Source: Phytoseiulus persimilis
Lineage: Eukaryota; Arthropoda; Arachnida; Mesostigmata; Phytoseiidae
NCBI GenBank assembly: GCA_037576195.1
Contig: CM075103.1
Location: 5,704,001-5,768,000 of the forward strand
Reading direction: 5' to 3'
Length of the DNA stretch: 64,000 nt
Shown here: piece by piece, positions 1 to 64,000 of the stretch
Layout of the letters: every line of letters begins with the position of its first letter
How positions within the stretch are numbered: the first letter of the stretch is position 1
Notes under the pieces: model-generated
The model's input: only the letters and a program-made list of their open reading frames with translations
What the model was told of the DNA's origin: nothing
The model's database searches: none
Made by a program: the position numbers and the translations under genes

Positions 1-527
1 GTCGTTGTGGTTGTTTGTTGGAGTGTACATGATGAGTATTAATAGGAGCTGGTTCCGAAGATGACCCGTTTTTCTTCGAGGTCTTCCCTGAGAAGAATCA
101 GAAAACGTAAATCAGATGGAATCAGATACCTCCGATCCCGCCCCGTTGAGAAGTTTCGAGCGAAAACGAGATTGGTCAAGTCGAAGGGCCTCAGAAGTTG
201 GGGCGGACACGATCGCTCGCTTTTTTTCGATGCGTCCAGATAGAACGTCATTATGTCATCGGCATAACTCTTGCCGATGAATTTTCCAGCACCAGTGGTG
301 GAGCGCATGAATGGCCAGACTCGGTCTGGTCGCTGCGGAAACGGTAACCCACTTTTGACACTATCCGCCATAATATGTTACATCTTGGCGTACTTCGCCA
401 TAACGCATCCTCCAGCTCCATGCGGGATGATTTAAATTTTCAACTGGGATATTCGCCCAGGATCCGTGTTGACGACAACGAAAGTCATTTGAAAAATATC
501 TTGAAAGCCCGTGGGCCGCATTCTGGC

Positions 528-1252
528 TCAGTGCTCCACGCGAGTGAGATGGTATGTCCGACTCGTATTGGCGCTCACACCATCTCTCACGGTCCGGAAG
601 TTAGGCACGGGTCCTTGCCCCTTGTTTGGAACCCTTCCTAGGGCTCGTATTTCGCCATTTTCTGAAGGTTCCTCCTTTCTTTCCCTCCTGTTTTGCGGAG
701 CGCTTCCTTGGACCTCGTCAACTGATCTTGCCATGACCATTAGAGCCACATCAACGGCATTGGCAATACTGTGCACTCCCTCAGGGTGTGTCAGCCGGAG
801 CATCGAGGTATATTCCAAATTCCACAGGGTCGGGATGCGTGATCTTCCCTCTGGAAGCAGGCCTCGCCTCCCATGTGATCATGAGGATTGTCGCACCGGA
901 TTTGGTCGAAGACGTTTGTTGGTTCGCAATGGTTTACGACAACGCTTCCCCAGAGCGGCAACGAGACGCAGGACTTCATTCCTGGGACCCAACTCTGTGG
1001 TATTGCCGCCGTCATTTTGTGTCTTCTCCTGGCCTCGTCCATGTTCCATCGATTTTCTAGCTGGGATGAAAGGATTCTCACGGGGTGGGATGAAGTATGC
1101 TGTCTTGGAAGTGCTCGACGGGCGATTCCCCACTCGATGTATTTGAACGCAGTTTTCAAGTCCACAATTTCTACGAAATATCTTCTTCGGTCTCTCCATG
1201 ATTTGAGTTTTCCAGCGGCCACTGCGTCAGTCACTCTCCTGATGGTACTCAT
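528..1252 (-). pseudogene. LINE reverse transcriptase fragment
   Basis: Two overlapping minus-strand frames carry RT palm segments. The first has TDAVAAGKLKSWRDRRRYFV followed by VDLKTAFKYIEWG, matching the region around the first catalytic Asp (the usual form is a D-V-x-N-A-F stretch). The second has IANAVDVALMVMARSVDEV at about 767-711, a decayed version of the YADD box (here A-V-D) with its following beta strand. The two segments lie in different frames and the catalytic YADD is lost, so this is a pseudogene. It belongs to the same decayed element as the endonuclease fragment to its right. Confidence 0.6.
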
Positions 1253-1400
1253 AGTTGATCTGCCTGGCCTGGAGCCAAATTCTGTCTCTGCCAGCCCGTT
1301 GCTCTGTTACCGTTGCGTGTTACTCGTCTTGTAGTCTTCTGTTTTAAAACTGTCTCCACTGCCTCCGCTATCGTGGTTGAGTAGTTACCGTAATGTCTAT

Positions 1401-1783
1401 ATAGGAGGTCTGCGTTCCCCTGTCGAGTTTCGAAGTTTCAGAATGTAGAGGCCGCTCGCCGCAAACGTTTCCTCGTCCTCCCGGGTGGTGTTCTCACTCC
1501 CTCAAGCCAACGAGGAGGCGTGGAGTTTGCCTGTCAGCAGCCACGCTACGGCTGTTTTGGTGCTGATCTGCCTTCTCAATCGTTCAAGGTGAATTGTAAA
1601 CCCTTCGATCGGCTTGTTGGGGTAGAAGGAGTAGCTTAGAATGTTGAAGTTGCCCGTGAGTGCGACTTTCCCACCTCTACATACGAGATTGACGGCCCAG
1701 GGAGTTGGGTCCTGCTTTGGTCCTGTTGGGCTGCAGTGGCTTTTTTGATAGGCCCGATGCCTGTGGCCCCTTTCTTCTCTCAA
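1401..1783 (-). pseudogene. LINE endonuclease (APE-type) fragment
   Basis: The minus-strand translation contains a stretch reading like the middle of an APE endonuclease: a beta-strand segment ending in LSYSFYPNKPIEGF, then LERLRRQ, then the degenerate motif LLTGKLHASSLA where the family has an LTGDFNAHS-like motif before a Trp. The expected Trp codon is now TGA. After it the frame reads GSENTTREDEE and GLYILKLRNS, where the family has a WGS-TT-RG-like stretch and a GL-LN-like stretch. Loss of the GDFN Asp and Asn plus the stop argue that it is inactive. Function is inferred from motif order, not from any search. Confidence 0.6.
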
Positions 1784-2569
1784 CAGATTTGTCTCCCACG
1801 CTCTGCGAGTTCCCTCTGTATTTCTGGTAGCTTGGGCTCTTCCTCAGTGGGATCTTTGTCCAGTCCACGAATCATGACTGCCTCTGAAAGTAGGATGCCT
1901 CGGATTTCAGCTTCCAGCTCAAGTTCTTCAGTGATATTTGCGACCAGTTTCTGCTGCGTTCCATTTCTGTCATGTCGAACCTGAAGCCTTGGCCCGTTTC
2001 CAGTCTATTTTGCTCCTCCGATGTCGATTCCTAGGTACGTGGATGAGGGCCTTGTCACTCCGCTGGCGTTGATATTTTCCTGAGCCCTCGAGCGACTTTC
2101 TGAAGAGTCATCGCGAAATCTCAATGGGACATTTGCTTCGAGTATCTCAACTATCGAATGTCGCTCGTCTCCGCTGTCGTCGGTTTCTTCGTACCTGATG
2201 AAGGTGCTTGATACGAACAATGCTGTGGCAACAAGGTCCCCCACCCTAGCGCGCCGAGCTTTTGGAATGCCGGGAACAATTTAGAGAGTCGCTCCGCTGG
2301 GCTCGTGGTGCGGTTGTCCTCCTCGTTTCCTGAGACAGGCAGTATCCGGGCTCTTTCACTGTTCCCTGCGAGACCAGCCTTCGAGATTTTATTTTCTCAA
2401 AGGTCTGTCTCGGCCCGTTATCCACGGCCAGGGTGACGTTTTTGTCAATGTCTTCCGCAAAGAGAGTCTGGCTCTGATCGCCTCAGACTCTCTGTCTTCC
2501 TGTTTTCTCCTCGGCATCTCTTCTCCGCTTGCTGTGTGGTTCTTGAGTTTGATGAGCTCTTCTCACGGC

Positions 2570-2577
2570 TTTATAAC
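2570..2577. repeat. Target-site duplication, left copy
   Basis: TTTATAAC directly abuts the left terminal inverted repeat of the hAT-type element and is identical to the right copy at 3273-3280. Confidence 0.88.
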
Positions 2578-2589
2578 CAGAGTTGGGCA

Positions 2590-2796
2590 GATTCGAATCA
2601 TTTTGATTCGAATCTCCTCTGATTCGAATCATTGGATTCGAATCAGATCGGATCAGATGTGATTCGATAGCTTCTGAGTCGAATCATTCTGATTCGAATC
2701 ATTTCTGATTCGAATCAAGTGATTCGATGATCCTGATTCGAATCATTTTTGATTCGAACCAGAGGATTCGAATCATGTTCTGATTCGAATCCCAAC
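2590..2796. repeat. Left arm: array of the palindrome GATTCGAATC
   Basis: About a dozen full or near-full copies of GATTCGAATC (or GATTCGA halves) are spaced by 2-8 bases. The unit is its own reverse complement, so every copy can pair with every other, within this arm and with the right arm at 3044-3260. Confidence 0.9.
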
Positions 2797-2832
2797 TATA
2801 TATGATCGGCTTAGTTTGTCAGTTTGTCCGCA

Positions 2833-2990
2833 CATTACTTTCCAACTCTGGAGGGGTGATTCCGAGACCAATCTGGCCATTACTTCCCAACTCTGGAGGG
2901 GTGATTCCGTGACCAATCTGAGCATTACTTCCCAACTCTGGGAACAACTGGGAAGTAATGCTCAGATTGGTCTCGGAATCACCCCTCCAG
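2833..2990. repeat. 45-bp tandem units and a 42-bp hairpin at the centre of the hAT-type element
   Basis: Three successive units begin at CATTACTT (2833, 2878 and 2923), giving an exact 45-bp period with few changes. The last unit runs into a hairpin: the left stem 2893-2934 and right stem 2949-2990 are reverse complements over 42 bp with one mismatch, around a 14-base loop. Immediately to the right, 2991-3030 holds another unit-like segment with TTGAAAAGTATGGTCAGA, which recurs (as its complement) in the 45-bp minisatellite near 57 kb. Confidence 0.85.
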
Positions 2991-3043
2991 CTTTTGAAAA
3001 GTATGGTCAGACTGGTCCCGGACTAAGCCGAGTATATGTAGTA

Positions 3044-3260
3044 AGGATTCGAATCAGAGTGATTCGAATCGTGTGATTCGAATCGGATGATCGATCCTGA
3101 TTCGAATCAAAATGATTCGAATCACTTTTGATTCGAATCAGCCTGATTCGACGGTTTTTGATTCGAATCACTTTTGATTCGATGTTTCTCGATTCGAATC
3201 AGGTGATTCGAATCAACTTGATTCGAATCAAAAGTGATTCGAATCAAAGTGATTCGAATC
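3044..3260. repeat. Right arm: array of the palindrome GATTCGAATC
   Basis: This is the counterpart of the left arm, with the same palindromic unit at irregular short spacing, ending at the right terminal inverted repeat. Together the arms give the element its foldback character. Confidence 0.9.
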
Positions 3261-3272
3261 TGCCCAACTCTG

Positions 3273-3280
3273 TTTATAAC
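3273..3280. repeat. Target-site duplication, right copy
   Basis: TTTATAAC directly follows the right terminal inverted repeat of the hAT-type element and is identical to the left copy. Confidence 0.88.
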
Positions 3281-4100
3281 CTTGCTCTGAGTTTTCCTCA
3301 GATGGTTTCCAGACCTCCTGGAGCATCCATCTCTGAGCTATTCTCAATGTCCTTGATGGTGTCACCGACCAGTACAATGATGTCTCTTTTCACTCTCTCC
3401 ACCGCTCTTGTGAGCTTAGCAGTTATATGTTCGACCCTTATTGCTGTAGTCTTCATCTCTGTTTCTCTGAGATAGCGGACTTTTTTTCCTGATGATTCCG
3501 ATGTGGTCTACAATGATTTCTTCGATTTCGGGCATGGTGTCTTCATCCAGGTTTCGTCGTCGTTGCTCCCTTTGCGCACTCTGTCCCTCATGGACAGGCA
3601 TCGAGCTCGTGTTCCTGTACATTGGAGTTCAGGGGATGTGCGTTCTCTTTCGAGGGGAAGTCCTGCCCCTACTTTCTTGACAGCTGAATAGTGAATCTCT
3701 CTCATCTTCGGCACCGATGGCTTGCCTGTTACCATTATCTTTCGGACGCTTCCGTTCCCTGCTGTATCCGGCGGGCTCTGTGCTCCCCTCGGGAGGCGCA
3801 ACCTTCGCCTGTTTCGGCGCCTTTTTTAAGAGATTGACTCGCTTTGTAGTCGTTCCCTCGGCTTCCATGATCTCAGTTCCGTCGATCTCTATTATTATCA
3901 TCGTGTCTGTTGTTACCTCCCCCATGGCGATCGCTTTCCGGTTTTCCGGTTGATTGTGGGTTTCTTACGTTCCCTCGGTCAGCTCGTGTCTCCCGAAAGT
4001 GTGATTTCTCTGTCCTAGGTCCGGAGTAGTCTCCTACGTGTTCATCTTTCCGCCTTGTTCGACCATCTCCTGCCTTCCTGCGGGGCGTTGGATTTCTCAC
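3281..4100 (-). pseudogene. LINE ORF1-like charged segment, 5' part
   Basis: Four short overlapping minus-strand frames here encode very hydrophilic sequence rich in Arg, Lys, Glu and Asp, with no membrane or enzyme motif. The position just upstream of the endonuclease fragment and the composition fit a gag-like ORF1 of the same LINE. No zinc knuckle (CCHC) is visible. The segment is separated from the rest of the LINE by the hAT-type insertion. Assignment rests on position and composition only. Confidence 0.35.
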
Positions 4101-4190
4101 CCTTTCGGCCCATACCGCACCACCGGATCTCGGGAGACTCCCGGCAGCTATGATGTTGCCGCTTCTGGACCCTTCCCACTCGATCAGGGC

Positions 4191-7163
4191 TAAGTCAGCT
4201 AACCGGGTTGCTATGTCTATGCAAACATTTGACCTTTCCGGGGGGAGGGGGGTCGGTCAAGAGTCTTCGTGTTTCTTCACCCCATCCAGCCTGTGTCGAG
4301 CCTCTAGCAGCAACGGCTGAGGAAACCTCCTCGAACTGAACCAAGCCGACCCGGATTGAATATCCGAGCTTCTTCGAATCCGGAATTCCTGCCAGAATCG
4401 ACTGTACGTTAATCGAGCGTGAATCAAACGTAGCCAAGTTCCGAACTCCACCTTGGGCGAAGCATCAGTTGTATCAGGAGAGAGATGATTTTGATGGATA
4501 ACCGCCGGGATTGACCAAGCAGTCTCTCCGAGAGCCGTTGTTTGAAGAGAAACCCAGAAGATCAACTGAAGGCGAGATCCCAGTCTTGAATTTCACTGTT
4601 GAGACCAAACGTGCCTCCGTATGAGAGCCTTCCCCCAGAGAAACCTAGGAGACAGTGCTCTCCTGGCCCTGGCAGGACCTCTAACTGTTCAGACAACGCC
4701 ATGTGGAACAGAACCCACAAAATGGAAAAGAACATATTAACTATCGCTGTAGTACATAGAGAACCGAGAAACACAATAGATTGGGATTGAATCTAAGAAA
4801 ACTGGGAGAGGGAGATCAATGATCGGCTGCAAAGCTTCTTACATCAGAGGGACGTCTGAGGAAAATGTAACATTGAAATCTCAAACCATATCTGGACCGA
4901 TGAATGACATGCCGTACCATGCCAGGATGTTGGCAACGGGGGTTGACAAAAAGTAGGAAGAACCTTGTGGATTATTTCCCGAGAGTTCAGACCTGGGTAG
5001 CTTCACGCCTGCCCCGGGCGTCCAGAAACTTGCTGGCAAGTCGCCCGACGGGCTCTGGAAATGTCCACGAGGCAGATGGGACTTTCGTTGCTCGAGCTCT
5101 GGCTTCGAATGAAGTATGTCTGGGTTAGGAAAACAGTCTCAGAGAGAGGAATCACACCAAGAGGCTCGTACAGCAGTGGGAGAAAGAAACTACAAATATC
5201 CGCTGAGACAACTCGCCACTGAAACGAAAGTGTCATGTATATGAGGATAAATAAATACCAATACCAATCTGTCGCGGTCAAGGCATTCCGATCCTCTGGC
5301 GTTGTCTCTGTCGACCCTTCGGAACCTCTATGTCTCCAGCGGAGGGTGAGTAGAGCTTGGAAGTTGAGGCATTCACCATTTTGTATCTTCCATCTATCCA
5401 TGTAGGGAGATGGATAAATGAGTCCCTGATGGCTGAGTTTATCAGTTTCCATGTCGATGACGCATGATTCATCAATCTATCCATCCATCCACCACAAAAT
5501 CCATGGATTGATGGATGATGATAAATGAATAATGCCTGAACTTCCAAGTTCTAATGATGAGTCTCGAATTAATTTCGTATCATAGACGATGATACATGAT
5601 AACTGAGCGATGGTGGGGAGTTTTTATGTTCTGAAACATATCGGGAACGTGAACTCGTAAAACACGACGGACTCTTGGCCGGCGCTCGGACTCTAGAATG
5701 GATATGCGGGGTGGTCCATTCAGGTCGGTAATTTCCGACCTTCTCCTCCTCCTCCAGTATTATCTCGGCGAAGAATGTGACGAATTTGGTCGATGAATCG
5801 CGCAGTTCGATAGAGATTTGCGTTACACAGAGTTGCTCAAGCTTGACCCATTAACGGACGGAACCGCCGATACGCACCCTATGTGCAGCTGAACAGCCCG
5901 ATGTTGCACCGCACACTCGGTTTCAGCGTGTGTTCTTTGAGGCAGAGAGGAGGAACTGGGGGACAGTCTCGTCCCCACGACGCTCGAAGCAGAAAGCGCC
6001 GCGCGCAAGAAGCTACGAGTCGATTCGTGTATAGAGATACATGTGCCCTCGATGATATTTCATTACTGACGGCCGGGGCGGTCTGGTTTGCGCTGCAATA
6101 AACCAGGCAGCGGGCGCTGTATGTCTCGTTGGAAAAACGTTTACCCATTTGTTTCTTGGGAGGTCCCCGCCAACCGGTTGTGGATACGTCAAATTTCAAC
6201 CCATCTAGCTTTTTCGGTTGAGAGTTGTGACTCGACGCGGGAAAGGCTACCGCCCTCATGCACCTACATCGCGCTGAAATTGGTTCAGAGCTCGAAGAAG
6301 GGCGAGCGATCGTGCTGGCCTCAGAAGTTGCCGATTACTCGACAGGATCTCGTCCTCTTTTCACTCGGGAGCTCCACACTGGGGCAGTCAGGATCAACTG
6401 AAGAACTATGCACGATCGGATTTTCTGCGAATTCGGCTCTCTCTGAGGATTTAAGGGGTGAAGGGCAAAGAGAATACATTTTCGAGAAATCAGCGATCCC
6501 GGAGCCTGATACGCTCGCGTGGCTTCCTTCAAGCTCTGAGACGATTTTTGCGCGAGCTCGGCACTTGGAGCGGTATCCTTCCCCGCATAGTACCAAACCT
6601 GAACGAGCTCGATCGGTTGATCACAAAGATTTCTTCGCTCGGTTGAAGGTGACCTTCCAGAAGAAGAAGGTCAAGTTGGAGTCGCTGTGGGATATGCAGC
6701 TTCCGATCGCTCTGCAAAGGTGCGTCGCTAGAGTTCCTGAGTGAGTGAGAATACGACCGAACTGTACTAATACACCTTCTCTGTCATTCTCCTTCGACGA
6801 GGCTGAGATCAGTGATCCATTTCCAGTGATCCCTCCCGGGGCCATGGGAGTGGAAGCATCAAGTGAATGCGACCACAACTTCAGGGCGGTGAACTGCCCT
6901 AATCGAGGGATTCCAGCGCTGGCTCAACATTGCCCCGCTGTTTGCCCTAGCGACCGACGATGACATGCTCGTATCTCACAGCTCTAGCGCGCATGCGTGC
7001 AGCTTGAATCCGACCGCCTGTCGTCTGCTTTGAACGCTGCTTCAAAAGATTGTGTTTTGCCGGTGTCAGCCGCTCATAGCCAGAGCGCTGCACTGGTGTC
7101 GACTCGCGGAACATTCAAGTATTGAAACTCTTCTTGTGTGGAAACCTCCTCATCGCTGGGAAG
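4191..7163. other. Intergenic stretch, no gene supported
   Basis: Open frames here are short or have no recognisable content. A 218-codon plus-strand frame at 6088-6744 has no domain, no repeated composition and no splice context, so I do not call it a gene. A 70-codon minus-strand frame near 4,560-4,770 begins with a hydrophobic stretch but has no further support. The only structure is a foldback repeat at 5353-5551. The last part must hold the promoter and 5' UTR of RBMX2. Confidence 0.5.
5353..5551. repeat. Small foldback repeat, about 200 bp
   Basis: The ends GAGCTTGGAAGTTGAGGCAT and (as the complement of the right end) GAACTTGGAAGTTCAGGCAT form imperfect inverted repeats of about 22 bp. 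Between them lie repeated ATCCATC/GATGGAT tracts that also pair with each other. It resembles a small MITE or decayed palindrome. I see no clear target-site duplication. Confidence 0.5.
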
Positions 7164-10100
7164 ATGAATCCCCTAACGTGAGTTACTTGAATTCCCTGAA
7201 GCAGACTTCCCTATGAACGAGGAAACCTCGGTGGAAAATCGATAAAGTTTTCCCTGCGGGCCACGGTTGGAGAATTGCGGAGGAGACTGTGGTCCAACGC
7301 GGCGGCAAACGTTTCGGTTCCGAGAGGAACTCCTCGATATATTGCAGTATGGCTGCGAAAACTATCTCTGGAGAATACATGGGATCTGCGCTGTGTATTG
7401 ACGGCCCGCGTCATTTTCAGGAACGTCAAAAACCTTCAAAAAATAAATGAGAGGGAGCTCAAGATGGGCCTCACTGGCCATGCGAAAAGCTGGCACTCGA
7501 AGTACAAACACTCGGCGTGGATATATTTCGGCGGTGTGAGTTTCGATCTCACTGAAGGGGATCTGTTGTGCGTATTCTCACAGTAGGTTTCTTCCGAAAA
7601 CCCATCTACGATGCAATGATTTCGAGTCTGAATACAGTAATCATTGATCTCAACGAAATTCTCGGAAATGAAGACCATATTTTTGCTCCCTTCAGATACG
7701 GAGAAATCGTGAACATCAACCTAGTAAGGGACAAGAATACTGGGAAGAGCCGCGGCTTTGGATTCTTGTGCTACGAGGATCAGAGGTCGACCATACTCGC
7801 CGTCGACAACCTCAATGGGGCCAAGGTGAGCTCAGTTTAGTCTAACTGTCCTTCCCGTCTCTTCGAGCATCCCGAGCTGGAACCACGGTTCGAATCATCC
7901 AGATCATTGCGATGGGGCCCAAGTCACATCCAGAAGACTCGAAGAGCTGAAACTCACTCTCCTACACTCGGAATTTCACAGATCTGCAATAGAATATTCC
8001 GCGTGGATCACGTGGAGAACTATAAGCCACCAAAAGACAGCGAGGAGCACGACGAACTCACCAAGCTTCTCCACGAAAAAGGCTGTGCGCCAGAAGTCTT
8101 CGCCGCGCAGAACAAACCCGAAGATGATGGGGGCTCTCTGAGCGGCGAGGACGACAAGGAAGAAAAGGCTAGACGCAAAGAGCTCAGGAAAGAGAAGAAG
8201 CGGGCCAAAAAAGCCAAGAAAAAGCTGAAAAAAGAGCAGAAGAAGAAGCTGAAGGCGCTCAAAAAGCAATCCAAACAAAAAGACAAAAGCGACTCCAGTT
8301 CTTCCTCAGACCCCGACTCGAGATCTTCTTCGCCCAGTTCTGACGAGGTCCGCAGACCAGAGGTGAAAACCGAACCAATGGATGAGACTGTCGCCGAAAT
8401 CAGCGACGCGACGAGGAGGTAAATCTACGGTTCCGTTTCTCATCACTCTTGATCGCTTCGCTCTTTGAAACCCCGTTTCTCTGAATCTTTTGCTCCCCAA
8501 AGGGGGAAAATTTGCCGCAAATCAGAATTCTTTCAATGCTCTGTGTGGAAAAGAGGCCTTAGGCTGGATATCGCTGTCACACGTCTAGGGCAGCAAACGT
8601 TAAGGATGATCGCCATTCGAATTCGTCGAGCTAGATGTGGCCAGTCTCCGTTGAGAGCCATCCGATGAACTGGATGGACCTCGCTGTAAATCATATTGTG
8701 GTTTTCTTCGTTGAGATTCTAATACCCAGACACTCTCGTGTAATGGTTCAATGTGGAAGATGAAGTGTCCACTGCTAGTTCTTCACGAATGCACAGAACC
8801 ATGCGAATCGACCGCTGTTGTTTCGGTCATACTCAACGCTGAGCTCACCTGCAGAGAGGCCTGAAATTCTTCGGGATTGCCTCTCTGACTCGGTGCCTGC
8901 AGAGACACCATGATCATTTCGGGAGCTCGTGGGTGTGCGACATAAAGCCGGATAGTCTAGATCGGCTTGATCTCGGGAGTTGAGCAGTAGTCGATTTCTG
9001 CCATTTGCCTCTTTCTCGCTCCTCAGATGCTCACTCACCGATGAGAGCAAAGAGCTTCTCATAGTCCCGCTAATTCCTCCGCGTTTTCGCTTCGGTTTCG
9101 AAGATCGGGAGTTAATCGTTCATCATTAATTATCTGCTTTCCAACTGGGCTACAGAATCGTTTTCGTGAAACACTCTGCCGAGAAGAAGGCTCCCTGATC
9201 GCCTTCGCGAATCCCACGGACTTCAAGAGAGGCGATTATTTGACCAATCTTCTCTTCAGTTTCTGATCAGTCTCTTCCCCCATCCCGGAAATCTTTCTCA
9301 CTCATTGTCTCCGATCGCGAAAACATCGGTGAAGGTTGCGAGTCTTCAGCCAAATGACGCACTCCCATGGAAGCATCAACAAGGAAAATGCCATCGAGTT
9401 CCTGGTTTTCTAAACGTGTGCCACCGTTCGTTCAACTAGGTCGGAAGTTCCCAATAAGGATTCGAGGGTCCCGAAAATCGAAGGCGTCAACATCGACATC
9501 GATACGAAACTGAACATAAAGCGGGAACCAAGCGAAACATCCACCCGCACTCGGTTAGTTCACATTAGTTTGATACAATAACCGCCCGTCTGTCTGTGGT
9601 CTTGCTTACTTCCTCGCCTGTTTACTCGGCCGACAGCGGAGACGAGAAGAACGCTCTCTGACAATAAGATATCGTCTGTCGATCTAAATATATGAGCAGC
9701 CAGCTATTCGCAAGGTTGGACAATGGAAAACACTCGCTTGGAGTGGTCTGTCTCTTCCTAAATAACTGGTGTAGCGTTACAAGTATCGGCTTAGTTAGCT
9801 TGTGTCCGCGACAGTTTCGCCTGAAATGAGTTCCGAATCCGATACCGAGATAAGCTCACGCAAACTACCCATCCAACGACATCTACCGTACCGCATGGTG
9901 TCTGATTTATTGGTCAAGATCGAATATAGTCTGTCAGCTCACCAACCAGCTTGTTTGGCGTAAAACCCATCCTTCAGAGTGCGGGACAGGAGAACTCCAC
10001 CAGGAAATTCAAGGTATCAGCCCCTGAGGAGGTCCCGGTGAGTCGAGACGGTCCCGGTGTACGATGAAGCTGAACTTGAACGAGAGGGATACGCGTGAAA

Positions 10101-10678
10101 AAATCAGGTACAAATCCGACGTTTCTAAGCGAACTTCGCCCGTTTCCAGATCCCCTCCCTGGAAACACCGGTCGAGAAGTCCACCAGTGAAATCTTCTCA
10201 TAGATCGCCTGTTCGAAAGCACCACACTCGGAGGTATTTATCTTTCCGAGTTGGGAAGTTCCACTGTGGGATTCTCACGCCTGTAATACTTAGTCTATGC
10301 TTTCCCGATCCTTCCAGAGATTCTCGCAGTCGCTCGCCGGAATATCGACCCAGGAGGCCTCATCGACGGTAGGAAACTCGTGTTTCCCCCCGAGGCACCC
10401 GGCTGGCTGCTCGACTTCCCCGATCTGGGCCACGTGGGAGGTGCAGGGCTAGGAACGAGATGACCCTGGCCTGGTTCTCGGGATATTCGATCGTAAAAAT
10501 TCCCGAACGCCGATCGAGCTCCCGAAAACTCGAATATGAGCGCGGCTTTTGGTCAACGTGACAACAGTTTCAGCGGGATCGTCCCCATTCTAGATCAAAG
10601 AGTCCTCGTGGTCGGCACCGTTCGTCGAGAGCTGGCCACAGGTCGGGGAGTCGGTTGCCGGACGCGCGGAGGAGTTAA
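7164..10678 (+). CDS. RBMX2: RBMX2 / Ist3-Snu17 homologue, RRM spliceosome protein, 9 coding exons
   Basis: Exons: 7164-7177, 7421-7582, 7696-7825, 7982-8418, 9440-9553, 9978-10037, 10150-10233, 10318-10368, 10594-10678; 378 residues. It starts MNPLT, as animal RBMX2 does, followed by an NERE-type stretch and WHSKYK-SAWI. The RRM covers about residues 36-112 with RNP2 IYFGGV (39-44) and RNP1 RGFGFLCY (78-85), and with YGEIVNINLVRDK and CYEDQRSTILAVDN, all nearly as in human. After RVDHVENY-PPKDSEE comes a Lys/Glu-rich coiled stretch, then an acidic Ser-rich part and a C-terminal Arg-Ser tail. RBMX2 is the RRM subunit of the RES complex (with BUD13 and SNIP1/Pml1), which acts in the nucleus in the activated spliceosome. 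All junctions keep frame. Exon 5 has the weakest acceptor; exons 5-8 are RS-tail exons of 51-114 nt. The first four exons are very secure, the tail slightly less so. Confidence 0.9.
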
Positions 10679-10730
10679 ACACGACCGTGAAACAAGCTGT
10701 CAATGGGAAGCTGGAGGAGACTTCTTCCGA

Positions 10731-10736
10731 AATAAA
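10731..10736 (+). terminator. Poly(A) signal of RBMX2
   Basis: AATAAA lies 53 bases after the RBMX2 stop codon in the same orientation; it gives a short 3' UTR. Confidence 0.7.
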
Positions 10737-11891
10737 TGAAAGAACTTGCTCCAGTTTTTTGATCCCAATGTTTCTTCCCCTGGTTACAGATGCGAGTTCT
10801 GTCAGGGATCCCTCCGTGCACTCGAAAATGCGTGCTCACGACTAATCCTATCCCTCGTCGCTCTCGGCTACCCTGCGAGCGGTTCGCTCGCTTGATGTCA
10901 CTCACCAATGGGAGAGCAGAGCCAGTCACCGAGACAGCAAGCTTCAATCGAGTAGATGTCTCTCAATGAGTCATCGATGCTCCACAAGATCCAGTCGAAC
11001 ATTGCTGCAAGCTCCTGCGAGAACATGGTATGCCACCCAGGAATGGCGAGGGTGATAATCCGCTCTGGGATCGATTCAACTTCTCTGCAGGCCTTGATAG
11101 TTTAGTCAAGAGCGCGGAGTCCGATACTCGGGTACACAGGACACCAGTCTCGGTTCGATTCGGAGATAGGTTCCATCGTCATATCCATCACTCGTTCGCA
11201 TGAGGGAAAAAATGCCCACTGGCGAAGGGTGCCTGATGGACGTGAGGATCACGTCGACGATCTATGTTCCAGCATTCGCTCATGGTACTGAAAGGGCTCA
11301 GAGCGATAGAGTCCCCATCTGTTCTGAGATTAATTGAAGAACAAAAACACGCGGCTGCCCGAGAGAAACGAGCGCTGTACGAAATGGATGATATTCATTG
11401 GCCGACACCGACCACAATGCAGTCCTCCCCGAGTGTCGCATGACAGATGTGTGTCTGGAGGTCGAGAACTCGTTTTTGTTATGCTCCTGTTATCTCGAGC
11501 TGTTGCTTCCCGGCTGGCGGCGGCTCTAACGAGGAGACGGGTAGCTGTAGAGCCCCGACATCGCATTGCAATTCTGCGCCACCCAACGAACACCTTGGCG
11601 GCGGTGGTGGCGATGATGATTTTGATGGCGGCGGCGGCGGTGGTGGCGGCGGCACTGATGATGAAGAATCCCGTCCCTTACCATCGGGGTCTCTCTCTCT
11701 CTCGGCGACTTCCCTTTCCCCAGGGCATGCGGTGGCGGCGGGCGCTGCTCAGGCGGACCGTTCCCCGTGCTCGTGTTGTTTGTTGCTGTCTCCTCGAACG
11801 AGTTGGGCAAGCAGCTCGATTCCCCGCTCGATTTCCAACTTTGCACCGCAAACACTGTTTCGTGAACGTTACCTCAAGCCCAATCGCGAGA
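10737..11891. other. Gap between RBMX2 and the Pinocchio gene
   Basis: No coding sequence is recognised. It should contain the end of the RBMX2 3' UTR and the promoter and 5' UTR of the next gene. The frame of the next gene's start codon is open upstream as far as about 11,334, but the residues it would encode are low-complexity and unlike a conserved domain. Confidence 0.45.
11596..11660 (+). repeat. GGC/GGT trinucleotide-rich tract
   Basis: Runs of GGCGGC, GGTGGT and GATGAT lie about 230 bases upstream of the Pinocchio start codon, probably in its 5' UTR or promoter. G-rich triplet tracts of this kind can fold into stable RNA or DNA structure. Confidence 0.6.
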
Positions 11892-14800
11892 ATGGCCGCC
11901 GCCGCTATCGGAGTTTACGAGGAGATGATGTTCCAATTCGACGATCTGGGACCCAGCGAAAACACTGTGGACGAAGGAACTCAGTCTTCGGAGGAGCAGA
12001 GCAACTGTGAGTAACGGGGACGGGTGGGTCGCGGGTTTTCCGACGCGGTATGGTGCGGAGAGCCCCTGATCAGAGCCGGGGCTCGAGGCTCGCTCATAAG
12101 CCCGGCTCTGAACCGTGTGGACGAGGGTCGGAGTCCGTGGTGAAGCACGACAGCTTCCGCCCTCCTGATGGTCGAATGTCAAAATGGGCCGCCGAGCGCA
12201 GTTCTCTGAGGATCCGCGGCGGGTCGTTCTCCGGACTGTCTCCGAATACAACATCGACAGAATGCTTGCGCTCGGACGCCTAAGACTAGATCGTGAGGAA
12301 TAGAAGTCGTCAAAATATGTTGTCCGTCGGATAGGGTGGTTGGCTGGCGACCGGCCCTGAATTGAACTTGCAGACGAAAGTTGAGCCGATGCCAAACGCC
12401 GGCTCGAGTTCTCGTCCAAGTCGCTATCTGCAATATTTTCGGCTGCATCAGCTCAATGCGGTGCCGGGCTCTACGGAACTCTCGCTTTCGCCGCCAACGG
12501 AGCCGTTCCTGCTGATTGCAGTGCAACGATCGAAGAACTGGCGCTCGTGTCCATAAGTCGGACTATTCTGCTGTCAGATAGCTGTGGCAGCGGCAGGATG
12601 GTGATGCAACGCTGAACGAAGTCGCGGCTTGGCGCACCGGTTGTTCCCCTCTTCCTTTGTTAACGAGGGAAATTCCGGGGCTTCGTCGCCAGTGAAAGTT
12701 CGCCGGCGAGGGTTCAACCCACTAGCCCAGTGCTCGGAGAAAAATTCAGCGGGTGCCGAAGTCGACAAAACCGCGCCTTCACATCGATGTGGCCGACAGG
12801 CTCCACGTATCGTGATCCACAGTTGCGCTCCCTCTCTCTCTCGATCCGGGGCAAACCACCCGATCGTGTGATTCGTCGTGAGGTTCAAGGGCAGAGCCCT
12901 CTCGATGCGAGGAGAGAAGCGCTCGGAACTCTACAAAGTCCAGGTTCTTGAGTGGGGAAAAAAATCGCCTAGAGTTGCTGAGCTTCTTCCGCTTCTTTGC
13001 GAAGCCAATCTCAAATGGCGTTTCCTGTGAGGGAGAACAGACGCAATGAAGCCTTTCAGGATCTGTTTTCGCCACGAGGTGTGCGGCATGTCCGTGAGGC
13101 TCCTCCAACGGCACGGCAACGTGACGTTTACCGCATCGGCTATAAAAACCAACGGAACAATCCGTTGGCCCTCGAGATCGGAGAGGAGACGCTTGCTAGG
13201 AAAAACTCCATCGAAAGAACCTCAGGCTCGCAGAAGGTTCAGGAGAGTATTGATGGTGTGGGTCACGACACGTCTGGATCCTTCCATGATAGCAATAAAA
13301 TTCAGGTAGATGCCTTGTTTGCTCGAGGAGCGCCGTTGGAAGCAGCGCGGACAGCGATTCTCGGAGCTTGGAAGAGAATCTCGCCCCCCGGAAGCTCCGG
13401 GGGATTTCCCCGATTCGTGAGAATCCCGAGTTGCATTCGCCAACTCATACCTCGCTCAGCTCTCCGAGAAATTGCTTCAAGGCTCAACTTGCAGTCAATC
13501 GAGAATAATGGAGAGTACGGCTGCGGTGGTGTTACTCAACGCCTTGGATGTTTCTCTTTGTTGTTCGCCTTATTCGAAATGCATGGCTCGTAGCCATGAT
13601 GAAAGCGGTTTCTCGCACCCAGAGCCCATCCGCAACAGAAACGATAGAAAGGTCGACCCACTGGCCTTAGCGTGGTATGCAAATTGCATTCTACTTTAAT
13701 GAGCTCTGTTTCTCTGGGGAACGAGCTCAGCGTGATGCGAGCAAGACATCGCCCGAAAGCCCTATTTCTCCGAGCTTCCAGAAAAGCCTAAAAGTCCAGA
13801 GGTTGGCTTTCAAGGGCACCCTCGCTCAAGGTCGGCCGTTCCGGCTCCACGTGAGCGGTCTCCCGCCAGAACCAGTGGGAGGATGGATGGCCCGAAGAAG
13901 CCATGTTGGTTGCGCGTCTCAGAGTTCGAACGGAACGACTGAGAATTGAACTACGGCGAGAACGACGATTCGCCTTCGGGCAGAAGCAGTCGTCGTGTAA
14001 GGACGACGACCGGATGCGGCTTCGAACAACCTCACCCGAGGCGCTTTGTGGCCTCAAGGTCAATGACGCGAGTGAGGGTACCCGGAAGGACGCGTGGGGT
14101 TTTTGGAGCGCTGTTCGAGGTCTGGAATCTTCGACGAGCTCCGCTCGAAACTTCGCTCGCTTTCGAGAGCGGACGGGAATTCACCAGAAGTTCTCTCCCA
14201 GCCTTGGTCAACTTCGTAGTTTTCCGTCAGACGTGGATGAGAACAATGAGTTTTCACGTCCACTCCGTCGGGGAGAAGATCCAAGGCCGGAAGTTGCAGC
14301 CCGTCCGACGAGAGGACGTTCAGGTTCATTCGGATGCGATTCTGATATGACCGGTCCCCGGAGGTTCTCATTTTCGGTCCATCTGGGCAAGGCAATATGG
14401 AAAACCGACGTCAAAGTAGCTGACTCCGAGGATTTGAGTCGGGGTCAGCATGTAGCGCGGGATATGCCCGGCTCGGAAAAGCCCATCCGTTCTGCAACTC
14501 GCATCAGCGCACCTCTTACCCTCGCAGGGTTCTCTAGTCTGCCACAGGGGGCGCCGAGCTCAAACCTTCTGGCGCAAAGGGGCATTTGCTACAGCTGTCT
14601 GTTTAGCGACTGGAACGACTTGATAGCGAACGGCAATCTACCGCATCATCAGGACACGCATCGAACAGAACGACTGTCTGCTTCTGTTCAATTTCGGCTT
14701 CAATCGCATCGTCAGTTATAGAGGATGGCAGGAAACAGACGGGATCGGATCTCCTTCGACCACGATACCTTCCCCTATCCTCACTCGAAGCTTCCGGAGT

Positions 14801-17800
14801 CATCGACTCCGTTCAGCATTCGTTACCGTTGGACCCAGCGCGGAAGCGCGCACCTGGAGACGTCGCTGACTCTGTCGGCCGATCTGCATGAAACGTGTTC
14901 AGGAGGTCCGATAGTTGAGAAGTGTCGCGTTTCGAGAGCCTGATCGAGCGGAAAATTCCCAACGATCTCAGTGTTTTTTTCTCGGGTTTCTCTCTCTCTC
15001 CGCAGAATGGAGCCACGAGTCGAATGCTCCTCTCGAATCTTGCTCTTTCGAGTCAGGGCAAAGCTGCGTGCACGGGTCTCGTTGCGGGAGAAGCAAGCCC
15101 GCCTTCCTCGGAGGACCTGCCTCCTTCCGAGTTTTCCCGCGGTCCCCTGGGAGATTGCGTGAAGTAACCAGCCAAGCAACCAACCAGTCAGTCAGTCAAG
15201 TGCAACAAAGTATCAATCACTATGGAACTTCCGCGTTCTCGACGGGGAAGCATGTACGACTACGCGAAAGCGAACATATCTCTTCCCCCACACTGGTTCG
15301 CCATGCCAGACCGAACAGGAACAAACCAGACGATCGTCCGAGTGACTGGTCAGGGCCGTTGGGCTGCCGAGAGTCAGGCGATCGGAATCTATAGAAGAGA
15401 ATGTGCTCAACAGATCCTTGTTCGAACGGTAGACTCTAGCGCTCGCTGCTAGGAGAGACACTACACTCGCGTATAGCCGGTAGATCGGTTTACGTCCGCA
15501 TTGGAGGAAATCGGCAGAACGAAACAAAGAATCTGAATCTCACGAGGTTCGTTCGAGGCGTCTGTTCCACTCATTCGGAACACGATTCAGAGAAATTGGT
15601 GCCTCGTAGGCGGCAGCGCACGGGAACCGTTCCAGCCGGGGAAAAAGACAACGGTTTTTGATCCGAGCTAGAGTCACGCGCTTTGGCTTACAATCTATTC
15701 GTAGAAACATCAACTCTTGCCGCGAAATGTGCGATGGCCGAAACCAGATTCACAGAAGATGTCGAGGCCTTGAGACTCGTTTCATAATAGTCGAGCAGAA
15801 GGAAACGGAGAAAGTCGGAAATTCTGTTTGGAGCTTCCGATGCTTCGGGTGATATGTCTTGCGAAAGCATGCCCGAATGTACATTTCCAATCCTCACAAG
15901 TTCACCATGATCATCGGGTCGACGGGGATACGTATGGCTGAACCCGGGAAGTCGACGGCGAATCTGCCAGGAATCGAAGAAAGCTCGATCGAGAGGGAGC
16001 ACGTCAAAGAAGAGAGGTTCGGAGCCACTTGGCTGAGGAATCCATTCCTGCACTCGCCCGAGAAAAAATTGGTTGATGCGAATCTCTGCCGTCAGCGTCT
16101 GACCTCCCGATCGAGGCGACGCCAATGCAAACGTGCACGTGTGGTACTGACTTCGATAACCACTCGGTCATCTCGTCATTTGAATCTCATTGACCTGACA
16201 GCATGCTCGTGGATGAAGCTGACAGGTCGTAGTTGATTGGGTTTTCCACATGCCTGGGAATCGGGAAGCCGACTTGGCATCACTCGCGTGTTAAGTTACC
16301 TCCCTCCTTGTGCGAGATTCCCGCACGATACTCACGGGCTCATTGAGAAGATAACAATCGTTACCATCATAATAATTCATCACAATAATAACCTTAATCA
16401 TCATCGTTCCCAAGATGGCGGAGAAGCCGCGTCGCCTCCTCTCCCTCGACCAAGGAAGCCGAATACACTCCTGGTTGGAGTTACTATTCAACCGAGAACC
16501 AGGAAGACGAGTTCTTAGGAGCGATCGCGATCCCCGTCGCTGAATCGAGCGGCCGACTCACGGAACCATTCCTCGAGTGGTGTGAGTTGCCGCTAACATT
16601 CCGATTTTTAACCCATCCCAAAGAGTGAGAAGCCTTATCGGCGGATTGACGGACGACTCCAGTTCCGGAACGGCCTGCCGCAAGATGCGTTCGGTGAACA
16701 CTCTTTATCTATGCAACGAGTTGGAGTCGAAAGAGCTGAAACGAATTGTCAACAGTCGTCGAAAGCGGAACCCGTTGGCATGAACGGTTTTCGGTTCACG
16801 GAACTTCTATTGCAAGAAAGTGACAGTGACTGCAAGGGTCCCCAATGAGGAAAATTGAATCACCGCGACTCATCCCACAGAACTTGTCTCTTGAGTGTAA
16901 ACACTGTCGCTAAAACCTGTTGAAATAAAACCGGAAAATATTTGAGACAGCAACTCAGACGTTGATCCCTAGGTTTCGCTCCCTAGAGGCAACGGAACGG
17001 AAGCGTCGCTTTTCGTCTCTTCTTCCCACGGCAAAGCTCTAGTGAAGCTCTTCCAGTTCCTTGTGTCGGCTCTCGCATCCGTCGTGTGGGCATCCATCAA
17101 AATGAAAAAATATCACGTGTCAAGTAGTCATTGGCCATTCTATTAGTAACGGGGCCGATAACGGGTCACCTGGCTCGCTGGTGCGACAGTCACCAAACCA
17201 GCGCGTCTACCGGCGCGAGAACAGGCTGATTCGTTTGAATATGGGCCAGACGGAGCGACTGCAACCGCACAGCAGGAATCGATCGTCCAGCTCGTCGGTC
17301 TGTCATTCAGTTAGTCAGTCGGTTATTCATCTATGCACACGTCGCTTTCATGGAAACGGTGAGGGTTGGGACTCGCCCAGGAAAACTCATTCGACAGACG
17401 CGCGGCCTTAGCGGAACAATCAAAACCCTAAAACATGAAAAGCATTCGCAATGCAAGAAGCCGGCGCTGCCACACAGCGTACCGGCTGTAGAAGGCATCG
17501 CGGCTGAGGAATTTTTGGTGTTGACAAGCCGCGCGAAGGTATGCACTGTAAACAGTAGAAAGGTCCTCGCTGTGTATATGAGTCATGAACTCAAATTGAT
17601 GACACAGAGACTGTATTTCGACATATTCTGCTCCTGAGCGATGTCCGGTCGTGCTTTCCCTAAACGGCTTCTCACTGTCGGAATGGATTTCAAAGAATTA
17701 TTCCTGCTGAGGCCGACCACATTTGGAGCTCGGTTGATTTCCAAACAGCTCGCAAGTCATCTGAGATGGATACACGTAGGAGCTCGAGCTCTCCAAGCTC

Positions 17801-20800
17801 ACTCGGTTCGAGGAAACCACACGTGCCGTGAACGGAGAGAGAATCAGACGAAACAATCGATTATCTCTGGGAACCGCACCGCACTGGAACTGTTTCGGAC
17901 TGCAAAGGAACACCGCTTTTAGTGGATAGAGTTTCTATTTTCGCCGTCTGGGGACCTTGAACTTATCGGTTTTTGATGCATGCACAGGGAGATCCAAGTG
18001 AAAACCAGAACTCCATCGGTATCACCCCGAGAGATCATTCGTTTCACTTGTTTTTCTTCTCGTTCAGTTGCCCCGGACGAGAGCCGCCGCTGCCTTGCCC
18101 TCGATCGCGAGCGAGAAAAAGTTCGTTTCTTGAAACTACCTTCGTTGTCTACTTCCTTCTCCGGCTGTGAGGCTACGCTTGATTGTCTGCTGTGGACGTG
18201 AAGGCACCTTGTCAAGCGGGACCGAGACAAACCTCGCTGACTTTGTAGACATTCATTCGGCGATTACCGAAACGTGCTGCTTGAACGCATTCGAGTGATT
18301 GGATCAGCGCTGTTAACGACAGGCGGAAACTTGCGCAGTGAAAACTCCTTCGGTTCATTCGCTCCTTCCGCGGTTTTCCCAGCGGCAGGAGTCCCGAGCT
18401 CACCCGAAAAAGTGAGGCGGCGGCGAGGGCTCTGCGACTTTTTTCTGTTCGACACTGTTCTTGAGGATTCGATAGCTCACACAGCTCCCGAGATTCATCG
18501 GAGACCTGATACGCCGCGGGTCGAGGAGTTCCGCAATCCAATTAGTCCTAATGAGCCAAACGGCGCTCCTCTTCGGCCTCTCCTCGAGTGACCGATCGAT
18601 CGCGGCTCGTTCGAGAAGCTTCTGGTTTCTCTCATCAGGAGAAGCGGCCGCCGTCGAATCGGTTCCGCGGAAGTCCTGACGGTGACTCAGACAGCGTTCT
18701 GGTCCTTCACGGAAGTCAACGGTTCTCCATCACTGCATGAATGTAGAGCGATCGTTCGGAAAATCCGATTCGTGTGTTTGTTAACATGACACCTTGACAG
18801 TGCGGCGGCACCGAACGAGCCGGCGGGCGTGAAAGAGCGGGAGAGAGCTGTGCCAACTGTGAGTGGTGACCTCTGAGCTCGAACTGAATGTACACAATCG
18901 GGTCCGCTGCTGTAACCCGAACGAACGGTCATTTGGTTCTCTTTCTTCTTCTTTTCCTTCTCAGTTCGTTATCCGGGCTGATCAGCAGCAACGGTGATGG
19001 CGGCGGCCCATAACGGTTGTCGGCCGTTGTCGTCGCCGCTGCGGTCGCTGTGGTGGCGATGATGTGCCAGGATGACGAGCAGCGTCTATATCTCAGCTCT
19101 AGCTTTAGCGGTGGGCCGGCTTGGCAAGCTTGGCTCGCGACAGTCTGGCGCCTCCAGAAAGGCCGGACCAGAGTAGAAACGAGAGGAGCGCCTGTTGTAC
19201 TTGGCAGCTCTTGCCAGGGCGGCCGCATGAAGCGGCAACCCTGGTCCGGCCGCGCGCGTGGACAGGACGGCACCCGTTCGCTTCCTCCCGACCGGGTATC
19301 AGGTGCGTCGAGAAATGCTTCGGTTACAAGTCGCCGGAGGTGGGCCGGGCCCAGTGTGGTCAGTCATTGACAAAGCTTGCCCAGTCGCCTGGTCGATTAC
19401 CGCAGAACGCGGCTGGCATGACATGCTGTCGACCGGCTCCCGCGGCTCGCCGTTTCAAGTTATGAGCCGGTTCCCTCGACAGAGAGCGAGAGAACGAGCT
19501 AAATACCTGGCCAACAGAGGTATGTGCTGGCAACATTCTCCGAGACTCGATCGCGGCGAACAAACGGCACGCGTACTCGATCTCGGGGAAAGTCAAGTGG
19601 GCAAAGAGATCAATCTCGGAGAGTTCTCTGCCCCGAAAAGATCACTCGCTGTGTTCCGATATCTGAGCGGATGTGCTCGCTAATCGAGTTCGCGAAATCT
19701 CGCTCTCAACAGACCGGCTTGGAAACTGACCGAATCCATCCGAGGAGATTAGTTCCAGGGGTAAATGAACACAAGGCCCTCGGGAAACTGCGGCTATTGA
19801 AGGTCGAACTTGAGCCCTGAGGATCCTGGCCGGCGGACAGGCTCCGTTCTGCGCAATTCATTTCACTCAAGGACGGTCGGCACCTGTCGATAACTGTGTC
19901 GAGCTCGAGTGCGACGAAGGCCCGACGAATTCGCATCAATCTTCGCGAGACACAGGTGACATAAGGTCTGCACGAAGTCAGGCTGGGACGGAGAGTCTCA
20001 GTAGTGGACTCGATGTCGAAGAACGCGATCCGTCCCGAGTCGGAGCAGATGCTGTTCAAAACTGGACAGTTCAAGCAAAATACTGAAATAGGGCAAACTC
20101 TCGCGCCTCAAGAACCGACGCGAGTCCTGGTTGGTCAATGTTTCCAACCGGAACAAGCTCCCGCCGCTCAGGCGCTCCTTGGACTCGCGGGTCGACTCGT
20201 TTTCCTCCGAGTCAGCTGATTATCGCGGTTCCATTCAGCTCTCGTGAAAATGAATGACAATCGATGCCGTAAATGAGGAGAAATCGCGGGCCAGACGTCA
20301 ATCCGTGGTTCAAGAAAGTTCGTCTGACGCAAAGCGTCCTCTCGCCCGTCTCTGGATCGGTCGCAGGGTTCATGACAGCCGGAAAAATGCGAGGAAAACA
20401 GATGTCGTCACTCAAAAGTGAACGCAACCATCGACTTGACGTGGTCAAATGCCATCGCGGCAGCATCCGATGTTCTCTAACATGACGTAGCCAACAGGCC
20501 AGACGGCTTGTCCCTGAGCCGTTGCCGACAAGCGGACAGGGCGAGCCTAGTTCTGACGTCAGATTCCGAAAGCAGCTGTGCTTGGCCCCGTTTGCGTTGG
20601 GCCGACGTCTCCTTGGCCCGGACTGAGCGATTTTCGTATCGCTCCCTTGCCTGTTCTCGGCAGAGGAATGATTGGCGGACGAGTGTCCGAAGAACAGGAC
20701 TTGGCTTTCTTCTGGTCGAGTTTCGGTTGCGGTCGCCCGCCTCCGCGTCGAGCCTCGCCGGGGCCGCTGGGGGAGCCGGACCGTTTTTCAGCGTAGATTT

Positions 20801-23800
20801 CAGTTGAATTCTGATAAGCTTCAAGGGACTCGTCGTATCTTGGCAGAAAATTCAGCTGAAGTGCAGCGTTTTCACTCGCACGGTCGGGCGAGCGCGCGGC
20901 CAAATTGATGTGACCAAATATCGAGAATTGCCTTCTGGAGCTCCGGAACCCGGAAGCTAGAAATTGGAGAAGATCTCAAGAAATGTGGAGATCCCGACGC
21001 CGTGTTTTCTCGACTCATCATGCAGAGCTCCTCCGTCATGTCAGGCCCTTTTTCCTGGGAAATCTTCTCTCGTTAGACTTGAACGTGATCGAGGGCGCTT
21101 CTAGTTCCTACTGCTCGCCGAGAACTGCTGATGCAACTCTTGGAGAGCATCTCTCTAACCGAGGTGAGGGGGGCGGGGCGGGATACGCGACCCAGAGAGC
21201 TTGGATTATGTTTCCGGGACGAAACCACAGCCTGGAACCCAGACAAGCTCTGCAGCTGCATCGGTGCCACGCGTGCCGAGTAGTGCGGAAGTCGTCGGGG
21301 TGGGGCAGGGCGGCATGGGGATCGCACTGAAGCGGCAGAAGTGCTGTCCGTTTTCCGCCGAGAGAGGATTCCAGGGCAACGCCAGGAGAAAGGTGACGCG
21401 AGCAGAAATTTCCCAGCGATGTTTCCTTGATCCCGATGATGTCATATGTCGCTCTAGCTGCCGCCGGCCATGCGTACCAGGAAGCGGTCGTGAGGTTCGT
21501 GGATAGGATGCCGAGCCCAGGAAAGAGCGGGTTCCACTCTGGGCACGAGGATGACCACCACCGGCGTTCGGCGGAGCATTGACCAGAACACCAGTGGAGC
21601 TGTACGAAAGTTTTTGACGTGGGGATGAGTCGCCGAGCCGGTCGTCATCGGACAACCTCATTCCTTCTGGTAGCGCACGAACTCATTGAAGTTTTCCTCG
21701 TTTCTCCGATCCCTCTTTGTATTGGCTTGAACCTTCGGCGATCAGAGGAGTAATCGACGAATTTCCAGTTTCCCCGAAACTGTTTTCTCGTCTCTGACGC
21801 TACCTGACGTTCACCGATTCGGCGGATCACGTACTCGCCGCGTGGAGGAAACCGAGGGACGACCAGCGGCCAGGGGCCCGATGAGGTCCGACGACGGAAA
21901 ATTTGGCAACGGGCTAATCTCGTGAGTTTCCTACTGGTCAGTGGAGAAGCGGATGCAGATACGGAATTCCCCGCTCCAGTGAACAGTGCGGCAGCGGCGA
22001 GCGGGCGGGCGGAGAAAGGCACGGACGCTCGGTCACCAGTTGAGAAGATTCTCTTCGGCGGAATCAATCAAACAATCGATCACCAGAACTTCTCCTCCGC
22101 CGATCGAATGCGCAAGCGGAACGTCGTGACACCGAAAGCGTTTCGGTGGAACCGAATGGGATGAATATCGGGGACAGGGTTCGCATCCATCGAGGTCGGA
22201 GCACCGGGCTCGAGAAAGGCTGGGTTGCAGCTGGCCAAGATCGAGCGTTGTGAGTCGCTCTGTCCCAGGATCGGGTCGTGATTCAAATCTACTCCGGAAG
22301 CTCGAATCGGAGAAAGAAACGTGTGGAATGGAGAAGAAATAGAATCCTCCGTCTGGTGCTAGCCACCTGTCTCAACACTCATCTCGAGTGGTCTTCAGCG
22401 AGGCGAGCGTTAACGAACTCAGCGCTTCAAACTTCAGTGAAAGATCACGGCTCGAATTCGATCCAACGACATGCGCGTCCGGGAACTTCTGTCGCCGGCG
22501 AACCTTCATTTTTGTGAACCGAATAATCAAATATCCGGTCGCGTCTTTTATTTCGTAATATTTGCTCAGGCATCAGAAGCCATTCAGGCAGATGCGTCTC
22601 GTCCTTGGTCTTCGTCCGCAGCAATCCATGTGGATGGATGGACGCATTCTTGATGAGAAAGGAGGAACGAAGGAGGAAACAAACAAGGAACCGTAACGTG
22701 CTCACACCCCACACCGAGTCCTCGCAGGAGAGCGATCACGATGCTCGGCCACCATCTGCTCGTTGCGAATGAAAACGAGCCGACGTCATCGCAGACCCCT
22801 CTCAACGCGGAGTGGTTCTGGAATAACGGAAGGAACGGAATCGCTAAAAAAACACCGGAGGCTCGGCCGCTCGAGAGCTCGCAGCTGCGAGGACGATCGT
22901 ATGACTGATTTAGCTTGAATCCAATCTCAACAAACGTTGAGTCTCCTCTCATCGTGGAAAATGCGCCGGCGGCTCTCCTGCCGAGCACCTGCCTGTTCTA
23001 TTTGAGGTTTCAGCGCACTTTGCCTCGTCGAGAGGAGCAGACGGCTGTGTTGGCAAGCGAAGCAATGCTAAACTAACGAAACGGCCGCCGCCGCCACCGC
23101 CGTATCAGTCTGCGACGGTGGATTCCTTGCATCATCGAGACGCAAAACAATAATCAAGATACACCGCATCGGTCTGATCCGTCCTCAGTGGCGGCGGCGA
23201 AAGCTACAGCGAAACAGAGCACCGGAAAACATAACACACATTTTCCATCTGGTTGCGCCTGTTCCGTTTCTCCGGCTAGCTGCGAGCCAACGAACGAACG
23301 AACGAACTAACGAACGGAAATCGTTCGAGTCGATAGCGGACTTGGGAGAGCCATTGGATCCATTCCTATTCTGGAAAACACGTTTCCTCTAACGAACGAA
23401 GCGCCAACGAATCGCTCGTTCTTCGAGGGAAGCAGAAGAGGGTCGTCCGGTGTCGACACTTCCCGCTATCATTCGTCACTCGGCAACGTGTCATTGTGGT
23501 ATCGAAGTGCGCCCGAAAATCTCGTCCCGAGTGGGACAGTCACCAGGAACGAAAGTTCACAGCCGTTGACGTCACGCCTCAACGGACAAATACGGACGTC
23601 ACGTCTACATTGGGGCGAGAGAGGGTGCGGGGTTCTTCCAGGTGATTTATGTGTGCTTCGCCACTTGGAGCCCACTGGAAACAGGCTCCATCCTGACATG
23701 AAGGGCGCGCTCCCGGCTCCCGCGAAACCCTGGTCCCCAGGGCGGATTCTGCACCGCAGCTCATCGGGAGGGAGGATCGACGCCTGAAAACACACTTACG

Positions 23801-26800
23801 CGCACTTACCCACTCGCCGTCTGTCCGCCTGGTTTATACAATGACCCGAAAGTGGCCTCCCAAGACCAAATATTTAATTTTGGACTTGTGCGTCGCGGCC
23901 GTGCGGTTTCTGCCGAACGGCGGCTTTCGCTGCGGTGGTTGCGCGGCTAGAGTTTCTGATCCAATTTACAGAAAGCGAAACTGTATACCCGGCTTTATCA
24001 CCTCGACCGCGCTATTAACAAGCTCTTGAACTTTGCCCTGTCGTACAGCGGCTTGACAATTAGCTTTCGGGATGTACTGCGTCTCGGCCGCGTTTTCGCG
24101 GATTGCGGCGATGATAGACTCAGCAGAGGGAGCGGGCAGCGATGAACTTCCTCATGTTGGGTGAAGTTCTATTTCGGGCGATTGCGAAAAGCTCGCCCAG
24201 AGCGGGACGTGGAGTCGATTACGCATCAGATGGCCGGTTTCGATTCGCCGGCGAAATCATTTCCGCGAGAGTCAATCGCACGGCCAGCTCGGAGGTCGTG
24301 CCCGAACGGGCAGCTTCGCGCCTAAACATCGGTTCATTCATCGGCCCTCACACCTACACGGTCCCTCTTCACCAATCGGGGAAGGCCCGCGATGATTTGC
24401 ATGAAGCACCTCGACAGGGTGAAACCCTATTTTGACGGGACGTTGACTTCGAGGCGCGGACACGTGCTCGCTCCGGTCATGACCTCGGCTTGGAGGGCTT
24501 TGAAGCTTACCAACGCTCATGGACACCAGGTCCGAAGGGCCGGATGGATACGCCGAGAAATGCGAGTCCGCCGAGATACCCAATGTGCCAGTATCTTAAC
24601 TGTGACGCGGACCCGTGGTAAGCTTACACCTGTAGGTCGATCGACAAATAGGTTACCGCACCAGAACGGTCGAGACATCTGTGGCAGACACGCTTGCCCG
24701 GGGGAAGAATAATGCCCAAAGGTCCAAGGTCTGCGCCGCGCCGGCGTCTAGCCCGAACCTAACTGAGATTAAGCTGCTGTACTTCACCTCGGACCCGGAT
24801 TGCGAGAGTGTCTTAGCTGTTCTATCCCAGAAAGTATCTATCGAGCTGTCTATTGCTCGCTTGGTCGATAGGTCAGCTTCCTTTCCAGTCTCGGCTAAAC
24901 TCGTGACCGGTGCTGCGTGTTTCCTTATTTCTCTAGAACATCTGTCAAGTCTTGTTGCTGTTACCATGAAGCGTTTCGTACGCGATGACCGGGTTTGGTT
25001 TCGTCGTTCTCTAACCGGTAACCGAACAGGCATAGCTTGAAATTCCAGAGCATCGGTCCCAAACTTCTTCATCGATGAGGCCCCTTGAATCTATTGCACG
25101 AGCAGCCGAACCCGATTCGCTGTGCTCTTCAGCTGTGATTGGTCCGCACGACGCTGACCGCGGACGGAACATACGTGCTGCAGCTACAGTTTCCGTCAAG
25201 CACGGCGTTGAACTCTTTCAAAAATTCGTCTTGTCAGCCGATTCCGACACGTTCATCAATATGCTCCCCAGAGCCCCTCTCGGGACTCGATGGACGGTGC
25301 TCCCGAGAGAAGAGTGAAGACCGAGCCGGCCATGGAGTTGAGGGCGCTGCGTGCACAGCTGAACACGATGTTCTTGATCGCTCCCTGAAAACGTGAACGA
25401 GAATGACGTTATGACGCGTTCATTGTGAGCTCCGGGTACAACTCTGTGGCTATGCGAGCCAAGAGCACGGTGTCATAGCTCGCCTGTCACTCGAAGTGAC
25501 CAACGGTGACTTCACCAAGTTATTTTGGGGATTCGCCAGAAACGCTTCTTTCTATATTTACCCTGTCAACGTTAGAGGGCCTAGTACGGCCCTATCGTGC
25601 TGCTCATAGCGATGTATATCCCGTAGATATCACCGAGTACATTATCTTCGAGCAATCCATATGCGCCGCCGTTGGATGCGACGACCCCGATACGGAACTC
25701 AGACTTGAATGCAAACACAAAACATCCTGGACAAACAGGTCCAGATTCGAAACTCGGTCGCGGACTGCGGGAACTGGAACACGAGTCGAGTTCGCGACAC
25801 CAAAGGTCGCCGGCTCCCTCACGCCGTGCGTGGCGCCGCTCTGGCCGGCCGATCGCGTATGTCGTTGGACATCGGAGCGGGCTCGGTCGAATCCGATGCT
25901 CTTGACCTTCTCGATCGACAGACAGTCAAATCAGTCGGATCGCCTTCTGGCCGCCAGAAATGAATGACATGAAATACTCAAGTGCCAACTGTTGTTCTCG
26001 TTGTGGAAGATGTGATTGTCGCCTTTCGCTCTCGTCTAATCAACGACAGGCGAACGGATGTCATCGATCTGGTTTCCACAATTCTCGACAGACACTCGAA
26101 CGGGCTGACGAGCTGAAGCATCGTTTCGGATCGAAACGATTCAGAATCTGTCTAGACTACTTCTACCTATCCCGTTACGACGATTACGGGCTGCGGGCAG
26201 GCAGACGGGCGGGCGGGCGGACGGGAGACGCCGACAGTGCTCCGGCGCGCGAGTAAATGGAAGATCATGTCGCGTACACTCAAGGTCAGTGCAGAATGGC
26301 GGCGGCCATGTCGCGCCTTCCTGACCTCTCGTGAACAGTTTTCTGCCCGTGCTGGCGAATAAGACTGACATCGATCCCTGCCCGGATAAACCATTCGCAG
26401 GAAAGCCTCCACCACGAGAGCGATCTGCGAGGGAATGAAATTCTCCTCGATCTCCGTTTCCCTTCTTCTGCTCGTGCATTGAAAGAAGACGAAGTCGGTT
26501 CAGCCATGGACTGTGATCGTGGTTCTTCCTTCGCGAGCGATTCCAAGAGTTGCGGTTTTTGGTCAGTTTTCTCCAGCGATCCTCTCTGCCGACCACGCGG
26601 AAGCTGGTGCCGGACGAGCCGAGCCAGATCGGCGAAATTTCCAATTTTCAGCTCAGCTTTTTTGGCATTGTCGCTATCGCGGGACCGCCTATTTCAATTT
26701 TCCTATCGAGTTTAATCATATCCTCGCGAACGATTTCTTCGAAAATCTGTCCGAGGAAGCTCGATCGGCTGTAATTTGGCTTGAGTGAGACCTTCCGTCT

Positions 26801-29800
26801 TCCCACTGGAGCAAAATCCGACCAAGGAAAGTAAAGTCAACAACGAATTCTCGTTGTCCTCGCCCTGTACACTGTCGCATGGCCTTCCCGTCGGGGGCCG
26901 ATCCCGTCAGATGAGCGCTGAGACATCTAGTAGATAGTAGGCCAATGGCAAAACGGCCCTGTCAGCTTGACAAGGGTTGCAGCCTTTCGCGCTGCGTAGC
27001 GTACCTTGAACCGCGTTGTTCTCACAACAGCATTGCGAACAACAAAATCGCCGACAACCACATACATCAGCTGTCACAGTGAATTCCTGTTTCGAACACA
27101 ACGGTCTCGTCTAACGACGTTCTCTCTGTTTTTTTTTGCAGGTAAGTGTGGCGAGATTTTTTCGAGGTATTCCGGTGGGGCGAAAGCTGGTGCGACTCTT
27201 GCATCATCTCTGTCAACCAACCCTGACCCAGTGGAGTGGTCGTCTGAGTCACCGTATGAGTTAGAGTGTGGGTGGATGGCTCGAGCTCTAGGCCGGATAT
27301 GTGCGTTATGGCATGGCCCACTTTCACACAGTTCCCAGGGCCTTCCAGGCCGAACGGCGGTCCGACCCGCCAGTTCGGCCACGGCAGATGGAGAGGTCAA
27401 GCACTCCGTCGAGGAAACTGCGAGAAACACTACTAGGACCTTTCTTCTGGTTTCCTTGGCCCACTGGACAAATCTGGTCTCTCGTCGCTCTGAGCTGTTG
27501 TTCGTCCATGTTTCGTTCAAACAGTTTGTCATTCCTGTGTACAGGCGCGTGTCAACAACAGTCGGCCAGAGCTTCAGACAAAAAATAAGTACAGCTCGCC
27601 CGAATAGAGAGAGCAATGCCGAAAACACCGCTCTTCGTGAACTTGCGGAGATTCGTTCCAAGAGCCCGGATCGAATAGGAGCTTTCCGACCCGACATGGC
27701 ACTCAATAACTCGCTCTGCTTGTGACATTTTCCATTCTGGTTTTCCCTATAGAAACCACATTCTCCGTACAGGGTCTGGGAGTTTCACACATCTTGCGGA
27801 TTCTCCCCTGTTTTACCATCGGGACAATTGTTTCCATGAGTGAGGCCCGTTCGAGCGTGGCCAAATAGTCTGCCGTGTAGTAGTTATTCCGGAACCTCGG
27901 CCACGCATTCGACGAGATGGGCTTACTGTCTCTGATGGCATCGCTTGAGCCGATGACTCACGATTGAAAACTCCGTCGAGTTATGTACAGTTATTTTCAT
28001 CACGCGTAGCGAATACCTGCACGAGGATCACAGAGACATCCAGTAAACGCGCTAAGTCACGCGCGAAAGTCATGGGCTCTGAGGAATCCACGCAACGATT
28101 CGCATCCCAGCGGCTTAAAGCACGCGAAACTATTGCTCATCTGACTGCGGCTGGATGTTTTTCCGATGAATGTGACGTTGTGGCTTCTTTTTGAATCGCT
28201 CGAGCGTCTTATGAGTAAGGCCCGAGAGTTCATACTCTTTTTTGAATTTATCCCCCAATAGCAATCGATTGATCTGAGGCAATCGATGGAATAATTTCGA
28301 GGAAGTGCGTAAACTCTCGCGCCTCATCTATCAGCATCCAACTCAATCATGGATTTTTCGAAAACTCGAGTTGGTCTGGGAACTGCCCTGCTCCGACTCG
28401 AGGCTGGTTCCGGGGTTCTCAAGATGATTCTACTCCGGATGGGTCGAACTCTCTAATTGAAAGTTCTCCGCATAATGTCAAGATTGTGACCTTGGCATTC
28501 AGACCAGAACAGTTGGCTGCGCTGCTACCTTCCTCGTAGAGTTTAACCTTTGAACACCAAATTAATAATCGATACTGTTGACGTGGTATGGTCTGTGTTA
28601 CACAATTCCATGCAGAGTTTCATTGTGACCGCCGCGAGGAGGTTCACACCTGGCAGAAACTCCCGTCGCACTTTGCATGGCTGGGCGCTTGCGTTGGCGG
28701 GGAACTCAATCGACAACTGAGCTCGTGAAGTCTCGGAAGGTGCGCGTGGCCGTACGCGGGAAAAAGAGGAACTACACCGACGCAGAGCTCCCTAAACGGC
28801 GGCTATTGATCGGTCGACGGCAGCGGCTATTCTTGTCGCTCACGCTGCCTGGTGATGAAACGAGACATTTCCATATGGAAGAAACCCCATGTCGTCGAGC
28901 GGGGGCGCAGATCACGCCCGCGTGTTACGCGAGAACACAGTCCCAGTGTGGGCGTCCGTGATCCGACGGACTCGCATAGTCTCTATAATCGATTTGGATG
29001 GACCGTTATGCGAGAAGAGGCTATGAAATTCGAAGTGGGAGGAGCGCGCGAAAGAGATTTTCCTCCCGACCAGAGCAAGAACAATGAATGAATCATCCGC
29101 CGCACCGGGGGCCTTCTCTTAAGAAAAGGAGCCGTTTAGCTGACTTAGCTAGTTAACGTTCACACTCTGGCAGGATGTGTCTGGAGCCATTCTCAGAAAC
29201 GGCGAGCTTCATACCTCCGGGCGGCACGTTCACGCTCTTCGAGATTGTTCCATTAAACAACTTGATGGAAAGAAGCAGCATGTCCGACGAAGAGTTCTGA
29301 ATTCTAATTCAATTCCCCTCTGTGTTCGTTTCTTTTTTCAATTGGATCTTCTCGCTTAATTATTTCCTTTCGGATTTGCTCCTCTCGGCCATCATCGTCG
29401 AGAATGCTTCCATCGAATCGATTCCGTTTCGCGCTTCCTCGGCTTTGCGATGCGTTTTTCAACTTTGGCACGTGTCCACCATCGAGGAAAAAGATCCGGA
29501 ATCGTTTGATGTGAGCGAACAGGTCGCATCTCGCTCGTTCCGACTGAGTTTCCTGCCAGCGCGCGTGAAACTATTTGTCATGGGCTCTCGGAGGCGAATC
29601 TGTCCCTGTTCAGGGATGGCGTTATTTTGGAAGTGTATTAAAAATCTACTCAGCTGCCGTTCTCGCTGTCCGATCCGACGGGGATACGATAGAATTAGGC
29701 TCAGCGTCGCGAGCCGCAGAGAAATGGGTCAAGGAACGACTTGTCTCGTACAGCAGAGTGCTAACTTCGAAATATTTTCTCGGATGGTGACGTCGCGTTA

Positions 29801-32800
29801 AAGCGCTCGCCGCTTTAGAGTGTTCGGAGGCGTTATCAGCGGCTCAGCTGGATCCCACAGAATCCCGCTCATTCTGTTCGGGGTCATCGGTTTTTACTCT
29901 TCGAGGGAAACTTCTTGAGCAATCGGACTTGAGTCGAATACTGCGCATTGGCAGCTATACAAAGCGGTCCGCGTCTCGACGGACGAGACGATTGTGACGA
30001 TCATCACTCAGCTGATAGGGCGCTCGGTTATTTTTAACCCGATCGGTCCCGTTACACAACCGATAATTTGTCACCTGGAGATCGCGCGAGCGATCGCGAG
30101 GAATAGTCATCGAGTGCATTCATCGCCCATCCATGGAGCGATTCGCCAACGAGCGATGGGTGGAATATTGACACTTCGTGAAGGCTGCTCATGAACGAAG
30201 TGAGTCGTTGCCCATGTAATCTTGAAGACTCACAGTTGCGCGACAGTTGCGTTCACGAACAAATCAGATGGGTTCGCGGCGGCCCGAGTCGGTTTATGTA
30301 TCGAGCGGGGGCGTTTAACGTGCTCGAGCCGTCACGTTCGGACAACAGCTCCAGTGGGGGTTTTGTAACCTACTGGAGTTTCTATTGTCCACCCCGCGAC
30401 GGGCCTCCCGCGGATTGAGGGAAAACAACGGCGTTGTTCACTTTTTTCTCGTGGGACGCAACGGTCGCAGACTCGTCTCTATTGAACGCTCTCCGCGAAA
30501 TCGGACACTGGAATATCAAGAAACAAAGGAGCGGGGAACCCGATATTCTCGACGGCGTATCGTTCGGTTCGACTCGCTGTGCGATGGGAAGCCATCAGTC
30601 AGTCAGGTACCGGTGCAGGAAGCGCCTCGGAATTCAAGTGCTGATGAGTACCCTCGACATCTGCGGGTCCACGATTGGTTCATTCGCCCAGATATCATTG
30701 TTATCCAAGCATCCGAGCTCCCGCTATAGCTACAGTATCTGGGAGTCGATCGATCGATCGATCTATCTATTGAGCCAACGAGCGAGCGAGCGAGCTAGCT
30801 GACGAACGGATCGAATCGGCGCTGGCTTCGAAGGATCAAAAGTCTAAGGAATCATCGTTTGCCCGGTCTCGATGGCGGTCAAGGCCTGTCGATTGACCTC
30901 ATGCCAAATGTTACGAAAGTTCACCGCTTCCCATGGGAAACGAGCATTTCGAGTTCCAAGATATTGTCATCCTCATTCGGGAATTCGCCAGACGCGCCGA
31001 CGCGCTCACCATAGAGCGAATAGCGGACCCTGCGTCGGCGCCACGACGAGCTGTTTGCCGCAGTCAAGGTTACGGTCGTGCTGAATAACGTTCGTTCGTT
31101 TGTTCATTCGTCCTATCGATACGACACAGATCACGGTGCATGGACGAGGATCGTGACAAAGTCGGAGCGGTGTTTTTATACAAATCGTATCGTAGTTAGG
31201 CTCGGGCAGTTTCCCCACCGCCCGGTCGATAACGGGCCACCGGGATCATATCTCGGACGTACCTGAGGAACCTACCAGAATCGCCTTGGTGGCATCTGGA
31301 GAGACGATGTGAATTTCCACGAGCCTGCTGCCTGGCGAGCGATCAAGGCGGCGGCGGTGGCCAATGAGGAAATCGGGGGAAATTCGAGGAAAACTGCAGG
31401 GCACGGCATGACGCCATAAGGTCGCGGAAAGCTCAAAGTTCTCGGTCCGAACGATCGGATTCGATGGAGCTACATAAGTGGTTCAGAGTTGTTAAATCGT
31501 TTTGATGGAAGGAAAATCCGTTTACTCGAGCCGCGCTAGCACTGCGGTGCCCCGGTAGTGGATGTAACCGTGAATCAGTGCAATGGTTGTGAACACCACC
31601 GTGGAAGAACAATCACCGCCATTGTCGAGAGTACAATTATTAGAGTAACAACTGTGACGATGAGGGAACTACGCTCTGTCATTTCCGAATTCTCAGGAGT
31701 GGAATTCTGAATGGGCAACAAGAACACCCAGAACAACCCCACGAGAGAGTACTGCTTTCGGTTTCGATCTCTAATTCATGTTCGAGAGGTGCACCCAAGC
31801 AGCTGCTCTGAATGCATCGCTCGACGACAGAGTTCTTCAATTTTCAGTCGATCTGACTGCAAAACCGGAGGACGTTGAATAAGGTTGTGTTCCCATCATT
31901 CGTATCTGAAAATTGGTCTGCCGCGCCCAAAACTCACTCGACAAGTGCCTCCATCTTCAGAGACTGCAATCATCCCGCTGGAACTTCCGCGGGGCTGTGC
32001 AGGTTGCGGCCCGGCCTGATGATGACTCGCGATATTCCCGGACCATCATCTATTGCGGCTGAATAGAACTCAGCATCGATCAACATCTGCCTCCTCCTCC
32101 ATCCGCGTGGGCGAATTCGTGAACGTCTCGGTAGTCGTCCCATTCATCCATCCATCAATCCAGCGAGCCTGAGCTCTACTTGTGACGGTGATGCTTGAAG
32201 CGCTCCGCTCCGAGTTTATTTCGGAATGCTTCGGTCTGCAACAATGTTCTGCATTCTCACGAGCCACGGAAAAAAGTCTGCCGCGGCTGGAATAGCTTCT
32301 CGGGAAACTCGGCGAAGGGAAAAAACATCTTTCCCTCTGTGGAGGGAATCAGCGACGGAGTGCGATCGTTACGGCCATCATCGTGCTGACCGGCACGACG
32401 AGAGGAACGAGCTCCTCGCGAACTTAGCATACGACCTCGGGGCGAAATTCGAGTCGTTTCTAGTCGCGGCCTGGGAAAGTCATCAAAGCGTCTGGTGTTC
32501 ATTGGAGCTAGTTCCGGAACGCGGTCAGCGGTATCGAATGAAGGCATTGGCTTTTATTGGCTGACGTCTAACGGTGGAGAAAGAATTGATGAATAAATGG
32601 CTCTCAGAAAAATTTGCACGACGCTCATCATACCCTGACGGAACAGTTCCCGCCGCCCGGCACACCACGGAAGCAATTGGGAGCTGTGCTCGAGGAAGAT
32701 TCGCAAAGCTGCACCTCTTTATTCGCGTCTGAGATCGTGCTCGATTCCTCTCCGCGTTTAAAAATAATGAGGGTCTTGAGCCGTGCGTGAATCGAGTCGA

Positions 32801-35800
32801 CCCCGCGCCGGGCGAAGAGGTTCGCGTACCAGATGACGTTCACGCTTGTTGGATCACGCACGTTGACGTCACTGGTCTTTGTTAAATTCGACCCGCATTG
32901 TCTGAAGCCTCGCGAAGAGTCATGCGGTCGGTAGTGGCCACTCCGACACCGCAAAGCTTCTCGATGGAGTTGAGTCATCCCTCGAGGGAGTCGATTGGCG
33001 CGTCGCCGATGGCGTTTGTTGCGTTGACAACCCTAAACGTCGCTTCGACCGTGACGAACCCCGTTATCGGGATCGCGAGGAGGGGCTTCTGCAAGTTTTC
33101 CACTCCGTGTTGCGCGAAGGTTGGCGGTGAATCTCTCGAGCATCGCGCGCGATCTCCAGCCCGGATTGGAACTCCGCCGAGTCGCGAGCTCAGGGCTCTG
33201 TTTTGTTCTTCGAGCAACATTCGTGATGGAAAACGGCCAGATCAAATCTAGATGCAGACCTCGGAACGACTCAGAAGGAACCCATGAGATCCCAGACTGC
33301 GGACCTTGGAGAGTGTTTACCGCGGCGTCCTTAATGTGCGAATATGCCAATCGTACAAGCGAAAGGGGCTTGCTAGCTGATCGCGTTCTCTATATTTAGC
33401 CGTCGGCGGCTTATTTTTAGGATTTGCGTCACCTTCCTTGATTCCGCCCTTAGGATCGCACGAGACTCGGTTTCGCATCGACCTTTGAAACCGACGATAG
33501 CCGAGCGGTTGAACTGGGGCAGCAGGAACCAGAGGGACTGACCGTCGAGCCAGGAGAGTGGTGGCTCAAATGAAAAGACGAACACTGTTACCAAACCTTA
33601 TACGAGGCTGGTGGCGTGTCACAACACAGCCTCCCGTTATCTTCCGAGATCTAAGACTACCTGACGACTCGGCCATTGCCAAGGTAAACACGATCTCAGA
33701 TCGAGCGACAACGCGCCATCCAGAGCGACACAACAGTGAGCTAGCTGACCAAGCGGCCGGCAGCGTCTGGGCAGATCAAAACGGCTTTGATCAGGAGAAC
33801 TGGCGTCGAGTGGAAACTCCCCATCATTACATGGCATCCTGGCAAAACGCTGGCCAGAATCCTCCATTGCGTCACAACATGTGATTACTTCGGCTGCTGA
33901 TGCCGATCGGCCTCGGGTAAACAGGAGGAAATTAGAGCGCCGACCCTGAGCTCCTCGTCCGGAGCCGTTCCGTGCTCTTGTCCACCTCTACCGGTGAATC
34001 GGTCGACGCTCGCTCGATCGATCTCGGGAGCGGGGCGAGTCTGTTCGTTACGACGGGCGCCAGCTCGTTCGTTCTCCACGACGTCTCTTTGATTCTTTCT
34101 CAGCCTGGATGTTGAACTTCTTCCCGCTGAGGAATTTCCAGCGGCCCGCTGAGCGTCTCAACTCGCCACCGCTGAAGATCACGTGGTCCGCCCTGTGGCG
34201 TCTGTTGAGGGGAATAACGTTCTGTTTATTTTCGAACGCACCCATGAAGCCGTCGTGCGTAGCGGTTGACGAGTCGTCGAAACGATCACTGCTCGGGCTG
34301 AACAACATCATCATATTGCGCATGGTCGATAACGCTATTCCTGGATCGATTGAGCGCTCTTAGCATTCGATAACTTCGTGGACCACGCGGCAGGGAACAA
34401 TGAGGGTAACACAACGAACTCCTGCGGAGATAACAACCGCGGGCTGTAAATGTTTCCCGACGCTGCAACGAATCTGGATTGCTATCGAACAGGCAGCCTG
34501 GAGCTGTCACTCGGCATCATCCGTCGCTCTGCTTGGGATCGAACGAGGAGCTGCGCTCGCGGGACCCATGGGAACCCTGAGTCAGTCGGAGGGTGCGTGC
34601 GTGGCGGATGGACGGACTGACTTCGAACGAGGAGCATCACGTGTCGTAAACATGTCACGTCTCATTTCCGAAAGTTCAGACCACAAAGCACAACGAACAC
34701 TCGGACCGAATGCATTGGACCCGCGCGCCGCAGCTGACCGGGATACTGGCGATCTACGGCGATGATGATGAGCGACGAGCGTACTCAGAAAGGCTGTGTA
34801 CTCGGCCGATGGCCAGTGACGAATGGGTCGAAACAGCTTGGACTGGACTGTTGGTCGGTGGAAAATCTATCCGAAATGAAAAGGAGCACTCCCGAATAGT
34901 TTCGGTCCGCGCTCGATCTGCGGGTCGTCCACACTCGCGTTCCTCCGTCGTTCCGCTCGCCCGTCCTGCCATGTAACAGATGCGAACTTCAAACAGTCTT
35001 CCGAAAAATCGTTAAGCCACAATAAAAGTTTGATTATCGGGACGAGATTAACGCCAGCTCGACGCCAGGATTCAAACCAGTTGTAAACCTCGAAACAGTC
35101 CCTCTAAAGGGCTCGCTTTCCCGCGGCCTTAGAGCGATGTTTGGCTGGAAGCAGCGGTTTCCAGCCGTCCTAGTTTTCTGTCTGTCATCGCAACAGAATC
35201 CAGCGGTTGTCGCAGAGGCGATATCGCCGATGCTCTGACGCTTCTCTCGGTCATCTCAGCAGTACTTTCCGGCTCTTTCCTCCTCCCCCTTTCTTCCCTG
35301 TCACCGAGAGGAAAAACGCTCTGTTCCCGTTTCTATTCTTCGGTTCCGGACAGGCTCGATGTTCGAGCGGCCGACGGAGCGAGGGGAATGGAAGCAGGGA
35401 CGTTGCAGTTTAGCTGCACGAAAACAAAGAGCAACGCTCCAAGATCTGGAAAGACGGCCACGTCACGGTTCTCTGGTCGAGCGTCTCTCTGGACGAACTG
35501 TGTGACCTACCTCCAACAATCTTATCAGTCCGGCGAAAACCTCCAATTTAGAAATTTCTGGAACCCTTAACCAGCGCATATTCTGTGACGTCTGGTCTGG
35601 AGATCTCGCAGACTGTTGTGGCGAATATCTGTCCGTCCGTTTGATAAAACCGAGACACTCATTGGCCTGTCGAGAGCGTACAGTACGGGCCATGACGGCA
35701 GCAGAGAGCGAAAATTGCTATCACGCGTCGACATGGCGTGGTGCGAAAAATTTCACTCGTTCTCTCGAGCAAATCTTATCTCCGCTGGTTTGATCGAAAA

Positions 35801-38800
35801 AAATTATCGTCGTCATCTGGAGCTCGTAATCGCGTCCGATAAGTCGAAGTTGGCACGCCGCTCGACGCAGGGCGACGACGCTCGCTCAGGTCTCGCAAAC
35901 TTCCCTTGTCACTTCTCCAAGCAGTTACGCGATGTTTCAGAGAACGTTGGGAATCCATTCCGGGACGGACTGCGGCTATGTGACTCCCAAAAAGAAGCTT
36001 GACAAGCTTCCCTCGCACTTTATGGCCTCACCTTTATCTCCGAGGGCCTGTAGGCCATCAACCCCCGTCGAGCGGGTCCAGCCTCCTTTGGAGGCGACTA
36101 ATTGCCCCGCACTCCCGCTCATAGCGTCTCTCTCGTTTCCCATAGGCCAGATGTTGAAAGAGAGCTCGTTTCTCATCGGGTCTGATGTAAAATGCCACTG
36201 TCTGATTGGTCTGTCTCCTTGCGAGATTCCAGGACGTAACACACATCAGATCCGATCGTTGGGGCTCCCGTAATTCGGCTTACCAAATCATTGTTCGGAG
36301 AGCTCCGTTATCCGACTCACCGACTCCCTCAGTCGACCGCTGATCTAGCGATTGATCATTTCTTCGTGTCCTCCGTCGATACATCCAAGTTATCGCCGAA
36401 AGCCTGATGCAACAAGATCCGATGAACTCTGGCTGTCGTTCGTGGTAACCCGCCGCTATATTTCGTCCAGATGAGATAAATCAAGTTTCGCAATTTTAAT
36501 TTTTCCCTCACTCGAGCAAGGGGAACAGGCCGGTATCAGCCAAGACAGTCGTCGTCAACTGAGTGCACTGAGCAAGATATCCGATCAAACCGCGGTTCGA
36601 GCGACTCTTGACCCGTTAAGCCCCGTTCGCCCTTCGATGCTCGAGACGTCTCCCCACGAGACTCTTGCGATTAATCTGCCTGTTCACCCGTTACACTCCT
36701 GATAATCCTGTAGTCTGTTAAGCTGTTCCTTGATCCTCAGGCTCATGGGTGACATAAGTATGTGCCTGCTAGCTCGGGCACACTCGAATTTTCTGCAGCC
36801 GCAGCGATGTGGTAACTGGGTGCGCGGACATTCGCGGAACTAGCGTCGCGGCAGATGTGGCGTCGAACGTTTTCATGAATATAGGAAGTTACGCTCGGTT
36901 CCTGGCCAGGACGCAGGAGAGTGAGCTGTCGAAGAGCTGAGTGGATCGCATTCGAGAATCCCATCATACTGACGGGCATATCACGCAGATGCCGTGGGTT
37001 ATCTCTGCTCTCCAGATGTCTGAGAGTTCAAGGCATGCGTTCCTGTCACAATCATATCTGGTGTTGAGCCAGGCATGGGGCGGTTCGATACTCCCCTCCG
37101 TCCTCTCAAGGTCTGAGTCGTAGCGAAAGTCCGGGCTTTTCGAGAACCTGTTGCTTGTCTGTTGCGCGTACGAGAATTTTCAGCTCAGTACTGTTTACGA
37201 TTCTCTGCCCCCTCCCAGTCGTGTTGACAACTCATCGGAATCCTAAACTTTGAAGATGCTAGAAAACCATTCTGAACTCGGGAATCAACCGTTCGACCTT
37301 CATCGGTCGTGACATGTCCCTAGTCGCCGTGAACGCTCGGACCTTAGTTGGTCCCGACCGATAACGCGGGGTCATCCAAACATCGAGATGCAGAGAGCGG
37401 ACCTTTGCCGCGGTTTGACACACTGGACGCTATCCGGGTCAGACTCCCGGCAACCGTCACAGCCGGGGCAAGTGGCATACGGTCAGAGACAGGCGGCGGC
37501 TCACGGGGGAGTGGAAACACCCCGCGAGAAGCCGGGGGATGGGGGTTGAGTAAGATTTTCCACGGCCCGTGGAGCTTGCGACTCCTACGCACGGGCCGCC
37601 GAGTGCGCCGCCGCCAGCACTCTACCCTCGTCATCGATGACGTCGAGAAACGGCGAGGGCCCGCGTCGACGAGAGCGAGAGTCGATGCTTCTAAAAGACA
37701 GCCGCTGGGAAGCACGCGCAACTGTCCAAGCAAGCTGTGTCGCCGGCAGGTTGCAAACAGGCTACGAGTCTACGAGTAAGCTATCCAGCTAAAAATCAAG
37801 TTGTAAGTGCTCCAAAGCCGAGTCGCTTGAAAGAACTCGAGGAACTGTCTGTCGATTGTGTGCCAGATATGATTTCAATGTGCTCCCTTCCACTCGGTGC
37901 TGGTGGTGAGTTGTCTCAAGCTTGACATAAACCAGACTCCAGTAGGGAGTTTCATGCCATGCCAGCGGCGCTGGATACTCTCGGTGGTCTGTTTTCGTTA
38001 GATCCGGAGGGGACCTCCCTGGATGTTCGCCAATCAGGAACCCTATCGTCCCGGGAGAAAATTCCAACGAGGAAGAGAACGATAACAAGTCAAACATGTT
38101 TGTACCGTGATTCCCGCGAGTATGCCAAAACTAGGCAAGCATGGGTGGGTCCCGTGCAGCCCCCTAACCGCCCCGCAGGAAACTCCCCGCAGCTCCAGGA
38201 TCGTTTTGAGCGGCAGTCCTGGCTGCTAACCGTAGAGTGGAAAAGCCGAAAAATCCGAAGAGAGGATGTCGAGTTGCCAAACGAAGCCATAAAAACCAGG
38301 CATCCGGCGGCGGCTTTGGATTCTTTTTCTGGAAACAATCCGATCGGCTGGACTTGATGCGATCCGTGTGAAACGGAATTGTCTAGTTCCGTGCAGTCCA
38401 AGGTTGAAGAGTGTGTTTCCAAATTGAATCCGCGTTTTCGGATCCTTCCCGTCCGCTGCAACCGGAGTGCGCTCGATTGGGGTCCGCGTTGAGCTCCAAT
38501 CGAGTCGTTCGTGAATGGAGAAACTGCCTTGGAATCCGAAGCAGGTTGGGGTCGCTGTCATAAAGCTGTTTGTAAACATCCACACATTCCGATCCAATGC
38601 GATAATGACCGTAGCGAACTAAAGTGGGATTGTTGTTACCGCTCATCACTCGCGATCGAGCCGATTGCGGCGCCTCTCATGCGGAGTTGGTCGCCTGGGA
38701 GTGTGATGAACACCAAGAGCTCCTGATCTACATAGGGTCAGCCGACAATGGTCAATCCCGAAACTTCGGGGCCGCAGACGCAGCGGTTGGAGTTATGCTC

Positions 38801-41800
38801 CACTCGACACGGAACGCGTGGAACTCGAGGGAAAAGTCGGACGCCGCCGGTCCCTGCGCAATTGGTGGTTTGATAGATTTGTTCGATAATGCCAGACCCC
38901 GCGCGGCTCTCCATCGCGGTCCAATCGACCGATGTTGAGGAAAACGGATGACCTCGAGTCTTCAGACACGTCTTTGGGAGGATTCGGAGGCGAGACTCGC
39001 GAGCGAGTTCAGAGGAGGAGGGTTTTTGTGCGGACTCAGTTTTCGCCCGGACGACACCGCTTCCGGTACGCGCGCCGCGCCGTTGATAGCCGTGTTTTCT
39101 TTTCGCTCAGTGCGCAATACCTCCAGTGAAGGCTTCACATTGAAGTTGTGGCCGGTTTCACGGTTAAAGATCTAATCAACATTCCGCGACAGCCGCTCGC
39201 TCGATGCCTGCGAAGCAGCTGTTCGTTCCGGAACTGTCTTTAATTGTAGGTCCCGGAGTGAATTCCGGATTTCCGATGTAGTCTCCAGACAGGAGCCAAA
39301 CTCTTGGAGCTGGTGGCGACTCGAGCGTCCTGAGGGCCGACTCGCACATCGATCCGTCGGTCGGCAGGCAGGCCGTTGAGTTGACGTAGCGTCACGGACA
39401 CGACCGCGCGACGTCGCTGCGGAATTTCCCTGGCTCCAGCGGACAAAATCAACGAAGCTCGCGCCAACGAGGAAGTGCGACCGCTGTTGTGCGAGTAGAT
39501 CTTTACTTAGCCGAGATTTTCATCGTCTGGATCCGCCTTCCGTTAGTTCGTCCGTCAGCCGGCCGGTCCCTCCGACTGTTTGTCGATACGTGTGCCGTTG
39601 TAGGCGGCCACGTCGAGGTCGCCGAGTCTGGGTCAGACAGGGTGTGTTCTCAGACCTGGACGTCGAGTCGCCCACGCGCGGCGCCCACATTGAAATCAGT
39701 GCGATTCGACCTGGGGGGAATCTATGCCCACCCCATCCGACCAGCCACTCCCGCCCTTCCGAGCTGGAACGAAGGTTCCTCTCGTGGAGGGAGAACGACG
39801 GTTTCCGGAGAATATCAGCTGCCCGCAGTCGACTACACTGCTCTTACTCAGCTCGAGTGTTATGATCGCCGTACTTAATGCAATCGTTTTCCACCGTGTC
39901 GCAAGCCTGTTTTGAAAGAGGGTCCGCGTGCCCGGGGATCGTTATGGGTCGAGATCGGAGCAACGTGACAGACCATGGCTACGCACAGAAAATCGCGGCT
40001 ATCAACAACGTCGTTCTGTTTTGTTCCAGACATCCTGCGCCACAGCAAGTCGGACCCGATGCTCACTACGCCCTCGACCCGCGACATGATGCGTTCGCAG
40101 CAGATGGCGATCGCGTGTCGCCTGATGTCGCTGCAAAGCTGCGGTCATCAGAGGTTCCTGCCCAATCAAGGAAGTCACTCTGTCGATGAGGAATTCGCTC
40201 AACACGACAACGATGACAGCGACGACGACGAGATCGCCGAGGACGACATCGGCAGCATCGCTCCCACCATCGAGCAGATCAAGGAAAACTACAACTCCTG
40301 TTTCTCGTGAGTACCCCCGCCGACTTTTGCTCCTGACGATTATTAACCCAACCAAGTGTCTGCCTATCTCGGGCTATTCGATCGCGATGCTGGCGACCAT
40401 TGCGCAAGCCTCGACGCCGCGCTGCCCAAATGCGTTTGTTCAGCTCGCGGCGCGCTGACAGCAGCGAGCTCGTTTGAGATTATTCGAGCGGGGCTAAACT
40501 CAATGTCACTTCTTCGTCTTTCTTTTTGATCCGGCCAAGCCTTTCGGGCTGTTACGAGCGTTTACTCTGAAGGGTTACCTGCCCACGATTGGGAGAGCGT
40601 TGGCCTTCCGAGCTCTCAGGTGGTTTGCCAAGGTTCGCTGCGTATCGCGCGACGGGCCATCTGATTCTAAGGTCATGTGCGGCTTCCGTACACAGTCGGG
40701 GTGCGCTGCCGTTTCATCGGCTTTCGCATCGAGATCGCTCCGCCAATCTTTGCATCTACCCATAAAGAGCCATAACGATGGAATTCCTGAGAGTTCACGA
40801 CGAATCGTAAGATCTCGTTATCGCCGAGGAATGCTCGCCGTTTCCCGCTATCGAGATTGATTGATCGATAACCGTCCCCATCGCTGTGACGTCGACCCGA
40901 GTTCTTCGTGCGCGTCTCCAAACTCCCCCCCCCCCCCCTCTTCTGTATCGCTCTCACCGGCGTGGCTCGCGGTGGGTTTCCGCGATTACGCCGGAGCTCC
41001 GAGCCGGTTGTTGAACCGGAGGCCAGCATCCGTTCGACTGCGCGGAACTCCCCGAAGGCACGCGTTCGGTGGCCTGACCGTGAATCGGATTGCGTGCCGC
41101 GCACCTGTCAAAACCTTGCGGAGACGATCGCGGATGTTCGACGTCGCTGCTGCCATCGAAATCGCCGTGTCGGGCTCGACGGCCTCAGGAAGGTCGGTGA
41201 CGCAGGTCCTGTGGCCGTGACGGGAGAGTAGTTGGTTTTAGATGTGTTTTGATTAGCCGCGTTGCAACACATAACAAATTCATGGTAGTCTCGCGATTGT
41301 CTCCTTTGAGTACAGGGCAACCAACAGATTGACCGACCGACCGATTAGGTTGGTGAATGCTTGCCGCGGCTATTTTGGTGGACCGAAGCGGCGGCGAGTG
41401 TACGCCGACTACGGGTGTTTGTGTCCCGGCCTCGCATTGCTGAGCAAGTCTCTCATTGACCCGTAGAACGCTAGTGGATCGTTACGATCCACGTCACTTC
41501 CCGGCGGCGGCAGCGATGCGCACTGCACTTTCACAGTGATCTATCGCGGCGTTTACCGCTCCGGGTCTCTGGTGTCTTATTATTAGTTTGCTCGTCTGGC
41601 GTCTCCCAAGTCCGTGTGCCGGCGTCGCTCGAATTCGTGATCATCAAATCACTCATACCGCTCCAGCCGGACTGTGTGGAAATGTGGAACGACTTCCTAG
41701 GAGTCGCGGCCGTCAAACTCGGATTTGCACGCTCGCTCAGTCGGCTGCTAAATACCGGCCGAGGGAACCTGATCTGGATCGCCGAGCTATCTCAGAGCAG

Positions 41801-43078
41801 TGGGTGACGCGAGCCGCCGGTGCTGTCCGAGTCACGGCAAATTTGTCCGAGGGAATGAGCCGAGGTCGGTTGTCGTCAAGGCGCCTGCTCTGAGGGAAAA
41901 TAATTTGTTGGGATGGGACCTTCTCCGAATCCGAAGTTGCATTGCGTGCCGAACGCTCGGGCGAACGACTTAGGACCTCGGCGAAGCGCTGCCGCTTCTG
42001 TTGTTCGAGTCGGAAAACGGCGGCGCTTTCGTTCGAGCAAATACAAGCACCCGATACCAGATTGCGGGAACTCTGCAATCTGGCTTCCTTTGAATTGTTC
42101 AAGGCTGCTCGGCACTTGGGGAATAGGGGATCACGTGGCGGGCGGCCTGGAGACTCGCTACGCTTCTGGAAGTTTGTCATCTCGTTTAGCGTGCCGCGGC
42201 GGAGGTTCCGTCACGCCTTCGATAAGAATTCTTGCTCTGAGCTCGAACTAAGATTAATCCTGACCAGTCCTTTCCGGAGCTACTCTCGGTGAGCTGACGT
42301 GGTGAACGACAACGACGACAGTAATTGCTGCACAAGCAACGAGGAGCCGCGATGAGCAGCGCATGTCGAGAGGTTCTGAAGAGATTTCCGGTTTCATTGG
42401 ATCAAACGCGACGCAGCCGACATCATTCCGCGCTCGCTTGGACACATCAAGCTCGTCTGGCGGGGGATTTGTTGTCGGCTCAGGATCTGCGGGCCTTCGA
42501 TCCCGTCGCGGTACTGACAAGAAAAAACACCGGGATGGAAAAAGCGAGAAACTTAGCTCCGTTCTGGCAGATGCAACGACTCCCTCTCCACTACTATCGA
42601 GCTGACGAGTGGTTTCGTTCCGGGAACGCTACCCGAGTCTCCCCAAACTCGGACTTGTCCACTGAGCGGCTGCGCATCCATGATCTGAACGCGCTTCCTC
42701 TCCGTTTCAGGTGTGGAGTATCCTGGTCCGAGAATCACGTGTCCTTGGATTGCAAGGAATGCGGAGGTGAGTTTCTGACCGACTGAGAAAACTTCTTTTA
42801 AACTTCAACCGCGAAAAGCCCTCCGGTATTCCGGCGGAAATAATCTCCGGGAAGTCTTCTATGAGGCTTCTGTGACTGAATCGATTCCCTCTTCGCCAGG
42901 TTACGCGCTGACTCGCCCCTGCCTCGCTTGCGACGGCCAGTGTTCCCAGATGTGGACACGGAATCTCGCCGCCTCTCATGATCATCGTCAAGCCCAGTGG
43001 GAAGGTCGCTGCAATCTCAGACGGTCACACGACAAGAGACCCAAAAACCTGACGACAAAGGAGAAAAATGTACTATAA
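11892..43078 (+). CDS. pino: Pinocchio homologue, Cys-rich protein, 4 coding exons with a 28-kb first intron
   Basis: Exons: 11892-12006, 40030-40306, 42711-42766, 42900-43078; 208 residues. The first exon has a strong start context (A at -3, G at +4) and encodes an acidic N-terminus with VYEEMMFQFDDLG; it ends in phase 1 at a GTGAGT donor. Exon 2 begins after a pyrimidine-rich TTCTGTTTTGTTCCAG acceptor needing exactly phase 1 and encodes a Ser/Asp/Glu-rich part ending IEQIKENYNSCFS. Exons 3 and 4 give the family core: CGVSWSENHVSLDCKECGG, then RPCLACDGQCSQMWTRN and QWEGRC, where paired Cys suggest metal binding. Similarity to Drosophila Pinocchio (Smell impaired 21F) is from memory of the family. 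The molecular role is not established, so I assign none. Exons 2-4 are firm; linking exon 1 rests on phase, splice quality and the ratchet point in the intron. Confidence 0.72.
16626..16783 (+). other. Possible alternative last exon of the Pinocchio gene
   Basis: An AAAGAG acceptor here is compatible in phase with exon 1 (phase 1) and opens 51 codons to a TGA, encoding a basic tail with LYLCNELESKELKRIVN and ending RRKRNPLA. AATAAA follows 141 bases after the stop. Used together with exon 1 it would give a 90-residue truncated product lacking the Cys-rich core. The pyrimidine tract is weak and an open frame of this length can occur by chance, so this is speculative. Confidence 0.2.
16924..16929 (+). 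terminator. AATAAA inside the Pinocchio first intron
   Basis: A canonical poly(A) hexamer, meaningful only if the candidate exon just upstream is used; otherwise an intronic cryptic site. Confidence 0.25.
23289..23317. repeat. (AACG)n microsatellite
   Basis: Seven AACG units in a row with one CTAA interruption, inside the Pinocchio first intron. Confidence 0.85.
27116..27147 (+). promoter_or_regulatory. Recursive-splicing site (ratchet point): abutting 3' and 5' splice sites
   Basis: A pyrimidine tract with nine consecutive T ends in GCAG (27,138-27,141) and is followed at once by GTAAGT (27,142-27,147). Nothing lies between acceptor and donor, which is the zero-length-exon consensus known from Drosophila ratchet points. 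It is on the same strand as, and near the centre of, the 28-kb Pinocchio intron (15,135 bases upstream, 12,888 downstream). Splicing exon 1 to this AG would place GTAAGT right after exon 1 and regenerate a donor for the second step. That arrangement is inferred from the sequence; use is not shown. Confidence 0.7.
30746..30800. repeat. Compound (ATCG)n-(ATCT)n-(GAGC)n microsatellite
   Basis: About four ATCG units, two ATCT-type units, then about five GAGC units in succession within the Pinocchio first intron. Confidence 0.85.
40925..40938. repeat. C14 homopolymer
   Basis: Fourteen consecutive C in Pinocchio intron 2, one of four long C or G runs in the window. Confidence 0.95.
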
Positions 43079-45818
43079 TGAAGAATTCGTGTATAGCTAG
43101 TCATAAGGTTAGGTAGGTTGATAGCCGATCGTTCTGGTGACGCTGACAGGCGTAAAAGCGAACTTTTCAAGAGCGTTTCGCAAAGCATCAGCCGCTGGTG
43201 CCGATTTTTGTCACGAAATCACGCAGTCCAGTGTGCGAAGACATTGGAGTCGGGAATACCGGGCCGATTCGCGCCAAAAACTCCCAAAGAGAGAAATTCC
43301 GAGCAGATTATTCGAAATTTCGGTCAAGATCAGAACTTACTCCTGTGATTGGAACGTCACCGGCGGCAGTAACACCCGTAGTTGCATTCCTTCGTTGGAG
43401 AATCGCGGAATTCGTGGGTCTTAAACCTCAGCTGGGGCCTCAAGATCTCCCCATGTCATGTCTTCATTTCCTTGCGCTGACAGCTTCGCCAGCCCATCGA
43501 TTCATTGATTTGTGTCCAATGAGCGTCAACTCTAGGAAACGGAGCCAACGTATGGCCGGACAATCCAAGATACATTTAGGTAGTTTTCATGATTCGCTCC
43601 GAGTTGAGTTAATGTTGTTGAGAAATCTTGAGTTCCCGAGTGAAGGCTTTCGTAATTTGCTGGCGTCGCTCCAGCTGGATGACTACTCACCGCTCCTCAA
43701 AGTTGAGCTTGTATCTCTCTCGCGCTTCCTCTCCCCTTTCGCTCTTGTTCTTGATCCGAAACCTCAGCGAATCCAGAGGCGAAGCCGAAGAAATCCGTCT
43801 CCGCCCCAGCTGAAGTTTTCGGAATTTCCTCTCTGCTTTTGCGGAAGAACTCCGTTCCGTCTTCAAAACTTTGAACCAAGTCATCTCGCTGCGAGTGCGA
43901 AAGCTTGAAGAGTTTTAGTAGGTACAAGGCCGAAAAATGAGCTGAAAAGTGAGTGCCTTACGGAGTTTGTGATGATGGACTTGTAGGGGCTGACAGAGTG
44001 CAACAAATTTTGTATATTTGCTATCAGGACCTTGCATATCAGTTAGGGTGTTGCGGATTTCTTTCTCTCGAAGTTCTCGTTGGCTCCTAAAGCTCGCTAG
44101 ACTTTGCGATGCCTTCGGAAGTCAGATTTAGTCCGAGCTGGGATGAGATCCAACCCAAGAAGCATTTACGGCGACCAAACGAATCTGAACTCAATCTAGA
44201 CCCACCCCTGCAAAAAAATCATTGGACGCGACGACGGTCCCCGACTCTGGACGTGAGCCCTGGTACAGGCGGCTCCGGTCGTCGTTCAATGGAACACAGC
44301 TTGAGAACAGGAACTAAGCCGCTAGAGGATTCTGCGGATATCATCAGGTAGAAAGATGGAGGAACGTCGGAGGTGAAGAATATCGTAAACCAATTTCAAG
44401 GAAATTCGTCGACCGCGTATTGTTCGGAAAACTATGGTTTCTAAGATGAATAAAACCAATCCAATGCATCTCCTCGCGGCTTTATTCCGATCGACAGTCG
44501 AGCCAACAGAATGGAAGGGGAGATAAGTTCCGCTCCAACGTCTGGATGGGCGGTTTCGATGGTTCTTCTCGAGCATCCACTTCTCTGCCACTCGTGCCTC
44601 CCATCGAGCAAAAGCCGTCTTCGCGTGCATTCGAGAACTCATGTTCCACGCAGCGCGAGGTTGTCACGGGACGTACGCCCACGTGAGCTATTCTGCCCAC
44701 GCATGGCAAGGACGGGATAAGCGTGGGCGCTGTGATATTGGAAAAGCCAACGAAAATTTCAGGGAGAAACATAAGTCTCGAGGTACGAGCATGGAACCGA
44801 TCGTATTTGATGAACTCCCGGGTTCACAGTGAACTGAAGAGTGAGTGGAAACGAACCGGGTCCAATCATCGTTATCCAGGGAAAAACGTGCCTCCGGCTC
44901 CATTCCTAGAGAGACTGGGGGGTTCTCCACCTGGATTATTCCGAGGAATTTTCGATTTGCACTCCGCGAACGCCATCAGGCTGATAGGAAAATATTCCTC
45001 ATCCCTTCCTTGGAATGTTCCAGCAGTTCATCCAAATGTCACACGGCTGGGGAATCCGCTACTGGAAGGAACTCGAACTTCGTTCTCGGTCTTTGGCGGC
45101 GGTTTCCTCGGCCCTCCCTTTCCACTCCGCCCTTCGTCTCCTTGCGGGGCCCGAGCCGCCTAGAAGACCCGAGGCCGCCCTCTCTTGTTATGGTTTGGTA
45201 GAAAAGTTCCCGAGCTCGGCAGCACAGCGACCTTCGTTGGTTCGGAGGTGGGAATCATGGCCCCGATGCGCTACCTCGGGTAAGACCAAGGAACACTTAG
45301 CCAGGGAAGACTTGACTCAGACTGATGTGCCAAGTGCGAGGAAAATGTTTTGATGCCATGAGAGCACTCTCTCGTCCCGCTCAGGGAGAAGCAGTTAGTT
45401 GGCTCTCAGAACCACTTTCTGACAACACGAACCGACGCAGTAGAATCCGATAAAACACGGAGAACCGCAGACCCTGTCGTGTTATCAATACGTATAACGC
45501 GAAGTTTCTCTTCCACAAACAAAACAACGATCAGAAAGATTAGATCCCGGTCGGGAGCCGGAGGCGAGAACAACTCGTGGACTTCTAGGGGTTGTTGTCT
45601 TGTTCCGAGATGCGCTCGTAGAGAGCGACACTTTCAGGAAGTCGTCACGCGCGCTCCTCGAACACTGTACTCGACTCCTCCAACGATGGCTGTTCTTGGT
45701 GACGCGGCCGCCGGCGCCGCAGAGCGGGCGTCTTCTCCCTTCTCTCGATGGTGTGTCCGCACAGCGATACGAGAGATGCGTGATTCGGTTTGATCGGTGG
45801 CTCGATCACGAGCTCGAA
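43079..45818. other. Gap between Pinocchio and PHKB
   Basis: The first part should be the Pinocchio 3' UTR; the first plus-strand AATAAA I find is at 44,449-44,454, which would make a 3' UTR of about 1.4 kb. A 236-codon plus-strand frame at 43,198-43,908 and a minus-strand frame over 43,687-43,884 have no recognisable domain and I do not call them genes. The end must hold the PHKB promoter. Confidence 0.45.
44449..44454 (+). terminator. Candidate poly(A) signal of the Pinocchio gene
   Basis: The first AATAAA on the gene strand after the stop codon, about 1.37 kb downstream. Its distance makes the assignment uncertain. Confidence 0.3.
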
Positions 45819-48800
45819 ATGGATCACGAAAGCAGTGCGGGCGGCAAGCCAAAATATGAAGCTTACAAACCACTGGAAAGGAAGGAGCAAAGGTTCGTTA
45901 TCTCGAATACTGTCCTCGCTGACCGAGTCCGGGGCCGAATCGGCTGAGTTAACGGTTCGCAACCGACTGAACGACCAACAAATCGACCGACCGACCCACT
46001 GACCGACCGGGTTATCACTTTCAATACGCAGAACCCTCGTTCGATATCGAAATCGGATCACCCGAGCCCCGAAGGGCGTCTCCACGCATCTTGTCGAGAT
46101 GCTGGTTAATGTTTGTAGGGAGAGGGAAACAAAGATATGCACTTGCTCTGTGAGCTCGAAGAGGAAGAACTTCCGCGTCTTTAGAGAAGCTGAAACTTGA
46201 GGACGAACCACCATGAGTTTCTTGTAAGAAGATATTCGCTCGCATCGCTTCTCCCTGTGTATTTCTTCCAGACCGGAGGAATCCGGAGAGTTCCTTCTAA
46301 GCAGTCGAGTGGTTTTCGAGAGAATAGAACATAGTTCAACAATAAGCTTTCATCTCAAACGTCTCCCTTCCTCTTTGTTGTAGTTTGGACACAAGTCCAC
46401 ACCGCTCCTACAGCCATGAGAAACTCTCCGGTGCCGTCGACCTTGACGTGGAGTCCCTCAAAATGACGAACTATTCCGACACAGTTAAACGTCTGGATGC
46501 ATTCTACAACCAGGGTGAGTTGTGAACGAGAGCAGTCCGATAGACTTGACTCGAGGATTCCGAAGGACAAGTTTCACTCTACTTTTCGGCGTTGCAGTGA
46601 AAAGGCAAATACTCCGCTACCAAAGCGCCACAACAGGTCTCTACCCAAAGCATTCGACGGAGAATGTTGCGCACATACAAGACACTCTTTATTGCTCCGT
46701 CTGTGTTTGGGCTCTGTATCAAGCATATCGGCGGATCGATGATGATCGGGGAAAAACTTACGAGCTTGGACAGAGCGTTGTCAAATCCATGCGCGGAATC
46801 CTCTTTGGATGGATGCGTCAGAGCCAGACAAAGGTTGTGCTACACCTCTCTTCTCAGCAGCATGGCTTGACGCCATTTCAGTCGGATTCCTCATTTTTTT
46901 TGCCGAAAATATCGTCGATCAACTTTATCATGGGAGAGTATTTAACGAGCCGATCTTGTTGCGGATTTTCCGGATGCAGATGGAAAGCTTCAAGTCGAAG
47001 CAATGCCCGGAGTTCGCTCTACATTCGGTGTTCGATGCCAAAACCGGGAAACCGATTCTCGGGGATAACGACTACGGGCATCTGCAGCTGAACAACACGG
47101 CACTCTACCTTCTGTACATTGTGCAAATGATATCGTCCGGGCTCCAGATCATTTACACCATGGACGAAGTGAACTTCCTACAAAACCTCGTCTATTACGT
47201 TGAGAGGTCAGGTGGTCAAGGTTCTTCATGAATAAATGCAACGGAGCTGATATCCAGAAGATATACGGGGCGTCGACCCTCACTTCAAGCGACATCAAGC
47301 GAGCCCGATCCCCTATTAAACTTCAGGTTTTTTGTTTCCACAGAGCATATCGAACACCGGATTTCGGGATTTGGGAGCGAGGTTCTAAGTATAACAACGG
47401 AACACCTGAAATCCACGCATCCTCGATCGGAATGGCCAAAGCCGCATTGGAAGCAATCAATGGTTTCAATGTTTTCGGTGACAAGGGTGCGGAATGGAGC
47501 ACAATTTACGTCGACATCGATGCCCACAACAGAAACCGAACCATCTTCGAGACTCTGCTGCCAAGGGAATCGAGCTCCAAGGTGAAACTGGAACCCCCGA
47601 TCACGGAGGCCGGGATGCTCGATGCAATCTTCTAGATTTTCGATTCGATCGCGGCGAAGGTACGCTGGTTGACGAGCAAGCCAATTCGTTTTTCAATAGA
47701 ACACCGACATCGGATTACTTCTGGCTGCCAGCTTCCCGTGTTTCGCAACTCACGACGAGTACCTGTATAGTCGAACCAAAGACAAAATCATCCGAAGACT
47801 TGAGGGAAATTTTGGAGTAAAGCGATTCCTCCGCGACGGATACGGGTGCGTTTTGGAAGATACCTCGAAGCGATTCTACGACCAGGGGGAAACCAAGGTG
47901 AGGAAGCTTGTCCGGAATTATTGTAGCTCCCAGACGCTCTGTTCCAGTTGGTGCCGCAGCTACACAAATGAGCCGTTAGCTTGCCTCTTTCGAAGTTCGT
48001 CCGGCTTCGCCATACTTCCTCGCCGCAGAAAAACTTCGCACACTCGAGTTCAATCAGGCTGCGAAGTCGAGATAGCCACAGAAATGCTCCCGATACGGTG
48101 CGGACGTCTCGTTCGAGATGATCCGGATGTATCGAGAGCGGCAGAGTTAGCGGAACGGCGGAAAGTTGACGAATCGTTGACGATGTTGCAGCTGTTCGAT
48201 CACATCGAGAGCGAATGGCCTCTCGGATACATCATCCTGCTCCTCGATGGCATTTTCAAGAACAATGAACAACAAGTTGCGCGCTACTCGGAATTGCTCG
48301 AGAAACGGATCACGCGCGATGAGAACGGCTACGCCATCGTGAGTCCGGCCACCTGCTCTCCCGTTTTATTGTACCGATCCTCGACCCGTTGTCCAAAAAA
48401 TGAAGTGCCCCGAACTCCCTGTTACAGATTCCGAAGTTCTACTTCGTTCCGCCGACGCTCGTCGGGGCGGAAAAAGCCCACCCAGGACACACGCACCGAG
48501 TACCCTCGAAGGAGGGCACCAAGGATAATCTGTTCCTCATGGGCCAAGCCTTCTACACGATATCTCAGCTCTTGATTCACGAACTCCTCCATATTAACGA
48601 ACTCGATCCCATCCGTCGCTACCTGCCCAGTTTCAATCGGCCGCGAAGGACGGATCGCTACTCGGCGTTCCAGGGCAAAGCTTGCGCGGACCTCGTTGTT
48701 CAAGTGGTCCTCATCGCCGAGAGCCAACGGCTGCAGGCAATGATGGCAACCTACGGGATCCAAACTCAAACCCCTCACGAAGTAGAGCCTGTGCAGATCT

Positions 48801-51741
48801 GGTCTCCGATCGAGCTTGTGAAGGTCTATGAGCACCTCGGAGTGAACCAGAAGCTCGGTCTGAAAGGACGACCACCGCGACCTGTTGGGGCCCTGGGCAC
48901 GAGCAAACTCTACAAAATCAGGGGCAATACAGTGCTATGTTACCCGATCATTTTTGAGAACTCTGACTTCTACCTCAGCTACGACATGGCTCTCTTGATC
49001 GATGACATCAAGGTTGGTCGCTATGAGAATTGCAATATCCTCCCTGTTTCGTGGACGCTCCGAGGGATTGAACTCATGCGTTTCTATGTTCCAGAATGAA
49101 CTGCATTTCGTCGGAAAATATTGGAGAATGTGCGGCCGACCCACGGTGGCGATCCTCATTCGTGAAGAGAATATGAGAGACACGCACTTCCGGCAACTTT
49201 TGGAGCTCCTGGCGATGCTGAAATCCGGCAACTGTCACGGACTCAAAGTTCGAATGGGACGCCTGCAGAACTTGATCAACTCGTCTTGCATCGAGCATCT
49301 CGATTTCCTCGACCTCGTTCCTGATGAAATCGCGCCCAAATTTCAGTGCCTCCAGCAGTTTGAGAATCCGCATACTGGGTACACCAGCTTGACCGACATA
49401 CCGACGATTCTCGAATACAACGAACCGCTGAAGAATTATTCCGAATTCAACGAAAAATCAACGGATGAAATCGTCGGAGCCCTGAGGCAGGTAGACACTC
49501 TTTTTGGTCAGAGTCAGCTTCTTGGCATCTTGTGGCAACGGTGTGGTGCCAACTTCAACATCGATGGTGTCACCCTGAAGGATCGCATGGAGCGACTCAC
49601 GCGACAGGTCAGTGGTTTTCGAGAGAACCGAGCAGATTGATGATTGACTGGAATTCCCATCCGCTCATCTTCGGAAAACATTGCTCAGGCTTCGAACGGA
49701 GATTCCACAGAAATTTTCGTCGACGTTTGCATTCAGTTACCCGCTTCAATCATGGGAGCGAGATGAAATTGACAGAAGGGCGTTCCTGAGGGCTCAGAAG
49801 ACGGTTCCGAAAGCCGAAAAGAGCGCAACGAGCGTAATCTTCTCTACAAGCTTGTTCTCCCGCATCTGACATGGGCAGTAACTCATCTGCTTCGTGTGAT
49901 CGACAACGGCTGTCGTTTGCGACAGCTAATCTTTTTTTCGTCCGCTGATCGATTCGGGAATTCCGAGGAAGCTACTCCGAAGCATTCATTACGGCAGACG
50001 GAGTTCTCCGCGAATCTCTCATGTGTCGCTCATGGTCAATCGTAAAACGTTTCGGACTGATCACGTACACTCGCTGAATCTCAGGGTCCTGCGGGCTGAA
50101 GGGAATCATGGCATCCGAGAGCTTCCCCCTCTATTTGGAGTCCGAGCGGAAAAACTACCGAACTCCCGAGGGACGGAAGTCCTCGTCACCGCGATGATAC
50201 GATTTGAGTGATTCAAATTTTCAGGCCGGAGCTCTACGTCACTGGACGGTGGTCCGATACTGTTCGAGTCTACTAGGAAAACTTGCGGATTCGTTGAGCC
50301 CCTACATTACATCAATTCTGGTCAGCGGCAAGCAGCTCACTGTCGGGGTTTTCGGAAAGTCAGAACAAGTTATCGATCACCCTCTCACGCCCCAGGAAGT
50401 TCAGCAGGTAACATCTGATAGGTTGAGAGTTCCAGATCTCCCTGATTAAGATCGTTTGCAGACGAAGGTTCCGGGATGGTCCTGGATATCGTGAGATTCT
50501 GCTCGTTTGAACTCTGGCTATCCCTGACTGCCACGACACCTCAAACCGAATCCGATCAATGAGGCTCAATGCCGCGCAACAACGTTCTAACCACTTTCGA
50601 CTTCCCAGCTGATCTACAGCCAGTGCATCGGACATCCTTACCACGCGGTGCTCATGCAAGAGATTCTCGTTTACTGTGGCAAGCTCATCCAGACAACGCC
50701 GAAACTGTTCAACGGAATTCTAAAAATCCGTGTCGGCTGGATGATCCACGCGCTCCAGTTGTACATGAAATTCTCAGACAATCAAAAAGCTCTGGAGTCG
50801 CTGTCGCCCTCTGACCTCCGACGAGTCGTGCTCAAGGTGCTCGATGTGAAAGACTCCAGTTTCACTCAGCATCAGATTCGCCAAATCGAAGGAGCGCTGT
50901 GCCGCGTTCCAGATTACTTCTTCGATCGGTGAGAGTGGGACGTTGTTTGAATCGATTTTCGCAACGGTTATTCAAGCGCTCGCATGGGTGTATACGTATA
51001 TAGGAGCCCAATTCTCTGTGAGAGACTCGGGATTTCGCGAAAACTGTCATAGAGTTCTGATTTCCGAAAACATGAAGACGACGCAGTCGATGCATAGATT
51101 TGAGCGATAAATTTATTCCTCTGATTCAGATTATTTCACTCTCCTCAGAGTTTGGGACATTTTGACCAGAGTTCCGGAGGGCATCGTGATTTGTGGTCAA
51201 CATCTCCCCCAGCAACCAACGTTATCCGAGCTCACAGTGTACGAATTGAGTTTCGCTCTGAAGATCGAATTCCTCCTGAGCAGGGTCTCGTTCCCCGAGT
51301 ATCGCCACCTCATGGTTGAACTCCTGATGGTGATCGATGTCATCCTCAGGAGGAACCACGAGTTCTGTTTCAGCGCGCGAGTGGACCTCGACGAGGTGAG
51401 AAGTCGCAACCGCTCATAGAGAACAACAGCATTCGGGTTTGTCGGACCCACGAAGAACATTTCGATCCTCACATGAAAGCGACGGAATAAGTTATCCCAT
51501 TCTCCCCCAGTTGATTCGCGAAGCCTTCGCGCTCTTCCAAATCGACCGCGGAACCCCCCAGAACGAAGCACAGCTTCAGGGATCACCGCGCAGGCGCAAG
51601 TCGCGAGAAGAGATGAGTGCTTTCTACGCAGTTCCAAACTCGGTCTCGACCTGTTACCTCGCTCGCGCGGTGGTCACCAAGCTGCTGTCTTCAGATTCAG
51701 CAGAGAAGGCCGATGTGATGAACCAGTGCCGAATTCACTAG
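45819..51741 (+). CDS. PHKB: Phosphorylase b kinase regulatory subunit beta, 13 coding exons
   Basis: Exons: 45819-45892, 46384-46514, 46598-46833, 46980-47206, 47344-47581, 47700-47897, 48192-48338, 48428-49012, 49095-49607, 50225-50407, 50609-50928, 51149-51395, 51511-51741; 1,109 residues, close to the roughly 1,090 of vertebrates. All phases join cleanly. Family landmarks in order: [10 protein letters not shown] and [28 protein letters not shown] and [41 protein letters not shown] and [82 protein letters not shown]. Beta is a non-catalytic subunit of the (alpha-beta-gamma-delta)4 cytosolic kinase that activates glycogen phosphorylase; the N-terminal part is glucoamylase-like. The first exon (24 codons) is chosen by its phase-2 donor and is the least certain. 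The C-terminus ends in Cys-Arg-Ile-His. Confidence 0.95.
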
Positions 51742-51918
51742 GCGACCGGGACCGCACCACGGAAATCAGGGTGGAGCCAGGGAGAGAGTTTCAGCGAGCT
51801 CTAGACCGCCGCTATAGTTTCCGTGGACGATGACTCAGCAATCGAACTCTGCGGGAATGGAATGTGCCGGACTACCTATGGTCGACAACGAGCGGTGGAA
51901 TTTGTTCATAACTTACGC

Positions 51919-51924
51919 AATAAA
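51919..51924 (+). terminator. Poly(A) signal of PHKB
   Basis: AATAAA lies 177 bases after the PHKB stop on the same strand. It is only about 30 bases from the minus-strand signal of the convergent Derlin gene. Confidence 0.7.
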
Positions 51925-51955
51925 ATGCCTCCCAGTGTTCCAACGTCGCATCAGC

Positions 51956-51961
51956 TTTAAT
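51956..51961 (-). terminator. Candidate poly(A) signal of Derlin-1 (ATTAAA)
   Basis: The common variant ATTAAA on the minus strand is 131 bases past the Derlin stop codon. No AATAAA is seen on that strand nearer to the gene. Confidence 0.45.
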
Positions 51962-52092
51962 TATGGTATCCAACTTCATTCAAGTATCACTTTTGACTCT
52001 CTTACGACCGCGGCTCGAGTCGGGCTGGATTCGAGCTCCCTAAGAAACGTATGTACAATTCGAAACACTTTCTCGGACTCCGGCTACAGTCC

Positions 52093-53350
52093 TCACTGCC
52101 GGCCAAGAACGTGACCGGTGCCCCAATTGTGTCCGAACCATCCGCTGTTCGCTCTCTGATTGGCGGCATCGCCGTCACCTTGGGGCCGGGCCGGTCGCCT
52201 CTGAGGGGCTTGACCGAAGCTACCGAAGCCTCCAGAATGGTTCGGGAAGTATTTGTACCTGCAAATTGAGGCAAGGATCAGAGGGGAACTTGGAAGTTTC
52301 CGGGGGGGGGGGGGGGGTGGGGGGTTGTCCTCGTGCCGGAACTTCACGGAAATCGATCGAGGACCGCATCCAGGTGATTGACTTGAACCGCTACTATCAC
52401 GAAACACGACCGAAACGCAAGGTGATTCGAAACTCACAAGAACGTCGGGACGTAAAGCAGCTGTCTGCCGCCCTCCTGTGGGTACTGGAAGTTGAGGAAG
52501 AAGTAGAGATGGCCAACGAGGATCCCGATGAGTTCGTTGAGACCCCCACCGGAGATCACGAGGTTTATGGCGAAGAGAACCCAAGGGAAATATCCGGCCT
52601 TGAATCGCGTCCCGAACCAGAACGACACGATCTGCTCTTTGTTGAGTTGACACCAGATGTAGAGGACTGACAGCACCATCGGGTCCATGAGCAACTGGGA
52701 ATTTATCGAGCCGTTAGATAAGATTTCTAAGTAATTCACTCTGCACTCGACCGCAGTACAGAGGGTTGGAAAGACGATCTAAATTTCCGGGTGTTTGCTC
52801 CATGCGCCCAACGTAAACCGATCGAATGCTTCTGAACGTGTGCTCCGACCGCTCTGAATGGAGCTTCCCAGACTCGAGATCGAATCTTTCCCGGAACCTC
52901 ACCTGCAAGTTGGTGAAAATGGCGACGAAGAGGATGCAAACGAAGTTGAAAAGGAGCATGAATAAATAATCCGCTGGTCGTCCGCTGTAGGTTGTTGTTT
53001 CGAGTCTACTTGAGTAGGAACAGATGAAGTAGAGGTTTATAAGGTAGTGTATCCCCATCGGATAGAAGAACACTGCGGTGAACGGTCGCCACAACTGAGG
53101 AAGCAAGGTTCCGTGTTAGTATTCCGAGTAGCACTGCGTCGGCCCGGAATAAACAGCTCCTCCAACATTCCCGTCATACGACCGTCGCGGCTCTAACCTC
53201 TAGATTTTTGAAGACGAGAGTGTAATCGAAAGCCATCCAATAGGGTGCAATCAGACGGAAACGACATGCTACCGGAATCACGATTGAGATCCCAAACCAG
53301 TAGCGGGTGAAGATCGGAAGATTCTTAAACCAATCGGCGATCTCACTCAT
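52093..53350 (-). CDS. DERL1: Derlin-1, ER-associated degradation membrane protein, 4 exons
   Basis: Exons, 5' to 3' on the minus strand: 53350-53198, 53094-52903, 52694-52438, 52258-52093; 255 residues against 251 in human. It begins MSEIADWF-N-P-FTRYWF, as Derlin-1 does. The rhomboid-like WR motif is in LWRPFTAVFFYPMG (from residue 52), followed by YLINLYF, SSRLETT, GRPADYLFMLLFN, LSVLYIWCQLN, VSFWFGTRFKAGYFPWVL and GLNELIGILVGHLYFFL. There are several hydrophobic membrane segments. The tail ends HNWGTGHVLGRQ, the SHP box that binds p97/VCP. Derlin-1 is a rhomboid pseudoprotease in the ER membrane that helps retrotranslocate misfolded proteins. Relative to human the loop after the WR motif is a few residues shorter. 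All junctions are phase consistent, and it is convergent with PHKB. Confidence 0.95.
52302..52324. repeat. G16-T-G6 tract in Derlin-1 intron 3
   Basis: On the gene strand this reads as C6-A-C16 and lies about 45-65 bases upstream of the intron's 3' splice site, so it may act as an extended pyrimidine tract. Confidence 0.9.
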
Positions 53351-56300
53351 GCTGGAAGATTCCTGAATCGGTCGAAGACAGGATTAGGCGATTTATTCGC
53401 GGAACCCGGGCTGGACAAGCTCTGTGTGGTTCCGTCCGATTCTGGCCTATGTTGATGCACTATTTGAAAGTGTATGCGTCAGATGTGCCGGAATGGCCCA
53501 GGTTGGATGCAGCGCGGCGCCATTTTTAAAGGGCCCAGACTGGTCCCTGTTGGATGCATGGGAGCGCGATTTCGAGACAGAAAGTAGGACGATACGTCGC
53601 TGGTCGTTGCCTAGCCTCATGCGTGTACAAGGGAGGGGCGATCGCCCCCTTCAAACTCACGATCTTGTCCCGGGCGCTAATCATATTCAGTTTGATTCCG
53701 GAAGAATCCCGTTCTCCACTACAGACGTAGCGCTCTCATTCTTCAGGGCCGCACGGTTTTTCGGTTACAATTTTCAGCTTAAATCGTTATTGAAGACGCG
53801 TGCATCCGCTCCGAGGAAGGAATTAGCATGCGTTTTGCTCTCTTGGAGGCTGAGTCTCATCAGCTCAAGGTTTTCAAGGAACCGTGGTGCTCCTTTCGAG
53901 GATAGGGCTCATGTGGTTCTAGCGCTGAGAATAGAAGCAGTACTTCCTGAGCGTGACTCGAAACTGATCTTTACTGGACACTTCTACTGCTCACACCGAA
54001 GTCGGGTAGATTCACGATGACGGCCACAGCGCTCAATCGTGGCAACACTGAGTCGTTCCTCTCTCGGATATCCTCGAACAACCGCGCTCCATGAAGAGCC
54101 GGATGAGGACGAATTTCACGTTGAGCGAGGAAACCCTCCTCAGAGGCATACGATTTGTCAATGTACTCAGAAATTGTTTGGAAAATGAATGTGTCTCCAT
54201 GGAGGGTCTCATGATTGCCCCATTGATCTCTCCCCCGATCGATTCTGAACTATATTCAGAGCCTGGAAGTTCAGTCCTCATTAATTATCATCAATCTGTC
54301 TATCCTGCGGCGACTTCTCGCGGCGCCGCTGTCGATTTCATCTCGTTGCCGACTCCGCATCGGAATTCCATCGCAGTATTTCGGAAGTGTGATTCGTTCC
54401 GCTGGCTCATTCCGAGCTGAGGTGCTTCTCGGCTAGGTCTTGAGTGACGTTCTCTTCGGGGAGAAATCCACGAGTGCTTGTGAGCCCTGTGAGCTCGGAG
54501 AGATACAATGCGGCGAGAACGACGTAGGACGCGGTGACTCTGAGCAAATTTCTGGATATTCGATCTAACAAACACTCATGTCTGCAAAATTTATGCAGCT
54601 CATTGAATATAAGAATGCGGCCGTAGGATACAATGTAACACGCTCTGTGTTCTCAGGGGGCTCACGATGAGATATTCCGGGCGCGAATAAGAGCATCGGG
54701 TCCTCGGGTCCAAAATTGACCCCACCAGAGCCCGTATTTCACGACGAATCACCATTCATTGGCGACAGCTCGAAAGTCCTTTGAACCTGAGCTCGGCATC
54801 TCGGGGCTGAGGCCGCTGGACGGATCCCGTTCCCCTGAGCTAACACGACCTGCAACGCTTGCTTCGGTCATTGTGAGAAGCGAGGCGGATTTCGAAACTT
54901 ATTCACGACCGCGATCTGCTTGAACCTAGGATTGGGAATGACTGAAAATGAAGTCATACCCAAATACCAACGATCCACATCTTACATCGCATTCCCGAGA
55001 AACACTCTCCCTGGATGCACTTTCTTCCCGCCGCTGCTCCCTGGTCTCTCTGAGGATTCCAACTCGAATCCTGCACCGTATCCCCTTCCTAGTCTATGTT
55101 TCCCGTCACGAATAATATCAGAACCCATAAGGCGAGCCCCAATGCACCCAATATAGACCAGTCATGGTCTTTTGAAAATGGCGCCGCGCTGCATCCAAAG
55201 TGGACCGTTCCGGCGCAGCTGACGCAGAAGGAAACCGAGCGAGGAAAACGATTCCACTCTCCGGACGGTCGAGTGCTGAACTAAACATGTATAGATCGGA
55301 TAGCGAACCGTCGGCAACGTCAACCTAGCGCGGTCGGAATTCGCTCAACTGAACGCTGTTTTCCTCATCGAACCTTCGAGGCTTCCTGATTCGGGAAGCG
55401 CTCCAGCGGACTTGCGTTGGACACGCAAAGGGCCGAATCGAATTCTACGTGTATTTCAAGCGGCAGCTCTGACGTCACTTGTCAACAAACACATCCGCGT
55501 CGATTCCGGTCGAGGTTTCGATCCGGTTCTCGATGAGATTGGTCCGCGACTCGTGAAAACGATTTTACGGTCGTTGAAAAACTCAACATGTGTGTTTAGG
55601 AGCCACATGTGATGAGAATTCGGCATCAAACACATACATCTCTGTCTATAGAAGGTTAGCTTCCGCATATTGTATAGAAGCTTTTACAGGTGCTCGTTCG
55701 GCGCGCCGCTGGTTCACTTACAATCGCAATGGGAAGGGGAAAGTAGAATACCCAGGCAACCTTCTAGCGTGAGCGTCTTCGAGAAGTGGGTGAAAACTCG
55801 GGCTGAGAATCTGGAAACGTCCGCAAGGGGACTCCAGCTCGAACAGCTTCCCCCCCCCCCTCTGCCTTCATCCGATCATTCCGAAATATTGTCGGTTTCA
55901 AGAGTCATGAAAGTACCCAGGGTCACAGTCGGAATGCTTCTGGGGGAAACGATATAAATCACACAGAACCGGAATCAGTCGCTGCTCGGTGACTGAGTGA
56001 CCAAGTTTCAAAATCGGAATGAGGACACGGGTTTCACTTGGCGCATTCCGTGTGTATCCTAGAACCTCCATGTCCTATATTCCAGGTCGGCTGTTTTAGC
56101 GTACATGCACGGTAGCGCTGGTTTGCTTCGTATAGTGTTGAAGCGATGTGATCCCGGTGTTGGAAGGGGCATGGGAGAAGAACTCTCAAATCCTCGGCAG
56201 AGATGAAAGCTCGCAGAAAAATCATCCATTATGGGCTAAGAGTTATACCGTGATCTAGATCAGATTCAATGCGTCGCATCCAATGTCACCGCGGGTTGTT

Positions 56301-56760
56301 TTGAGTTGATGTGTTCCCGAATCCTCATTATTGTGACTATATTGATACACAGCGTCTGGAAAATAATTGAAAATGGCAATGCAGGTGAGCATACGGAGCG
56401 CAACGGGTCTGAAACATCCCAAGGTGTAGCGGGGGCATGAATGACGCTTTCATGGGATGTATATGAACCAGTGGGATCTCAGCTGGATTCTCTTCAAATT
56501 GGCAGATCCGCTCTCTAAAAGTCCTATTGGAGTATACTGTTCTTGATCACGTGTGCCGTTCTATGAGCGCGATGTGCCAGATCTTGATGCTTGCATCTCC
56601 GAGTTGATTATCATATGCCCTCGATTCAACTGAGACAACCTCGAGCACCTCAGGACGTTGCGATAGCGAACATTTCTCCCCGTCTTTCGATGCCGGGTGG
56701 AGAACCGTGAAGCATGCGAGGTCTAGTACCATGGAGGAAAAACGAGAATCGATTGTAGGT
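53351..56760. other. Region upstream of Derlin-1, no gene supported
   Basis: It holds the Derlin-1 promoter at its left edge. A 198-codon plus-strand frame at 53,424-54,020 has no recognised content. A C11 run lies at 55,850-55,860. A hydrophobic minus-strand fragment near 54.4-54.6 kb is listed separately; the rest shows nothing I can name. Confidence 0.4.
54418..54560 (-). pseudogene. Possible last exon of a multi-pass membrane protein (chemoreceptor-like)
   Basis: The minus-strand frame after a TTTGTTAG acceptor reads NLLRVTASYVVLAALYLSEL, one membrane helix, then a short polar tail and a stop. A final TM helix with a T-Y-V-V-like motif before a short tail is typical of arthropod gustatory receptors. 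No receptor search could be made, and the upstream exons are not joined to it. Treat as a hint only. Confidence 0.2.
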
Positions 56761-57074
56761 GGTTCCGGAACGATCCACCCATAACTTTGAGAGTCTACGG
56801 AGGTGGTTCCGGGATGAATCTGTCCATGATTTCCGGGGACTACGAAGGTGATTCTGGCATCGATCTGACCATACCTTTCGGAGTCTAAAAAACTGATTGC
56901 GGGGTCGATCTGGCCATACTTTCTAAGGACTATGGAGATGCTTGCGGGGTCAATTTCACCATACTTTTCGGACTTTGAGGAGGTGGTTTTTGGATCCATC
57001 TGACCATACTTTTCATGGTCTGAGGAGGTAGCTCCGGGGTCGATCGAAGCATACGTCTGAGTTCCTCGAGTGTC
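56761..57074. repeat. 45-bp minisatellite, 7 copies
   Basis: Unit starts at 56761, 56805, 56850, 56895, 56940, 56985 and 57030 give one 44-bp and six 45-bp copies. A conserved core reads GATCTGACCATACTTTTC with a GGAGGT end. The units are diverged from one another, so the array is not recent. Because 45 is a multiple of three, the minus strand keeps a 201-codon open frame (56,547-57,152) with 15-residue repeats around KYGQIDP. The unit is related to the 45-bp repeat inside the hAT-type element at 2.8-3.0 kb. Confidence 0.85.
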
Positions 57075-57588
57075 TAGGAGTGCGTACGGGAACGTTTTCG
57101 AGGGTCTTGTGGAAGCTATCCCGATCACGGAGAGCGGTATGGAAGCCACCATCCGTGATGCCCGGGGCGGATCCTCAATCTAATGCCCCTCATGGAGAAA
57201 TTTTTCTTTATCTGATGCCCTTGATGGCGGAGGATCCGATACCAAGTCCGCTAGAGGGAGATCCCGCCACCTTGAGGGCCTATAAAACTTTCGGGACGCG
57301 AGGTAGGATCAGGCGAATGCCGTCGCCGGATTCCAGAGGGATGTCGCGATGCTCGGACTGGGTGATACGCTGCGCCAGACCCCGGGCCCAAGACCTTGAT
57401 GCCCGGGGCGGACCGTCCTCTCCGCTCCCCCTTCGCTACGCTAGTGACGGAGAGTGAATGTTGGATCGAGACGGAGGAGAAAGTTTGAGCGGATTTGCCG
57501 AGGCGACTCTGGCCTCGAGTCGATGGAATGGAGCTGGCGCGGCTTCTCTCCCGAACCGATATCACTCATACTCGTCATTGAGGGGGTT

Positions 57589-57603
57589 GGGGGGGGGGGG
57601 GGG
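57589..57603. repeat. G15 homopolymer
   Basis: Fifteen consecutive G, preceded by GGGGGTT, outside any recognised gene. Confidence 0.95.
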
Positions 57604-57699
57604 AGATGTAGGTTGCCCGAAAGAAGGTCTTCATTTTTTCTCCCTCGAACAAGTGGGGGCTCAGGGATGAAATGCACTGTGGATTCGGAAGCCCGTTCT

Positions 57700-58413
57700 T
57701 CACGTCATTGAGGGTTTATCTCCCGCGAACAGAATCAAAGAATTCGTCGTCGCGATTCTAGGCAGTGGGTGCCACCAGTATTCCAGATGGTGTTTTAAGA
57801 GAACACGTTCCGAAGTTTCACAAAACTCAAATCTTTCTACATGTGTCCACAAACCCAACTGATCAAATCGAGTCGATACCGGGTCCGTCAACGTCTTCGT
57901 CAAGGAGTCGCTCACTCGCTCTCTTGATACTTCACTCTTGCTGATGCGAGCGTTGTCCCGTCTCCGCATCTCAGCGAGACAATTCTCTCCCACGATGAAA
58001 CCCATCTCGTTCATGATTACTACCAGCATGATGCTCCCATTGGAAACGCAGAGGAATATCGTCAGAGGAAGGGTCCAGAGGCGATTCCGATCGTTCGACA
58101 GAGTTCGCAAGAGACACGTATTTTGAATCAAAGTGCACGAATGCTGGCGGTTTGAAAAGATAAAGCCTTTACGGTCCATTCGGGACAAACGCGACATTTT
58201 TACGGTGAAACCGCGCGGCGGAGCCGTTCGAAAGAAATCCGACACAACACGAGCGTTTCTGGCATGATGATCCAGACCTCCGCTACTGGGCGATTCTCGC
58301 CGGATCGCTCTGATGCGGGCCGTCAATAAAGGGCTATATAAACCCCCAAACATGATCGATGGATTGGTGATTTCTTCCGAGAAAAAGATCGATTTCATCG
58401 ATGCCGAAGTCAT
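57700..58413 (-). pseudogene. Membrane-protein-like open frame, possibly a chemoreceptor fragment
   Basis: A 237-codon minus-strand frame contains LPLTIFLCVSNGSIMLVVIM, a clear membrane helix, preceded by a polar RTLSNDRNRLW and followed by a charged loop (GENCLAEMRRRDNARISKSEV). Further upstream on the same strand (about 58,910-58,820) another frame holds SILRSIHFILSIIAAAVVVI, a second helix, soon followed by a stop. Spacing and helix/loop character would suit an eroded gustatory-type receptor, but no diagnostic motif is present and I cannot connect exons. The function is not established. Confidence 0.25.
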
Positions 58414-59457
58414 CGATAATGGGGTTGTGGCATTGGTCTACTATGGCGCGAAATCTTCGAATTCCGAATCCACATTGGTCGCGTTTTGTAGAGCAGGAGT
58501 GCAGGAATTTTTCTAGCAATCGATTAGAACTTCGAGTTTTCGGACCGTCTACACCCCCCTATCCCCCTAAGGAGGGCTGAGGCTCATAGCGATATGACGT
58601 CTCTTATTTTGATGTTTCTGTGTTCGAGGCTTGTGCCACTTTTTTCGTGATCCTGGAACAGGCGAGACGGAGCCTTCTGTGCACCCTCTCGAACGCAGGC
58701 GCTTCCCAGTGAATATCAAAGAGTTGAAGTTTTCGCTCATATCGGATCCTTCTTCTCAGAACGTTTTGTTATTGCGAGCACTTTCGCCGTGCTTTTCGTG
58801 GAGAGCGATTCCTGAGCAGATCGTACGACACCACTATCACGACGACGGCAGCTGCTATGATGGACAATATGAAATGGATACTACGCAATATGGATCTCGG
58901 TGGCCACGTGCCGTTCTTGAGTCTTGTGTGGATGGATTGGATTCATTTCGATCTTCCATATGCACGTGTGTGCATATGCATGTGTGTTCCGACTCCGACC
59001 GCTTGACGAGGTCCCCCGCATAGGCCACGCCGAGCACTCCCTAACTTCTTTTCAGACGTTTCGATACGGCGAGGAATTCAGAGACTTGAATCAAACCACG
59101 AATCAGGGTCCCGAAGATCCAGCCGACGGGGACGGGTGCAGTTCCCAGCGAGTCGATTCATTTTTACGGCAATTCACTCGGATCATACATGCAACGTTGA
59201 GGTCCTCCTCTGAGTCCACCAACCGGCGTGCAGCTGTGTGGTCATGGTTGCCCTTCGAGAAGGCTCCCTGATGGAGACGGGATGCGCCAACATTTGCAGG
59301 TGAAGAGCCGAGTTTAATCGCGGTCTCATCAGCGGCTGTTCGGATCCACTCAATGTCGAATGGGATTGATCCATCGCCCCCCTTTACGAAAGGAACGAGC
59401 AGCATGTTGGCGACGAGCTTTAACATTCCGATCGAGTCGAGGTTGACTCTGCTCCCG

Positions 59458-59662
59458 GCGCCGAGATGCCTGGGGCCGAGAAGTCTTCGAGTTGAATTCT
59501 CTCGGCGCTGAAATATCTCGGTTCCGAAGTGCCTGGCGACCGTAATGTCTTTGTGCCGAAGTGCCTGGCGACCGTAATGTCTTGGTGCCGAAGTGCCTGG
59601 CGACCGTGATGTCTTGGTGCCGAAGTGCCTGGCGACCGTAATGTCTTGGTGCCGAAATGTCT
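59458..59662. repeat. 32-bp minisatellite built of two 16-bp subunits
   Basis: Four clean copies (59,528-59,655) of a 32-bp unit alternate the two related 16-mers GCCGAAGTGCCTGGCG and ACCGTAATGTCTTGGT. To the left, from about 59,458, diverged copies of the 16-mer continue. Since 32 is not a multiple of three it cannot be a coding repeat. Confidence 0.85.
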
Positions 59663-60571
59663 TATTCCCTACACTTTGTTTTCAGAGAAAATCTCGGACG
59701 AACCAAGACGAAGTTACGACGGGAGACAAACTCGAGCTCGAGAATTCTCGACCTCAAATAGATGTGAAGTTCAAGAGCGTTCCGAACTCTGGCAGCTTCG
59801 GTCAAAACGTCTATTCCAGTCTTCCACTATCCAAGCATGGATAAGACTCCATCGCGTTCCGGTTTAACAGTGCGTTGAACGCTCTGTCCCGGGTACATTG
59901 CGACTCCTACTTGTTGAAGATTCAGATGAGAACCTTTTTTCATCGAGTTCAACTCGCAACCCAATATTCCTCTGAAGGACCATTGAAGAAATCGGTAATT
60001 TCCTGAAATTTCCGGTCCGCCTGCTGCTTGGCCGATATAGGCAATATCAGGCTCTTTACGAGCACCTTAACCCACGTAGTTAGACTCCGAGAGATATACA
60101 GAGCTTCACGGTTGAACCAGCCGAGCGCGTCTCCGAAGGGCGAAACATTTGACGGGACTGATGCCGTCTGCGTATGGATACTAAAGCGCGTCGATGTCTT
60201 CTCCCAGAGAAACGATGTCCTGGACATTTCTTGCAGGATAAGCTGGTGAGCGTCTGAGAGGACACTCTCGCCAAAACCGTTCGTCTAATCTGTCCCCACG
60301 CACTCATAACGCAAACTCGGCAGCAGTCGACCCAAGTGTTCTGCTTGTTGAGAACTGAGCCGTGTGCCGGGCCCAATTTTCATGATTGCTCATTGTGTCT
60401 GGCGCGAACTTCTCATTTCCGCAGCCAAGTGGCCCTTGGAGTGCAACTGCACTCAACCCCATAAGCTGACTTTGTAAGCGTTCGAGTAGGAGCGAAGCAG
60501 TTTTTTTACGCAATGAGATGCCTGAATCTCGATCCACACAGGGGAATGGGGCGCTCCGCTCTCCGCATCGA

Positions 60572-60690
60572 GATCAGAGATTGCAATGATTCGGACTCGA
60601 CGATCCGAATTGGTTCTGCAATAGTTGTTTCGGCGAATCCGCACTCGAATCCGGGTCGGATGCGATTCCGGATTCGAATGCCGATTTTCT
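60572..60690. repeat. Degenerate GATTCGAATC-like cluster
   Basis: Several imperfect copies of GATTCG, GAATCCG and GATTCGAATG lie within about 120 bases, reminiscent of the arms of the hAT-type element at 2.6-3.3 kb. It may be a decayed arm of a related element; no terminal repeats are visible. Confidence 0.35.
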
Positions 60691-61781
60691 CGAGATGACC
60701 CGAGTGGTCGATCGCAACCTACCGCGGAACGATTCGTCTGCCTGGTGAGTCTCAATGCACCGTTTTTCCGGCAGCGGAGATCTCTTCCCTCGATTCGGTG
60801 GCCCCGTTCCAGGCTTGTGCACTTGGATAGCCGCAGATATTCATTCGTAAACGACGCATTCCGGCGAACGTTCATCCATCAGAAATTTGATATATTGATC
60901 GTTTATTGACCGCTAAGTCAATTTGAACCAGCTTGGTGCTACATTTTCATTCCAGACATAACGGAAAATCCTTGATATTGGGCGATGACTCAGCTGGTCG
61001 ACGATGCGGTTACTCTTATTTTAGGACATACGGTCTGGGCCCTTTCTCCGTTCCCATCTCCAAAGTACTCTCTTGGTGTTATGGGCGGCACATTTTGCTG
61101 CTCTCCAGTGTCTTCTATCAGGTAAAGAAAGCCGGCCAGCTGTCTGGCAAACAAGCTGACTAACGCCTCCGCTGTTATCCGAGACAGCACCCTTGACGAA
61201 GACAGCCATTATCAACGAGTGCTCGGACGTATAGAGAGTGCGACGAAGACTACTCCCCGGGGTTTCATTGGAGAGGGGAGACTAGAGCTGGGAGAATATT
61301 AGGGGAGTGTCTACATCGCAAGCTTGAACTCCTCGAGGTTGCGCAACGACTCAGTGCGATATGTTCCGTTGCGGTGGACTGTTGGTCGGTCTCTTCCCAA
61401 TGAGATGGAACTCTCTCCGTCGCACCCAGATATGTTTTCGCCGACTTTCCCACAACTGTCAAAAATGCGTGAATAAGCTGATATATTCCATGGAGGCGTC
61501 AACTTTCGCGTCAGACCTCACTTGCGAACGAGGGGAACAACACTTCGTTTATAGTTCGTCTCGTGTATCGCTAGGTTGTCCAGTCGAGAATGTCCGCCGG
61601 GTGGTTGTGCTGGCCCGCTTTCTCGCTGTCATGTCAAGTGCGGTGCAGCTGATCACGGCACCCCCGATTTTCGCGAAATCGAAGGAGCTCGAGGAAACAG
61701 GGTGGGGTGAGGTAGCTGACAAGGAGCAGAACGACCATTGACCCGGGAAAGACCCATTGGCAGTGCCTCTATTCCCAACTT
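60691..61781. other. No gene supported
   Basis: Short frames only, on both strands. A frame at 61,361-61,741 (+) and one at 60,990-61,190 (-) show no recognised domain. Confidence 0.4.
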
Positions 61782-61788
61782 GTGAATT

Positions 61789-62597
61789 TTAGCCGAATTC
61801 CCGTGAAACGAGGCTGTTGCAGATGGTCACGAGTCGTGACTCACGACCCCCCACAGCTCGCTGCGCTGCAACAGGAGAGAGCTCGTTCTCTATGGGACAA
61901 TTCAACACGTGAGTTTTCAGTAATCTGTGAGCCTCCGAGAGAGCCCGATGCTCGTCGTCAGCGTGTACGCGGCGCACCATGATTGCACACAGGCCCTCCG
62001 TGGTATTCAGGTCGGGAGTTCAGGCCGGCCAATCTTAAACAGTGATGTTCTCTAAGCGAAACCAGGCTTGCGTCTCTCTGCTCATGTGGATCCGTCCGTT
62101 GTCTTGTCAGAATGTCCAACATTCCGAAATTCGTCTCCGAAATGGCCCAGGAAATGTTTCAGACTATTTCACAAGATCGCGACGTAATCGGCGCTCTTCA
62201 TTTCACCTGAAACGAACTGGAATTCCCGCCTCCCCGCCCGACTGAACGCACCACATACCATGGCGTGGCCACCGCCGGAGTTCCGCTTGGGGGAACTACC
62301 GCTCTCTTGAGGCGCGAGACAGCCTGCATCCTCTTCTGAGCACCGGGAAGCCGGAATCGCGCGTCAGGTCCATCGTGACACCTTCAGATTCAGGACTCCC
62401 GACGGCTTTTGGCAACGACTGCTGCTGTTTCCAGCAGCGGTCATCATCGAACGTTGATCCCGTTCAGACAACTCAGATTTCCGTTTTCCTTCTTTGACCC
62501 GCACCACACGCCTCGTCCTACCGATTTTGCGTGCAATAGCCTTCAGACTCAGACTTACTCTGCCAAAAGCACTGATTTCGTTCTGCCCTCCATTCAT
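61789..62597 (-). pseudogene. Degenerate Tc1-like transposase
   Basis: Minus-strand frames follow the order of a Tc1/mariner transposase. First comes the helix-turn-helix LSLKAIARKIGRTRRVVR and the linker KRKSELSERDQRS with NSSSRCQ (62,597-62,364). Then KMKSADYVAIL, a stop, and FLGHFGDEF (about 62,200-62,130), and a decayed form of the QAWFR-LENI and DWPA-PDLNP region (about 62,070-62,000). The last part is VRRVHADDEH (from 61,980), where the family has VRRVYAD. Several frameshifts and stops make it inactive. The catalytic Asp of the QDNA-type motif is not intact. Terminal repeats are not convincing: CAGTGC occurs near 61,771 and its complement followed by TA near 62,909, but only one side has a flanking TA. 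Confidence 0.75.
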
Positions 62598-62599
62598 TA

Positions 62600-64000
62600 G
62601 GGTTGGGCCGCGTCCCGTCGTGCTCGACCCGGTGCGGGAGCGGGAGTTGCTTTGTCAGCGTCGATGGTATGATTCGTGCTCTGTGTCGTTCCACTGTTTT
62701 CCTCAAGGGTGTCGAAATCATGTTCACCAGTCTCATTTTTCGAAAAGGCGGCTGGAATTCCGAAATTGTGAATGAACGCGCTGCCAATAGTACTTTCTTG
62801 GTTCGTGATCGCTCGCCTTCTCGCCAGCCACCTCTTCCTGCCCTGTTTCCTTGAGATTCTCAGATTTCGCAAAAATCGGGGGGTGTCGTAATCAACTGTA
62901 CCGCACTGTAGATTATTGTGTACAACCAGACCCACAGTGTTGGAACTGTTGATTGCTCTACATCCTCTTCGGTCCTTCTGATCAGTTATATCGTTGTGGA
63001 GTTTTCTGTGTTTGATGGAGCTTCAGTCTGGAGCGGCGAACGTCTGGGAGACGGTAAGTTTTCAGGAGGCTATTCTCGAGTATGATTGTTGGGATCGACG
63101 GCCAAGTCCGGATATCGGACCTTCGAAGGGATGGCGCTCAGCATGATGGACTGCCTGATCTCCGATGGAATTATTCAAACGCGTGCGTATCGAGATGGTT
63201 ATCGAAGATGACTCGAGGGAGCTTGGGCTTTCCTTGGAGCATCCTATTTCCTCCACTGTTCCAACCGTTTCCTTCTTTCCTCGAACACACGCCTCAGAGC
63301 GAGACTGAGAGCACTTATCGATCCGCTCTGGATGGTTGGAGCAGCTGGTCAGCCGTTCCGCTGGCAGATGTGAGGCTGGGAACCGCTGCGTCTGCGGTAC
63401 GAGCTCGCTTCCAGTGCCGAGGCCCGACTCGAAGAACGTGCGCTAACAGCTGTTGGTTGGCTGAATCGATGGCTCGCCGCCCATCCGAGACTCCGGAGCT
63501 GCACCGGTGCAGAAGAGAACCAGGCCTTGGCGGCTACCCCAGCTGATGCCTGCCACGCATTGCTGCGCCTCAAGTCGGCTTCACCCCCAGATTCTCATTA
63601 TAATTGCTAGGTGGGAAAACCGGAAGAGCATTTTCCGCGTGATTGCACCACGAGTCATCTGACTCCCTGCAAGCGTGCCAAGAAGCACCGAGGACTAGTT
63701 CTATAATCCGTTAATCAGTTTGGAAATTTTCTCATCATATCAACTCCAACCAAGAACTCCGATTTACCGCCGCAAAACCCTCCATACATACCTCCTGGAT
63801 TTTCAAAAAAAAAATCCAAGATTTGACGGAATCACGGCTCCCTGTATACGACTCCCGTCAGTCCTATCCCGGCCTCGATCAGGATGGGCGTGGAGGTCGG
63901 GTGCTTCTGTCAATTGGGGTCGCTGTTCAACAGGCCTCAAACGGATCAGGAGTTTCCTTCCATAGATACGCTTCGGTTTCGTATTCGGCGTCAAGAGTCA
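62600..64000. other. Right end of the window, unassigned
   Basis: Two weak signals are present. A plus-strand frame at about 63,380-63,609 encodes a regular amphipathic stretch with SSAEARLEERALTAVGWLNR and LAATPADACHALLRLK, preceded by a possible acceptor, and may be an exon of an unknown gene. A minus-strand frame at 63,803-63,994 contains DRTDGSRIQG, like the TDGS start of an RNase H domain of retroelements. Neither is strong enough to call. Confidence 0.3.

Follow-up and report, generated by a model that had tools for sequence, protein, structure and literature searches.

Position 27142 of the window (the whole 64-kb stretch of Phytoseiulus persimilis DNA analysed, GC content 52.8%) is very likely a ratchet point of recursive splicing that belongs to a larger set of similar sites in the genome. 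The genome of this arthropod probably holds some tens of ratchet points; its 112 matches to the chitin-binding cuticle domain agree with the arthropod affiliation. The reading of 27142 as a ratchet point was put forward in a preliminary description of the window and is now supported by the genome-wide excess of the motif (57 matches against 17 and 21 in controls), by same-strand pairing of the matches, by CTAAC enrichment upstream of them, by the lack of strong coding signal downstream of 37 sites (0/37) and by six sites in sense orientation in modelled introns. The T tract and GCAG reported to abut GTAAGT were confirmed, with the acceptor ending at 27141 and the donor starting at 27142. The + strand reads TTCTCTCTG-TTTTTTTTT-GCAG/GTAAGT from 27120 to 27147, where T9 occupies 27129-27137, GCAG 27138-27141 and GTAAGT 27142-27147, with a gap of zero between the last two. 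This is the juxtaposition of a Drosophila-type ratchet point, (Y)nNCAG/GTRAGT, to which a CTAAC motif adds a putative branch point:

27111..27115, + strand: branch-point-like CTAAC whose A at 27114 would be the branch nucleotide and precedes the end of the acceptor AG by 27 nt
27120..27141, + strand: predicted polypyrimidine tract and acceptor, TTCTCTCTG-T9-GCAG, 9.9 bits (7.8 bits for the exon 2 acceptor)
27142..27147, + strand: predicted ratchet-point donor GTAAGT of a zero-length exon, 8.9 bits

The 27142 site ranks first among the 352 AG/GT positions of both strands of the window, with 18.8 bits against 11.1 for the runner-up, as scored with generic metazoan splice-site weights that were not trained on Phytoseiulus persimilis. 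None of 200 windows simulated with a first-order Markov model reached 18.8 bits, the top simulated score being 14.6. CAGGTAAGT occurs once in the two strands of the window and TTTTTTTTGCAGGTAAGT has a single copy in the 181-Mb genome, at this site. The 501 bp surrounding 27142 have themselves as sole genome match in a search that passes over simple repeats and words of very high frequency. The rank of the site, its single exact copy in 181 Mb and the CTAAC at the right distance speak against a chance encounter of a T-rich stretch with an unused GTAAGT, as does its sense-strand location, roughly halfway along the only long intron detected in its gene. Chance is very unlikely in our opinion, even if 27142 was picked by eye from a window and 17-21 of the 57 genome matches are expected without selected juxtaposition.

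The site is found in sense within a 28,023-bp intron of a predicted gene that we take to be Pinocchio. Pfam gave no family for the predicted protein, joined exons included, and no paper on Pinocchio/CG4710 of Drosophila was found in the open-access literature. The gene model is composed of the following elements:

11892..12006, + strand: coding part of exon 1, 38 codons plus 1 base, in an ATG-open frame with a stop 2 codons beyond the donor GTGAGT at 12007
12007..40029, + strand: long first coding intron, 28,023 bp
40030..40306, + strand: exon 2, codon score 19.95 over 91 codons, acceptor TTCTGTTTTGTTCCAG, donor GTGAGT
42711..42766, + strand: exon 3 (SCGVSWSENHVSLDCKECGG), continuing in frame
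42900..42980, both borders approximate, + strand: exon 4 (GYALTRPCLACDGQCSQMWTR...), its peptide located via a motif

The intron between exons 2 and 3 (40307-42710) has 2,404 bp. Exon 1, which was not in the training set of the codon score (exon 2 was), scores 6.27, a value matched by 0 of the 131 ATG-started open stretches of the long intron. Its end in phase 1 agrees with exon 2, which completes the codon as T/AC. The gene could instead begin at ATG 39975 and lack the 28-kb intron, exon 1 being part of another transcript: the frame of exon 2 is open upstream to this ATG, which has a good start context, and the joined protein is without Pfam match. However, the 18-codon extension from ATG 39975 scores -6.96, a score equalled or exceeded by 96% of 217 intronic ATG-open stretches, while exon 1 tops its own null set. 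By codon use, exon 1 counts as coding and the in-frame upstream extension of exon 2 does not, and for this reason we retain the 28,023-bp intron. The fit of the exon 1 donor phase to exon 2 also counts against a start at 39975. So does the lack of further exons in 12007..40029, on either strand, in a search combining acceptor, donor and codon use; this scorer is insensitive: on the fetched loci it detected the Ets exon described below but neither the E74-like upstream exon nor exon 2 of the WAVE-like gene. We hold the start at 39975 to be improbable. Scans for + strand codon-bias segments in the intron gave none above 6.5 in one case and none above 7 in another. The minus strand of the intron has a segment at 34093-34326 with a codon-use score of 7.2 / 11.2.

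Cut at 27142, the 28,023-bp intron gives pieces of 15,135 and 12,888 bp. The computed position of the site at 54%, 1.1 kb beyond the midpoint, bears out the preliminary description, which had placed it on the strand of the gene and close to the middle of the intron. We propose that splicing would begin between the exon 1 donor at 12007 and the acceptor that stops at 27141. With GTAAGT directly after this acceptor, the junction would restore a donor (ACT/GTAAGT), and this donor would serve for the step to exon 2 at 40030. The 28-kb intron would leave as pieces of 15.1 kb and 12.9 kb and the mRNA would retain nothing. By analogy with flies, the benefit would be more accurate intron removal, as put forward in one study (PMC6110457). 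The sequence signals, the excess across the genome, the clustering on one strand and the sense orientation in three gene models are what the data show; the gene models themselves, the use of the site by the spliceosome, the order of the steps and the benefit are what we infer from the DNA sequence.

The 180,977,233 bases of the genome were scanned with Y8-NCAG/GTRAGT as main pattern, yielding 57 matches. Control patterns with a gap between acceptor and donor gave 17 (1 base) and 21 (2 bases, 18 distinct). About 60-70% of the 57 matches are an excess above the gap controls and about 30-37% (17-21/57) are expected by chance. When Y8 is read backward there are 32 matches versus 57 forward, and the gap controls were preferred because 16 of these 32 are one repeated 18-mer. 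Backward reading of the gap patterns themselves counts 30 (1-base gap) and 21 (2-base gap). A six-pyrimidine pattern has 120 forward versus 64 backward matches and a TAG-acceptor pattern 7 versus 41. The strict Y10-NCAGGTAAGT pattern (GTAAGT) shows a small excess, 10 forward versus 7 backward, and misses the 27142 site, where a G precedes T9. Taken first, this pattern had hinted at no signal across the genome.

The pyrimidine tracts of the main-pattern matches are rich in T. TT is present at positions -6/-5 in 40/57 matches versus 3/17 (1-base gap) and 9/21 (2-base gap), and at least six of the eight pyrimidines are T in 25/57 versus 1/17 and 10/21 (7/18 distinct), respectively. The contrast is strong with the 1-base-gap control and weak with the 2-base-gap control, a less favourable comparison that includes repeated sequence. 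CCTCCCACAGGTGAGT and T9CAGGAGTGAGT recur ~13 kb apart in both C2:2956750-2982455 and C3:100885-139064 (C1 to C4 designate contigs); because both motifs recur at matching distances, a long segment seems duplicated between C2 and C3. This repeated segment inflates the two-base-gap control as well as one pattern count.

Among the 57 sites, six pairs share a strand and lie less than 25 kb apart, whereas opposite-strand pairs at this distance number zero. When 54 matches were placed at random on the four large contigs (20,000 trials), such pairs numbered 0.215 on average and at most 4. In either gap control the single close pair consists of near-identical or repeated sequences. The looser six-pyrimidine pattern in C1-C3 (97 of its 120 matches, minus four repeat-like rows) also gives 6 same-strand and 0 opposite-strand pairs within 25 kb, which partly coincide with those of the main pattern.

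Sister sites were compared for the 37 of the 57 that have sequence. CTAAC is found within -45..-14 of 7 of them, 27142 among these, versus 0.3 expected. Strong coding signal is found in the 300 nt downstream of none of the 37, codon scores ranging from 1.8 to 6.0; the top value belongs to sister site L030, where coding starts ~212 nt on. Likeness between sites (500 bp on each side) is detected in 2/666 pairs, across the motif alone, and the 37 sites are no mutual copies.

A rival reading is a vertebrate-type recursive or cassette exon that begins with GTAAGT after 27141, runs to a donor further downstream and enters the mRNA in some cases. Joining of the preceding exon to a vertebrate RS-exon makes the recursive donor (PMC6224609). 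In that situation splicing begins from a defined RS-exon, whereas 27142 has no clear downstream donor: the best candidate at +30..+130 is GTGGGG at +33 with 1.9 bits. Fly ratchet points are backed by short cryptic exons, of ~50 nt, through which they are thought to be recognised, according to PMC8605326, and GT[AG][AGT]GT has a raised density at +60..+110 of the 37 mite sites (8 versus ~1.2, in one of 25 bins inspected). However, over +30..+130 a fuller donor score shows an excess that is weak at best (Mann-Whitney p = 0.02, uncorrected), so that the donor of the Drosophila cryptic exons has no clear counterpart at these sites by this score. The coding score of 2.2 in the 300 nt downstream of 27142 argues against an included exon as well, although a short, weakly coding exon would escape detection. 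Such an exon appears unlikely to us.

We privilege the interpretation that 27142 is a ratchet point of the zero-length type, which is extended by two clusters in which flanking exons were recognised, out of six whose flanks were partly fetched:

C4, upstream exon ending at GTGAGT, C4:17133760: E74/ELF-like intron of 57,772 bp (57.8 kb) with three sites, all in sense
C4:17147256, C4:17160312 and C4:17177107: sites of the E74-like intron, separating pieces of 13,496, 13,056, 16,795 and 14,425 bp
C2, minus strand: WAVE/SCAR-like intron of 50,108 bp (50.1 kb) with two sites, both in sense
C2:45716300 and C2:45700258, minus strand: sites of the WAVE-like intron, separating pieces of 19,181, 16,042 and 14,885 bp

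The exon downstream of the E74-like intron codes for an Ets domain (PF00178, E = 2e-20) whose best solved relatives are ELF-2 and ELF-1. The upstream exon has no Pfam match and is proposed from its codon use (9.5 / 11.2) and a plausible join; another segment 0.9 kb upstream has an equally high codon score. The WAVE-like first coding exon resembles the beginning of human WAVE1 (E = 1e-6), has no Pfam match and lies where codon use scores the opposite strand higher. The second exon was recognised by eye and has no PDB match alone; joining exons 1 and 2 lengthens the WAVE1 alignment (E = 3e-9, from 32.4 to 40.5 bits).

Predicted gene models thus place 6 of the 57 motif sites within long introns, all six in sense and delimiting intron pieces of 13-19 kb. 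The first site is found at 54% of the intron when single (Pinocchio), at 38% when first of two (WAVE-like) and at 23% when first of three (E74-like). Compared with random positions, the evenness of the sites has p = 0.0009 in the E74-like intron, 0.012 in the WAVE-like one and 0.08 in Pinocchio. The combined Fisher value of 9e-5 is too favourable because the clusters were selected for sites lying close together and their flanks were retrieved at places where exons had been guessed.

The exons preceding the three split introns end in ACT (12007), TAC (L043:3760) and TTC (L054:9481, minus strand), not in AG. The GTRAGT of the ratchet point itself would have to carry a regenerated donor. These exons use GTGAGT donors, and exon 2 of the Pinocchio-like gene likewise ends CTC/GTGAGT (40307).

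No convincing flanking exons were detected in the partly fetched flanks of the four other clusters:

C2:17936017/17954824
C1:14226625/14240926
C4:21736084/21758728
C1:35684740/35696604

Homeobox (95 places) and nuclear-receptor genes (36 places) were considered as carriers; few are near sites in a comparison by eye. The site C4:21323386(+) precedes a homeobox at C4:21349159(+) by 25.8 kb.

In Drosophila the ratchet consensus is (Y)nNCAG/GTAAGT (PMC2773006). Recursive sites occur there in most introns above 40 kb and are enriched in first introns; single sites lie close to mid-intron, with the first one at ~33% or ~25% where an intron has two or three, and the pieces measure ~9-15 kb (Pai et al. 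2018, PMC6110457). Drosophila ratchet points such as those of Ubx, kuz, Bx and Ten-m share with the mite sites the juxtaposed acceptor and donor and the location in long introns, as well as the midpoint position of single sites and the even spacing of multiple ones (PMC6110457, PMC8605326). The pieces of the three mite introns are 13-19 kb versus ~9-15 kb in Drosophila, the mite sites being known from sequence alone.

Evidence of the same nature, from sequence only, was used for juxtaposed acceptor-donor sites by Shepard et al. 2009 (PMC2773006), who describe enrichment of RP-sites in fly, mosquito, bee, beetle and sea urchin and its absence in vertebrates. Their sets were annotated introns above 50 kb, compared in sense versus complementary strand, whereas the present analysis uses gap controls, strand clustering and three gene models in an unannotated genome. 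Since recursive splicing had been deduced beyond flies in that work, the mite case is an extension and not a surprise. No report of recursive splicing in chelicerates was found in the open-access literature, judged by titles and abstract starts: the mechanism is known and the lineage appears to be new. A single motif becomes in this way a testable claim at the scale of the genome. Worked out in flies and deduced from sequence in some insects and sea urchin, recursive splicing probably serves a further arthropod, where the intron pieces are of similar size. That it operates genome-wide in this non-insect arthropod, with about one site per 13-19 kb, and hence is older than the divergence of insects from chelicerates is a proposition to which we give even chances. 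Site positions in the orthologous introns of E74, WAVE/SCAR and Pinocchio could tell inheritance from new origin as introns lengthen.

The remainder of the window holds repeats and neighbour genes. The repeat peptide QLWRGDSETNLAIT... encoded at 2753-3076 (+) is also present in L049:61-1227 (-), a long open tandem array adjoining another motif cluster on C2; QLWRGDSETNLAIT is a repeat of the genome. The open frame 791-1306 (-) is presumably a reverse-transcriptase fragment, an impression gained by eye. A tandem short repeat at 59103-59681 (-) translates as RHFGTKTSRSPGTSAPRHYG and similar. The neighbour gene at 46944-51400 (+) codes for a glycosyl-hydrolase-15 domain (PF00723), its product being, we assume, probably a phosphorylase kinase subunit, and the neighbour at 52440-53115 (-) is a Der1-like gene (PF04511).
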